A program made the position numbers and the translations under genes. From Ceratodon purpureus (taxonomy: Eukaryota > Streptophyta > Bryopsida > Pseudoditrichales > Ditrichaceae), in the NCBI GenBank assembly GCA_014871385.1, contig CM026421.1, forward strand, positions 27,088,752 to 27,152,751: a stretch of DNA of 64,000 nucleotides, in the 5' to 3' direction. Positions 1 through 64,000 of the stretch are shown piece by piece; positions within the stretch are counted from its first letter, which is position 1, and every line of letters begins with the position of its first letter. The notes below the pieces were generated by a model. It saw nothing but the letters and a program-made list of their open reading frames with translations. It did no database searches and had not been told where the DNA came from.

Positions 1-692
1 ACAGGCATTGCTTCCACGGTGCAAAGGGAGACTTGAAGATATTTACCTCAAACATTTTGGTCATATTTTTTTCCATGTAGCTAACTAGGTTAGGTACGCT
101 CATGCAAAATTTTAGGGACTCAAAACGCTTTTTAGACCTTCATGCAATTTAATTTCTATAAACAGGTATAAAACTGACAAAATGATATAACATGTACTAC
201 AAAAACAATTTGTGAGCTAAGGATAAAGAGAACGGTGAGTAGGTACCTTTATAAATTTGTGATTTTCAAAAAAATAAATATACAAAAATAGTTCAAAAAT
301 CTCGAATTTTGACAAATTTTTAAAGGAAAAACTCAAAAATTACTAAAAACTTTGAAGCTTCTCTTTGTGAGTTTTGGAGGCTGCTCTAGTAAAATTGGTA
401 AACTTTTTGACTTGGGTCGCTATGGAATTTGAGAATTGATTTGGTTATGAACATATTTCATTTTTTTTAAAAGACCTAATTTTAGACTGCCCGTTTTGGA
501 CTTGAAACCTAAAATTTTTAGATGAAGGTTCTAAAATTGGAATTGGGCTTCAAATTTTTTACTACAAAGACTTCACCGTAAAGGGAGCATCCAATAAAAA
601 TCTTGAAAAAAAATATTACTTTTAACCTCCCCATCTAGGCTGCCCAAAATTGCTAAAATCCATTTTGGGTTTTAAGGATAGTTAGGGGTTAA
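1..692 (-). mobile_element. Terminal part of an old DNA transposon (second copy of the 19261-21544 element)
   Basis: The reverse complement of this stretch aligns end to end with the first ~650 bases of the element at 19261-21544, at roughly 70 percent identity by eye. Shared blocks include GGATGCTCCCTTTAC and ATGTTCATAACCAAATCA. The edge is marked by TTAGGGGTTAA at 682-692, matching that element's terminal repeat GCTTAACCCCTAAAGG. The rest lies outside the window. No transposase was seen, so it is probably a decayed non-autonomous copy. Confidence 0.7.
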
Positions 693-3503
693 TAAAAGAA
701 CCATAATAAAAATAAATATTAGAGTCCTAAAAATATCATCAAGTAAACAAATTTGTAAATTCTTTGAATCACCAAAACAATTTTTATAAATAATCAGTAT
801 AGCATCCATATAATTTGGAACTAAAGCTACCACTTCGTCTTTAACTTTACCAGTTACCACTGTCTATGAAATTCCCTTGATATGTTGTATTGTAGCACAT
901 GGAAAACACTATCGGCACCTAACATAGAGCTATTCAATTCAACTTTCCATCCATTTGAAAATGACTTGGTGTAAATAGGCCCTTTTTGATGATTTTTTTT
1001 ACAAGCCCTCATCAGGAAAGTCTGATCATACTCAGCTAGGTCCTTGGAAGGAAGGGTTTGTTCAAGCTCATGAAAGTAGACTCTGACGTGGATTTTCCCT
1101 TCAAATTCCAGTGGATTTGGTTTACATGAGTTGGGGTGATGGTTGTCCCTCTTGACTTTGGCATGTTACTTGGAAAGAATGTATGACTTTCAGGTGGGTG
1201 ATGATAGTAGTGGTTGATGGGGTTTTTGATCTTCGCATGCATTGAGCGTATTGTGAGGGGACTGTGAGAGGACTGCAGGTTGACTTGGGTCGTTGTGTGA
1301 TGTGGGAGATGGTGCACCAGCAATATTGCAGATATTCGAGGAGTTGGGGACCATGTGCGTTGTTGACTCTTATGATAAGGGTTGTTTGGGACACAACCCT
1401 GATGGCCGGGATCAAATTCATATGGTATAATTTTGAATTATTAAGGAATTTTTGCAGTAGTATCTTGGATCAGTAGGTGGAAGGTCCTGACTCATGTCCA
1501 ATTCAGCGCGAGGTGGTAGTCAGTTTAGGGTGCTCAAGGAGATCTGCATGCAGAATGAGTGATCATTTATTATTACCATATATTATGGCGAAACTTGAAT
1601 TTTGTTTAGTTTTTGTAATGGGAATGTGGGATATGTGGTATGCAGAAGCTTTACTGTAGAAGCATGATTTTTGGTTCCATGCAAATTAGAGAGTTGAGGC
1701 TGAGCCTATTGGGCTAGTGAGTAATTATGAGTGGTTCATGAAATGCATGCACAACTATTGATTGATTGTGTGGTGCCGGATCCGGCTTAGAGTCCCTTAA
1801 AAATCAAAATGGTGGAAAACTTATATTTATGGTTGACAATGATGTTCATTTTATTCTAGGAGTTATCAGTTTTTTTTTGAGGCTGAGCTGTGAAATAATG
1901 ACTGAGGTTCAATTATTACATGAATTTATGGGGTTGTTGTGTCCTGGTGTACAGGAACATATTACCTAGTCCTATTTGTGCCTTGATAATAAACTTCTGG
2001 GAAGAACTTTCTGATTGGAAAGGCAGAAATTCCAAACCCAAGGATCTGTCTGAACCATCCATGCAATCTATTCACAAGTTTTTCTTTTTGTTCAGCTACT
2101 TCTTATCAATCTTTGTCAAAGCACATCTGATACCAGAAGGGGTTGGCTAGCAAATACTGCAGCAATGCCAAGGAATTTGACTGCAATAATTTCAAAAGAA
2201 ATTTCTACATTCCATCACTGATGAAGCTCAACAGAAAGAGATTCTAGTCATCACAATAATAACCCTCAGAATCAGTGAGCAGTATCTTTTAGTAAGCCCT
2301 GGTATGGGACCGAGTTTCGGATATTATATGATACGTATTACTAGGACTCAGGAGCTGTGGCAGTGTGGTCTCAAACTTCATCCATTTAAGTTACCATAAG
2401 AGTGGTCACCACTATTCACTCTGTTAAAGAGCTGTCCTTTCAACCAACCCAAAGAGTGAGGATTCAGCCAAATGTAAGAAATAGTACCAAAATTATTCAC
2501 GTCCTTGCAGTATAGTATCTCATCATTTGTCTAACTTCTAATATACGTATTTAGAGGATAGACCACTCATCCACAGAAGACTCAACAGTACACTTAGGAA
2601 AACGCACCTGTAGTGGCAGGGCATCACAGCATGCAAGTCTCAAAGGCTAAGTTCTTGCAGGATGGAATATAATTTTTGCGGCTTTCAAAATATCCATTGT
2701 GGTCAAGTACTGTATTTGAACACCAGTTTCCACACTTTCTTTCTACGAACATATTTCCTGAAATTCAAGGAGGCAAATCCTAGGAAGACATCCTTCTGGT
2801 GCGTGTCACAATACATGACACTATCCGCCGAGATCGAAACCACGCCTACAATAGATAGGTTTATGAACAACCAACATCTATTCACTAGCCCACTTGCTGG
2901 AAAGTTTGATAGAAGAGCTCATACATCAAGACCGTACTCCCTGCAGCAAAAGTACACCGATCAGAAACACACTCTCTGAATCTCTCATGACAGAAATACA
3001 GAACGACGCATACTCGTCAATACTTACAAAGCACATAAGCAATCAGCAATAAAAGCATCCACTTAAAGGTCAGGTGGCCCAATCACTTTCAAAGACTCAG
3101 TCGCCTACAAAATCAATATGACAAACATTACTTGCTGCTCAGTGCTTAGAACTCAAACAATAACGGCGGCGACTGCAGTGCCCATACGAGTTCATCGTGA
3201 TTGCAGCCTTTCATGTTTCACAACGGTTGAAAGGCGTAATTCATGAAAGGAATACCAGAACACAAATCCAGTGAAATCACCTTGATTTTTTTTTCTAGAT
3301 TCAGCCAAGGATTTCACCACTAACAGCAGAAAGGGAAAACGCATGACCAACCTTCATATAGACGAAGCTTTTCGAATCTCTGTCGTATCCAGCAAGGCGG
3401 GCACCTCCTTCAAGGTGTGCAGGTATTGCTACACTTGTGAGAAAACGAGGCTGGTGATCATGTTTCACATCACCCTGCTATGAAGAGCATACACCCCAAG
3501 TCC
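693..3503. other. Region without a recognised gene; includes the CRM gene 3' flank
   Basis: Short open frames only (about 105 codons at most), with no recognisable domain or credible splice chain. The last few hundred bases before 3504 probably hold the 3' UTR of the minus-strand CRM gene. I see nothing else I can support here. Confidence 0.4.
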
Positions 3504-5131
3504 TTAGGATTTTCTTCGGGCAGCATTAAGACTCCCAAGTGTTGCTCTTGTTGGGGTGTCATCATCACTTTCAGTTTCGTCACCAGAGGCGTATACGTTA
3601 CGTTCCCATTCATCACTGCTATCCATGTCACTGCTTGTATCACTATGTTTACGATCGTGATCGCTTGAAACAGAGCCATTTGGAAGATCTTCATCGCTGT
3701 CTGGATATTCGTAATCGCTGTCGGAATCATACTCAGGCCCTAGATCCTCCATTGAAGTTATATCATCATCATCAGATAAATCTGAGACTTCGTCAGAGTC
3801 GTAGTCACTTTGATCTGTTGCTACTGGAGCTGGGGGGTCTGGATGTTCCATGCCAGGATTCTCCTCCAACCAACGGGCTCTTTCAGCTGCCTCACGTGCC
3901 ATGTCCTCCCGCACCGCTCTCAGCTCCTTCTCCCATTTCCGTATTTGATCGTTCAACGAACCAATGGATTGCTCATGCTTCGATTTAAGTAGGGCCTGAT
4001 AACAAAGGATTGATCGGGTGCATTAAGCACAACGACAACGTTTTATGAACATGAAAATGTATCCAAGAATAAGGACAGACCCACGTGACAAACGAAAAGA
4101 ACTGAACTAGCAAGAATGTCACTTCCCCATCAAACTTTGAGCATCTGAGTAAAAGAGCAAAAACTCACCTTCCTTTTGTTGAAATTCTTAAACATAATAG
4201 GTATGTCAACTTTTGGACGCTTGTAGTTTCTACCACGCCACATTATAATAGTAGTGGCTTGATGGATGTCTATTACAGTACCCCCGCTAAGCCTCTCGAG
4301 GGTCTCGCCCATATCCTTAATTTTCTCTTTTGGAAAATTATCACAGTCTATCCGCACCGTCTCATGTTTCTTCCAATGCATATGCATGTTCTGTATCGTT
4401 CCCCCATAAATACCTCTCCTGCCTACAGGCACATAATTCTTGTTTTTATACCCGAGCTTTTTCAAAGCGTGTAGTTGCTCTGGGGTAAGTATTTCAGGAT
4501 CGGGATCAGGCTCGGGCAACGGTGGCAGTTCAAACTTCTTGAGCTGCTCCTCATGCAATTTTATCTTTTTCTTGCACTGAAAAGTCACAAAATACCACCA
4601 CCAGCCGACGTTTCAGTAACATGCACTCTGACCTACTTAATAACATGAAAATTTTAGAGATGAAACACTTCATCAGCGGCCGTGGTCCTATTCATAAAGT
4701 CGCTGTCATACAAATTAATCACTTAAAAAGAAAATCGCTCGAGGTTAGAGAAATTGGTGGTTGGAGAATTTTGAAGCCATTACTAAGCAAATTCAGGTTA
4801 CAGACCCAACCTTCCCAATCCGCCAGAGCAACGCTTGCTCGGGTGTCATGCTGGCTTTCCTCAACTTCTTTGCCAATCGAATTTGCCGAAGCTTAAGACG
4901 AACTGCCTTCGCTTTCTTCTTCTTGGAGGCCCTCTTCGCTGCTTGCTCAGCTTTGTTGTATCTAGTCTTAAATCGTATCCCACCCGATACAAATGGGCTT
5001 ACAGACGGCGAAGGTCGCAAAAACCCTCTGCGACTCCAAGCCAGCTCGGTACATCTCGAATTCTCAAACGCAATCCCACTATACTGCCTAAAATATCCCC
5101 GCGACTGCAACAAAAGCATTCGTGGTAACAT
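3504..5131 (-). CDS. Single-CRM-domain RNA-binding protein, organellar (At3g25440-like)
   Basis: Three exons join in phase with GT-AG borders: 5131-4802, 4576-4169 and 3995-3504, giving 409 residues. Exon 1 begins at the first in-frame ATG after an upstream stop. It encodes an Arg/Ser-rich, acid-poor N-terminus typical of organelle targeting, then a Lys/Arg-rich helix with MTPEQALLWRIGK. Exon 2 holds the CRM (CRS1/YhbY) fold: LTPEQLHALKKLGYKNKNY, VPVGRRGIYGG (the GxxG-like loop), a middle helix, and the closing strands GGTVIDIHQ and IIMWRGRNY. Exon 3 starts with a coiled coil (LNDQIRKWEKELRAVRED) and ends in a long Asp/Ser-rich acidic tail. CRM proteins bind RNA and act in intron splicing and ribosome maturation in plastids and mitochondria. 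Which organelle is not resolved. The 5' flank carries telo-boxes. Family assignment is firm; the specific RNA target is unknown. Confidence 0.85.
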
Positions 5132-5337
5132 GTACCCAGTTCCTGTACGGGACTGCAGCAGACACCGCTGTCTCAACACATCCTCATTGCTGCAAAACCC
5201 CCACAACTCATGACATTCAGAACCTCTAAACTTCTAGACACCATACTCCTCCATTAGCGGATGCTACCTCCTCGAATCCTTGCACATAAAATCGATCACC
5301 AAATTCCGCAATATAAATGACAATAACCCTCCTCCAG

Positions 5338-5371
5338 AAACCCTAAATCCTAAAACCCTAAGCCCTAAACC
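5338..5371. promoter_or_regulatory. Telo-box cluster upstream of the CRM gene
   Basis: Two AAACCCTAA telo-boxes (5338-5346 and 5353-5361) and a related AGCCCTAAACC follow one another about 210 bases upstream of the CRM start codon. A further copy, CTAGGGTTTA, lies at 5911-5920. Telo-boxes in plants are typical of promoters of translation and organelle-biogenesis genes, which fits an organellar RNA-binding protein. Function is inferred. Confidence 0.55.
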
Positions 5372-6665
5372 AAATCGAAACAAAGCGAGAATGTCGTATC
5401 CTACAAACCAACCACACATTCTACAAAACCAAGGGATGAGTTCTCTCCAAAAAACCCCTACAATTCAACCAGTGCACTTCTAGGAAACCCGCCATCAAAC
5501 ACATCAAAATTCCAGTAGCTTTAAAAGACTAGAAACAGAGTAGGGCTGATCCATCACACCTGACGAGCGCAGCAGCAGCAGCACTCTCCCACGGTGAGGA
5601 GGAAGACAAATCACGCTCGCCATGATCGCATTCCGCAGACGAAGAGGAGGCAGTGAGGCGTGACGCAGAAGGCTCGATACGGGTCTGCAGAGCGCGAGAA
5701 ATGTATCGGGCGGACGAGTAAAGGGAGGTGGAGAGAGATCGCGTAGGTGATGGCCCCGCCATGGCCGACCCCGCAGCGTGAGATGGAGTAGAGTGGAGCA
5801 CAATGCGGTGCCAATGCGATCGGAGCACAATGCACCACCATGGACTGCGAATGCGAATGCAACACCAAATGGCTCCCCAGGCTCCTCCTCTGCAACGCTC
5901 GCCCTGATGGCTAGGGTTTAAGCCAACATACCTCTTTCCTGTTTTCCTAGATTTTGGTTCCTGTTATGTTCACATAGTGTAGATAATGGTGGTTTTAGGT
6001 GTAGTGACGGTTTTGGATATTGGCTTCTCTCTCGTGGGGTTTAGGGCTCAACTCCAGTCTGGACTCTGCGGAAGGGGTTTTGCACTCTTCTCCAGTTTTT
6101 CAAGAGACTGGCTTGAATGAAGAGTATCAATTTTTTAATTTTAGTTTTAATTTTTTTGGGCCTTTTTCTGTTCTGTTTTGATTTTGTTTTTAATTTGGTT
6201 TTTGTTTCTGTTTTTGTTTTGTTGTGTTCTGCATGGGTTTGTGCCAAGGGCTACAGGAACTGGGTAAAGCACTTGGTACACCAAAGTTTGGATGTGGTGT
6301 GTTATTGGATTTTGATCAACAGTCTTTTGGAAAAAACGATGAGACGTTAGAGCGCTCTGCATTTTCTGGTGAGGGTGGCTTTGGGGAGTTAGCCTCAGAT
6401 CTGGAACTTGAAGAGACGAGTGCGCTGGGCCTTGTCTGCCCCCTTCGAATCCTTGTTTGTAGAGCGTTGCTGTAGAGATCGCTGAGGGGTTGGTTTCAGG
6501 AAGTGTTGGGAAGGGGCAGTTTGTAACTCTGAGAAGATTTGGTGACTGGTCTGTAGTCACAAGTGAAAGGAGAAGATATCACTAGAGAGGAATCTGAAAG
6601 CGCTGGGCCTTGTGTTGAAATAGTGATCTCCTTTCACCTGCTAAGCTCAGTTCGAGATCACTATC
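5372..6665. other. Intergenic region with a T-rich tract
   Basis: GC-rich from about 5550 to 5900, then a T/G-rich tract at 6130-6230 of repeated TTTTT/TTTTG words resembling an intron polypyrimidine or a retroposon tail. GCGCTGGGCCTTGT occurs twice, near 6422 and 6600. No gene is supported. The 5' end of the retrotransposon may lie in here. Confidence 0.3.
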
Positions 6666-7746
6666 ATGAGTTACAGCAATATCAGTAGCGATCAAGGACC
6701 CAGCAGCGCAGCTAACCCATCAAGGCCACCGGATCCAGAAAACTCTCCCACCAAGCATTGCTGCCGCACGCCGCAAGGAGCTATGTAGGCTCCTTGAAAC
6801 TCATACCATTCTCCTTAGCTTCTTTGCTTTACTCTCGCTCATTTCTTTACACATTGTCCTGCACCCTAGCAACATCTATCGAGCCTTACGTACCAGTCAG
6901 AAGGTCCCCATAACATCAGTAGACACAATATCCGTCTTGCACCACACACACTCTTTCTCCAGATCCGACATTTCAGGATCTCGCCCATACCTGGAGCATA
7001 CAACATATCTGCACCAAAGTACACACATTAGCAACACCACCATTCGGAGCAGATTACTCGCACTTAGAGATGAAGAACAAGAAGATCAACAGCAGAAGAC
7101 AAAGATCCGACGTTACTCATTGTACAAGCTGCTACGTCCCTGTACACCGACGTTGCTCACACTCCGACGTTGCTCATCGAACCAGCTACCACGACCCTGT
7201 GCACCGACGCTGCTGAAATTCCGACGTTGCCCATCGAACCAGCTGCTGCGACCCTCTGCACTAACGCTGCTCAAACTTCAACGCTGTTCGCTAAACCAGC
7301 TACTCGCCGAACCAGCTCATCGAACAAGTTCTCCACCGCATCGACGAAGCAGCTGCATTTTAATTCAAGCGCTCCCTAGATCGGACCAGCTGCTCTCTGC
7401 GGTAGTTCATCCAACTAGCTGTCCACTGCATTGTGGAAAAAGATCAACACCAGCGAGGCTGTTCACCGACCAGCATTCCAAGTGTTTGCTGGAAAAGCGA
7501 AAGCTTGCTGGAGTTCCTCGCGCCTGCTGGAATACTCAGCACCTGCTCGTCCAGCCCCGAAGAGCAACATCACCGACGTCGCTTCATACTTCAGGTAAGT
7601 TTTCCATACCCCTACGCCCTGACATTGACAAACACGTCTGCTTAGAAGTTCCTAACTACGTAATCCAAAAATTAAAATCACAGCACTTGCATATTGTCTT
7701 TTTTGCATGCGACACAAGTGAATTAAATCTCAACATCATAAACTAG
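6666..7746 (+). CDS. N-terminal part of the retrotransposon ORF1 (broken)
   Basis: An ATG at 6666 opens a short plausible frame (MSYSNISSDQGPSSAANP...) that closes at 6786-6788. The neighbouring frame is open from 6670 to a single UAG at 7744-7746, then continues without a stop to 10965. It encodes a hydrophobic stretch (ILLSFFALLSLISLHIVL) near 6811-6864, a Gln/Glu-rich piece and the 57-base repeats. No domain is recognised. I read it as the start of ORF1 with one indel and one nonsense change. Host-derived leader sequence is the alternative. Confidence 0.35.
7107..7334 (+). repeat. 57-bp tandem repeat, about four units
   Basis: Units start at 7107, 7164, 7221 and 7278, each opening with a variant of CCGACGTTGCTCATCGAACC. 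The period of 57 is 19 codons, so the array keeps the ORF1 frame open and encodes a repeated LRRCSSNQLLRP-like segment. Confidence 0.8.
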
Positions 7747-10700
7747 AACAAGTTCAAAACAAGATATTTAACTAACCTAACTTGTTACACACCACATAAC
7801 AGTTGCAAATCTCCCCCTAACCAACTTAAAAAGAACACATCAGTATGCAAAGTATGCAAGTGGGGTTGGGTTGGGAGCAGTGAACGTACCTGTCTCGTAC
7901 CAGAAGAGTCTCAGGAGATCAGCACCACCCGCGGAGAAACAAACCTGAGAATCGTGAGAGCTAATTGCTGGAGATACTCACAGCCGCACCACATCAGCCC
8001 CAAGACTACCTCAGTAAACACATCGCAGAGTGAAGAGTTACGAGAAGGACGGCTGTACCTGTTTTACTCGATAAAGCTGTACAAGAGCCACCAAATCTCA
8101 AGTAACGACAAGAGACATAGCAGCAGAGTAACAACGCTGGACTCTAGAGCTCCCCCTCAAGCGCACCATCCACACCTCAACAAGAGCGCCTGTTTGCAGC
8201 TGCACAACCTCGGCCACAACCCGGCAACCGCAGTGCACCCGCAAGAAAGAACTCAAATCGCAACAACAAACCTCAAAAGCCTCAACAACCTATTGGAGGC
8301 AAGCTGCACACTCGGTGACCACCGTTTGACCCTGCCTGGTTGCTCCAACGTCAAGCCTTGGGGAGTTGCGACATCAACAAGTCTGCAACCGGAGGTAAGT
8401 AACCCTAACCTCTTCCCTCAATGTGCACATTTTCAAACTATTGTCGTTTCCACACACCGCTGGAACTGTTCCTCTAATTTGAGCACATTAACCCGTAACC
8501 TCACACACAAAAATAAACCCAAACCTAAAAACGTAATTATAGAACAACATAGAGAAGATAATTGCCGTAAATCCACACATAACCAAACCAAAACAAACAA
8601 GAGACATTTTGCATGCAAGCGGGATTGGGCAGGGTCCAGGGCTCTTACCGTGCGAAGGAGTTGCAGCACTTCTGTAGCTTCAAAGTCGACAACCTTCCCC
8701 GATCGTGGCAAACACCAACACCAAGTCTGTAGCTGCAGAAGTGCAAAGCAGAGGAGCCTTCACGCGGAGGCACCAAGCCTGCACCCGAAGCTACACCGCA
8801 CCAAAACCGTCAAACTCTGGCGCATGAAGTGGACAGAGATGTTCGATCTGAGGGTTCCGTTGGTGGAGATTGTGACCTGGAACGACTGGGTCGAAAGCTC
8901 GCATGTGGCATCGATCTTCCCTGGTCAAGGAGGTGCGGCCTCTGCAGTTTCGGCGTTTCCACATGAAGCTTTTCTGGAGCTTGGGACCTACTTCATCGAC
9001 TGTACGGAGGGTGGTACAATCGCAGCACACCGTAGCTCTCTGTTCCAAGATTCGGAGCTGAAACTCCACTCAACAATCACCCACTTCGTCAAAATTCCTG
9101 TATTCAAGTCTCTGCTACGCACTCCAAGCTGCGGAGATTTGCTGCGGAGAACTTGCTGCGGAGACCTGCTGCGGAAAGCAAGAAGAGTTGAGGACCTGTG
9201 GCAACGAAAGCGTGGAGCGAGGGTGCCCCAACATCTAGAAGGTAAGCGCTTAGTTGACAGTTCCTCTACAGACAAGAAAATTGCTTACCAATTGGGCTAT
9301 GAGCGACCCAGGTGTACACAAATTGCTCTTGTAAAACAGTTGAATCTTGTTGCTCTGAGCGTTATGCTCGAGCAGTGTCTGTGTACAGCCTCACCTGCCC
9401 CTGCATGTTTAGGATTAGATGTCGACAGTTGTGTTTGCTTAGGATTAGCATCGTTTGGGCATGTTGGTCATTCATGTTTACATGTTATTATGATTTCAAG
9501 AACGATGAGTAGCAGTAGTCATACCCAGGGTTATAAGATCTGCAACAACAAGTTTGCTGCAGCTAGTATGCAGATCAGTAACTTCAATAGGAAATTAGTG
9601 CCATTCACTCTGTGTTGTATCCGTAGAATCTTTGGAACAGTTTCTGTCTGGAATGGTAATGGAATGTTGATATATATTGTGGCTGGTGCTTATATTGAGA
9701 AGAATAATTACATTAAGTTTGTATATTATGGTCACCCAAAAGCTTTGTCAACTGCCATAGATTGTTATGTTACAAATGAAAATGCACACTTCTTCTCAAA
9801 CATACAATCTCTGGTAGGCCCACAACTTAATTTGTGGAATGAGTTGTATACTGAGATGATAAGAAGTGAAACAATTAAATTCCTTTACTACTCTACAACT
9901 GCTCTCTTCAATTTCCAATACTTGGAAAATACTCTCCACTTCTTCCTAACCATAAAACCTCTGGTAGGCCCACAACTTAATTTGTGGAATGAGGTGTTGG
10001 TTAGGGTGATAAGAAGTAGCATCTATGCCAAACGTGGAAAATTCAAATCTCATCCAGATTTTCAAATTCATCCAAAATTGAAATTTCATCTAACTTTCAA
10101 ATTTCAGCCAACTTTCAAATTTCATTCAACTTTCAAATTTCATCCAAATTTCAGTGTCCATTCAAACTATAAAATTCATTCAAAATCCAGAATTTATCCA
10201 CGATACCGAATTCATCTACAATCGAGGATGCATTCAATCCTTACACTTCATCCAAAATTAATATTACCTCCAGAAATTAAAATTCATCTGAAAAACATAA
10301 TACATCCAAATCATAAATTCCACCAAAAATACAGATCTTACCAGAAATACAATAATTACTCACTACCTAAATTACACATGATATTAGTTCTTATACAAAA
10401 TCAAAATCTTTTTTACAAACATTCGACGACCATGGCCCATCAACACCTCAAGCAAATAGAATACACCTATCTACACCACGAGAAATTAGAAAATGAAAGA
10501 AACACAAACCAACACATATACAATTGGTTTGCTAACTCAATTACAAACCATTCAACCGAAGTCATTACAACCCCACATTATCTACCCTCACGTTTAGAAC
10601 AAATAATACCTGCATTACCTAATCTATTTAACACAACAAAATTTATAACAACAAAATATTATAAATTAAATTATAAAAACCCTAAAACGAGCATTTACCA

Positions 10701-10965
10701 AGGATACTACTTTGTAAATAAATTAGCCCTACTCCAATGCGGGGACATTGAATTAAACCCAGGGCCAATGCCCAACATACTTAGAACTCATCCAGCCGAA
10801 CACAAGAAAAGAGCTAGAAGATACTTTATCCCTAGCACAATTAAATTGCGCCCGGAATACCAACATATTGCAAACTCATTTGCTCCAATTTTAAAAACCA
10901 ACCACCATCTACACCATCAAGCAATCATGGAATTTCCACACCTACATCGATATATATATAAATAG
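7747..10965 (+). CDS. Retrotransposon ORF1 with C-terminal 2A peptide
   Basis: The frame is open for 1073 codons with no stop, far longer than chance allows. No known ORF1 domain (RRM, zinc knuckle, esterase) is evident. Visible features in order: basic, Ser/His/Thr-rich sequence; a 50-codon near-duplication (VGPQLNLWNE at 9811 and 9961); about eighteen hexapeptide repeats of xKFHPx type (10036-10359); then a conventional-looking segment starting at an ATG in strong Kozak context (ACCATGG, 10432). This ends in LLQCGDIELNPGP at 10729-10767, a match to the 2A ribosome-skipping consensus D(V/I)ExNPGP with the preceding LL-x-x-G. A further 66 codons run to the stop. 2A would release the upstream protein from the downstream polymerase. 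The next frame (from 10962) overlaps the stop, so a -1 shift, natural or by indel in the TA run, is needed. True start: upstream near 6666, or 10432. Confidence 0.6.
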   Translation, partial: NKFKTRYLTNLTCYTPHNSCKSPPNQLKKNTSVCKVCKWGWVGSSERTCLVPEESQEISTTRGETNLRIVRANCWRYSQPHHISPKTTSVNTSQSEELREGRLYLFYSIKLYKSHQISSNDKRHSSRVTTLDSRAPPQAHHPHLNKSACLQLHNLGHNPATAVHPQERTQIATTNLKSLNNLLEASCTLGDHRLTLPGCSNVKPWGVATSTSLQPEVSNPNLFPQCAHFQTIVVSTHRWNCSSNLSTLTRNLTHKNKPKPKNVIIEQHREDNCRKSTHNQTKTNKRHFACKRDWAGSRALTVRRSCSTSVASKSTTFPDRGKHQHQVCSCRSAKQRSLHAEAPSLHPKLHRTKTVKLWRMKWTEMFDLRVPLVEIVTWNDWVESSHVASIFPGQGGAASAVSAFPHEAFLELGTYFIDCTEGGTIAAHRSSLFQDSELKLHSTITHFVKIPVFKSLLRTPSCGDLLRRTCCGDLLRKARRVEDLWQRKRGARVPQHLEGKRLVDSSSTDKKIAYQLGYERPRCTQIALVKQLNLVALSVMLEQCLCTASPAPACLGLDVDSCVCLGLASFGHVGHSCLHVIMISRTMSSSSHTQGYKICNNKFAAASMQISNFNRKLVPFTLCCIRRIFGTVSVWNGNGMLIYIVAGAYIEKNNYIKFVYYGHPKALSTAIDCYVTNENAHFFSNIQSLVGPQLNLWNELYTEMIRSETIKFLYYSTTALFNFQYLENTLHFFLTIKPLVGPQLNLWNEVLVRVIRSSIYAKRGKFKSHPDFQIHPKLKFHLTFKFQPTFKFHSTFKFHPNFSVHSNYKIHSKSRIYPRYRIHLQSRMHSILTLHPKLILPPEIKIHLKNIIHPNHKFHQKYRSYQKYNNYSLPKLHMILVLIQNQNLFYKHSTTMAHQHLKQIEYTYLHHEKLENERNTNQHIYNWFANSITNHSTEVITTPHYLPSRLEQIIPALPNLFNTTKFITTKYYKLNYKNPKTSIYQGYYFVNKLALLQCGDIELNPGPMPNILRTHPAEHKKRARRYFIPSTIKLRPEYQHIANSFAPILKTNHHLHHQAIMEFPHLHRYIYK
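9781..10018 (+). repeat. Direct duplication, 150-bp period
   Basis: A segment around CTGGTAGGCCCACAACTTAA at 9811 recurs at 9961, exactly 150 bases (50 codons) later, with flanking similarity of about 85 bases (HFF...LVGPQLNLWNE...IRS). The in-frame spacing fits duplication inside a coding region. Confidence 0.75.
10036..10359 (+). repeat. 18-bp tandem repeat, about 18 degenerate units
   Basis: From 10036 the sequence can be cut into 18-base units resembling CCAACTTTCAAATTTCAT (clearest at 10090-10143), decaying downstream. The period is six codons, giving a FKFHPx-like peptide. The array starts where the coding strand becomes strongly A+C rich and ends 72 bases before the ACCATGG at 10432. 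It may be a protein repeat or a 5'-UTR/promoter array of the element. Confidence 0.85.
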
Positions 10966-12614
10966 AAATACAATCTCCACTACCTCACATACTATATGCA
11001 CTAATCGTTACCATACATCCAATAATAAATACATGTAATAATATATTAGCTCAGCCCCACATTTACTACTTCAATGATATTTGGACCAATACAGTATTGA
11101 TCAGACTAGCCAACCTAAATAACCCCCCGGAAAGACACATCCTCACTCAACACCCTTATACCAAATTCATTGAAATGAACCATGACCTAATATCCCCAAA
11201 AAACTCAATTCACGACGAACTTTACAAATTTATCCATAACCAAGATACACCACCAACACCTATCATACTCCAAAGAAAATTTCCCTTCTTACCAAATAAA
11301 CTAATCACTGAAGCTTTACGCTGTTTCGAAAGTCTAAATGAATACTCACATCCACCACCCCTTCCAAACATCCCAACACCTCCGCCGAGAATAAACATCA
11401 ATACTAATGACGAAACAAATATAATAACTTGGAATGCATCTTCGCTTAATACAGCTTTACCAAACCTACAAAACCTCGTATACAATTCCTCAAGGAATAC
11501 GACAATTATAAACATCCAAGAAACAAAACTCACAGCAACCAAATCCACTAAATGGATACAAAATCTATTTTCTGAGTATAAACTCATTTTTAATAACACA
11601 CATGCCCTCACAAGATGCATGCAACAAAGAATGCCCTACACCCCCGGAAGAGGAGGCTTACTTACACTTATACACAATAAATATGCCTTCCCTGGAAATA
11701 TTACCAAAATCCCTACACCAGCAAACATTTCCCCATATCTACAAATAATAAAAATAAACAACCATCCGTTATTACCATGGTTAATCATACATTTATACAT
11801 GCCGACACACCTAGAAGACATCCGCCTCATCCCCCACATTCAAACTACAATCACAAACCAAATAAATGCACACCCTAATCATACATACATCCTGTGTGGA
11901 GACTTCAATCGTGATATAGCACTAAACGGAAGACAAAATCAGAACACCAACACCCCACCACAAGAAGAAGATATTCAATGGAAAAACTTTACAAATTCAC
12001 TAAATCTAGAATACATCCCAACAAACACAACATTCACAAGACAAGGAGGTTACAACTACACATCAACTAGTCTCATAGATGGTTTCTACATAAAATCCTT
12101 AGATAATATTAGACTTACCTCCACGACAAACACAAATTTGAATCTAAACTCAGATCATTATCCAGTTACCTTACACATTCCACAAAACATACTGATAGCC
12201 AGACCACCGGCCCCCATCAATACCCCAACAATTAGAATCTTAAATCCAGTACCTCCAGAAAACTTAGAAAAGTTTAATATTGAATTTTTTGAAAAAAATT
12301 CTATACAAATAAATGAATTAACCAGACTTCTAGAAAATAATGACCATCTTACCCCCGCTTTATGGCAGGAAGCTTGCGCATCCTTAGACAAAATTGTAGA
12401 AAAAATCTCAGAAACCATTGAAAAAACATGTAACGCACCCCCACTACCACAACTCACAAATAGAACAAGACAACAAGGTGGCTTTTTACCTCGAAAACTA
12501 GCCAAAGAATGGAAAAAACACCTTGCCACATACCATCTTATCAGAAAAACTATATATATCGCAAAAAAACAACCTCCAATGGCAAACACACCCAATATTG
12601 AACAAAATACGTAG
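10962..12614 (+). CDS. Retrotransposon pol, first part: APE-type endonuclease
   Basis: This frame is open directly from 10962, overlapping the ORF1 stop by four bases, so it has no AUG of its own and would need a frameshift. A Pro-rich linker precedes the exonuclease-endonuclease-phosphatase fold: WNASSLN (start strand), NIQETKLT (metal-binding Glu), a GGLL loop, IIHLYMPTH, CGDFNRD (catalytic Asp-Asn) and SDHYPV (terminal Asp-His). The APE domain nicks target DNA to prime reverse transcription. Downstream follows a helical linker to RT. The frame closes just after an A7 run at 12563-12569, past which the +1 frame carries the continuation, pointing to a one-base indel in that run. Confidence 0.85.
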   Translation: MEIQSPLPHILYALIVTIHPIINTCNNILAQPHIYYFNDIWTNTVLIRLANLNNPPERHILTQHPYTKFIEMNHDLISPKNSIHDELYKFIHNQDTPPTPIILQRKFPFLPNKLITEALRCFESLNEYSHPPPLPNIPTPPPRININTNDETNIITWNASSLNTALPNLQNLVYNSSRNTTIINIQETKLTATKSTKWIQNLFSEYKLIFNNTHALTRCMQQRMPYTPGRGGLLTLIHNKYAFPGNITKIPTPANISPYLQIIKINNHPLLPWLIIHLYMPTHLEDIRLIPHIQTTITNQINAHPNHTYILCGDFNRDIALNGRQNQNTNTPPQEEDIQWKNFTNSLNLEYIPTNTTFTRQGGYNYTSTSLIDGFYIKSLDNIRLTSTTNTNLNLNSDHYPVTLHIPQNILIARPPAPINTPTIRILNPVPPENLEKFNIEFFEKNSIQINELTRLLENNDHLTPALWQEACASLDKIVEKISETIEKTCNAPPLPQLTNRTRQQGGFLPRKLAKEWKKHLATYHLIRKTIYIAKKQPPMANTPNIEQNT

Positions 12615-15600
12615 CCACCAATATGTACAAATCCCACATCCACCAGCAACGGACTCTATACCGAACGAATGGATCGATGACATAGCTAATATTGCAAAAA
12701 CTGCTAACAAAGAAGCCAGGAAAATAACCACAAAATACACTAAAGATTGCATCCACAAAGCTGTATCAAAATATCGACAACTGTATGAAAAAAGCCCCAA
12801 AAAAGTAAATCGAAAAGTCTTCAAAAACTCTGAAACTTCACCTCTTGACTCTATAATGGATAGACAAAACCACATCTTAACTAGTCCGGAAGATATTGCT
12901 CAAGAAATTTACATCCAACAGTCCATTAGTAACCGGCCAACAGTCCCCACATGTCACTATCAAACTACACATCCTCCACAATGCACATGTAGCGTCAGAC
13001 AATACCCATGGCATGACTTGGACGGATTCACAATTGATCAACGCGGAGAACCACAAATCCCCCTTCACACATATTTTGATCAAGAAACCTACGATTTATG
13101 CCTCAAAAACCTAGGAAATAACAAAGCCCCAGGCCCTGACAAAATACCTAACTCTATTCTAAAAAATATGCCCCCACGATTCCACAAACTACTATTTCTA
13201 TTTTTTAAACACTGCTACAAACAAAAACAAATACCTGCAACATGGAAAACCAGTCTAACTGTCTTATTATATAAAAAAGGTGAACCATCCCAACTTACAA
13301 ACCATAGACCTATCGCTTTAGCGAACACCATATACAAACTCTTTACCAGCACATTAACCTTTATCCTTTCCACGTACGGTGAAAGACATCAAATTCTGCA
13401 TGACAGCCAAGAAGGATTCCGAGCAGAAAGAGGAACATCCAGACAACTTCAACTACTTATTGCAGCCTTAGAAGATGCAAGATTTACAAATCAAGATATA
13501 TATATTCTCTACATTGACTTCAAAAATGCTTTTGGCTCCATTGACCATGCGAGACTCTTAGCCATAATGAAAGATCTCGGATACCCAACCGATGCTATAA
13601 ACCTGGTAGGAAATATATACTCACAATCCTCTACTATATTTTTTAGAGAACATTTTGGTAAAACTCTACCTATTCCCATCCAAAGAGGAACAATACAAGG
13701 GGATACTCTTAGTCCATATCTACTTATAATATTCTTAGAACCACTTCTTCGATGGTTACAAAAAGGTGACAATGGATACACCTTTGGTACATCCAAAGTT
13801 ACAATCTCATCTGCAGCATATGCTGATGATTTAGCAGCTATTGCTAACAAATTAGCATCACTACAAATACAACTAAACAAACTAGACAAATTCTGCGAAT
13901 GGGCTGGAATGGATCTTGGTATACCTAAATGTGCAGTGACCGGATGCCCCAATAAATCAAAAATGAACCCCATAGCATTCAAAGCACAGATCCAAGCCAC
14001 CAATATAAACTACAGAAACCAACCAATACCAGTTTTGGACCAACATAGTCCCTATACATATCTTGGAATAAACCTAGCACCATCACTTAAATGGAAAACA
14101 CAAATAAACACCACCACGGCTAAAGTCATCAAACAATGCCAAGCCTTAGTGGCTTGTCCAGCCACTATGAAACAAAAAATTAACATGGCCGACACAGTCA
14201 TACGTGCCGGGATCGCATACAGCTTCTACGCAGTGCCATACTCTATGCCAGCCATTATAAAACTTGACAAAAAGATCATAGCACTCCACAAAACAATATG
14301 TGGACTACCAAAAAGTACATCTAATATTGCTACACAACTCCCACACGATCTGTTCGGAATGGAAGCCTTTTCGTTAAAAAATGCCTATCTACGATGTATT
14401 GGAGAACAATTACAAAATGCTCTCAATGACAAAGGCAGACTCGGTAAAATCTACTTTGGCTTAATACAATTCATACTTGCAAAATTTGGAGGCTCCGAAG
14501 AAATAGACCGCATCAAATATCAAGATTGTGTGAGATCCCCTATTACTAGAACATTGTTTTTACTTAAACATGAAGCCGGAGTCCACCTTAAAAGCACTAT
14601 AGAAAATTTTCTACTAAATCCATCCCCACTCGAAACCGCATGGATGCAAGAAGCACAACACCTACATGGCCTAAATCCCAAAACTTCTCTCAAACTACTA
14701 CAAAAACTACTATTACATAATATAATAAATTTAGAACAAATAACCATGCCTAACGCGACCACCCTAATGAACCCAGATGAATATAAAATATACCACTCCA
14801 ACCCCACAAAACTCATAAAAAGTGCGCTAAATATTGCCAGTCAATTATTTTGTAAACCCACTTGCCATCAAAGATGCCAAATACCATGTAGATTCCGATT
14901 TCACTTCCCCCCAAGAACTCTAAAAAATGATTACATATTATTAAACCACAACATTCTACCACAACAATTGAACCCCCCAATACACCCTCCCAACCCCCCT
15001 ATTCCTGAACTCCCTCCTCCTCCCAATAATATGCTTAAATATCCAAGACAATTCCCCATACACACAATATTAAACCACAAACAAAATAAAATCAAAGATC
15101 CAAATGGGATAAACTATAAAGATACAACATATTTATGCCAATGGACCACGCCAAATAATAATACATACAACAAATGGCGTAGTCAAAGAGAACTTTTCCC
15201 GTGGAGCGACATTAACACTTGTCTCCACAATACTGAATTACTTACTCAATACTACACTAAACAACAACATAAACATTTCCTAAACATCATCGAAAAGCAC
15301 TTCTCCATAGAACAACAAAAAGATACAAGATACGTTACTCCGGCCACAATTATCCCATTGGCACATGTCTCCATTAATGAATGCAATCCAGAAAATGACA
15401 TCGAAACAGAATCGAACATTATCCAAACACAACATGACATCGCACACATATACGAAGATAATGGCCGACACCTCATCACCATTCCAAAAACTAGACTACT
15501 ATGGCTATGGAAACAATATCAACATGCAAAAAATACTCCACATGGCCTTGAGCCATCCACCCAATCATTTGAAACTGAAATTGTCTGGCTATATCAAAGA

Positions 15601-17790
15601 TATAAATATCGTATCCCTAAAAATGATCCACTTAAATGTGCTCAATATACAATACCAACTGAAATACTAGATTTTCTAATATCAACATTCAACATCCACC
15701 AATCTTACTTTTCATCACCAGTTACATGCCCTACACAATTTACCCAATTTTACTCACCATTCTCACGAGATATAATATTTGGCTCTCTAGGGAAAGCATT
15801 TGATCACAAATGGAAAGGAATTGGCTACGCTCACCCCCACAATGAAACCGACATACAACAAGCCATTCATTGGGCCCGCCTTGCGGCAAAAAATGACCCA
15901 AACAGTATCACCATACTCATCTCTCCCGATACTAACTGGTACCAAAACTCCAACCCCTACACTGGTCCATTCCCAGACACACATATTATTGCCCATTTTG
16001 CTGCAGACACCATTACATATGAAGAGCCAACAATTCCCCCCGAACTTAAACTCAAAAGAAAAGAACTTTCTACGCTCCGAATATTCTGTATCCATCACCA
16101 AAACAACAACATCGGTACACACGAGCAAATAAATCAACTCGTTCACACAACTAACAATCTCCAAATATTACAAATTCACACACAAATTGCATCTCCGACT
16201 TCCTTAAACACTCATGTCAATCCCAGTAAAAAATGGTCCAAATCATATCACCCAAACACCCCCGCAAATAACTCAACACCTATCCGACCACTACCAAATT
16301 ACCAAACAAATCTACCACTAAAATTCCACCCCCAATTCAGTTATTACACAGATGGATCATTCAAACCCCCAAAAGAAATGGGCAACGGTAAATGGAGAAG
16401 AGAAAAAGCCGGATACGGTATTTACAGCCCCAAAGGCCTCAATATCCCCAAAAGACTCCATGGACACCAAAATATACTCCGTGCCGAAATGATGGCAGTA
16501 TACAAAACACTCAGAATTATTAACACACAATTCCCTAACGAACCAGCATACATATTTACCGACTGTCTAAATGTACTATACCTACTTAATACACAAATAA
16601 AACATCCCACACTACATAATAGTCATCCCGATCAAACCACACTTGCCTCCATAGTAGAACTACTCCAACAAAGAACACAACCAATTTCACTATACAAAGT
16701 TAGAGCACACATCAACATTGACGGTAACGAAGAGGCAGATTATTTAGCAAAGCAAGGTCTAAAACTAGCACACAGAAAAGCCCTACACTCATACGAACAT
16801 GCCCATGCCACTCCGTTCTACTTCCAAAAAGATAACTGGCCTTCAAGAAACGATGTTCCAGACAAAGGACCAGTTAGAACTCTAGAAAAACAAATCAAAA
16901 AATATGACAGAGAAAACAATCTAGAAAACATGGCCATACAAACCCCCAACATTTGCAAATGGACGGAAAATGTAGACATAGACAATGTACTTTCTAACGA
17001 ATTTTGGGAAAATCCAGCCATCACTGACAAGCAAAAATCATGCCTCATAAAATTCCGTACGGGAACTTACATGGGCCAAGCTAGAAAACAAATGTTTTTC
17101 GGAAGAGAAAGATTTCCATCCATCACATGCCCCATTTGCAATTCACGCGAACCGGATGCATGGCTACATGTATTACTCACATGCCAACAACAACATATAC
17201 ACTCCCTCCGAGTCAAAAGACACAACAAAGCAGTATGGGAAATTAGAAAACTACTAGTCTCATCCGAAAAATCTCGTTGTTTTATTCTAATGAATGCGGG
17301 CACCTTCAATGATAAACCCCCAAAAAATACCGTTCCCAATTGGTTACTTCCATGCACATGTGGCACTCAAAGATGTCATTGTAACTCTAGATTTAGACCA
17401 GACATTCTTTGCGTTAAAGGTTTGCCGTACCAAAGCGACCCCCCTACAGAAATAAACCCCAATCTTACCATACAATTCATTGAATTCACATACTGCAATG
17501 ACAGATTCTCACTTGAAACATTTGTAGCTAAAACCAACAAATACAACCCACTAATTGCCAGTCTTACCGCTAGAGGATGGAAAGTCGACCCCCTCATTGT
17601 CATCAGAGCAGGCGCTAGAGCTACCACACACATTCCTTCAATGAAACTACTTGCAGACAATTTCAAAATACCATGGCTTACCATCAAAAACACCTTTAAA
17701 AACATAAACACTATTGCCATACAATATGCCATGTCTATACTTCTCCACAAAAGAAGAATAGAAACCACCAACCATTACCCGAAACATTAG
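12523..17790 (+). CDS. Retrotransposon pol, main part: RT, MTase-like, RNase H, CCHC, RLE
   Basis: An unbroken frame of about 1750 codons; effective entry is near 12565 from the previous frame. RT: APGPDKIPN, NHRPIAL, YIDFKNAFGS (first catalytic Asp), QGDTLSPYL and AYADDL (13819-13830). Next a Cys cluster (Cx3Cx3Cx3C, 14851-14889). At 15700-15845 YFSSPVTC, FGSLGKAFD and a G-x-x-x-A-HPHN loop resemble the PCIF1 adenine-methyltransferase core, with the expected NPPF-type motif degenerate. RNase H: YTDGS (16345), RAEM, FTDC and NEEAD, with all four acidic residues present. CCHC: Cx2Cx9Hx4C at 17128-17184. RLE: RPD (17395-17403), IEFT (17479-17490) and KxxKY (17530-17544), the R2-type PD-(D/E)XK plan. 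All catalytic positions of RT, RNase H and RLE look intact. The MTase role is uncertain. Confidence 0.85.
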   Translation: MPHTILSEKLYISQKNNLQWQTHPILNKIRSHQYVQIPHPPATDSIPNEWIDDIANIAKTANKEARKITTKYTKDCIHKAVSKYRQLYEKSPKKVNRKVFKNSETSPLDSIMDRQNHILTSPEDIAQEIYIQQSISNRPTVPTCHYQTTHPPQCTCSVRQYPWHDLDGFTIDQRGEPQIPLHTYFDQETYDLCLKNLGNNKAPGPDKIPNSILKNMPPRFHKLLFLFFKHCYKQKQIPATWKTSLTVLLYKKGEPSQLTNHRPIALANTIYKLFTSTLTFILSTYGERHQILHDSQEGFRAERGTSRQLQLLIAALEDARFTNQDIYILYIDFKNAFGSIDHARLLAIMKDLGYPTDAINLVGNIYSQSSTIFFREHFGKTLPIPIQRGTIQGDTLSPYLLIIFLEPLLRWLQKGDNGYTFGTSKVTISSAAYADDLAAIANKLASLQIQLNKLDKFCEWAGMDLGIPKCAVTGCPNKSKMNPIAFKAQIQATNINYRNQPIPVLDQHSPYTYLGINLAPSLKWKTQINTTTAKVIKQCQALVACPATMKQKINMADTVIRAGIAYSFYAVPYSMPAIIKLDKKIIALHKTICGLPKSTSNIATQLPHDLFGMEAFSLKNAYLRCIGEQLQNALNDKGRLGKIYFGLIQFILAKFGGSEEIDRIKYQDCVRSPITRTLFLLKHEAGVHLKSTIENFLLNPSPLETAWMQEAQHLHGLNPKTSLKLLQKLLLHNIINLEQITMPNATTLMNPDEYKIYHSNPTKLIKSALNIASQLFCKPTCHQRCQIPCRFRFHFPPRTLKNDYILLNHNILPQQLNPPIHPPNPPIPELPPPPNNMLKYPRQFPIHTILNHKQNKIKDPNGINYKDTTYLCQWTTPNNNTYNKWRSQRELFPWSDINTCLHNTELLTQYYTKQQHKHFLNIIEKHFSIEQQKDTRYVTPATIIPLAHVSINECNPENDIETESNIIQTQHDIAHIYEDNGRHLITIPKTRLLWLWKQYQHAKNTPHGLEPSTQSFETEIVWLYQRYKYRIPKNDPLKCAQYTIPTEILDFLISTFNIHQSYFSSPVTCPTQFTQFYSPFSRDIIFGSLGKAFDHKWKGIGYAHPHNETDIQQAIHWARLAAKNDPNSITILISPDTNWYQNSNPYTGPFPDTHIIAHFAADTITYEEPTIPPELKLKRKELSTLRIFCIHHQNNNIGTHEQINQLVHTTNNLQILQIHTQIASPTSLNTHVNPSKKWSKSYHPNTPANNSTPIRPLPNYQTNLPLKFHPQFSYYTDGSFKPPKEMGNGKWRREKAGYGIYSPKGLNIPKRLHGHQNILRAEMMAVYKTLRIINTQFPNEPAYIFTDCLNVLYLLNTQIKHPTLHNSHPDQTTLASIVELLQQRTQPISLYKVRAHINIDGNEEADYLAKQGLKLAHRKALHSYEHAHATPFYFQKDNWPSRNDVPDKGPVRTLEKQIKKYDRENNLENMAIQTPNICKWTENVDIDNVLSNEFWENPAITDKQKSCLIKFRTGTYMGQARKQMFFGRERFPSITCPICNSREPDAWLHVLLTCQQQHIHSLRVKRHNKAVWEIRKLLVSSEKSRCFILMNAGTFNDKPPKNTVPNWLLPCTCGTQRCHCNSRFRPDILCVKGLPYQSDPPTEINPNLTIQFIEFTYCNDRFSLETFVAKTNKYNPLIASLTARGWKVDPLIVIRAGARATTHIPSMKLLADNFKIPWLTIKNTFKNINTIAIQYAMSILLHKRRIETTNHYPKH

Positions 17791-17835
17791 ACCCCCCATA
17801 GTCAAAGAAAACCCCTAAATATAATCAAAAATTTT

Positions 17836-17851
17836 AGTAGCCAGAGCTACT
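17836..17851 (+). other. Short hairpin in the retrotransposon 3' UTR
   Basis: AGTAGC-CAGA-GCTACT forms a perfect 6-bp stem with a tetraloop 46 bases after the pol stop. 3' hairpins are recognised by RT in several LINE clades, but so short a stem could be coincidence. Confidence 0.3.
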
Positions 17852-17879
17852 TTATTTGAATTGATAGCATACGGGTGTC

Positions 17880-18085
17880 AAGTCTCTTGTCAACTTCTCA
17901 CAGAGGGGGCTGTTGGTTGGCACAACTCATCTACTGCCTGCAATTGCTCACTCAGCAGTACCAAGCCACTTCATCCCCCACATCCACTCAAACGAGTCCA
18001 TCAGGGTTCGAACCCGGACCAGATTAATGAGACAAACGCTCACCCCCAACCAACAAATGAGCTCGTGGCTTGGTGTCCAAAATTG
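17880..18085 (-). repeat. tRNA-derived, SINE-like sequence
   Basis: Read on the minus strand, GAGCTCATTTGTTGG and TGAGCG (A-box-like), then GTTTGTCTCATTAATC and GGTCCGGGTTCGAACCCTGA (B-box and T-arm) recall an elongator tRNA-Met/Ile layout. The acceptor stem does not close, so it is not a functional tRNA but probably a SINE head or tRNA-like relic. It lies directly downstream of the LINE. Confidence 0.45.
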
Positions 18086-18209
18086 AAATCAAATGAATCT
18101 TGTGTTGATAATCACTACTATTTACTGGCTACCTGTTACTAGTTACTGGTTACTGGTTACTTTGTGACTAAAGTGTCTACTCTCGAAAGGGGGGAGTAGA
18201 TCTTTACTT

Positions 18210-18302
18210 CCATACCTTTGTCCTGTGGGCATTGGCTTGGGGGTGGATCGAACAGACACTTAATTCACTTCGGTCTCCTCCGGAGACCGTAGTTTCTCTC
18301 TC
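18210..18302. repeat. Dispersed ~90-bp repeat, copy A, with hairpin
   Basis: About 93 bases closely matching 24810-24900. Shared blocks include GTGGGCATTGG and CGAACAGACACT. Copy A contains a perfect 8-bp hairpin, CGGTCTCC-TCC-GGAGACCG (18271-18289). Probably a short SINE or MITE family. Confidence 0.65.
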
Positions 18303-19260
18303 TGGTGTGTTATTGAGAATTGATTTGTTGTAAAACTTAAGTTGGATTGAAGGGTCTCGGTGCACAAAATAATTGGAGCTTTTGAAAAGCGTCACATAAT
18401 TTTCTTCATTATAATTTGCACACACGATAAAAAGTTGAAGTTTTTAATTGTATTTTGTATTTGAGATGATTTTTTTTTTTTAAGTGTCAACACTTCAAAC
18501 AAGTGTAGTAATTTTTGAAATCGTATCCAATACTTGTACTGATATCTCCAAAATATAGCATCCTACCAACTTGGATAGGAACTAAGAAACAATTTTGAAA
18601 CCTAGTTTTCTATTAGTGCTTGCATTTTGCTTCTATGTCCAAATTTTGTAAGTGATAGCATATAGAAACACTAATAAAGACGCTTTGGCCTCTATTTAGG
18701 GAAATGAAGTTATAGCCTCTAGCTTTAAGCATATTAGTCAAGAGTAGTAGACTTGCCAAAAGTCTTCAAAAGTCAAATGTATAACATGAATTTTTGGAAA
18801 TAACAATTATATGGATCAAAATGCCCTTAATACTTAATTCCTAAAATTCTTAGAGACCATATTATGGTGGCAGCAAATTGGGGAAGTTACTTTAAATGCC
18901 AAAAAAATACAAATTTTCTAAATATTTTTTCCACGCACTCCTTCACCAATAACTTTTCTATGGTATAATTTTTGAAGCATTTGAAGTTACGATGCAAAAG
19001 TTGTGAATTTTAGAGGAGTTTATCCTTGATCTATGAGCATGTAATTAATTACAATCTTCCATATTTTGCCTATGCTACTTGTCATTTACAAATGTAGAAA
19101 GAAAATAGACTAATTTTCAAAAGATGGGCACTTAGAACATAATGGAACCAATATTCTCTCATCCATATATATTGATGAATTTCAAAATCTTATAGAGTTT
19201 CAATTTTGAAATTTTATATATCTTTTAAATAAAATTTAGACTTCGTGTATAGAAGTCATG
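18303..19260. other. AT-rich intergenic DNA
   Basis: No open frame of note and no domain. The AT-rich style is like the adjoining DNA transposon, so it may be older transposon debris. I see no identifiable feature. Confidence 0.3.
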
Positions 19261-21544
19261 GCTTAACCCCTAAAGGTCCAAGAAACCCGATTGTGGATTT
19301 TGCTATTTTGGGCAGCCCGGATGGAGAGGTTAAAAGTAATATTTTTTCCTAATATTTTTATTGGATGCTCCCTTTACCGCAAGGTGTACGTGGTAAAATT
19401 TTCAAAGTTGAATTTCAATTTTAGAACCTTCATCTAGAAATTTTAGGTTTCAAGTTGAAGTAGGGGAGTTTAAAATTAGGTGTTATTTCAAATCTTTTAA
19501 AAAAAATATGTTCATAACCAAATCACTATTCAAAATCCAAAATGACCCAAGAAAAAATGTTTACCAATTTTACGAGGGCAACTTCCAAAAATTACATGAA
19601 CAAGCTTCAAAGTTTTCTCTAATTTTACATTTTCTCCTTTCAAAAATTTTCAGAATTTGAGATTTAGGAATTTTGCAATTTTTTTTTCTTCCAAAATTCA
19701 CGAACTCATAGATGTAACTTTTCATTGTTCACTTTTTTTCCAAACCAAAAAACTTTAATGTTATTTAAGTTTTATCATATTGAGGATTTTGTACCTGCTT
19801 TTAAAAAATAATTTGTATGAAGGCCAAAAAATCAAAATGAGTCTTCAAAATTTTGCGTGGATGTGCCTAACTCAGTTATCTACATGGAACGGTAAAGATC
19901 CAACAGTTGAAATTTGACATGGTATTAGTGCAAGTAATTAGGTTGAAGATCTTACGGTTGGAAATACCAGAAAAGGAAATTTTATTGGAAACATACATCA
20001 ATTTCCATAAGGTGGTCAAAATCTGCAGTTTTAGGTCTTGGAGGTCCCAAAACACTCTGGACTTTTAGGGATTAAAAGGCTCTATAGAATGGAATTTACA
20101 AATGACTGGAGCAACCTAGAATTTTTTAAAGGTTCTACTCAAATAAGTTTGTTCCATGGAAGGCTTGAGAATGAAAGATTTATTTTTTATCTTATTTTTT
20201 TTTATTTTTTTTTATATTTTTTTTTATTTTTATTTTCATTTTTTCAGATGCCTAAAGAAGTATACCTAAATATATAGGTTTTGATTTAGAACGTGTATTT
20301 TTTGCATGAAATTATTTTTGATATTTTTTCTTCTTTAACATTTCAAGTTACATAATTACAAAAATATGACCATTCACTTTTAGTATATTTATTTTTTGGG
20401 ATTTTACATTCACCTTCAAAAATCGTGTGATTGTGTGAATTACATATCCTTGTACTTGTGTGAAAAAGAAGCATTTGTTTATTGCAAACTCATTTTTTCA
20501 TAGTTCTTCAAACATTTTTATTTTGTTCTTTTTAGAGGTCGTTCACAATTCAAACAAGTACATGAAAGTATTGAAGCACAAATTTTTGAATGTATAAGAA
20601 AACTTTTAGAAACATTACATGGTGACTTCACAATCCAATCATTATATGAAAAAAAAGTTTTGAAAATGTTTGTAATCTTGCAAATCATATGATTTTGAAA
20701 ATGTTTGTAATCTTGCAAACAAGGTGGATTTTGCAAACTTGGGGTCTTTTTTAGGACATCTAACCGTAAGATCTTGTAGCTAACTTCTATGTCTACATGT
20801 TCACCAAATCTCACACACTCATTCTTCACCGATTGCAAGATCGTAACGTTCAAAGTTGAAAAACAAGTTTTTTTCCTTGCAAAAAAAGGGGACAGCAGAG
20901 TTTTGAATGCCCAAAAAACCATTTTTTTGCATTATGGATTTTGGAGGGTTTTGGTGCACGACAAAGAAGACTGAGTTAGCTAATCGTAATAAGAAAACTA
21001 TATTCAGAAAAGTTGTGGAAAGTTTCCAAAAAATCATTTTCCGCTAGGGGGTATATTGAAATTCTCAAACAAAGGCCGTTTTTGGACAATAAAAATAGCA
21101 TATGAAAAAAAATTTGATTAAAAATCCGAACGGTGGGAACATGCTCTACTGCCTTCTCTATACATAGAAATTTTTATTTTTGAAAAATATCAAAATCTCA
21201 ATTTTTGGTGGAATTTTAAAGTTTTTTCTTTGGGCAGATTTTGGCAGATTTTGACAGTTTTGGGCATTTTGGGCAGTTTTGGGCAGTTTTGGGCAGAATT
21301 TGCTGCATTCATAGTGGCTTAGAGAAATTCAGCAGCTGCCCAACGAGCAGCGTTTGACACTTAAACCTTCATAACTTTTGATCCCGATGTCGGAATTGAA
21401 AAATAAAAATACCTACACGAAGATCTCCAAACGGCCCACCTTCAATAAAAATTTCAGAAAATCCTGATATAAATTGCATCCATAGGTACATGACCAAATT
21501 CCAAAAAAGCCCAAATGTGGCAGATTGTCCTTTAGGGGTTAAGC
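19261..21544. mobile_element. 2.3-kb DNA transposon with 16-bp terminal inverted repeats
   Basis: It starts with GCTTAACCCCTAAAGG (19261-19276) and ends with the exact reverse complement (21529-21544). A second, diverged copy in inverted orientation lies at 1-692, confirming a repeat family. Inside are a 35-bp direct repeat (around 20658 and 20693) and a short array of TTTTGGGCAG words (about 21236-21300). No transposase frame is present, so it is non-autonomous. A clear target-site duplication was not identified, so the superfamily is not assigned. Confidence 0.7.
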
Positions 21545-21778
21545 AAGACCATATTACCACGCATGATCTTTAAAATCATTAGATTAGAGTTATTAAACTG
21601 CTACATCTTTGTGAAACTTCAAGGAATTGTTGAAATGCCCACAATTTTAGCTATGTTTTTCAAAATGCAGTCCATTCCTGATGGGTTAACTGCTCTAAGT
21701 CTTCAAATGTTACTCTATAGTTATTTTAGAATCCTTACAATCAAAAATGACCCATTGAAGAATTATACAAATTGATAT

Positions 21779-25150
<3,372 letters not shown>

Positions 25151-28100
25151 TCTCCAAAAACCTGCACTGCTTGATCGGCGTTGCCAAAATCCAGAAGCTC
25201 AATTTGCACTGAATTGATCAATACAACACTTTCAAGTTGCTCCGTTGGGGGACAGAATTGTATTGTTCACTTGACATAGTATTGCAGTGCTGCTGTAATA
25301 TGCATTGGAGGAAATAAGGTGCTGTACCGGTATTCTGTTTTGAGTTTGCACTTTGGTGAAATTAAGAAGCACATCATTGTCCACAGTTTTGTGAGGAAAT
25401 AATTTTTGGGGTAACCTTTGTCATCTACTTGGGTAGCACGACATTTTGCTTCTCACCTTAAAATTTAAAAACGATTAACATATTGCTCTGTGAACTGAAA
25501 GACGTGGCTGAATTTGGTTCAGTTGTCCTGTTGAATTGTATTGTTGTTTGGACGTTATGTTTTGATTATGATTCCAGTCGTTACATCCATTGACGATCAG
25601 TCCTTGTGATGAATTGAAACGCAGATCATCGATGTATCACATTGCAGTAGGGCCGTAGGCACAAATTGCAATGGAGGGGCTTCGGTGGGAAATGATCATG
25701 GTCCTTAAAGCCCTGTATTGTGCAGTGGACTTCTGGTGAAGGTGTAACAACAGTCACCGTTATTACACAGGTATAAAATTCATGTGCCGAAAATGAAAAT
25801 ATTATATATCTGCCACGTGGAAGTTTTAGCACTTAAAAAGTGTCATTTAGCTTTTCATGCTCACACTGGTTTGTAACAGTTTGGTTTGTCAACTCACCAT
25901 GCTTGAATTGAGCTCTGAAGAATTACTCTCCAGCATATCCACTAGATTCATTTTCTTTTACTTGGCAATTACACGAGTGACGTTGGCACAATTGCATAAC
26001 GTACAGTCTAAGGCACTGTACTGCTTGGGTTGAATTTGCACACTTTACAACTTGGCAATTTGGAAACCGCCAATACAATGGGTACAGTGTGGCCTCAAGC
26101 AGCGTAGTCAAGCACTAAAAAAATGAAGCTTCGCCTTATTGCTGGACCATGGATAGGAGATGTAGGCTGGAAAAGCTTCAGAGATGTGCAGAATGCTGAA
26201 GAAAAAGAAGCGGCTGATCAAGTGGCCACCGTCTCATGTTCAAGATCTCAGAATTCTGAAACTTGAGATTTGTGAAGAAAATTTACGATTTAAGAATATT
26301 CGGACAAATCATGTACGTCACACATTTCAACCAACGTGACCAGTCCTAGAAGTCGTTTTCCATAAAAAGTCTGGAGATGAGAACCCTTTCCTTCTGTTCA
26401 AAGCTATTTGAAAATTATGTCGTGGATATATTTTACAGTAACTCTGAATAGCTGAATGAATCAAAGAACTGACCTTATCCACCCTAGACGACATGCGTGA
26501 TCATTCGAAGACACTCATCAATTCAAGAGCCCCGTATTCAGGCATTGCATCATAATCCGCCTCCTACCGAATTCGTCATTAATTCCCCCTGAACCATCTT
26601 TCTGAAGAAAGTCGATCACAACTCTAGGCTGATCAATCTGGTGGTGCATATCAGCCAGCACGTTTCCCAACGTCCATGTCCAGCTTGCGGCAATTCCACC
26701 CAACTCCACGTCTGTGTTGTGACCGAAGAGACACCACCAGAAGCTGGAGACCAGCTAATTAAGTAGTCACAACTCGTGGTGCGTACAAGTTACTGCAACT
26801 CTTGTATATATAGTCAGTTTGTTTTTCCAAGAATGAGGTCCTTCAAACCGACGAACACGCGGCGTGCCTGTGATCTTCCCGACTGAACGTGAGTTAGTCG
26901 GTAAGATGTGGAGGCCATTCATAGCTCCAGCTTCCGTGCAAGCGGGCATGCTGACAAGCTAAAATTATGGCTAATGGACGAGTCTGTGCACCAACTCGGG
27001 ATATGAATCAGTCTGTGAATGCAACTGTTCTGGTGGTACACTGTGGAAAACGTTTCTGCCTCATATTGTGGAAAAATAAATATATCTAATTTCATGTTTA
27101 CTTTATGACTCCATCTGGAAAGAACAGTACCCAAAGAAAAGAAATGCTATCAACATCAACGAATTTGGGGTAGAAAGGAAATGGTCCATCTAAGTTTCTT
27201 ACTAGATTTTGCAGGGTTCCTCCTACGGTTCAGGGGAATGGCAGTGGCTGTTGTGGTGACATTGCTTTTAAGGACTGATGTGTCATATTCCAGCCTTAGG
27301 ACTACCGGGACTCCGGGAGTCACCAACTCAAGGACAGGGGGGTTTTGCACATTGTCTCATGAATTAGAGATTTAAGTAGTCCCTGAAGGTCCTTTTGCTT
27401 GATGACCTAAGCTTGTGTAGGTGCGGTATTGTCACAAGGAGATTAGATAATTCCAGGTGAAGTGGACGTTCTTGTGTACACGTACTAGAGGAGTATTAAA
27501 ATTATATTTTTCATTTGCGTTTCTTGTTTCTTGTGTCGCTTAGCATGAATTGCTACCATATGTGGATCCAACGCTTGGCACATGCTCACTATATATATGA
27601 TGGTGAATCAATTTCCTGCCACACCGTCACATATCAAGCAGACTCCGTTTGGCGCCTCGACAGGTACGTGATTTCTTTCAGCAGCACTACAGGTGAATGC
27701 TGTAGCCTTCCGGCCTATGATTTGGAGAGCAGGCGAAACTTGCACCTAGAACTCAATGATCTGCTAGTTTCACATAATATTAAACCGAGTTGAGTTTGGC
27801 TATTGAAGTTGATTTCTGGTGATGGATTTCAAACGCAAATCATGAGATAAACTTCACGTACTGACTCACTTTGTTTCATATTCTAGAACTTATATCAATT
27901 GGAACCATCTTTCAAATAGAACTCACGACGTGATCCGCACGGCTGAACAATTCAACAGACCGGCAAGTTCAAGATGGCCCTGCAGATGATTTTGACCGCT
28001 TCCGGAAGCACAAATATGGCTGGCCAATCAGACGCGTCACTTGGCTGTACAGATGCGAAATACTGGATCCCATCTCCGAATGTTTTCACTGAACCTGACC

Positions 28101-29746
28101 CACACGTCTGCAAGGAATTTCCCTGTCCAGTGTGCAACAAAACCCGCGAGCTGGTGAACCCAATCATCATCGTTATGATCTCCCCCACTTCGAATGGTTT
28201 CGTTTAATCCAGAGAGCTCGAACCAGAGCGCCCGACGCTGCAGTTCAGCAGTAAGTGGTCGATGGACGATAGCCTGTTATAACCAGGAGTAATGACATCG
28301 ACCTTGCATTCGGGCTTGTAGTGCACGAGCTGAGCCTGCTTACTCGGAGTCGAGAGTCTACATATGTTATATAGTCTACAGCTAGTTGTTTGGTGAATTT
28401 GTCAATAAACCTGGAATTGATTACGATGGTGAGATCGAGAATGACTTTGACTGTATAGAGGCAAAAAGTATACATGATTTTGCCTCTGGTCCAGGTTCTG
28501 TCTGATGTCAGATCTCTTCAAATACAATATAAATAAAACTTGCTCTGTTTGTCTTTAGTTGGCGAAGTGCACATCGCTCTGAATTAGCAACGATTTCTCC
28601 TAAGAAGCATCTGCATGTGCGTCTCAGAGGAATCAGAGTACCTGATCACTCTCCCAGTCGCTCTGCTTTAATTACACTTGAAAAGTACATGATGCAATAT
28701 GCATTAATATTACATCATTTACTGTTATCTATTTCGTGAGTGTATTTGGTGAGGACTATTTTGCAGATTAGATCCCTTAGGCTCATGATCAAGGTAGAAT
28801 TGACAAATAAGAAATGCAGTGACAACGTCGCGCATCATGTTCGAGAAACGTTTTAGGCGCTCATAGATTTCACTTCAAGTTGAATACATGAATTTGAATA
28901 TTCTGTGCAGAATGTTTTTTCTAATTATGGAGTCCACATACACTTGCAAATTGATCGAGCTCCGAACTTGACCCGCGGCTAGATAGCTTGTGTACTGGAG
29001 TCCAATCTAACACAAATTCCGAAGGAGCGCCAGAGGTGAATCAGATTGATATTAACATTTGCTAAATATGTGAATGAAACTTTAAATATTACTCAGCTCG
29101 CTCGTGAGCAGATCGACTGTCAATATCAATTTCAGTAGCGTGAAAGTTAAATCGTGTGCACTTACAGAACTGCACATGCCTTTCATATCTAAGACAGCTC
29201 AATGAATTTGCAAGAAAAATTTCAAGCAGCATACACACTGTACATGAGAATGCATACGGGTTTTCTTTATTTCTTTTGATATTTCTCAACATCATTCGCA
29301 CGAACAAATTAACAATTTTGAAGTCTCAAGTACGGATCACAGCTTGAGAACTCTCTAAAATAGAAAAAGAAAGATAGGGCACCTGGACCACGGATACAGA
29401 GTTCCAACTTCCAGTTATTTTGCTGTCCAGCGAGTGCGTGATCACTGATTACAAATATATTAGCACTCGATATTAGAAACATTAATAAAAAGTTAAAAGA
29501 AAAACGATTGTGCTGTACACGGCGCGAAATTAGCCATCGACTTGTGCCTCAGGCCGATACAACTCAAGAAGCACTATGCACATGGTTTTGTGGATTCGAA
29601 CTTAATGCCCTACAACTGAGTTGTAGGGCATGACTGAGTTGGTGGTACGTGGAACCAGCTTTAAGAGAACCTGCTCCACACAACAAATATACTGATCACG
29701 ATGGGACTAATTGCATGGTGCAGAATACAATAGACGTATCTAATCC

Positions 29747-29747
<1 letters not shown>
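25151..29747. other. Long region without a recognised gene
   Basis: It contains the 5' flank of the glycosyltransferase gene. Only short open frames occur. A few on the minus strand around 26520-27350 look mildly protein-like, but I could not join them by splice sites or assign a domain. Nothing further is supported. Confidence 0.3.

Positions 29748-29783
<36 letters not shown>
29748..29783. repeat. Poly-C run of 36 bases
   Basis: Thirty-six consecutive C residues, exceptional in this moderately AT-rich context. The strand can form an i-motif and its complement a G-quadruplex. Length from sequencing may be inexact. Confidence 0.95.
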
Positions 29784-29785
<2 letters not shown>

Positions 29786-32203
29786 ATGGTGATCACCACA
29801 GTTTCCTCAACCGGAAACGTCTCGGACGTTCTTAGAATATCCGCCACCGTCACCGCCATCAGTGCAGGTCGCTATGGACATGAGGACTGCAGGCCAGGCA
29901 AAGTGGTTACACAGCACCTCGTAGAGCTTCTTAATTGAGCAGCTGACCGTTTCTTGCACACAGATCAATTGGTCAATGAATCCATGTAATTAAAGTGCTC
30001 TATGGAAACAGGCCTCACTAGCCTCACTGCAGGGCACCCCGAATAGTTTCCTGCAAAACAAGTTAATTTTCGTTAAGAAACGTCGATAGATCACTGTCAA
30101 CCGGAAAGGAATCTCCCGTAAGAACAAAAATCAGTCAAATTTGTAAAAAACTGATTAAAATGTTCAGAGCAGGATATGAACCTGAACCTGGAATTGCAGC
30201 GCTTTCACTTGTTTTGCTCCAGATAGCGTGAACCTTGTGTGAGTCTGTGAGAGAGAGCTAACAGTGATACAGACGCGATCTGAATGTCCGCAACACGCAC
30301 TAGTTACAATCAACCATGCAGATACGTGTAAACCATGTGCCGAGTAGGCTGAAATATCTTACAAGGATGTGCATGTTCTGTAACCTCATTGTCGAATCTC
30401 ATCTGCACGTAGGAGTTCTGAAAAAGATTCGCAACACGTCCACAAATTATTAGTCATCATTACCTTGGAATCCTCTGTTTACAATATATTTATTGTTATT
30501 TTAATGATTTCTAACAGACAAAAATATGTTGACGAAGTAATACTACGAAAGGTTTTTTAAAAGACTCAAATAATACCTCACTTTCAATGCCAACAACAAC
30601 TATTGAAATGCGGTATACTAACCACAGTACATGGATTACCTCAGCCAGCCATGACATTACCTCTGTCCGCCATGACATGCCCAAGTTGAGGAAACATGTC
30701 ACAGTGACATAGGCACATTATGATTCTTATCACTTTTAACGCATCATGAATTCTCAGGAAGATTACATTTTTCAACCAAGGTGGTATAATACTTGTGAAC
30801 ATTTACATCTCTTCTAATAGGGTATTACAGAAGAAAGAAAATCACATTGTAAGATAAGTCTTAAGTACTGTACAGTAATATGTAATCTATAATTTCTTTT
30901 ACCTTTGGAACTATTTTGAACGAGACGTCTCAAAGTCAGAATATGAGATGATTCTTACGCTCAGGCAGGAATAGGCTTCATTCCTACATGGGTTTCTGAA
31001 CTGGATAATCTTTGGTGTGTAAGCAACTCTTTTTCTATTTTGGAACTTAAAGGCTGAATGACTACCTACTGAAACAAAACCACTTTCACTTTCTACATTT
31101 TGGGTTAGAAATGTAAGTTATCATGAAATGTAGGAAGCGTGGAGTAGATGGTGGTATTGGATCAGCAGGTAACATTCGGTCGTTCTACCGTACTAACCAA
31201 GTTACTTGACTTGCACTGGGCTAGGAACGATGGGTTGCTTGAACTGATTTTATCCTTGCAAATTTCCAAGGGTGCAATAACCGGAGTTCAATGGAGACCA
31301 TGAAGTGGAATATGGTTCCCTGGGACTCAAGTGGGTTATCCATTAGGCTGCAAATGGTTCAAGATGTTGCTTCCAATCGACCATATGCTGATGAAAAGAT
31401 GCCGACATGGACGTTGGTTACGTTACCACTTATCCGGACGACCAAACTTAACAAATGACAGTGTTTTACTTCTATCTATGTGTTATGACGGTAAGTGTAG
31501 ATACAAATCATGGAGTTGTTTTGGTGTAAATTGAGTGGCTCATAGATGAACTCTGATAATTACATCTGAATATTCAGGACCTCGTTTACTGCTTCCAACT
31601 GATCCTCCAAATCAACCTTCTCAAAGAAGGGATACGACAGAAATTAGAAGTTTTTGCAACAAAAAAATCGGGAAAAATTGTGACTCTTCTGTGCAACTAC
31701 ACTATTTAGCTTACTCCAAACATCTCTCCACAGAAAAATTTATCAAAGTACATATCAATGTTGACTCAATTATGAGTACGAACATCCCCGGTGACGCCAG
31801 TAACGTAGTTACAAACCTGAAATATATAATGCGCGAGGCTAGACACTGATTGTTACCAACATTAGCGAAATGTAACCAACATCATACAGGAGATGCAAAC
31901 AATACACTCCTGACTAAGAACAGGACACAACCAAATAGATAGATAAATAACAATTGGCAATAACCATGCATGACGACATGAAATTCATAAACAGGCCCAG
32001 TTCATAATTTGTTCAAAAAATATTCAGACTTTCAAACAGTTGCACAGCCAGAAATTCTCATTTCGCTCTATCAATAAATTTACACCTACTCACCACAATA
32101 TCCCTGCAGCGTGCATTCTATCCTAATATCCAGCCAGTTCAGCTTGCGCCGACCAACTATACAGAACTGTATCCACAAGAGAATGCCATGACTGGACCAC
32201 ATC
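29784..32203. other. Region without a recognised gene; 3' flank of LEA gene 1
   Basis: Short frames only. The final few hundred bases before 32204 are likely 3' UTR of the minus-strand LEA gene. Splice-like words are present but no coherent coding chain. Confidence 0.3.
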
Positions 32204-33064
32204 CTAGTTCGAGATACGGTCAGCGCCCTTCTCGGCATCCCTCTTCACATCACGGGCAGTGTCACGAGCCGAGTCACCTACATCCTCAGCCTTCCTCTGC
32301 ACATCCTTTCCAGCATCCTTGGCTGCGCTCGTTGCCTTGTCCGCATTCTTCTTCAAAGAATCGCCGGCATCTTCCAACGCATTCTGAGCCTTGTCCTGCA
32401 TATGACCAAAGGCAACTCATCTCAGTAACCAAAACTCTCCAATGCCTGCATTTCCACTCCTTCCACTCCAAGCAGAACGTACCAACAAATGGCCAGAACT
32501 AAAAACAGGGGACTCAAAGCCTCTCCGATTACGGTCACCCGCACATTCATCAACAAGTCATCATGCAGAGAAACTTACGCCAAGGTTCTCAGCCTCGCCA
32601 CGAGCGTCCCTGCTCGCATTCTTCGCGCTTCCCTTCAAGTCACGCCCGGCATCGTCAGCCTTGTCGCCCAACTTCTCCGCCTCATTCTGCGCATCACGGC
32701 TCACATCCTTCGCCTTGTCCCCAGCCTCATCGGCCTTGCCAGACAGATAGTCCCCAGCCTCCTCCACCTTACCCTTCACGGCTCCAGCAGCATCCTGCAC
32801 CTTGTCCTTGGCATACCCCGCGGTCTCCTTCACCTTCCCCGCCGCGTCTCCCACCGCATTGGACACCTTGTCGACGGCATCCTCCGCACGCACAACCACA
32901 GCGCCCCTGGCAGGCGTCCTCAAGCTGACTCCGGCATGGGCCACATTGAGCCTGAACCCGCCGAGGCGAGAAGCCGAGCTCAAGTGCACGTGACCAGTGG
33001 TGGACACGGCGTTGAGAGCCTGCACTCCCACGACGTTGACGCTCGTCATCACAGTGCTCGCCAT
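32204..33064 (-). CDS. Plastid-targeted LEA-like protein, tandem copy 1
   Basis: Two exons, 33064-32579 and 32395-32204, join in phase 0 (GT-AG, 183-base intron) to give 225 residues. The first ~58 residues are Ser/Val/Ala/Arg-rich and end in VVVRA-ED, a typical stromal cleavage context, so plastid import is inferred. The mature part is built of amphipathic helical repeats rich in Ala, Lys, Asp and Glu (KVKETAGYAKDKVQDAAGAV and similar 11-residue patterns), as in group 3/LEA_4 and COR15-like proteins. Such proteins are disordered when hydrated and protect membranes and enzymes in drying or cold. It ends KGADRISN. The promoter has a TATA box and an ABRE-type CACGTGG, fitting stress control. 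The paralogue lies 2.5 kb away in the same orientation. Confidence 0.85.
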
Positions 33065-33196
33065 TGCTGAAATAGAACTAGTAAAGGAGTAGAGAATGGT
33101 AATGAAGCGTTTAGTGGGATAGGTAGAGAATGATAGTAGGATTAGTTAGAGAGCGTTGAGGAAAAGATAGGACGCATTGGTCAAGTGAAGCGGAGA

Positions 33197-33204
33197 GTTT
33201 ATAC
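33197..33204 (-). promoter_or_regulatory. TATA box of LEA gene 1
   Basis: On the minus strand GTATAAAC lies about 135 bases upstream of the start codon. Just upstream is a run of short TGAGTAG-type repeats (33208-33240). Confidence 0.5.
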
Positions 33205-33333
33205 TAGTAGTGAGTAGTGAGTGAGTAGTGAGTGAGGAGTGGGGGTTGCGGCGTCGAGACTGATGACTGGTGCGGGGGGAGAGTGAGGGTGCGGGGTGCC
33301 AAGTGTCGAGCCTGGGTTATACCGAGCCTGTCG

Positions 33334-33341
33334 CCACGTGG
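33334..33341. promoter_or_regulatory. ABRE/G-box-like element, LEA gene 1 promoter
   Basis: CCACGTGG is palindromic, contains the ACGTG core bound by ABA-responsive bZIP factors, and lies about 270 bases upstream of the LEA start codon. A role is inferred from the motif and the type of gene. Confidence 0.5.
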
Positions 33342-33472
33342 TGCAGTGTCATCGGACTTGGTAGATATCACTGGGATGTGAAGTGGATGAGCCTGCATTG
33401 TGGAACTGCACGGTAACTTCGTGGTGGAAGTGAAGGTGATCGCATCGATCTTGGGAAGATGGGCGCTTCCCC

Positions 33473-33924
<452 letters not shown>

Positions 33925-34650
33925 TTGTAAGTATATTCAAAGTTTCAATCTAATACGGAATCACAGAAAATCGTTTCTTCATGTTCTCCACGGTTTCCTG
34001 TACTTTGGGTATAATTTACAGTTTTGAGCGTCCATTTATGCCATAGTTACTTTGCCTTACAATTACTTGATGCGCATCAACAAGTAAATTCTGAGACATT
34101 GTATAACTAGTGATTGTTTCCAATCGTTATTTTTTTTTTAAATGTGTCAATTGACAGAAGATATATTTCTTTCGGTGAGAAACTGGGATGGAGAGAAATA
34201 CTTGCCGGGAATGAGACGACAATTGCAGTAGTAACACTTCGCACACACCATCTAAAGTATTCAAGTCTTGGCTAAGTACCAGAGATTACTATCAGACATG
34301 TGTCGTTCAAATTTTCTCATTAAAGCCGCAAGATTGGACATTCAATTTGGCACAGTATCAACTAACAGTACAATGAACTTAAAGCACAACATGTAAGAAT
34401 ACCCGTTTCGAAACAATCAACGCTTCAAGGAGAATCAGTATTCATGCCGAATTCACTTTCGGTTCATTCCAAAATCATATTTCAAAAATGTAATCTACAG
34501 ATTGATCTTGGATCAAGAAACCCTTCGCCCCAAAATGTCAGAGGCTCAATATCATACAAATGCATGCCATAGAGCTTAAGACGCTAGAATAAAATACCAT
34601 ACCAATATGCACATATATGCACAACAGGCTCATTCTACTTCAGTACTATC
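33925..34650. other. Spacer between ECD fragment and LEA gene 2
   Basis: No coding signal. It probably contains the 3' UTR of LEA gene 2 (minus strand) and residual 3' flank of the ECD fragment. Confidence 0.35.
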
Positions 34651-35533
34651 CTAGTTGGAAATGCGGTCAGCACCCTTCTGAGCATCCCTCTTCAAGTCAT
34701 GAGCGGTATCACGGGCAGAGTCGCCAGCGTCCTCAGCCTTCCTCTGCACATCCTTTCCCGCATCCTTGGCTGCGTTGGCAGCCTTGTCCGCATTACGCTT
34801 CAAAGAGTCACCAGCATCCTCCAACGCATTCTGAGCCTTGTCCTGAGCACACCAAAAGGCATATCCTCGTCAGTACAAGTCTCAAAATTTAAAGTGAATT
34901 TTGGGCACAATGAAACCAATGCCGAAACGAATGTCCACAATTCCGAGGAGGATAATGATACTCCAGCCTCAGGACCAAGGTAACTCCAGAGCAAACATGA
35001 CAAATTCGCAATCACAAGCTCACCAAACAACAGTACAAGGCACTTACACCAAGGTTCTCAGCCTCGCCGCGTGCATCCCTGCTCGCATTCTTCGCGCTTC
35101 CCTCCAAGTCACGCCCGGCATCGCTGGCCCTGTCTCCCAACTTCTCCGCCTCATTCTGCGCATCGCGACTCACATCCTTCGCCTTGTCCTTGGCCTCGTC
35201 GGCCTGGCCCAACATGTAGTCCCCAGCCTCCTCCAGCTTCCCCTTCACAGCTCCGGCGGCGTCCTGCACCTTGTCCTTGGCGTACCCCGCGGTCTCCTTG
35301 ACCTTTCCCGCCGCGCCTCCCACCGCGTTGGACACCTTGTCGACGGCATCCTCCGCGCGCACCACCACGGCGCCCCTGGCAGGCGTCCTCAAGCTGACTC
35401 CGGCATGCGCCACATTGAGCCTGAACCCGCCGAGGCGAGAAGCTGAGCCCAAGTGCACGTGACCAGTGGTGGACACGGCATTGAGAGCCTGCACTCCCAC
35501 GACGTTCACGCTCGTCATCACGGTGCTCGCCAT
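34651..35533 (-). CDS. Plastid-targeted LEA-like protein, tandem copy 2
   Basis: Exons 35533-35048 and 34842-34651 join in phase 0 with a 205-base intron, giving 225 residues, the same lengths as copy 1. About ten of 162 exon-1 residues differ, mostly in the helical repeats (for example VEEAGDYLSGK against LEEAGDYMLGQ). The transit peptide is nearly unchanged. The role is as for copy 1: hydrophilic Ala/Lys/Glu repeats, stromal protection under stress. A TATA-like (AT) stretch lies near 35613-35628. The ECD fragment and two separate intergenic regions between the copies suggest the duplicated unit was larger than the gene. Confidence 0.85.
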
Positions 35534-35984
35534 TGCTGGAATAGGACGATGAGCTTAGCGATCGACCAAACAGAACTTGGAAAGCGGATCAAGTTCTTCT
35601 GATAAAGCCGCAACAAATATATATATATGGGTGCAGAGTAGAGTAGATAAAGAGTGGGACAGATGTCGATGTCGAGGTGCGATGGAATGTGCAGTTCTGA
35701 GCCTGGATGCTAGTATATGTAGGGCGATGGCCCATGGGGCAGGGTGCGCCCCTCCGGCGATGAGCCTGGGCGACGTCGATGCGCGACTCGCACTGGAAAG
35801 TGCGCGGGCATCGCCTGCCAAGTGGCTTGCGGTGGGCGTCGTCGGCGTCGCGCCGTGTGTTGCGTTGCGAGTGGCGGGGACTGATCGACTGTCCACTTGG
35901 GTCGTCGATCTTGTCTTCGGATGAGTCTCGGCACCACACCAAGCATCACGTTTCGTTAGAATGGCTATCTATGGTTTTGTGTGT
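35534..35984. other. Promoter flank of LEA gene 2 up to the inverted repeat
   Basis: Holds the TATA-like stretch and GC-rich sequence. Overlapping ORFs in several frames have no recognisable content. It abuts the inverted repeat, whose outer edge cannot be fixed because the partner arm runs off the window. Confidence 0.4.
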
Positions 35985-36544
35985 TTTGGGGCTGAAGTCT
36001 ATCGTTTTGATTTTTTTACTGGTTTGAGAAGGGGAATGCTAGAACATGAGCGGCGAGCATCGTGCGGTGGGCCATGAGCAGGATTCCATGAGCGATGAGC
36101 GGATGAATTACTATATTAAGTAAACATATTTCATAGAGATAGGTCAATGAAACATCCATAAAATTGATGAATTTCTTTCAGATTCACTAGATTTGGTAAT
36201 GTCCCCGACGATTACATGTGTATGATTCATAGTATTCACAGAAGAAAGGGTATACACTAGCGTGAATACAAACATTAAGAGCAATTGTTTATGCGACATA
36301 ACTTTAAAATGATGGCATGATTGTAAAAGTAATAACGGCTGTAAAATGAGGTGGCATTTATGATATTGCTGAAATGGTTATTAATTGTTAATACATAGCC
36401 ATGGCCAAGTGAAAGTGTGTATGAAGGGCTCAATTCAGTTGAGGAAGTGCACCGAACTAGTTTAGGAGTTTGAGGGTTTACCATAGAATTGGAATGCAAT
36501 TAGAAAAAAGAACAAACCAACACAAAAGTAGACTATTGTGAGCA

Positions 36545-37660
36545 ATGGAAAGGGAGCAATTTGAGAGAGGACTCGAACCATGGTTTGCATATGAGATAGG
36601 ATTGCCGAATGGGGGACTCGATCCTAGTCGTGATTGCAACCACATAAACAATATGCAGTTGAAGAACATGTTCGGAGAGAGACACAAGAAGCAGGGTTAT
36701 TTCTATCGCGGTGCTAAATCTGACAACGTGAGGGCAAGGGCGGAAGAGTTGTACCCAGTGATATGGCAAACTGCCGAAGTTCCAAAGTCTCGCTATATTC
36801 CGGAGAGCTTTGCAAGAGCACTTGTATCGGAGGTTTGTCACGGTTATTGTATGAACTGGGCATTGTATGCAGCAGAGCGATGGAGAGGAAAGAAAAAGGA
36901 TAGTCAAGAGGTAGTCCAGCAAAAGTACAAGTACAAGGGAACACATTTAGAGAAGATGTATTACGCTCTAGCGCAAAAGAGAATAGAGAGTGAGATACAT
37001 TGTGGTGAGGGTGAAGCTTTGGCGCTACAAGCCGCACATCAGAGTGAAAACATAGAAGTTGGTGCCCCTGTAATTGTTCCACAGTATTCAACCAACGAAG
37101 CTCAGGAGAAATGTCAAGCTAAAGCAGTAGCCATGTTAAGGAAGATGTTGAGTCAGTCACAGGGTCTTTTGGCTAGTCAAGAGGCAAAAGGGGCACTACT
37201 TGAAAAGTGCGAGAACGAGGAGCTAGTAAAGGAGAACATCGAAGAAATGGCAGAGCTGAAGCTCGAAATCAGTAAACTAGAGGAACAAATTAAGAGCAAG
37301 GAAGAAGGCATGAAGATTGCCAAGGCTAAAAATGTGAAGGAGTAGAATGGCTTGGAGTTCAAAGGCGGAGAAGTCATTGCTAATGTTGACAGATTGAAAG
37401 CTACAGTCAAGAAGATGAAGGAGATATTGAAATTCCCAGTCAGCTTACATCCGAGCCCATACATTGAAGACATTGGAACTGGTATTGAAAGTGACCATAT
37501 TCTTATCAAGAACTGTGCAATGTGTAAAACTACTTTTCTGCTTTTGGATGTTGTAATAGCTCCTTGTAAATGCGCCTACCATCCATGGTGCGTGGCATCG
37601 CAAAACCGACTTGAAGGAAAATGTGCAAATCAGGTATGCGCAAAGAAGTTCACAAATTAA
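36545..37660 (+). CDS. Coiled-coil/zinc-cluster protein, left-arm copy, with internal UAG
   Basis: The ATG at 36545 opens 266 codons to a UAG at 37343-37345. The same frame continues for another 105 codons to 37660 and still looks like protein. N-terminal region: globular and basic, with Trp/Tyr/Cys. Residues ~205-265: coiled coil (ELKLEISKLEEQIKSKEEG). After the UAG: a Cys/His cluster (CAMC, CKCAYHPWC, two more Cys; 37514-37650), resembling a RING-variant or treble-clef zinc site. I do not recognise the family. The UAG suggests a broken gene or readthrough. The right arm has the same arrangement. Confidence 0.5.
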
Positions 37661-37832
37661 TGGAAGATAAGCTTCGGCTTTAGCAGCATTGAAGGTGATT
37701 TCAAACCAGATTACCATTTGTATTGTACCGTAAAATTGAACAAGTAGAACATGATGTAAATGATAAAGAATAGCCAATGAGAATTACAAATGCGCCTATG
37801 AATGATATGTAGGATAACGTAAAGTAGTTCTA

Positions 37833-38572
37833 GCGGGGGGAAGCACAATAAAGTGTACCACAAAAGTGCTTAGCTCATTGCCAATTTCAGCCCCTATCGC
37901 AAAGACTTAAAAAAGTGGCATCTTGGTTGTTAGTATGATGGGAAGAAGTTTAGGTATAGAAAATAGACTTGATTATCTAAAGTGTGGGAGAATATGGTAC
38001 AAATTTGCGTCTTCTACAATGCCGTACGAGAACCTTAAAGTTTGGCAAAGTGAATGCAGTCATTAGGAAAAGTGACCGTATTACATTGTAGTTTTGACAA
38101 AAATCACTTTTGACTTTGTGGGGCCCTTCGTTTGTACATTACGCTTGTAGAAATGATCCGGGTGGCCGTGTTTGCAATCCTAGATTGGCGAGAAGTACCG
38201 CAGGGACGTTTTTAAAACACTGTTTTCCGTGAAACTTTTTGTGAGGTTTTTTTCACCAAACATTGTTTTTTAAATTGGAAAAAAACATCCTCTAAAGACA
38301 ATAGAGGGCCCCAAATGAAGAAATTAAGACTTTGGAAAAGTTCATTTTCATGATTTAGAACTCGCGGTCAAATTAAGTTTCAATTGAAGATGTTTTTTTT
38401 ATGGAGATGCCTGTAAGATACCTTATGACATCTTAAAAAGTGACTAAAATGCTCAAAAACTACACCAAAATGCTCAAAATAAGCTTTGAGCTTTAAAAAA
38501 CAGCACACTTCATATTCACTTCTTAGTAATCACATATTGCACTTTGTGGTCCACTTTATTGTGCTCTCCCCC
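37833..38572. mobile_element. TA-flanked MITE, left-arm copy (740 bp)
   Basis: Ends are imperfect inverted repeats of about 38 bases built around GCACAATAAAGTG and ACCACAAA, preceded by a G-rich terminus. Both ends are bounded by TA (37831-37832 and 38573-38574), the target site of Tc1/mariner-type elements. No transposase. The interior is AT-rich. Confidence 0.7.
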
Positions 38573-39168
38573 TAGCATGAACATGGGTCACCTAAGCAAT
38601 TACGTTATAAATGATCTTGCTGAAGTCGCAGATCCTTACAACACAATGACTTCTATGGATGGAGGAGATCGAGCGAAGAAAAGGAAGCACCTTAATTCAG
38701 ACATCGGCGGCATCAATTTCCATCGCAAATCAACTACAACAAATTGCTCAAAGATCCAGAAAGAATAAAAGACGGTGAGAATACGTGACAGTCGACAACC
38801 AAGATGTTTGAATTTTTCATCCTGTAAATATAAGTACCATTCTTGAACAAAATTGCAGCTATAGTGTTCAATCAAAGTTCTTGAGGTCTCGTTTCACAAA
38901 CTTTCTGGTCATAGGAAACTTGTAGGGCACATGTTCTTGTATTGATTTCCTCAGATTGGATTCATAAGTCATGAGAATTCTTTCAAACGATAGTCTTGAT
39001 TTCAAGTAAAGGAGATTCCATTTTAGGCTATCTCAATATTCGATCATTAGCTTTTTAAGTGTGAATGGTCAACCTTGTATTTCTCGGAGAAGTGACTGGC
39101 CAATTATGTTTGGTGTTTTATAAGTCATTAGTGCGAGGTTTGTGGCAAATGTTGACTTTGCTTCAACT

Positions 39169-39250
39169 GGCTCTTTTAATAAGTTTTGATTGGATACTCT
39201 TGTACCAATGGCTCTTTTGATAAGTTTTGATCGGACTCTCTTATTCCAAC
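39169..39250. repeat. 41-bp tandem duplication, left arm
   Basis: Two units beginning GGCTCTTTTAATAAGTTTTG and GGCTCTTTTGATAAGTTTTG, 41 bases apart. Confidence 0.7.
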
Positions 39251-40260
39251 ACAGGAGAGTCATTGTTTTCATTCAAGCTTGTATAGGTCATGTGTAGGAT
39301 TGAGAAGATTGATACCAGTCATTCGACATGATTCACTTGTGCATCTCTAAATGAGGAACTACCAATTCGGCACAGAACTGCAAATACAACGTCAAATTTT
39401 AAAGATACATTAACAACTAAATTTCTCCAAAGTATTACAAAGTGGGCTCCATTATTGAACTTTGAGTAAATACGATTAGTTGGCTGAAAATCTAATGAAC
39501 TGCGAGAAAACAAATGTCCTATTATTAGATTTTGAGGGATATACTGAACTAAATAGCTATTACATATTATGTATTCCATACGATAATGGAGATGATTTTC
39601 AGACCATGACCATGATGGACATGAAACCATTAACATGATTGACATGTATCCATGACCATGATCGACAATGGACATGATGAAAACCAAAGACAATTTCAAA
39701 AACTGATTACTTGTGATCTATGCCGAACTGTATAAGAGTCCAAGGGGATTGCAAGATGAGTCCAAGTGGGAAGCGAGAAGCAAGCTAAATCTGTGCCGAA
39801 CGTGATACTTCTTTGAATTTGATTCTAGGAATGAAATTTAACAGTTCGGACTCTCAAAGGGCTCTCTTCCAAAATACGATCGAGCGAGACCATGTCGTCA
39901 TTCTGTACAGAACAGGGAAATAAAGCCTACCTTTACACTATGATGGTACCAATGTTCTCGACAAAGTATTCCAATTTACAGACCAGTATAAATGCACCGT
40001 TCGTGCAGAACAGGTAATATCGGTGAGACCTACAACACTATTATTAGACTCATATTTGGAACAAAAGTTAAACGTTCTATTAACATTGCAAATGCTTTGA
40101 AGTCAATTTAGTTAATTGTGTAATTAGAGATTTAATATTACAATTATCATAAATAAATGAAGTAGTTATTACATGATTCACATTATATGTACTTATTTCA
40201 TATTAAATACATAGTATTCTTCATATGTACTTATATGATTTTATCTACCAATACATATGT

Positions 40261-40263
<3 letters not shown>

Positions 40264-40322
<59 letters not shown>
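40264..40322. repeat. (TA)n microsatellite, left arm
   Basis: Alternating TA of about 58 bases in a wider AT-rich zone (about 40100-42200) with further TA runs near 40600 and 41744-41776. No gene is visible between 38580 and 42470. Confidence 0.9.
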
Positions 40323-40330
<8 letters not shown>

Positions 40331-41741
40331 AATAGATATACATATATATGTATATAATTGTATTATAATATAAATCACAATATTGAATAAGTATCTATGC
40401 ACGGAATACAATTTTATATCTTCATAATAAAAAATATACGTACATATATGTGTATGTATATAATTCATACACAGATATACAATATTATATATACATATAC
40501 ATACTTATATGTTATTCTTATATTATAAATATGTTATTTACTTATATAATATGCATATAAATAAAATTTATATATACATAGTATACATACTTGATATACA
40601 TATATATATATATATATATACACACTAAGAATAGTAAATAGTTTAAGAATAAAAACTTAAGAATATAGGTTCAGTGTGAGCATAGCAAAAGGTGCACCCC
40701 TTGAGAAAGGGCGTATCCCTTAATAATTTAACTATATTCCCTTCTTCCTCAAGGTGTTAATCACCACATGATGTATAATGTGTGTCCCAACTTGGAAAGC
40801 TAGTTTTGTAATGAATTTATGTTGATTCTTTAAATTTGCACATAGAGATTGTGCGGAAACTTATATGTGTGTATGTTGTTGATTCAATGCTTCAAACATT
40901 GGCTTCAGAAAAGTGATGTTTGGCATTATTAAAAGTGAAAATTAAATAGTTCTTAATGGAGAATTAAGGAAATACCTTAATTGTGTGGAGTGTTTATTGC
41001 AATTGTGATAAAGATTGTAATTTGAGAAGTAGTTGTAAGTACTTGAGCTTTATGTGTGGATAAAGAAGTGCTTAGAACTTGAGTGAATTAAGATCTCAAA
41101 GAAGAGTTGAATGAATTGATGCATTGTGAGAATTGAATGAGATCAAGAAGTTATAAATGGAATTGATGAGTGCATAATGCATACATATAGTGCATTGGTG
41201 TTAGAAGCCTTAAGTTGATGGTATCTTAAAAATAGAATATACTAACTTAAGTGATCTTTTAAGTGCAAGGAAAGATTGCTTGGAGTATGAAGATTGGAGC
41301 ACAATAATTGCTTGAGGTAATTAGTGCTTTAATAATTTAATTTAATCAATGAACAAGCAATGAGTGATGGAGAGAACTACATGGAGGAGCTCCATGACCA
41401 AGATGGTAAGGATAAAAGACAACTTGTGAGGTTGTGAGATCCCTTAGACTTATCCCAGATTCCCACCCAAACCTTAAAACTTATTTGGCATAGTGTCACA
41501 CAAACTCCGAGATAAGAGTTAATCTTAAGACATTTATCCTTAAAACCTTCATTTTCCTACTCAAATCATAGACATTTACCAAACTTAGACGATTTTGACC
41601 CTTCCGTAGTGCAAACTTGCAATTATATTGGGTTTTGGTGTTGTTTGAGCAAAATTCCACCTTACAATAATGTTGTAGATATATTTATATATAGACAATA
41701 TATTATAATGTATACTATATATTTGTATAATATACATTTTT

Positions 41742-41779
<38 letters not shown>

Positions 41780-42469
41780 ACTATATAATTTATAATATAT
41801 ATGTATAATGTTTTTGAATATATATGTATATATATTTATGTTTATATATATTAATATATTAATATATTACTTTATGTTTATAATATACTATTGATAAATA
41901 TTTAAGTTGAATATTAAATAGGTTCACATATAATGTGTGCACATTTGTATAATGCATAAATAGATGTACGGATTTACTGCACGTTTATATATGCATATAT
42001 TGTTTTTATACATATTAAGGATCGTACATACATATGTAGACAACAACGTATTTATATATTTGTATTCATACATATATACATATTTACATGTGCGTAGGAA
42101 AGTTGCATCTATCAAAGAGGATTGTGGAGATAGAATGGATGCAACTTAATAATTGACTATATGAGTATTGACAAAGAATAACTATATAATACTATAACTA
42201 GTAATGTAAACTATCTGGGGAATTGAAGAATGTTGTATTATAGGCTTTGGCTACGAAGTTATTGAGCTAGGATCTCATAATTTTGAAAAATATTGATCAT
42301 TGGATTTGAGAGCTCTATATCCGGATGCAATTGCCTCATTGTCTATGTACTTGGTATTTGTTGATGAGAGCGACGTTGGGACTGGATTAGTGGGGAGTCT
42401 AGATTTGCATACATCGTTGCAAGAGCAACATCTGCTTGGAGAAGGAAATAAGCAGGGTTGTTCAAATAG

Positions 42470-43275
42470 ACGTCCAACCAGGCTTCGGACGTCCGGACAT
42501 CCGACCCGGTCACCCGGACGTACCCCGTCCCGGACGTGGCGTCTCCAACGCTCGAGAATTACGTCGCGGTAATAATTTTGCAACCCCGGGGGGTAAAAAC
42601 ATCTCCCAACCATCCGATCGGCCGATCCCGCCACCGCACCCCATCTCGGCTGTCGGATCGCGGGAACGGCCGCACCTCGATCCGACGGCCACGATGCGGC
42701 CGTTTTGGCTCATCGCGGGCCGTCGGATGTGGGCGGCCCGCCTCGGCCGTCCGATCGCGCGGCCGTCGCCGTGGCCAACCGCGGGGACAGCCACAGGGAC
42801 GGCCGCAGGATCCGACGGCCCGGATCGTTCCCGCCGCGGGCCATCGGCGACCGCCCAATCGCCGCGGCCGACCGCGGGCCGTCAGATCCTGCGGCCGTCC
42901 CCGTGGCCGTCCCCGCGGTCGGCCACGGCGACGGCCGCGAGATTCGACGGCCCGGGGCCGCCATGGTCGGCATGGGAGGGCCGTCAGATCGGGCGGCCAT
43001 CTCCGCGGTCGGCCACGGGGACGGCCCTGGGATCCGACGGCCCGCGGCCGGCATCGTCGGTGGCGGAGGGCCGTCCGACCGGACGGCCGTCCGCGTGGCC
43101 GAAGGCGGGGAGACGCAGACGTCTGCGTGGCCGACCGAGTGGAGACGCGGCCGACCGCGGAGACGACCCGTTGGGCGACGGCCATGCGGCGTCATTGCCC
43201 GACGCGGCCGTCCGATCGGACGGCGGCGCCTTTGGGCGGAGTCGCGCTTGATCCGACGGCCACGGGGGCCGTAGA
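42470..43275. promoter_or_regulatory. Extreme GC-rich GACGGCC-repeat block, left arm
   Basis: About 800 bases of very high GC, dominated by variants of GGACGGCCG and its complement CGGCCGTCC, in an AT-rich setting. The edges are abrupt. It ends just before a TATA box and the pseudokinase gene. Similar shorter blocks occur at 46560-46700 and 49620-49740. Long ORFs in five frames are a by-product of the lack of AT-rich stop codons. Possible roles: promoter, CpG island or a captured repeat. Confidence 0.6.
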
Positions 43276-43277
43276 TC

Positions 43278-43285
43278 TATATAAG
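43278..43285 (+). promoter_or_regulatory. TATA box of the left pseudokinase gene
   Basis: TATATAAG lies directly after the GC-rich block and 265 bases before the first ATG (43550). The following pyrimidine-rich stretch suits a transcription start. Confidence 0.5.
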
Positions 43286-43549
43286 GGGAAGCTGCCTCTT
43301 CATTTTTTACCTTTTTTCTCCCATTTCGCGTGAGGCCGATTGCTATCGGTGGGGGATTCGTTCCTTCTCCGTTGGTTGTTCTCACCGGGAGGAAAGGGGT
43401 CTTTTATCTGGGGGGGGGACTTTTCGAATTTTTAAACGGTTTTTTTCAAAACCTTTTGGATTTGTGTTGCACCGATTAATCTTTGTGGGAATTGAGGGTT
43501 TATTTGGAGTTGTGTATTCAATTCCTTGAAGCCTTGAAGGCTTTCCACG

Positions 43550-44912
43550 ATGCCGAAGAACAAGAAGCAGAAGAATGTGGGGGAATGGGCGGACAAATAC
43601 GATGACAAACCGACCTAATTACGTTGCAAGGATTATATTACGGCATTCATCGTGGATTTTTACGAGCGGAACACCCTTGTTTCATTGAACAGTTGTTACG
43701 TTTGGTATGAGGAAGATGGGCCCAAGAAATTCAAGTCAGAGATGGAGCAAAAGATTATGGATCGTTTGATGCATCCGCAATGGGATTCGGAGAGACAGAA
43801 GCCCGGTTACCTTCATTTCGTGTTACAGCATGCACATGATGCGTTATGGAATGCTCGTGACATTGTGTCTAAGTATGCAAGGGAGCAAAGGGGGGGGAGT
43901 CGAGGCCTTCAAGGATATTGTTTCAAAGGCAGATTGCTTCCAGAGACTAATGGCGCCCCTGAGCTCAAGAAAGCATCGACGGATGTCTATTAAATGGTGG
44001 AATTCTCCAATTGGGATGGAGAGGGCGGCCGACTTACGTAGACGGCATTTGACTATCTTGTCAGACTACGCAATTTTCTATTACTTGGACAAGGAAGTTT
44101 AGAGAGGTGGTTATGCTACCATACGTAGGGTTTGTATCGAGGAAAACCCGGAAATCCCACCATTCTGGGAGTTTGCTGAGAAACGGCCGCTCAATTGGTC
44201 TATGAGGCCGGATTTGGCACGTGTGGACCACAACAACGAATCTCTTGCAATAAGGATTCCCCATCTTGGTGTCATCCGCTTCATGGCCATTCATCAGAAG
44301 GAACATGTCAGATTCATGTACTGGTGGAACGGTGGGACCCTTCGAGCCATGCTACAGAGGGACAATGAGGCCCCGGATGACCTCGACATCCACCACATCT
44401 TCAATAGGAATCCAGAGGACAGTGTGATTCTAGGAAGGCATCTCCAACTTTTCCGAAGTAAGCGTACAGAGCTTGCTTGGGCATTGTGTAACATCATAGA
44501 TGTTGTGCACAAATACGGTTACCTCCACAATGACTTGTCACCGGACAACATCCTACTTCACTTTTCGAAAGATGAGTCCAAGATCTACATCGGGGTTTGT
44601 GATTGGGGTTTGATGACGAAGATAGAGGAGAACAGAAGGTCGCCTTGGGTTTTTGAGAGTGTCCATCAGATGGAGGAGACTATGATGAGGCGATACTGGG
44701 TGGATCCTCGCGTGGTATACGTACACAAGGAAAGCCAAGATATTAAAATCATTCCAGATTTGACGGCTGCATCGGAGGATTTTGCAACCGCAAAGATTGC
44801 GGCAAAGATCAACGGCGGCAACATGTGCACGGCATACCACGAAGCGGAGCCAGTAGAAACACGCCATTTTGAGAGGATTGGAGACATTAGGAGAAAAATG
44901 AGCTCAAAATAA
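43550..44912 (+). pseudogene. Protein-kinase-like gene, disabled, left-arm copy
   Basis: Starts MPKNKKQKN with a Lys-rich tail, then UAA after 22 codons. The same frame resumes (DFYERNTLVSLNSCYVWYEE...) to an 8-G run at 43890-43897, where the frame changes, followed by a UAG at 44100-44102 and a long open stretch to 44912. The last part is kinase-like: GGYATIRRV (glycine-loop-like), a hinge-like WWNGGTLRAML, catalytic loop HNDLSPDN (44526 on) and CDWG in place of DFG (44601-44609). The Lys of the ATP site is not clear, so even a repaired protein would probably be a weak or pseudo kinase. The C-terminus reads into the neighbouring MITE. I do not recognise the wider family. Confidence 0.65.
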
Positions 44913-45284
44913 GGCCGTGTAAGCCTGCCCTTTCTAGGTGAACTCCCTACTTTGGGCACCTCTGCCGCTGGCAGCGGATGCCAGAGTTGCTGCCCGCACA
45001 GAACTGCGTGGCGCACTCACAACAAAGGTCCTCGGAATATTAGGTGAGACATGAATGCCTCGGCTCGGGCTTTGGTCCCAAGTGGGCAGGTTGTGTCAGC
45101 CCGACACTGTAGATGTGCTCTCCACACGCCTCGCTCGGAGGTCATTGGTTCGAGCCCCCGTGGCGGTTGCTGGCACCACGGTGGCACCTCACATGCCACG
45201 TCAAAAAGTACGCGGGCAGCGCCTGTTTTTTTCTCTCACGTGCCGCTTACACGGCCTTTTTGTGACCCAATTTTTCTCCTAATG
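44885..45284. mobile_element. ~400-bp MITE-like element with 40-bp TIRs, left arm
   Basis: The ends 44885-44924 and 45245-45284 are inverted repeats of 40 bases at roughly 80 percent identity, sharing CATTAGGAGAAAAA and AAGGCCGTGTAAGC. The interior has a tRNA-like B-box (GGTTCGAGCCCC near 45160) and a GTGTCAGCCCGACAC stretch, so a SINE may be nested. The left repeat supplies the last codons of the pseudokinase frame. Confidence 0.6.
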
Positions 45285-46134
45285 CCTTGCTACAATTTTC
45301 GAAAGTTATCTTCATAGAGTTTGCCAAAACAACAGAGGAACGGTGGGTGGACTCGGACATCTTAATAACCGTTTCAGAGATACACACAACTGGCCCACTC
45401 CCTACGAGCACTATCGCGTGGGGTACTGATATGGAGAGGCATATCTACCTTTCCGAATTTCTATAATTTCATAATGTTTTTTTTCTTACCGGATAGCGGG
45501 CATAGCTCTTAGTAGTGAATAGTTATATTTAGATTCTAAATTATGATGAGATGTTGGAATCTCAATTTTTGTACATTGGTCAATATTTTGTTTATAAAGT
45601 ATATTTGCATTTGGTTCAAATCTGGTCTTGTGTACTGAGATTGGTCTGTTTTCGTCTCTCGTACTCTCTGGAAAAAGGATTTGCTCCACAGATCCAGCTA
45701 AAACTCGATAGTCTCAATTCTAATTATGAAAATGATGTGATGTGTGAATTGTAACCAATATGCTTTGTAGTATGTACGTTTTAGTCTTAGAATTATTGGC
45801 AAATGTATACTAAACTTCTTTTTGTGAAGACGAAACCGAGGGCCGCATAACATGATTGCTCATAATCCCCGGTACAAACAAATAGCTTAAATATAAATAT
45901 GCATCCCTCGAAAAGGATCATTCACGATATTCTTATTAATTTAGTAAAAAATATATTTGAAAATTATTGTGCGTACATGTCTTGAGATTCTGAATATTCA
46001 ACTGGTCGTAACCCATGTCAATGGTAAGTTGTCATTTAAAAAATAGTGATATTGATAACAAAGTGCAGTTAGAAGACCATCAAGAGAAGATTAAAAAGAC
46101 AAATTCATTTAAAATGTCAAGACAACTACAATAT
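45285..46134. other. Inner end of the left arm, no gene
   Basis: AT-rich sequence with short frames only. It ends at the arm/spacer junction. Confidence 0.4.
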
Positions 46135-49100
46135 AGAAGACAACACAACTACACTCTATTCCACTAATTCTATCTATTCTATTTGCAATATGTGGCACGT
46201 GCCAATTTTCTTAAGTCCGTACATCTTAAACCTCCACCTAGAAAACTACAAACTACGTACACACTATGCTTGCATCTGTAACTTTACGCTGTAAATTTGT
46301 AATATGCGATGTCCACATTAAAGACTCGGTACGCTCCGATGCTGTAGAAAGTACTACCATGCACCCCATTCTAATAGTCTCCCCTCCACCCTAATCCATT
46401 GTAGTCATATGGATGATAACAGTTCCCATCATTGGGGAGTTCGCTTGGACCTCCCCGATCGTAAATAACGAATACAGAAAATTCAAAATCTTCCCCCCCC
46501 CCCCCTCCCCCCACAATAAAAATGGACCCCCATCTCCTTACCCCCTAGGACCAACAAGCTTCTTCTCGCCGAGGGGACGGCAGCGGAGACGGCCCCATCG
46601 GCGACGGCCCGCGGCCGTCTCTGCTACGACGACCGTTCGATCATGGCCGTGGTGGAGGGGCCGTCCCCGCAGACGGCCCCTCGCGGAGACGGCCCACGGC
46701 CGCGGGAAACTTTCCCCCTCCCTTTTTAAAAAAAATAATTTTGAAAAACATATATTGCTACAACTTTTGAGCACATATTAAACTAAAACTGTTTATTTCT
46801 TTAATCAATTAAAATCAGAATAGCAGTTAATGTTAACATGAATTTAAAGACTTCATGGTATGCAAACCATCGAAATTCTTCAATGAGTCATTATTCCGTA
46901 CACTCCCACGAACTTAATGTATGTGTCATTTATTGGAATCATTTGTTTTGTTATTTTTTTCCATATATTTCATACTGTCTTCCATCCCACTCCAGAAGTT
47001 CTCTGCTAAAATCCAACTCAATTAGACACGTTTTAGAATTTTTAATCTTAATAGTCCTCCATCTTCATATTCTCTGCTTTGATTCGTTTTTTTTTTTAAA
47101 ACAAAAGTACTTCTACTTCTCTTTCACTAAACCACTACATATTCTCAATTTAATTCGGGATACCATCTCTTTATGTATTTTTACATTCCTCCCTCTCTAC
47201 AATTATCACTCTCAAACCTGTTTTTCATTTACTTATTCTTTATTTTCCTCTATGTTTTTCCCCCTCTATGTTATGCCCTTTTTTTATACGTGTAATTCGT
47301 CTACTCTACCACTGTAAGTTGTAACCCTTGAAGTTCCTGAAATGTTAATGTTGAATCTCTTTCTTTTATTTCATTTCGAACGTTCCTATTTCAATTTATT
47401 TCCTCCATGACCCATGTTAAATTATATTTTACTAATTCAAGCACTCTTCTACCATACCCGTTCTCCATGTACTGAAATTCCTTAGATCTTGAATATGTAT
47501 TTATATTTGGTTCTTTCACATGCTCCTCCATCATTTGGTCATTGTTTCATTGTAAATCTCTACATCTGCCACTCTTTCAATATACCCCTTCAATTACATA
47601 TAAAATTCAAACCCTCAAGCAACCACTCTTTATTTTGGTATTTCAACATTCCTTTACAATTTGTTGCACTCCTCCATTTGTTAAATTTTATACATCCCAT
47701 CGCACAACTCTATTACCCTACTCCTTTAGTTTTTACTGACTACTGTACCCCTCTTTCATATATATGTTTTAAACTTCCCATGTATCACTACGTCATGGCC
47801 GTTGTCTATTTATTTTAATAATTATAATTTCGCTAATTTCCCTCTCTACCTCTACTTTTTTCTTATAATATTTCGATGGTTCACTCATTTGTTTACTTAT
47901 GAATATACTTCTACTTCACAGTCTCTCCCATTGTAGCGAAATATAATTTTTTAATATTACTCCCGTCGTCATTATAGTTCTAATATTCATATCCATCCTC
48001 AACCTTCTTATTCTCTGTCTTGTTGATTAATTGAATTACTTACTATTTTGAAACAATACCACCCCACCAAACATTTTTCATCAGTATTCTTAGTATCTTA
48101 ATAATATACTTATTTCTAAAATTATGTTCCATCACTAAACGTTCTCGTGTAATAATTTTATTTCCATACTTGTAGTTCCAAGTATTTCACGCCGTACCTC
48201 TTCGATTTTTCCTTGGTACACTATATGTCTCTATGAATGCTCGTATTTGTTTAATTTTGTCATTGTGTACTAGTATGTGATTACTTTTGTATGTATATAC
48301 TATACAAGTTGGAATCCAATTTTATAATTCTATTTACGTTTGAGTGTATATGTAAAAACATATATTCCAATAGTATATACTATAAATGTCTTTTTTAATT
48401 GATTTATTTTATTTCATATAAGTTATAACTCAATTCGGGATGTGAGAAACTAGAATTGTTTATAAAAACAATGATTTCAATTTTATTCGTTCCCAAATTT
48501 CCATTATTCAATGACAATTGAATGTTTTATTTTATTTTATTTTTTTATTATTATCCCTCTTTCATCTCATAATCAGAACTACTATTTCTGTTTTTTTAAT
48601 ATTATCAAAATACTAGGGTATGGGAGTTTGTAAAATAAAAGACATAAAAGTGCAAGAAGAGTTTTTTATATTACATATAACTCTAAACTGGGCGTGAGAA
48701 ATTAGAATTGGTTATAAAAACAATGAATTGAGTTTTATTCCTCCCCAAATTTCCATTATTCCAAGACAATTGAATGTTTTTTTATTTTTAATTTATTATT
48801 ATCTCCATTTTATCTCATAATCTAAACTACTATTTATGTTTTTTTTTTTTTTTTTTTTTTAATCAAAATACTAAAGTACGGGAGTATGTAAAATTAAAGA
48901 AATAAAAGTGCGAGAATACATTCCATAAAAAATAAGAGTTAAAGAATCTATATAAGTTTTTTAATTGTGTACCACTAATTGCGAAGAAACTCGAAATATT
49001 TTTCTAAGAGATTTATGAAACCGGTAAAATATAAATGCAAATCTCTTAACTATGTAAACATAGTTTGTACTGCAAGAAAAAACAAGTGTGTACATGAATT

Positions 49101-49619
49101 TATGCTGTGAATTACATTTAATGCATTTTGACCGCGAGGTTCCTTTTATCATCTTGTTGTTAACATTTACTCTTCCGATTAGTTATTATAATATGTTAAT
49201 TTATTACCATATGCTAAAACATGAGTAACTTGGTTTCTTTATAAGAAAATCGATACAAAATGTTTTAGTATACCCACAATGCTTACGGTTCTTTACATTC
49301 AATAGAATATATATTCTACTTCATAAACGTGTTCACATTATTTGTAAATCCTAGGGGGTTATCAACCCTCAAAGAACCAAAATATCACATAGTTCATTGG
49401 ATTCCAATTTTAAACGTCGACCCCTCCTCCCCGATCACAGGATCTTCAGGACATTCCCCACAATATCCGGGATGTGTCTGAATTTTCCATTTTGGGGCAG
49501 ATACCGTGTCCAAACAATCCCAAGTGGGATTGTTTGGGACGAGGAGGAGGGGGGAGAGTAGAGGAGAAGAGGGGGGGAAGAGAGGAGAGAAAACACAAGG
49601 GGAGGGGAGTTCCTTCGAC
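46135..49619. other. AT-rich part of the inverted-repeat spacer
   Basis: A C-rich run near 46495-46512 and a short GACGGCC-type GC block (46560-46700) with no gene behind it. The rest is T-rich and AT-rich, with spurious frames of up to 159 codons and a 252-bp tandem duplication. Confidence 0.4.
48418..48920. repeat. 252-bp tandem duplication
   Basis: Unit 1 (about 48418-48669) and unit 2 (about 48670-48920) share long blocks such as CCCAAATTTCCATTATTC and GACAATTGAATGTTTT at a 252-base offset, diverged by point changes and poly-T length. Confidence 0.75.
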
Positions 49620-49749
49620 CCTCCCCCCCCCACGGCCGTCCCCAGGGACGGCCACGGCCGACCCCGCGTGGACGGCCGTCGCCCACGGCCGTCGGATCTT
49701 CTCCGCCAAGGAGATTCTACGGCTGCGGACGACGTCCGTCCACGCGGAG

Positions 49750-50902
49750 AATCATCTTTACAGAAGTATATCGAGGCAGCAGCCAAAGGCGGCGAGGATG
49801 CTACAAAAATCACGATATGGCGCGATGTAGGAGAAATGATGGAGCGCACATTACATAGTTCGAAAAATAAAGAAGGGGTCATTGACTGGGCTCTAGAGGT
49901 CGAGGAGGGGTGGATGCCGTACGATGTACTATCATCTCATTTGGATGAATCGAAACGTGTGGTTATCCATACCCGCAAACCGTCGGAGGAATATTCGAAG
50001 GAGACCTGTCCCATTTGTCAACAATATTTTGGGCCGGAAGGGGCCTTTGAGATGGGACATTGTAATCACACGTTCCACATAACCTGCATCGCGAAGGCTG
50101 CTTTAATCAACAAACAATGTGTTATGTGCCGCTCCCCAATTAGTTCACGTTTTTACGAGATGCTGGGACTACAACACATAATGTCGCATGCGCATGAGTT
50201 TGATCGGTGGAATTTACCACTAGACCAACTACCTAAGAAAGAAGTGAATTATTTTGATTGGGGCAAATCACTTGCAAGTTGCTTGGAATCCGGAGACAAT
50301 GACTCACCAACTATCTACGGCGGGCAATGCCGAATTGGACGATCTTTCATGGATGACACACGACTATGAGGTGGAGATGAGGGCACGTGAAATTCCGGAT
50401 GCTAAGGAGCGAGAATTTTTTGTAGGAACTTCGATGGACATTGGAGTGTACATGGCAATCGCTTCTTCCAGTTTCCAAAACCGGAAGTTGTGGTAGATGC
50501 CGACGGTATAAGAAGAGAAGTAGAACGGGACTATGGGCAACTTGATGAGTACAAGATGTACGATAGAACCCCGGTTGGGAGGGCACTTGTATTGAGCAAA
50601 CTAGAAGAAGCCATTCGCCATCGTCGCACTTTCACAGAGGAATCCTTCAAATATTTGGACCTAGACTACTGGGTGATCATTAAGAAGTCTGACCATGCTC
50701 TTCACAAAATAGTTTGCGACTGGAGAAGGGCACTTTGTGCGGAGGGTAATTCCTTTCGTTGGTCACGCGTTAGTATTGAGAAGATTGTGCAAGAAACCGT
50801 AGCCAAGATTGAGAAGGCAAAGGAGTTGTGGGACGGGAAGAATTCCAAGAAGCGCAATCGGGACGGCCCTTATGAAGATGACCCTGAATGGAGGGGAAGA
50901 TA
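49750..50902 (+). pseudogene. RING-H2 protein gene with two frameshifts
   Basis: Open from about 49750 (after a GC-rich block at 49620-49740) with no clear AUG at the start. A RING-H2 domain lies at 50007-50129: CPIC, a 14-residue loop, CNHTFH, C, then CVMC. RING-H2 domains are typical of E3 ubiquitin ligases. The frame moves near 50340 (into ...SWMTHDYEVEMRA...) and back near 50480 (FPKPEVVVDADGIRREVERD), then runs to 50902 with a Lys-rich end (KNSKKRNRDG). The three pieces read naturally as one protein, so this is a decayed copy. It shares with the pseudokinase an upstream GACGGCC block. Confidence 0.65.
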
Positions 50903-51467
50903 ATCGTCGTTCGTTGGAACGCATGCAAGAAGAATATCGATTGGGGGGTACGATTACACATCCAAGCCAGCGACGCCAAACTCGGAGGTCAAATGCAAAC
51001 AATGGACGTTGAGTAGGGTATTTACGTTGGACATGGTACCCGCATTACTTCGGTTAATGTGATAATACATTGGATGATAGTCGTATTTGGAGCAATATAT
51101 ATATTGGTTGCGTAGCCGGGTGTATGGACTTTACTCTACCTCTATATGTACTTGCAAAAATTACTTCTGGTTTTAATACAATTTCATTTATGTTTTCTCG
51201 GAGTTGCATTTGTGTTGAAAGAATTGTTAGTACTTAGATGCATCGAACTTCATATGTAGATTTTGTACATTCATTACGAGAAAGAAATTGCAAGAAGTAC
51301 AATCAAAGTAAAAATAAGTACACAACGTGGAGGACAATATTGAAGAGGCAATCACCACCGCTTAAATGTATAGAATATGATCATGGTTTCATGAAATGGA
51401 CATTCATAAAAGACTGGCATTCTAGGGTCGTGTACTGGAAATGCTGCCTTCTAACTATTGTGCGCAA
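50903..51467. other. Spacer between RING gene and hAT pseudogene
   Basis: Convergent 3' flanks of the two genes. No coding feature. Confidence 0.35.
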
Positions 51468-53842
51468 TCATGCCACATAATCAATGTCGTCCTTCACTTC
51501 GGCCCCACTAGGACCGGAAGAATCGTCTTCGTCATCGCCATCGCTCTCGCGTACCTTCTTCACCCTCCCCTTAGTCTTCTTCTTTGACTCAAATGGGTTC
51601 ATGAATTTCTTTGGGCCATTCGCAACATCCAAAGGAGTTTTTGGTTTCCCAGGATTGAAAGCCAACACCTTCTAAGTCTTATCTTCAGCCTTCCGCTTGG
51701 ACATGGCTCTAGCAGGGGGTTTTTCAGGAAATATGTCTGGTTTTCCCAAAGCCAACTTCGGCCCAAAGAGATGCCCAATTGGAAGTCCGTCGTCAGTAGA
51801 GAGAATGTCCGGGTCTGCTTGTCGGGTTCGGGCCAATCTCTTCCTACATTTCTCCGCTACTTCAGCAGCCTTAGCATCTTCCTTCATTTTTTTAGACAAT
51901 GCAACCAACCTCGAGGACGATTCAAAGCCACCAACTTGGACCGTAGTCTTTGTGGTTCCAAACAATGTCCGAGACGCATCGGGTACGGGTACGGGAACCT
52001 CCTCCTTTGTAGAGGGTGGAACCATTTCCTCCTTTATGCGGTTGAAGTCAGGAGAAACAACCTTAGAAGTATCAAGGGTGGGGTCTTCCTCTTTCTTTGG
52101 TACGACCAAATCCACGGTAGTATGAGATGATCCTCCCCGCAGAATCTTATCACTGTTTAGTAAACCGTCTCCATTCAGAAGAGAAGCAAAAGGAATTGTA
52201 TCCTCCTCGTTGGTACCTTCTTCTTCGACATCATCATACTCCAAATCACGCTCCATTGGCGCATGAGAACAACAAGATTTCCCTTTCGGTGAAACCTCGA
52301 GGTCGTCAACTGGGTTGTCAATATGGGGGTCAATTGATAGAACGTCGAAGGGTACATCAACATCAGACTCACTAGAATAGTCAACGTCGTTGGTCTCCAC
52401 GGCCTTTGGGTCCTCCTTCCCCTCCAACTCCCCATAGAACCTCCCTAAGCCACTCAAGTTGGACTGGGAAATCATCTTGGAATTTGTATACACAAACACG
52501 AGGTCATTAGCCCTTTCCGGAAGTAAACGGTTTCGCTTCCTGTCGTGGACAAAAGAGTAGCTACTCCAATTCTGCTCGCATGAAGAAGAACAAGGGCTGA
52601 GCTAAAATCCTTTTTGCAATTGGAGAAATGAATTTACCAGCGGATCTGTATATATCCCACCAACCAGAAGGCGGCAATTGTGACTTAGAGGAGTCACGTA
52701 CATCATGAAACGGAGGATAAGCTTCACAAAATGCGAAGAACTCTTCAATGAACACATCCTTCAATGTAGGAGGAGCCATCGACAACAAGACCTCCTTCGC
52801 CGATGCCATCGCATTAGTATCATTGTGAAGGTCCTCATCGTCAATCAGATAAGGGTTTAGAAGCGCAGCAGCACACTGTAAGGGTGATGTGACCATGGCT
52901 TTACGCTCATAGAATGAGTCCTCGCACAAATTAGCATTGTTAGAGTCTAATTTGAAGGGCTCGTGGCATAAAGAGCGAACATGCTTCTCAAGGTTGCGGA
53001 GAACGACGTACGCTTTACCCAATGCCGATTCCTTTGCATCAAACTCTCATAGGGCATATACAACGGGACTCGTCATCCACTTGAAGTTTGCACATTGCTC
53101 CCAGAAAACGTCATCCAAGACAACCCTCTTAACATCGCATGAGATCTTCGCTTTGTCACGCGCAGATAAGGTCTTCTTCGTTTCGTAGTTTCTCCAGTCA
53201 GGATCCACAACGCTCTGCTCCAATGCTCCTCGAACCTTCAATAGACGGGAAATCATAATGTAGTGCGATGCAAACCTAGTCTGATCAGGCATCAGCAAGC
53301 TAAGTTTTGTCTCGTGCTTTCGAAATACCGAGAGTGGCATTTGCCTTATCTTTATGAACTTAACCAAGTTCTTAGCCCGATCTAGGAGCTCCTTGACCCA
53401 CTTCATCTCACTCCAGTCCTCCAGCAAAAGGTCCATCGCATGGACAGGACATCCTTGGACAAATATGGATGGATAGAGTGCTTGGACCAACTTTCCGGCA
53501 TTAAGCACCACCGATTCACCGAAGCATTATCATAGCATACTTGAATGATGTTCTGTTCTCCAACTTGTTGGATAAACTTCTCAATGACGGTCGCTACGTA
53601 GACGGCATCCTTCTCTTTCCCACTCGTGTCAACGACTCCCAAGAATAGCTCACCAGCGGGAGATACCAGCATTGCATTTATTAGAGGGCGACTGCTTACA
53701 GAAGTCCATCCATCGAGGGCCAATGTTCCCCCGTACTCCCTAACACTGGAAAAAATCCTATCATTCAAGGAAGTCTCTAAATCAGTCCTTGCTTGGGTTA
53801 GTAAATTTGTTCGGAGATGGTGGAAAGATGGAGGTGTGTATG
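51468..53842 (-). pseudogene. hAT-family (DUF659-type) transposase, truncated and disabled
   Basis: Reading leftward: PPSFHHLRTNLL, then the transposase core (LALDGWTSV, VCYDNAS), a frameshift near 53515, CPVHAMDLLLEDW, FASHYIM, a UGA at 53047-53049, and the helical region through PPSGWWDIY. A frameshift near 52580 precedes the C-terminal dimerisation motif (CEQNWSSYSFVHDRKRNRL, NDLVFVYTN). An acidic tail follows with a UAG at 51672-51674. The N-terminal part, including any BED zinc finger, is missing: coding similarity begins exactly where the right arm ends (53843). hAT transposases cut and paste DNA with 8-bp duplications. This copy cannot be active. Confidence 0.8.
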
Positions 53843-54692
53843 ATATTGTAGTTGTCTTGACATTTTAAATGAATTTGTCTTTTTAATCTTCTCTTGATGG
53901 TCTTCTAACTGCACTTTGTTATCAATATCACTATTTTTTAAATGACAACTTACCATTGACATGGGTTACGACCAGTTGAATATTCAGAATCTCAAGACAT
54001 GTACGCACAATAATTTTCAAATATATTTTTTACTAAATTAATAAGAATATCGTGAATGATCCTTTTCGAGGGATGCATATTTATATTTAAGCTATTTGTT
54101 TGTACCGGGGATTATGAGCAATCATGTTATGCGGCCCTCGGTTTCGTCTTCACAAAAAGAAGTTTAGTATACATTTGCCAATAATTCTAAGACTAAAACG
54201 TACATACTACAAAGCATATTGGTTACAATTCACACATCACATCATTTTCATAATTAGAATTGAGACTATCGAGTTTTAGCTGGATCTGTGGAGCAAATCC
54301 TTTTTCCAGAGAGTACGAGAGACGAAAACAGACCAATCTCAGTACACAAGACCAGATTTGAACCAAATGCAAATATACTTTATAAACAAAATATTGACCA
54401 ATGTACAAAAATTGAGATTCCAACATCTCATCATAATTTAGAATCTAAATATAACTATTCACTACTAAGAGCTATGCCCGCTATCCGGTAAGAAAAAAAA
54501 CATTATGAAATTATAGAAATTCGGAAAGGTAGATATGCCTCTCCATATCAGTACCCCACGCGATAGTGCTCGTAGGGAGTGGGCCAGTTGTGTGTATCTC
54601 TGAAACGGTTATTAAGATGTCCGAGTCCACCCACCGTTCCTCTGTTGTTTTGGCAAACTCTATGAAGATAACTTTCGAAAATTGTAGCAAGG

Positions 54693-55092
54693 CATTAGGA
54701 GAAAAATTGGGTCACAAAAAGGCCGTGTAAGCGGCACGTGAGAGAAAAAAACAGGCGCTGCCCGCGTACTTTTTGACGTGGCATGTGAGGTGCCACCGTG
54801 GTGCCAGCAACCGCCACGGGGGCTCGAACCAATGACCTCCGAGCGAGGCGTGTGGAGAGCACATCTACAGTGTCGGGCTGACACAACCTGCCCACTTGGG
54901 ACCAAAGCCCGAGCCGAGGCATTCATGTCTCACCTAATATTCCGAGGACCTTTGTTGTGAGTGCGCCACGCAGTTCTGTGCGGGCAGCAACTCTGGCATC
55001 CGCTGCCAGCGGCAGAGGTGCCCAAAGTAGGGAGTTCACCTAGAAAGGGCAGGCTTACACGGCCTTATTTTGAGCTCATTTTTCTCCTAATG
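54693..55092. mobile_element. ~400-bp MITE-like element with 40-bp TIRs, right-arm copy
   Basis: Inverted copy of 44885-45284 with the same terminal repeats and tRNA-like interior. Confidence 0.6.
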
Positions 55093-56427
55093 TCTCCAAT
55101 CCTCTCAAAATGGCGTGTTTCTACTGGCTCCGCTTCGTGGTATGCCGTGCACATGTTGCCGCCGTTGATCTTTGCCGCAATCTTTGCGGTTGCAAAATCC
55201 TCCGATGCAGCCGTCAAATCTGGAATGATTTTAATATCTTGGCTTTCCTTGTGTACGTATACCACGCGAGGATCCACCCAGTATCGCCTCATCATAGTCT
55301 CCTCCATCTGATGGACACTCTCAAAAACCCAAGGCGACCTTCTGTTCTCCTCTATCTTCGTCATCAAACCCCAATCACAAACCCCGATGTAGATCTTGGA
55401 CTCATCTTTCGAAAAGTGAAGTAGGATGTTGTCCGGTGACAAGTCATTGTGGAGGTAACCGTATTTGTGCACAACATCTATGATGTTACACAATGCCCAA
55501 GCAAGCTCTGTACGCTTACTTCGGAAAAGTTGGAGATGCCTTCCTAGAATCACACTGTCCTCTGGATTCCTATTGAAGATGTGGTGGATGTCGAGGTCAT
55601 CCGGGGCCTCATTGTCCCTCTGTAGCATGGCTCGAAGGGTCCCACCGTTCCACCAGTACATGAATCTGACATGTTCCTTCTGATGAATGGCCATGAAGCG
55701 GATGACACCAAGATGGGGAATCCTTATTGCAAGAGATTCGTTGTTGTGGTCCACACGTGCCAAATCCGGCCTCATAGACCAATTGAGCGGCCGTTTCTCA
55801 GCAAACTCCCAGAATGGTGGGATTTCCGGGTTTTCCTCGATACAAACCCTACGTATGGTAGCATAACCACCTCTCTAAACTTCCTTGTCCAAGTAATAGA
55901 AAATTGCGTAGTCTGACAAGATAGTCAAATGCCGTCTACGTAAGTCGGCCGCCCTCTCCATCCCAATTGGAGAATTCCACCATTTAATAGACATCCGTCG
56001 ATGCTTTCTTGAGCTCAGGGGCGCCATTAGTCTCTGGAAGCAATCTGCCTTTGAAACAATATCCTTGAAGGCCTCGACTCCCCCCCCTTTGCTCCCTTGC
56101 ATACTTAGACACAATGTCACGAGCATTCCATAACGCATCATGTGCATGCTGTAACACGAAATGAAGGTAACCGGGCTTCTGTCTCTCCGAATCCCATTGC
56201 GGATGCATCAAACGATCCATAATCTTTTGCTCCATCTCTGACTTGAATTTCTTGGGCCCATCTTCCTCATACCAAACGTAACAACTGTTCAATGAAACAA
56301 GGGTGTTCCGCTCGTAAAAATCCACGATGAATGCCGTAATATAATCCTTGCAACGTAATTAGGTCGGTTTGTCATCGTATTTGTCCGCCCATTCCCCCAC
56401 ATTCTTCTGCTTCTTGTTCTTCGGCAT
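55065..56427 (-). pseudogene. Protein-kinase-like gene, disabled, right-arm copy
   Basis: Same as the left copy, including UAA after 22 codons, the 8-base G/C run where the frame changes, the later UAG, HNDLSPDN and CDWG. No repaired version exists in the window. Confidence 0.65.
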
Positions 56428-56691
56428 CGTGGAAAGCCTTCAAGGCTTCAAGGAATTGAATACACAACTCCAAATAAACCCTCAATTCCCACAAAGATTA
56501 ATCGGTGCAACACAAATCCAAAAGGTTTTGAAAAAAACCGTTTAAAAATTCGAAAAGTCCCCCCCCCAGATAAAAGACCCCTTTCCTCCCGGTGAGAACA
56601 ACCAACGGAGAAGGAACGAATCCCCCACCGATAGCAATCGGCCTCACGCGAAATGGGAGAAAAAAGGTAAAAAATGAAGAGGCAGCTTCCC

Positions 56692-56699
56692 CTTATATA
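56692..56699 (-). promoter_or_regulatory. TATA box of the right pseudokinase gene
   Basis: Minus-strand TATATAAG, counterpart of 43278-43285. Confidence 0.5.
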
Positions 56700-56701
56700 G
56701 A

Positions 56702-57506
56702 TCTACGGCCCCCGTGGCCGTCGGATCAAGCGCGACTCCGCCCAAAGGCGCCGCCGTCCGATCGGACGGCCGCGTCGGGCAATGACGCCGCATGGCCGTC
56801 GCCCAACGGGTCGTCTCCGCGGTCGGCCGCGTCTCACTCGGTCGGCCACGCAGACGTCTGCGTCTCCCCGCCTTCGGCCACGCGGACGGCCGTCCGGTCG
56901 GACGGCCCTCCGCCACCGACGATGCCGGCCGCGGGCCGTCGAATCCCAGGGCCGTCCCCGTGGCCGACCGCGGAGATGGCCGCCCGATCTGACGGCCCTC
57001 CCATGCCGACCATGGCGGCCCCGGGCCGTCGAATCTCGCGGCCGTCGCCGTGGCCGACCGCGGGGACGGCCACGGGGACGGCCGCAGGATCTGACGGCCC
57101 GCGGTCGGCCGCGGCGATTGGGCGGTCGCCGATGGCCCGCGGCGGGAACGATCCGGGCCGTCGGATCCTGCGGCCGTCCCTGTGGCTGTCCCCGCGGTTG
57201 GCCACGGCGACGGCCGCGCGATCGGACGGCCGAGGCGGGCCGCCCACATCCGACGGCCCGCGATGAGCCAAAACGGCCGCATCGTGGCCGTCGGATCGAG
57301 GTGCGGCCGTTCCCGCGATCCGACAGCCGAGATGGGGTGCGGTGGCGGGATCGGCCGATCGGATGGTTGGGAGATGTTTTTACCCCCCGGGGTTGCAAAA
57401 TTATTACCGCGACGTAATTCTCGAGCGTTGGAGACGCCACGTCCGGGACGGGGTACGTCCGGGTGACCGGGTCGGATGTCCGGACGTCCGAAGCCTGGTT
57501 GGACGT
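56702..57506. promoter_or_regulatory. GC-rich GACGGCC-repeat block, right arm
   Basis: Counterpart of 42470-43275. It differs by one missing G near 56834 and at least one substitution, which changes the length of the spurious ORFs. No separate coding evidence. Confidence 0.6.
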
Positions 57507-58196
57507 CTATTTGAACAACCCTGCTTATTTCCTTCTCCAAGCAGATGTTGCTCTTGCAACGATGTATGCAAATCTAGACTCCCCACTAATCCAGTCCCAA
57601 CGTCGCTCTCATCAACAAATACCAAGTACATAGACAATGAGGCAATTGCATCCGGATATAGAGCTCTCAAATCCAATGATCAATATTTTTCAAAATTATG
57701 AGATCCTAGCTCAATAACTTCGTAGCCAAAGCCTATAATACAACATTCTTCAATTCCCCAGATAGTTTACATTACTAGTTATAGTATTATATAGTTATTC
57801 TTTGTCAATACTCATATAGTCAATTATTAAGTTGCATCCATTCTATCTCCACAATCCTCTTTGATAGATGCAACTTTCCTACGCACATGTAAATATGTAT
57901 ATATGTATGAATACAAATATATAAATACGTTGTTGTCTACATATGTATGTACGATCCTTAATATGTATAAAAACAATATATGCATATATAAACGTGCAGT
58001 AAATCCGTACATCTATTTATGCATTATACAAATGTGCACACATTATATGTGAACCTATTTAATATTCAACTTAAATATTTATCAATAGTATATTATAAAC
58101 ATAAAGTAATATATTAATATATTAATATATATAAACATAAATATATATACATATATATTCAAAAACATTATACATATATATTATAAATTATATAGT

Positions 58197-58240
<44 letters not shown>

Positions 58241-59649
58241 AAAAATGTATATTATACAAATATATAGTATACATTATAATATATTGTCTATATATAAATA
58301 TATCTACAACATTATTGTAAGGTGGAATTTTGCTCAAACAACACCAAAACCCAATATAATTGCAAGTTTGCACTACGGAAGGGTCAAAATCGTCTAAGTT
58401 TGGTAAATGTCTATGATTTGAGTAGGAAAATGAAGGTTTTAAGGATAAATGTCTTAAGATTAACTCTTATCTCGGAGTTTGTGTGACACTATGCCAAATA
58501 AGTTTTAAGGTTTGGGTGGGAATCTGGGATAAGTCTAAGGGATCTCACAACCTCACAAGTTGTCTTTTATCCTTACCATCTTGGTCATGGAGCTCCTCCA
58601 TGTAGTTCTCTCCATCACTCATTGCTTGTTCATTGATTAAATTAAATTATTAAAGCACTAATTACCTCAAGCAATTATTGTGCTCCAATCTTCATACTCC
58701 AAGCAATCTTTCCTTGCACTTAAAAGATCACTTAAGTTAGTATATTCTATTTTTAAGATACCATCAACTTAAGGCTTCTAACACCAATGCACTATATGTA
58801 TGCATTATGCACTCATCAATTCCATTTATAACTTCTTGATCTCATTCAATTCTCACAATGCATCAATTCATTCAACTCTTCTTTGAGATCTTAATTCACT
58901 CAAGTTCTAAGCACTTCTTTATCCACACATAAAGCTCAAGTACTTACAACTACTTCTCAAATTACAATCTTTATCACAATTGCAATAAACACTCCACACA
59001 ATTAAGGTATTTCCTTAATTCTCCATTAAGAACTATTTAATTTTCACTTTTAATAATGCCAAACATCACTTTTCTGAAGCCAATGTTTGAAGCATTGAAT
59101 CAACAACATACACACATATAAGTTTCCGCACAATCTCTATGTGCAAATTTAAAGAATCAACATAAATTCATTACAAAACTAGCTTTCCAAGTTGGGACAC
59201 ACATTATACATCATGTGGTGATTAACACCTTGAGGAAGAAGGGAATATAGTTAAATTATTAAGGGATACGCCCTTTCTCAAGGGGTGCACCTTTTGCTAT
59301 GCTCACACTGAACCTATATTCTTAAGTTTTTATTCTTAAACTATTTACTATTCTTAGTGTGTATATATATATATATATATGTATATCAAGTATGTATACT
59401 ATGTATATATAAATTTTATTTATATGCATATTATATAAGTAAATAACATATTTATAATATAAGAATAACATATAAGTATGTATATGTATATATAATATTG
59501 TATATCTGTGTATGAATTATATACATACACATATATGTACGTATATTTTTTATTATGAAGATATAAAATTGTATTCCGTGCATAGATACTTATTCAATAT
59601 TGTGATTTATATTATAATACAATTATATACATATATATGTATATCTATT

Positions 59650-59657
<8 letters not shown>

Positions 59658-59716
<59 letters not shown>
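59658..59716. repeat. (TA)n microsatellite, right arm
   Basis: Counterpart of 40264-40322. Other TA runs of this arm (for example near 58197-58240) are slightly longer than in the left arm. Confidence 0.9.
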
Positions 59717-59719
<3 letters not shown>

Positions 59720-60734
59720 ACATATGTATTGGTAGATAAAATCATATAAGTACATATGAAGAATACTATGTATTTAATATGAAATAAGTACATATAATGT
59801 GAATCATGTAATAACTACTTCATTTATTTATGATAATTGTAATATTAAATCTCTAATTACACAATTAACTAAATTGACTTCAAAGCATTTGCAATGTTAA
59901 TAGAACGTTTAACTTTTGTTCCAAATATGAGTCTAATAATAGTGTTGTAGGTCTCACCGATATTACCTGTTCTGCACGAACGGTGCATTTATACTGGTCT
60001 GTAAATTGGAATACTTTGTCGAGAACATTGGTACCATCATAGTGTAAAGGTAGGCTTTATTTCCCTGTTCTGTACAGAATGACGACATGGTCTCGCTCGA
60101 TCGTATTTTGGAAGAGAGCCCTTTGAGAGTCCGAACTGTTAAATTTCATTCCTAGAATCAAATTCAAAGAAGTATCACGTTCGGCACAGATTTAGCTTGC
60201 TTCTCGCTTCCCACTTGGACTCATCTTGCAATCCCCTTGGACTCTTATACAGTTCGGCATAGATCACAAGTAATCAGTTTTTGAAATTGTCTTTGGTTTT
60301 CATCATGTCCATTGTAATGTCGATCATGGTCATGGATACATGTCAATCATGTTAATGGTTTCATGTCCATCATGGTCATGGTCTGAAAATCATCTCCATT
60401 ATCGTATGGAATACATAATATGTAATAGCTATTTAGTTCAGTATATCCCTCAAAATCTAATAATAGGACATTTGTTTTCTCGCAGTTCATTAGATTTTCA
60501 GCCAACTAATCGTATTTACTCAAAGTTCAATAATGGAGCCCACTTTGTAATACTTTGGAGAAATTTAGTTGTTAATGTATCTTTAAAATTTGACGTTGTA
60601 TTTGCAGTTCTGTGCCGAATTGGTAGTTCCTCATTTAGAGATGCACAAGTGAATCATGTCGAATGACTGGTATCAATCTTCTCAATCCTACACATGACCT
60701 ATACAAGCTTGAATGAAAACAATGACTCTCCTGT

Positions 60735-60816
60735 GTTGGAATAAGAGAGTCCGATCAAAACTTATCAAAAGAGCCATTGGTACAAGAGTATCCAATCAAA
60801 ACTTATTAAAAGAGCC
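60735..60816. repeat. 41-bp tandem duplication, right arm
   Basis: Inverted counterpart of 39169-39250. Confidence 0.65.
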
Positions 60817-61412
60817 AGTTGAAGCAAAGTCAACATTTGCCACAAACCTCGCACTAATGACTTATAAAACACCAAACATAATTGGCCAGTCACTTCTCCG
60901 AGAAATACAAGGTTGACCATTCACACTTAAAAAGCTAATGATCGAATATTGAGATAGCCTAAAATGGAATCTCCTTTACTTGAAATCAAGACTATCGTTT
61001 GAAAGAATTCTCATGACTTATGAATCCAATCTGAGGAAATCAATACAAGAACATGTGCCCTACAAGTTTCCTATGACCAGAAAGTTTGTGAAACGAGACC
61101 TCAAGAACTTTGATTGAACACTATAGCTGCAATTTTGTTCAAGAATGGTACTTATATTTACAGGATGAAAAATTCAAACATCTTGGTTGTCGACTGTCAC
61201 GTATTCTCACCGTCTTTTATTCTTTCTGGATCTTTGAGCAATTTGTTGTAGTTGATTTGCGATGGAAATTGATGCCGCCGATGTCTGAATTAAGGTGCTT
61301 CCTTTTCTTCGCTCGATCTCCTCCATCCATAGAAGTCATTGTGTTGTAAGGATCTGCGACTTCAGCAAGATCATTTATAACGTAATTGCTTAGGTGACCC
61401 ATGTTCATGCTA

Positions 61413-62152
61413 GGGGGAGAGCACAATAAAGTGGACCACAAAGTGCAATATGTGATTACTAAGAAGTGAATATGAAGTGTGCTGTTTTTTAAAGCTCAAA
61501 GCTTATTTTGAGCATTTTGGTGTAGTTTTTGAGCATTTTAGTCACTTTTTAAGATGTCATAAGGTATCTTACAGGCATCTCCATAAAAAAAACATCTTCA
61601 ATTGAAACTTAATTTGACCGCGAGTTCTAAATCATGAAAATGAACTTTTCCAAAGTCTTAATTTCTTCATTTGGGGCCCTCTATTGTCTTTAGAGGATGT
61701 TTTTTTCCAATTTAAAAAACAATGTTTGGTGAAAAAAACCTCACAAAAAGTTTCACGGAAAACAGTGTTTTAAAAACGTCCCTGCGGTACTTCTCGCCAA
61801 TCTAGGATTGCAAACACGGCCACCCGGATCATTTCTACAAGCGTAATGTACAAACGAAGGGCCCCACAAAGTCAAAAGTGATTTTTGTCAAAACTACAAT
61901 GTAATACGGTCACTTTTCCTAATGACTGCATTCACTTTGCCAAACTTTAAGGTTCTCGTACGGCATTGTAGAAGACGCAAATTTGTACCATATTCTCCCA
62001 CACTTTAGATAATCAAGTCTATTTTCTATACCTAAACTTCTTCCCATCATACTAACAACCAAGATGCCACTTTTTTAAGTCTTTGCGATAGGGGCTGAAA
62101 TTGGCAATGAGCTAAGCACTTTTGTGGTACACTTTATTGTGCTTCCCCCCGC
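61413..62152. mobile_element. TA-flanked MITE, right-arm copy
   Basis: Inverted counterpart of 37833-38572, same termini and TA flanks. Confidence 0.7.
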
Positions 62153-62324
62153 TAGAACTACTTTACGTTATCCTACATATCATTCATAGGCGCATTTGTA
62201 ATTCTCATTGGCTATTCTTTATCATTTACATCATGTTCTACTTGTTCAATTTTACGGTACAATACAAATGGTAATCTGGTTTGAAATCACCTTCAATGCT
62301 GCTAAAGCCGAAGCTTATCTTCCA

Positions 62325-63440
62325 TTAATTTGTGAACTTCTTTGCGCATACCTGATTTGCACATTTTCCTTCAAGTCGGTTTTGCGATGCCACGCACCAT
62401 GGATGGTAGGCGCATTTACAAGGAGCTATTACAACATCCAAAAGCAGAAAAGTAGTTTTACACATTGCACAGTTCTTGATAAGAATATGGTCACTTTCAA
62501 TACCAGTTCCAATGTCTTCAATGTATGGGCTCGGATGTAAGCTGACTGGGAATTTCAATATCTCCTTCATCTTCTCGACTGTAGCTTTCAATCTGTCAAC
62601 ATTAGCAATGACTTCTCCGCCTTTGAACTCCAAGCCATTCTACTCCTTCACATTTTTAGCCTTGGCAATCTTCATGCCTTCTTCCTTGCTCTTAATTTGT
62701 TCCTCTAGTTTACTGATTTCGAGCTTCAGCTCTGCCATTTCTTCGATGTTCTCCTTTACTAGCTCCTCGTTCTCGCACTTTTCAAGTAGTGCCCCTTTTG
62801 CCTCTTGACTAGCCAAAAGACCCTGTGACTGACTCAACATCTTCCTTAACATGGCTACTGCTTTAGCTTGACATTTCTCCTGAGCTTCGTTGGTTGAATA
62901 CTGTGGAACAATTACAGGGGCACCAACTTCTATGTTTTCACTCTGATGTGCGGCTTGTAGCGCCAAAGCTTCACCCTCACCACAATGTATCTCACTCTCT
63001 ATTCTCTTTTGCGCTAGAGCGTAATACATCTTCTCTAAATGTGTTCCCTTGTACTTGTACTTTTGCTGGACTACCTCTTGACTATCCTTTTTCTTTCCTC
63101 TCCATCGCTCTGCTGCATACAATGCCCAGTTCATACAATAACCGTGACAAACCTCCGATACAAGTGCTCTTGCAAAGCTCTCCGGAATATAGCGAGACTT
63201 TGGAACTTCGGCAGTTTGCCATATCACTGGGTACAACTCTTCCGCCCTTGCCCTCACGTTGTCAGATTTAGCACCGCGATAGAAATAACCCTGCTTCTTG
63301 TGTCTCTCTCCGAACATGTTCTTCAACTGCATATTGTTTATGTGGTTGCAATCACGACTAGGATCGAGTCCCCCATTCGGCAATCCTATCTCATATGCAA
63401 ACCATGGTTCGAGTCCTCTCTCAAATTGCTCCCTTTCCAT
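62325..63440 (-). CDS. Coiled-coil/zinc-cluster protein, right-arm copy, with internal UAG
   Basis: Same structure as 36545-37660: 266 codons, UAG at 62640-62642, then the Cys/His cluster to 62325. One noted change, Lys to Glu in the segment after the UAG (KATVEKM against KATVKKM). Confidence 0.5.
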
Positions 63441-64000
63441 TGCTCACAATAGTCTACTTTTGTGTTGGTTTGTTCTTTTTTCTAATTGCATTCCAATTCT
63501 ATGGTAAACCCTCAAACTCCTAAACTAGTTCGGTGCACTTCCTCAACTGAATTGAGCCCTTCATACACACTTTCACTTGGCCATGGCTATGTATTAACAA
63601 TTAATAACCATTTCAGCAATATCATAAATGCCACCTCATTTTACAGCCGTTATTACTTTTACAATCATGCCATCATTTTAAAGTTATGTCGCATAAACAA
63701 TTGCTCTTAATGTTTGTATTCACGCTAGTGTATACCCTTTCTTCTGTGAATACTATGAATCATACACATGTAATCGTCGGGGACATTACCAAATCTAGTG
63801 AATCTGAAAGAAATTCATCAATTTTATGGATGTTTCATTGACCTATCTCTATGAAATATGTTTACTTAATATAGTAATTCATCCGCTCATCGCTCATGGA
63901 ATCCTGCTCATGGCCCACCGCACGATGCTCGCCGCTCATGTTCTAGCATTCCCCTTCTCAAACCAGTAAAAAAATCAAAACGATAGACTTCAGCCCCAAA

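Follow-up and report, generated by a model that had tools for sequence, protein, structure and literature searches.

Natural StopGo (2A) sequences are known mainly from RNA viruses, and also from some LINEs and a few cellular genes. Among LINEs, those of animals and trypanosomes are already known to contain them: a 2A sequence was reportedly described in the trypanosome element L1Tc by Heras in 2006, and Odon is said to have found such sequences in 2013 in APE-type LINEs of multicellular organisms with non-plant hosts. The Dualen/RandI non-LTR retrotransposons were reportedly described by Kojima and Fujiwara in 2005; the first Dualen reportedly contained a cysteine protease domain.

A matching core does not guarantee function, since not all sequences of the form D[VI]ExNPGP are active (PMC11512398). 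In a 2026 survey (PMC12846837), a leucine-rich "LLLLSG-like" upstream class with (A/S/C)G before D12 is distinguished, a natural H14 variant is given as more than 95% active and the activity of E14Q is quoted as 56% or 26%; the same survey states that plant viruses are without evidence of natural StopGo use. P2A separated proteins in Physcomitrella according to PMC7775405, so 2A works in moss, and 2A functions in Nicotiana too (PMC4981915, where targeting by the 2A of a sea-urchin NLR is also shown).

Here we analyse a 2A motif in a LINE of the moss Ceratodon purpureus. We consider it highly probable from sequence comparison that the motif is a genuine 2A/StopGo signal. In this Dualen/RandI-type element it would separate the polymerase from an N-terminal leader that evolves fast.

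The element and its host

The window, i. e. the whole stretch of 64,000 nt that was analysed, had been attributed to a bryophyte, and a neighbouring gene confirms this. The minus-strand gene at about 3.5-5.8 kb codes for a CRM-domain protein. Its exon pieces, joined to 424 aa, match M758_1G320100 of Ceratodon purpureus with 100% identity, and the next named moss, Physcomitrium patens, follows at 74%. No Rfam families (positions 5500-20000) and no tRNAs were found, and the viral and genome collections searched returned no loci related to the element. Elsewhere in the window a large inverted duplication is likely (36542-44912 versus 55065-63443): plus-strand ORFs at 36542-37345 (267 aa) and 44103-44912 (269 aa) recur on the minus strand at 62640-63443 and 55065-55874, respectively, the copies having been judged identical by eye.

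The element itself is on the plus strand. Pfam placed an exonuclease-III-type endonuclease in a frame-3 ORF (10962-12614) and a reverse transcriptase (RT), a PCIF1_WW domain and an RNase H in a second frame-1 ORF (12502-17790). The endonuclease is APE-like (exonuclease III / L1-type; 11421-12167; Exo_endo_phos and Exo_endo_phos_2), and the AlphaFold2 model of P0012, a related protein of 1007 aa (mean pLDDT 69.9, pTM 0.41), matched LINE-1 ORF2p and AP endonucleases in Foldseek. The RT (13273-14076; RVT_1, E 1.1e-25), for which the solved structures closest by sequence are R2 proteins, is followed by the PCIF1_WW-family domain (15547-15870; PF12237, E 2.2e-10, above the gathering score) and the RNase H (16339-16761; PF00075, E 6.5e-13). 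A restriction-like endonuclease (CxxC...H....C, RH, PD, E) was recognised at 17056-17601 in a 65-sequence alignment, where each of its residues is present in 59-65 of the sequences, and all seven Foldseek matches of the C-terminal AlphaFold2 model (mean pLDDT 82) at E <= 0.001 were R2 proteins. Therefore the element carries two endonucleases, one APE-like and one R2-like, as the earlier note had proposed. Neither the window proteins P0001-P0004 nor P0012 gave a Pfam match to a cysteine protease domain. The protease was not taken as decisive. We file the element as a dual-endonuclease LINE of the Dualen/RandI type, with the reservation that the RT tree (below) has no row labelled as either.

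According to the Pfam annotation of the RT-search matches listed, the PCIF1_WW-family domain is present in many relatives too. Twenty-two aligned proteins share the consensus ERFASPLN in this region, at what we take to be the place where the PCIF1 methyltransferase motif might be expected; the window has, by eye, SYFSSPV nearby. Cysteine-protease domains of the Josephin or OTU-like kind are found in some relatives, for example Josephin in P0062 of Haematococcus.

A short tandem repeat, (TTACTGG)n at 18122-18161, is probably the 3' tail of the element; 3' repeats of RandI are tabulated in PMC3747384. Past this tail, a stretch of 92 columns (18208-18299) recurs 6.6 kb away at 24808-24898 with 84% identity and may be a separate repeat.

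The 2A motif and its conservation

The sequence LLQCGDIELNPGP is encoded in frame 1 at exactly 10729-10767, where the earlier note had reported it, in the context ...NKLALLQCGDIELNPGPMPNILR... and directly followed by MPNILR. Its core DIELNPGP (10744-10767) fits the consensus (D/G/C/N)(V/I)ExNPGP, and skipping is predicted between Gly 10762-10764 and Pro 10765-10767. Ahead of D12, LALLQCG forms a leucine-rich lead with G at p11, which is a supportive upstream context. In the six frames of the window D[VI]ExNPGP and NPGP each occur only once. None of 60 first-order Markov simulations of the window and none of 400 simulations of the element produced the full core; the mean count of bare NPGP in them was 0.52 (window) and 0.06 (element).

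The case for a real 2A is stronger because the motif is conserved in relatives. Residues 1-560 of P0012 as the query retrieved 57 related proteins, of which 33 span the 2A site, 7 begin at the Met just past it and 17 begin further downstream. A core ending in NPGP is present in 30 of the 33 covering proteins; it is altered to NPDP in P0141 and P0164 and to NLGP in P0154. Loss or neutral decay of the motif in other copies, which the earlier note had named as refuting it, is thus not what the proteins show. A profile search with the post-2A domain, in which matches at E < 1e-10 were kept and many at E near 1-15 were dropped, yielded 33 junction sites in 30 proteins; it missed the 2A-bearing P0150, P0163 and P0171, which are included in the count of 33 covering proteins. 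At these junction sites G11, D12, N16 and P19 are each present in 33/33, leucine at -12 in 32/33 and NPGP in 29/33. Position 14 is E in 23, H in 6 and Q in 4 sites, and no other residue occurs there. The strict pattern [DGCN][VI]ExNPGP is found at 20 junction sites and the other 13 deviate, 4 of them without NPGP.

Relative site rates from IQ-TREE, with a mean of 0.97, show the same picture. They are 0.20 for G, 0.06 for D, 0.09 for I, 0.41 for E and 2.37 for x in the first part of the motif, and 0.04, 0.47, 0.53 and 0.24 for N, P, G and P in the second half of the core. Hence the obligatory 2A residues lie at 0.04-0.53 and the leader mostly at 1-2.6. The columns right after the 2A are likewise slow, and the complete 2A octamer ranks only 91 of 511 8-mers by rate because it includes the free x as well as the decayed copies. 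Judged by protein site rates and residue counts, the obligatory residues are clearly under selective constraint. The changes at p14, which are restricted to H and Q, and the upstream context follow the published StopGo rules position by position.

The part following the motif is better conserved than the part ahead of it. This comparison was made with 16 2A-bearing proteins with at least 100 aa beyond the leader, i. e. 120 pairs. In 38 of these pairs the part after the 2A is 60% identical or more; their mean identity was 72% in this part versus 53% in the leader, the latter being the mean of pairs with a leader match (28 of the 38 align over more than 70% of the leader length). Upstream of the leader, any match at all was obtained in 21 of the 38 pairs, with composition correction off, and in 19 of these 21 the identity was below 40%.

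The post-2A domain and duplicated 2A units

On the polymerase side of the predicted skip lies an all-helical domain (10768-11328), delimited from the P0012 model and the P0012/P0133 alignment. In residues 91-277 of P0012, 14 of 19 ten-residue blocks have a pLDDT of at least 80, with values of 57-66 for residues 211-240. The domain has no Pfam name, and in P0126, P0150, P0169, P0176, P0174 and P0133 Pfam found nothing ahead of the endonuclease at E <= 0.01. The best 50 of 364 PDB matches to the P0012 model were endonucleases or whole LINE-1 ORF2p, none of them naming the post-2A domain, and the 29 viral matches (E <= 0.001) were, as far as named, of the endonuclease/exonuclease/phosphatase type or uncharacterised.

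P0142 and P0146 contain two 2A units, and a post-2A domain copy comes after each of them; the units are 43% identical over 68 residues in P0142 and 40% identical over 78 residues in P0146. P0169 has one intact and one decayed unit (NPSP), which are 45% identical over 143 residues, and in P0175 two 2A motifs stand at a distance of 44 residues from each other.

One reading frame with two probable lesions

The earlier note had read the locus as an ORF1 separated by a frame break from the polymerase. The frame does stop about 66 codons past the motif as it described, the in-frame TAG at 10963-10965 being the 66th codon after it. This stop follows frame break 1, which is located at about 10950-10961 inside the post-2A domain; break 2 lies around an A-run at 12556-12600. 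Alignments to relatives show a different layout, however. In P0012 a single frame leads from the leader through the 2A and the post-2A domain to the endonuclease and the RT, P0133 crosses break 1 in frame, and P0005 does so at break 2. All 26 relatives caught by pattern read through break 1, and 24 of the 27 that cover break 2 continue in frame there. Most gene models of the relatives are themselves truncated somewhere. Because there are relatives with an open frame across both, the two breaks are most likely lesions of the window copy, and a layout in which an ORF1 stop precedes the polymerase is rejected.

A programmed frameshift at break 2 is likewise disfavoured by the 24 of 27 relatives in frame. 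Of the three others, P0133 stops at the A-run of the window, and P0127 and P0128 leave the frame there; for these two, recurrent slippage or shared descent is likelier than a shift programmed in one sub-lineage. Two frame breaks disable the window copy, which also has an upstream stop; its 2A is intact. As far as can be judged from the aligned proteins, the 2A most likely lies within one long ORF, about 215 aa before the endonuclease, and there is no separate ORF1. So the proposal of a 2A in a moss dual-endonuclease LINE, under constraint, stands, but the split between ORF1 and polymerase by a frame break does not.

The leader and the upstream frame

The N-terminal leader in frame with the 2A was placed at 10432-10728, from the ATG at 10432, by alignment to P0133 and P0126. 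It is recognisable in relatives from about 10498: block 10498-10956 is 61% identical to P0133 and block 10522-10953 is 60% identical to P0126, both spanning the leader past the 2A. In P0012 the leader is modelled as disordered, with a pLDDT below 50 for residues 1-74 and 82-88. The N-terminal parts of 13 relatives have a pI of 8.1-10.4 (12 of the 13 above 9); the window leader from 10432 is weakly basic (pI 8.6) and polar and has no hydrophobic run.

The leader and the 2A are held by a frame-1 ORF of 1072 codons (7747-10965). If frame 1 is followed from 6670 to 10965, its 1431 codons (4.3 kb) contain one internal stop (TAG 7744-7746); the two remaining plus-strand frames have 71 and 82. No in-frame ATG is found in the first 2.1 kb, i. 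e. before 8824, and all three plus-strand frames together contain 11 ATGs at 6000-8499. This open frame is possibly a captured or non-AUG-started N-terminus. It includes a GH71-like segment of 64 aa (8812-9003; PF03659, E 2.7e-11, above the gathering score), two 81-nt direct repeats with the in-frame peptide LVGPQLNLWNE... (9787-10017), and, upstream of the leader, an 18-bp tandem repeat that codes in frame for repeated hexapeptides (10042-10311). A peptide like LVGPQLNLWNE... is also present upstream of the 2A of P0176 (a weak match, E 0.005), and the alignment with P0167 (42% over 273 columns) begins within the 18-bp repeat. The two blocks that precede the GH71 piece show weak codon periodicity (Cramer V 0.080 with p 0.03 in one, 0.072 with p 0.09 in the other), compared with 0.016-0.067 in 20 control pieces and 0.115-0.144 in the polymerase blocks. 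In relatives, up to 899 codons precede the 2A.

From the upstream open frame, the hexapeptide repeats, the leader units repeated in relatives, the GH71-like piece and the long variable N-termini of relatives a further, rather doubtful suggestion can be drawn. The 2A could serve to discard a variable, partly captured, predicted upstream extension while the N-terminus of the polymerase stays constant. On this tentative reading, the N-terminus might be the same whatever 5' sequence (promoter or first exon) a copy gains, and selection would perhaps bear less on the upstream peptide than on keeping its frame open.

Possible function of the motif

According to the interpretation that we favour, one ORF would be translated from the N-terminal leader through the 2A into the polymerase, and the ribosome would skip one peptide bond at NPG|P. 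The leader, of at least about 90-110 aa and possibly much longer, would be released with the 2A at its C-terminus. A separate polymerase would begin with proline and comprise the helical domain, the APE endonuclease, the RT, the PCIF1-like domain, the RNase H and the restriction-like endonuclease. The leader, disordered and basic in most relatives, could be an ORF1-like RNA-binding accessory protein, or it could be shed to give the polymerase a clean N-terminus. That skipping takes place, how efficient it would be and what the leader does are inferred.

Several other explanations deserve attention. That Met follows P19 in 22 of the 33 core matches (30 proteins; rate 0.40) and that 7 of the 57 gene models start exactly at this Met would suit internal initiation at the AUG right after NPGP. 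In that case an upstream ORF or an N-terminal extension would end with the motif, and skipping would be secondary. We consider this unlikely: it leaves a constrained G-D-I-E-x-N-P-G-P with a free x unexplained, a residue other than Met is found after P19 in 11 of the 33 matches, and the seven Met starts are choices of the gene caller. Alternatively, the polymerase could stay uncleaved and retain the NPGP stretch for structural reasons, which would agree with the slow columns just past the 2A and with the P0012 model, confident from about residue 91. Yet the residues before the junction in this model are those with a pLDDT below 50 (1-74 and 82-88), and mean identity is lower in the leader (53%) than after the 2A (72%). 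Skipping is favoured over a structural role because the constraint follows the StopGo rules residue by residue, including the free p15 and the H or Q at p14; the structural explanation is hence very improbable.

The earlier note had also raised a cryptic targeting role. Such a switch, by which the unskipped product would be routed by the leader and the skipped polymerase would not, has a precedent in the 2A of a sea-urchin NLR, shown in Nicotiana as well (PMC4981915), and in four Haematococcus proteins the 2A is preceded by a hydrophobic run, ITYIAWLLLACG. The moss leader, however, is polar and modelled as disordered, with no hydrophobic run, and switchable targeting is therefore not favoured and seems quite improbable here. 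The frame-broken state of the window copy could finally suggest a chance resemblance in a dead repeat. This would have to be reconciled with a core that is absent from all 60 and 400 simulations and present in 30 of the 33 relatives that span the site, so we regard it as practically negligible. Ribosome skipping which frees the leader remains by far the most probable function.

Distribution of 2A among related elements

Among the proteins listed from the RT search (the best 120 of 208 matches), eight have the 2A core: P0008 and P0012, which belong to the moss-type clade, P0039, P0119, where the core is at the very N-terminus and the lead is outside the sequence, and four proteins of Haematococcus lacustris, out of 16 listed for this species. 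Where more distant relatives carry a 2A, it is N-terminal to the endonuclease too. In P0039 (residues 305-370) a near-2A, LLLIAGIEPNPGE, stands 57 residues before the full LLLLLRAGIEPNPGP, which is followed by a Josephin match below the Pfam gathering score.

An RT tree was made of 120 rows, with the window added and P0012 absent; the 2A label of the window was assigned by hand. Eight rows have a 2A, 27 have a long N-terminus without 2A and 85 are too short to judge; the 2A is thus missing from 27 of the 35 rows whose N-terminus is of sufficient length. The label changes four times on the tree, three of these changes being forced by well-supported branches, compared with a mean of 7.4 after shuffling. 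The window and P0005-P0008 form one clade (99% SH-aLRT). By these label counts and the core counts, the 2A is near-universal in the moss-type clade and patchy outside it among the proteins compared. The tree includes proteins of Haematococcus, Pleodorina and Parachlorella, and no row is labelled Dualen or RandI.

Comparison with known systems

Should the interpretation be correct, natural ribosome skipping would extend to the green lineage, with a moss LINE and further cases among its algal relatives, and to the group of LINEs with two endonucleases. Candidate native plant 2A sequences would become available, including the H14 and Q14 forms and the doubled 2A units. It would also become a testable question whether a single-ORF LINE without ORF1 obtains an accessory protein in this way or sheds a variable 5' end. 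We found no earlier moss, algal or dual-endonuclease 2A in the open-licence literature, and a prior report may exist; within this literature, what is new is the setting, namely the green lineage and an element with two endonucleases.

The viral L-rich class (motifs 2/6 of PMC12846837) shares with the moss motif the leucine-rich lead, G at p11 and D(V/I)ExNPGP, but the moss motif sits in a non-viral element. L1Tc and the APE-type LINEs resemble the window element in having a 2A inside a LINE polyprotein; the window element differs from them by its two endonucleases and its place in the green lineage. With Dualen/RandI, as described in excerpts of PMC3636483, PMC4640811, PMC3747384 and PMC8226300, it has in common the APE and the restriction-like endonuclease around the RT, the RNase H and a short tandem-repeat 3' tail, which takes the place of poly(A) as in RandI (PMC3747384). 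The named RT matches listed are green-algal (Haematococcus, Pleodorina, Parachlorella; best 120 of 208). What sets the window element apart from Dualen/RandI is its moss host and the 2A ahead of the endonuclease, a feature that the excerpts of these four papers do not mention for Dualen.
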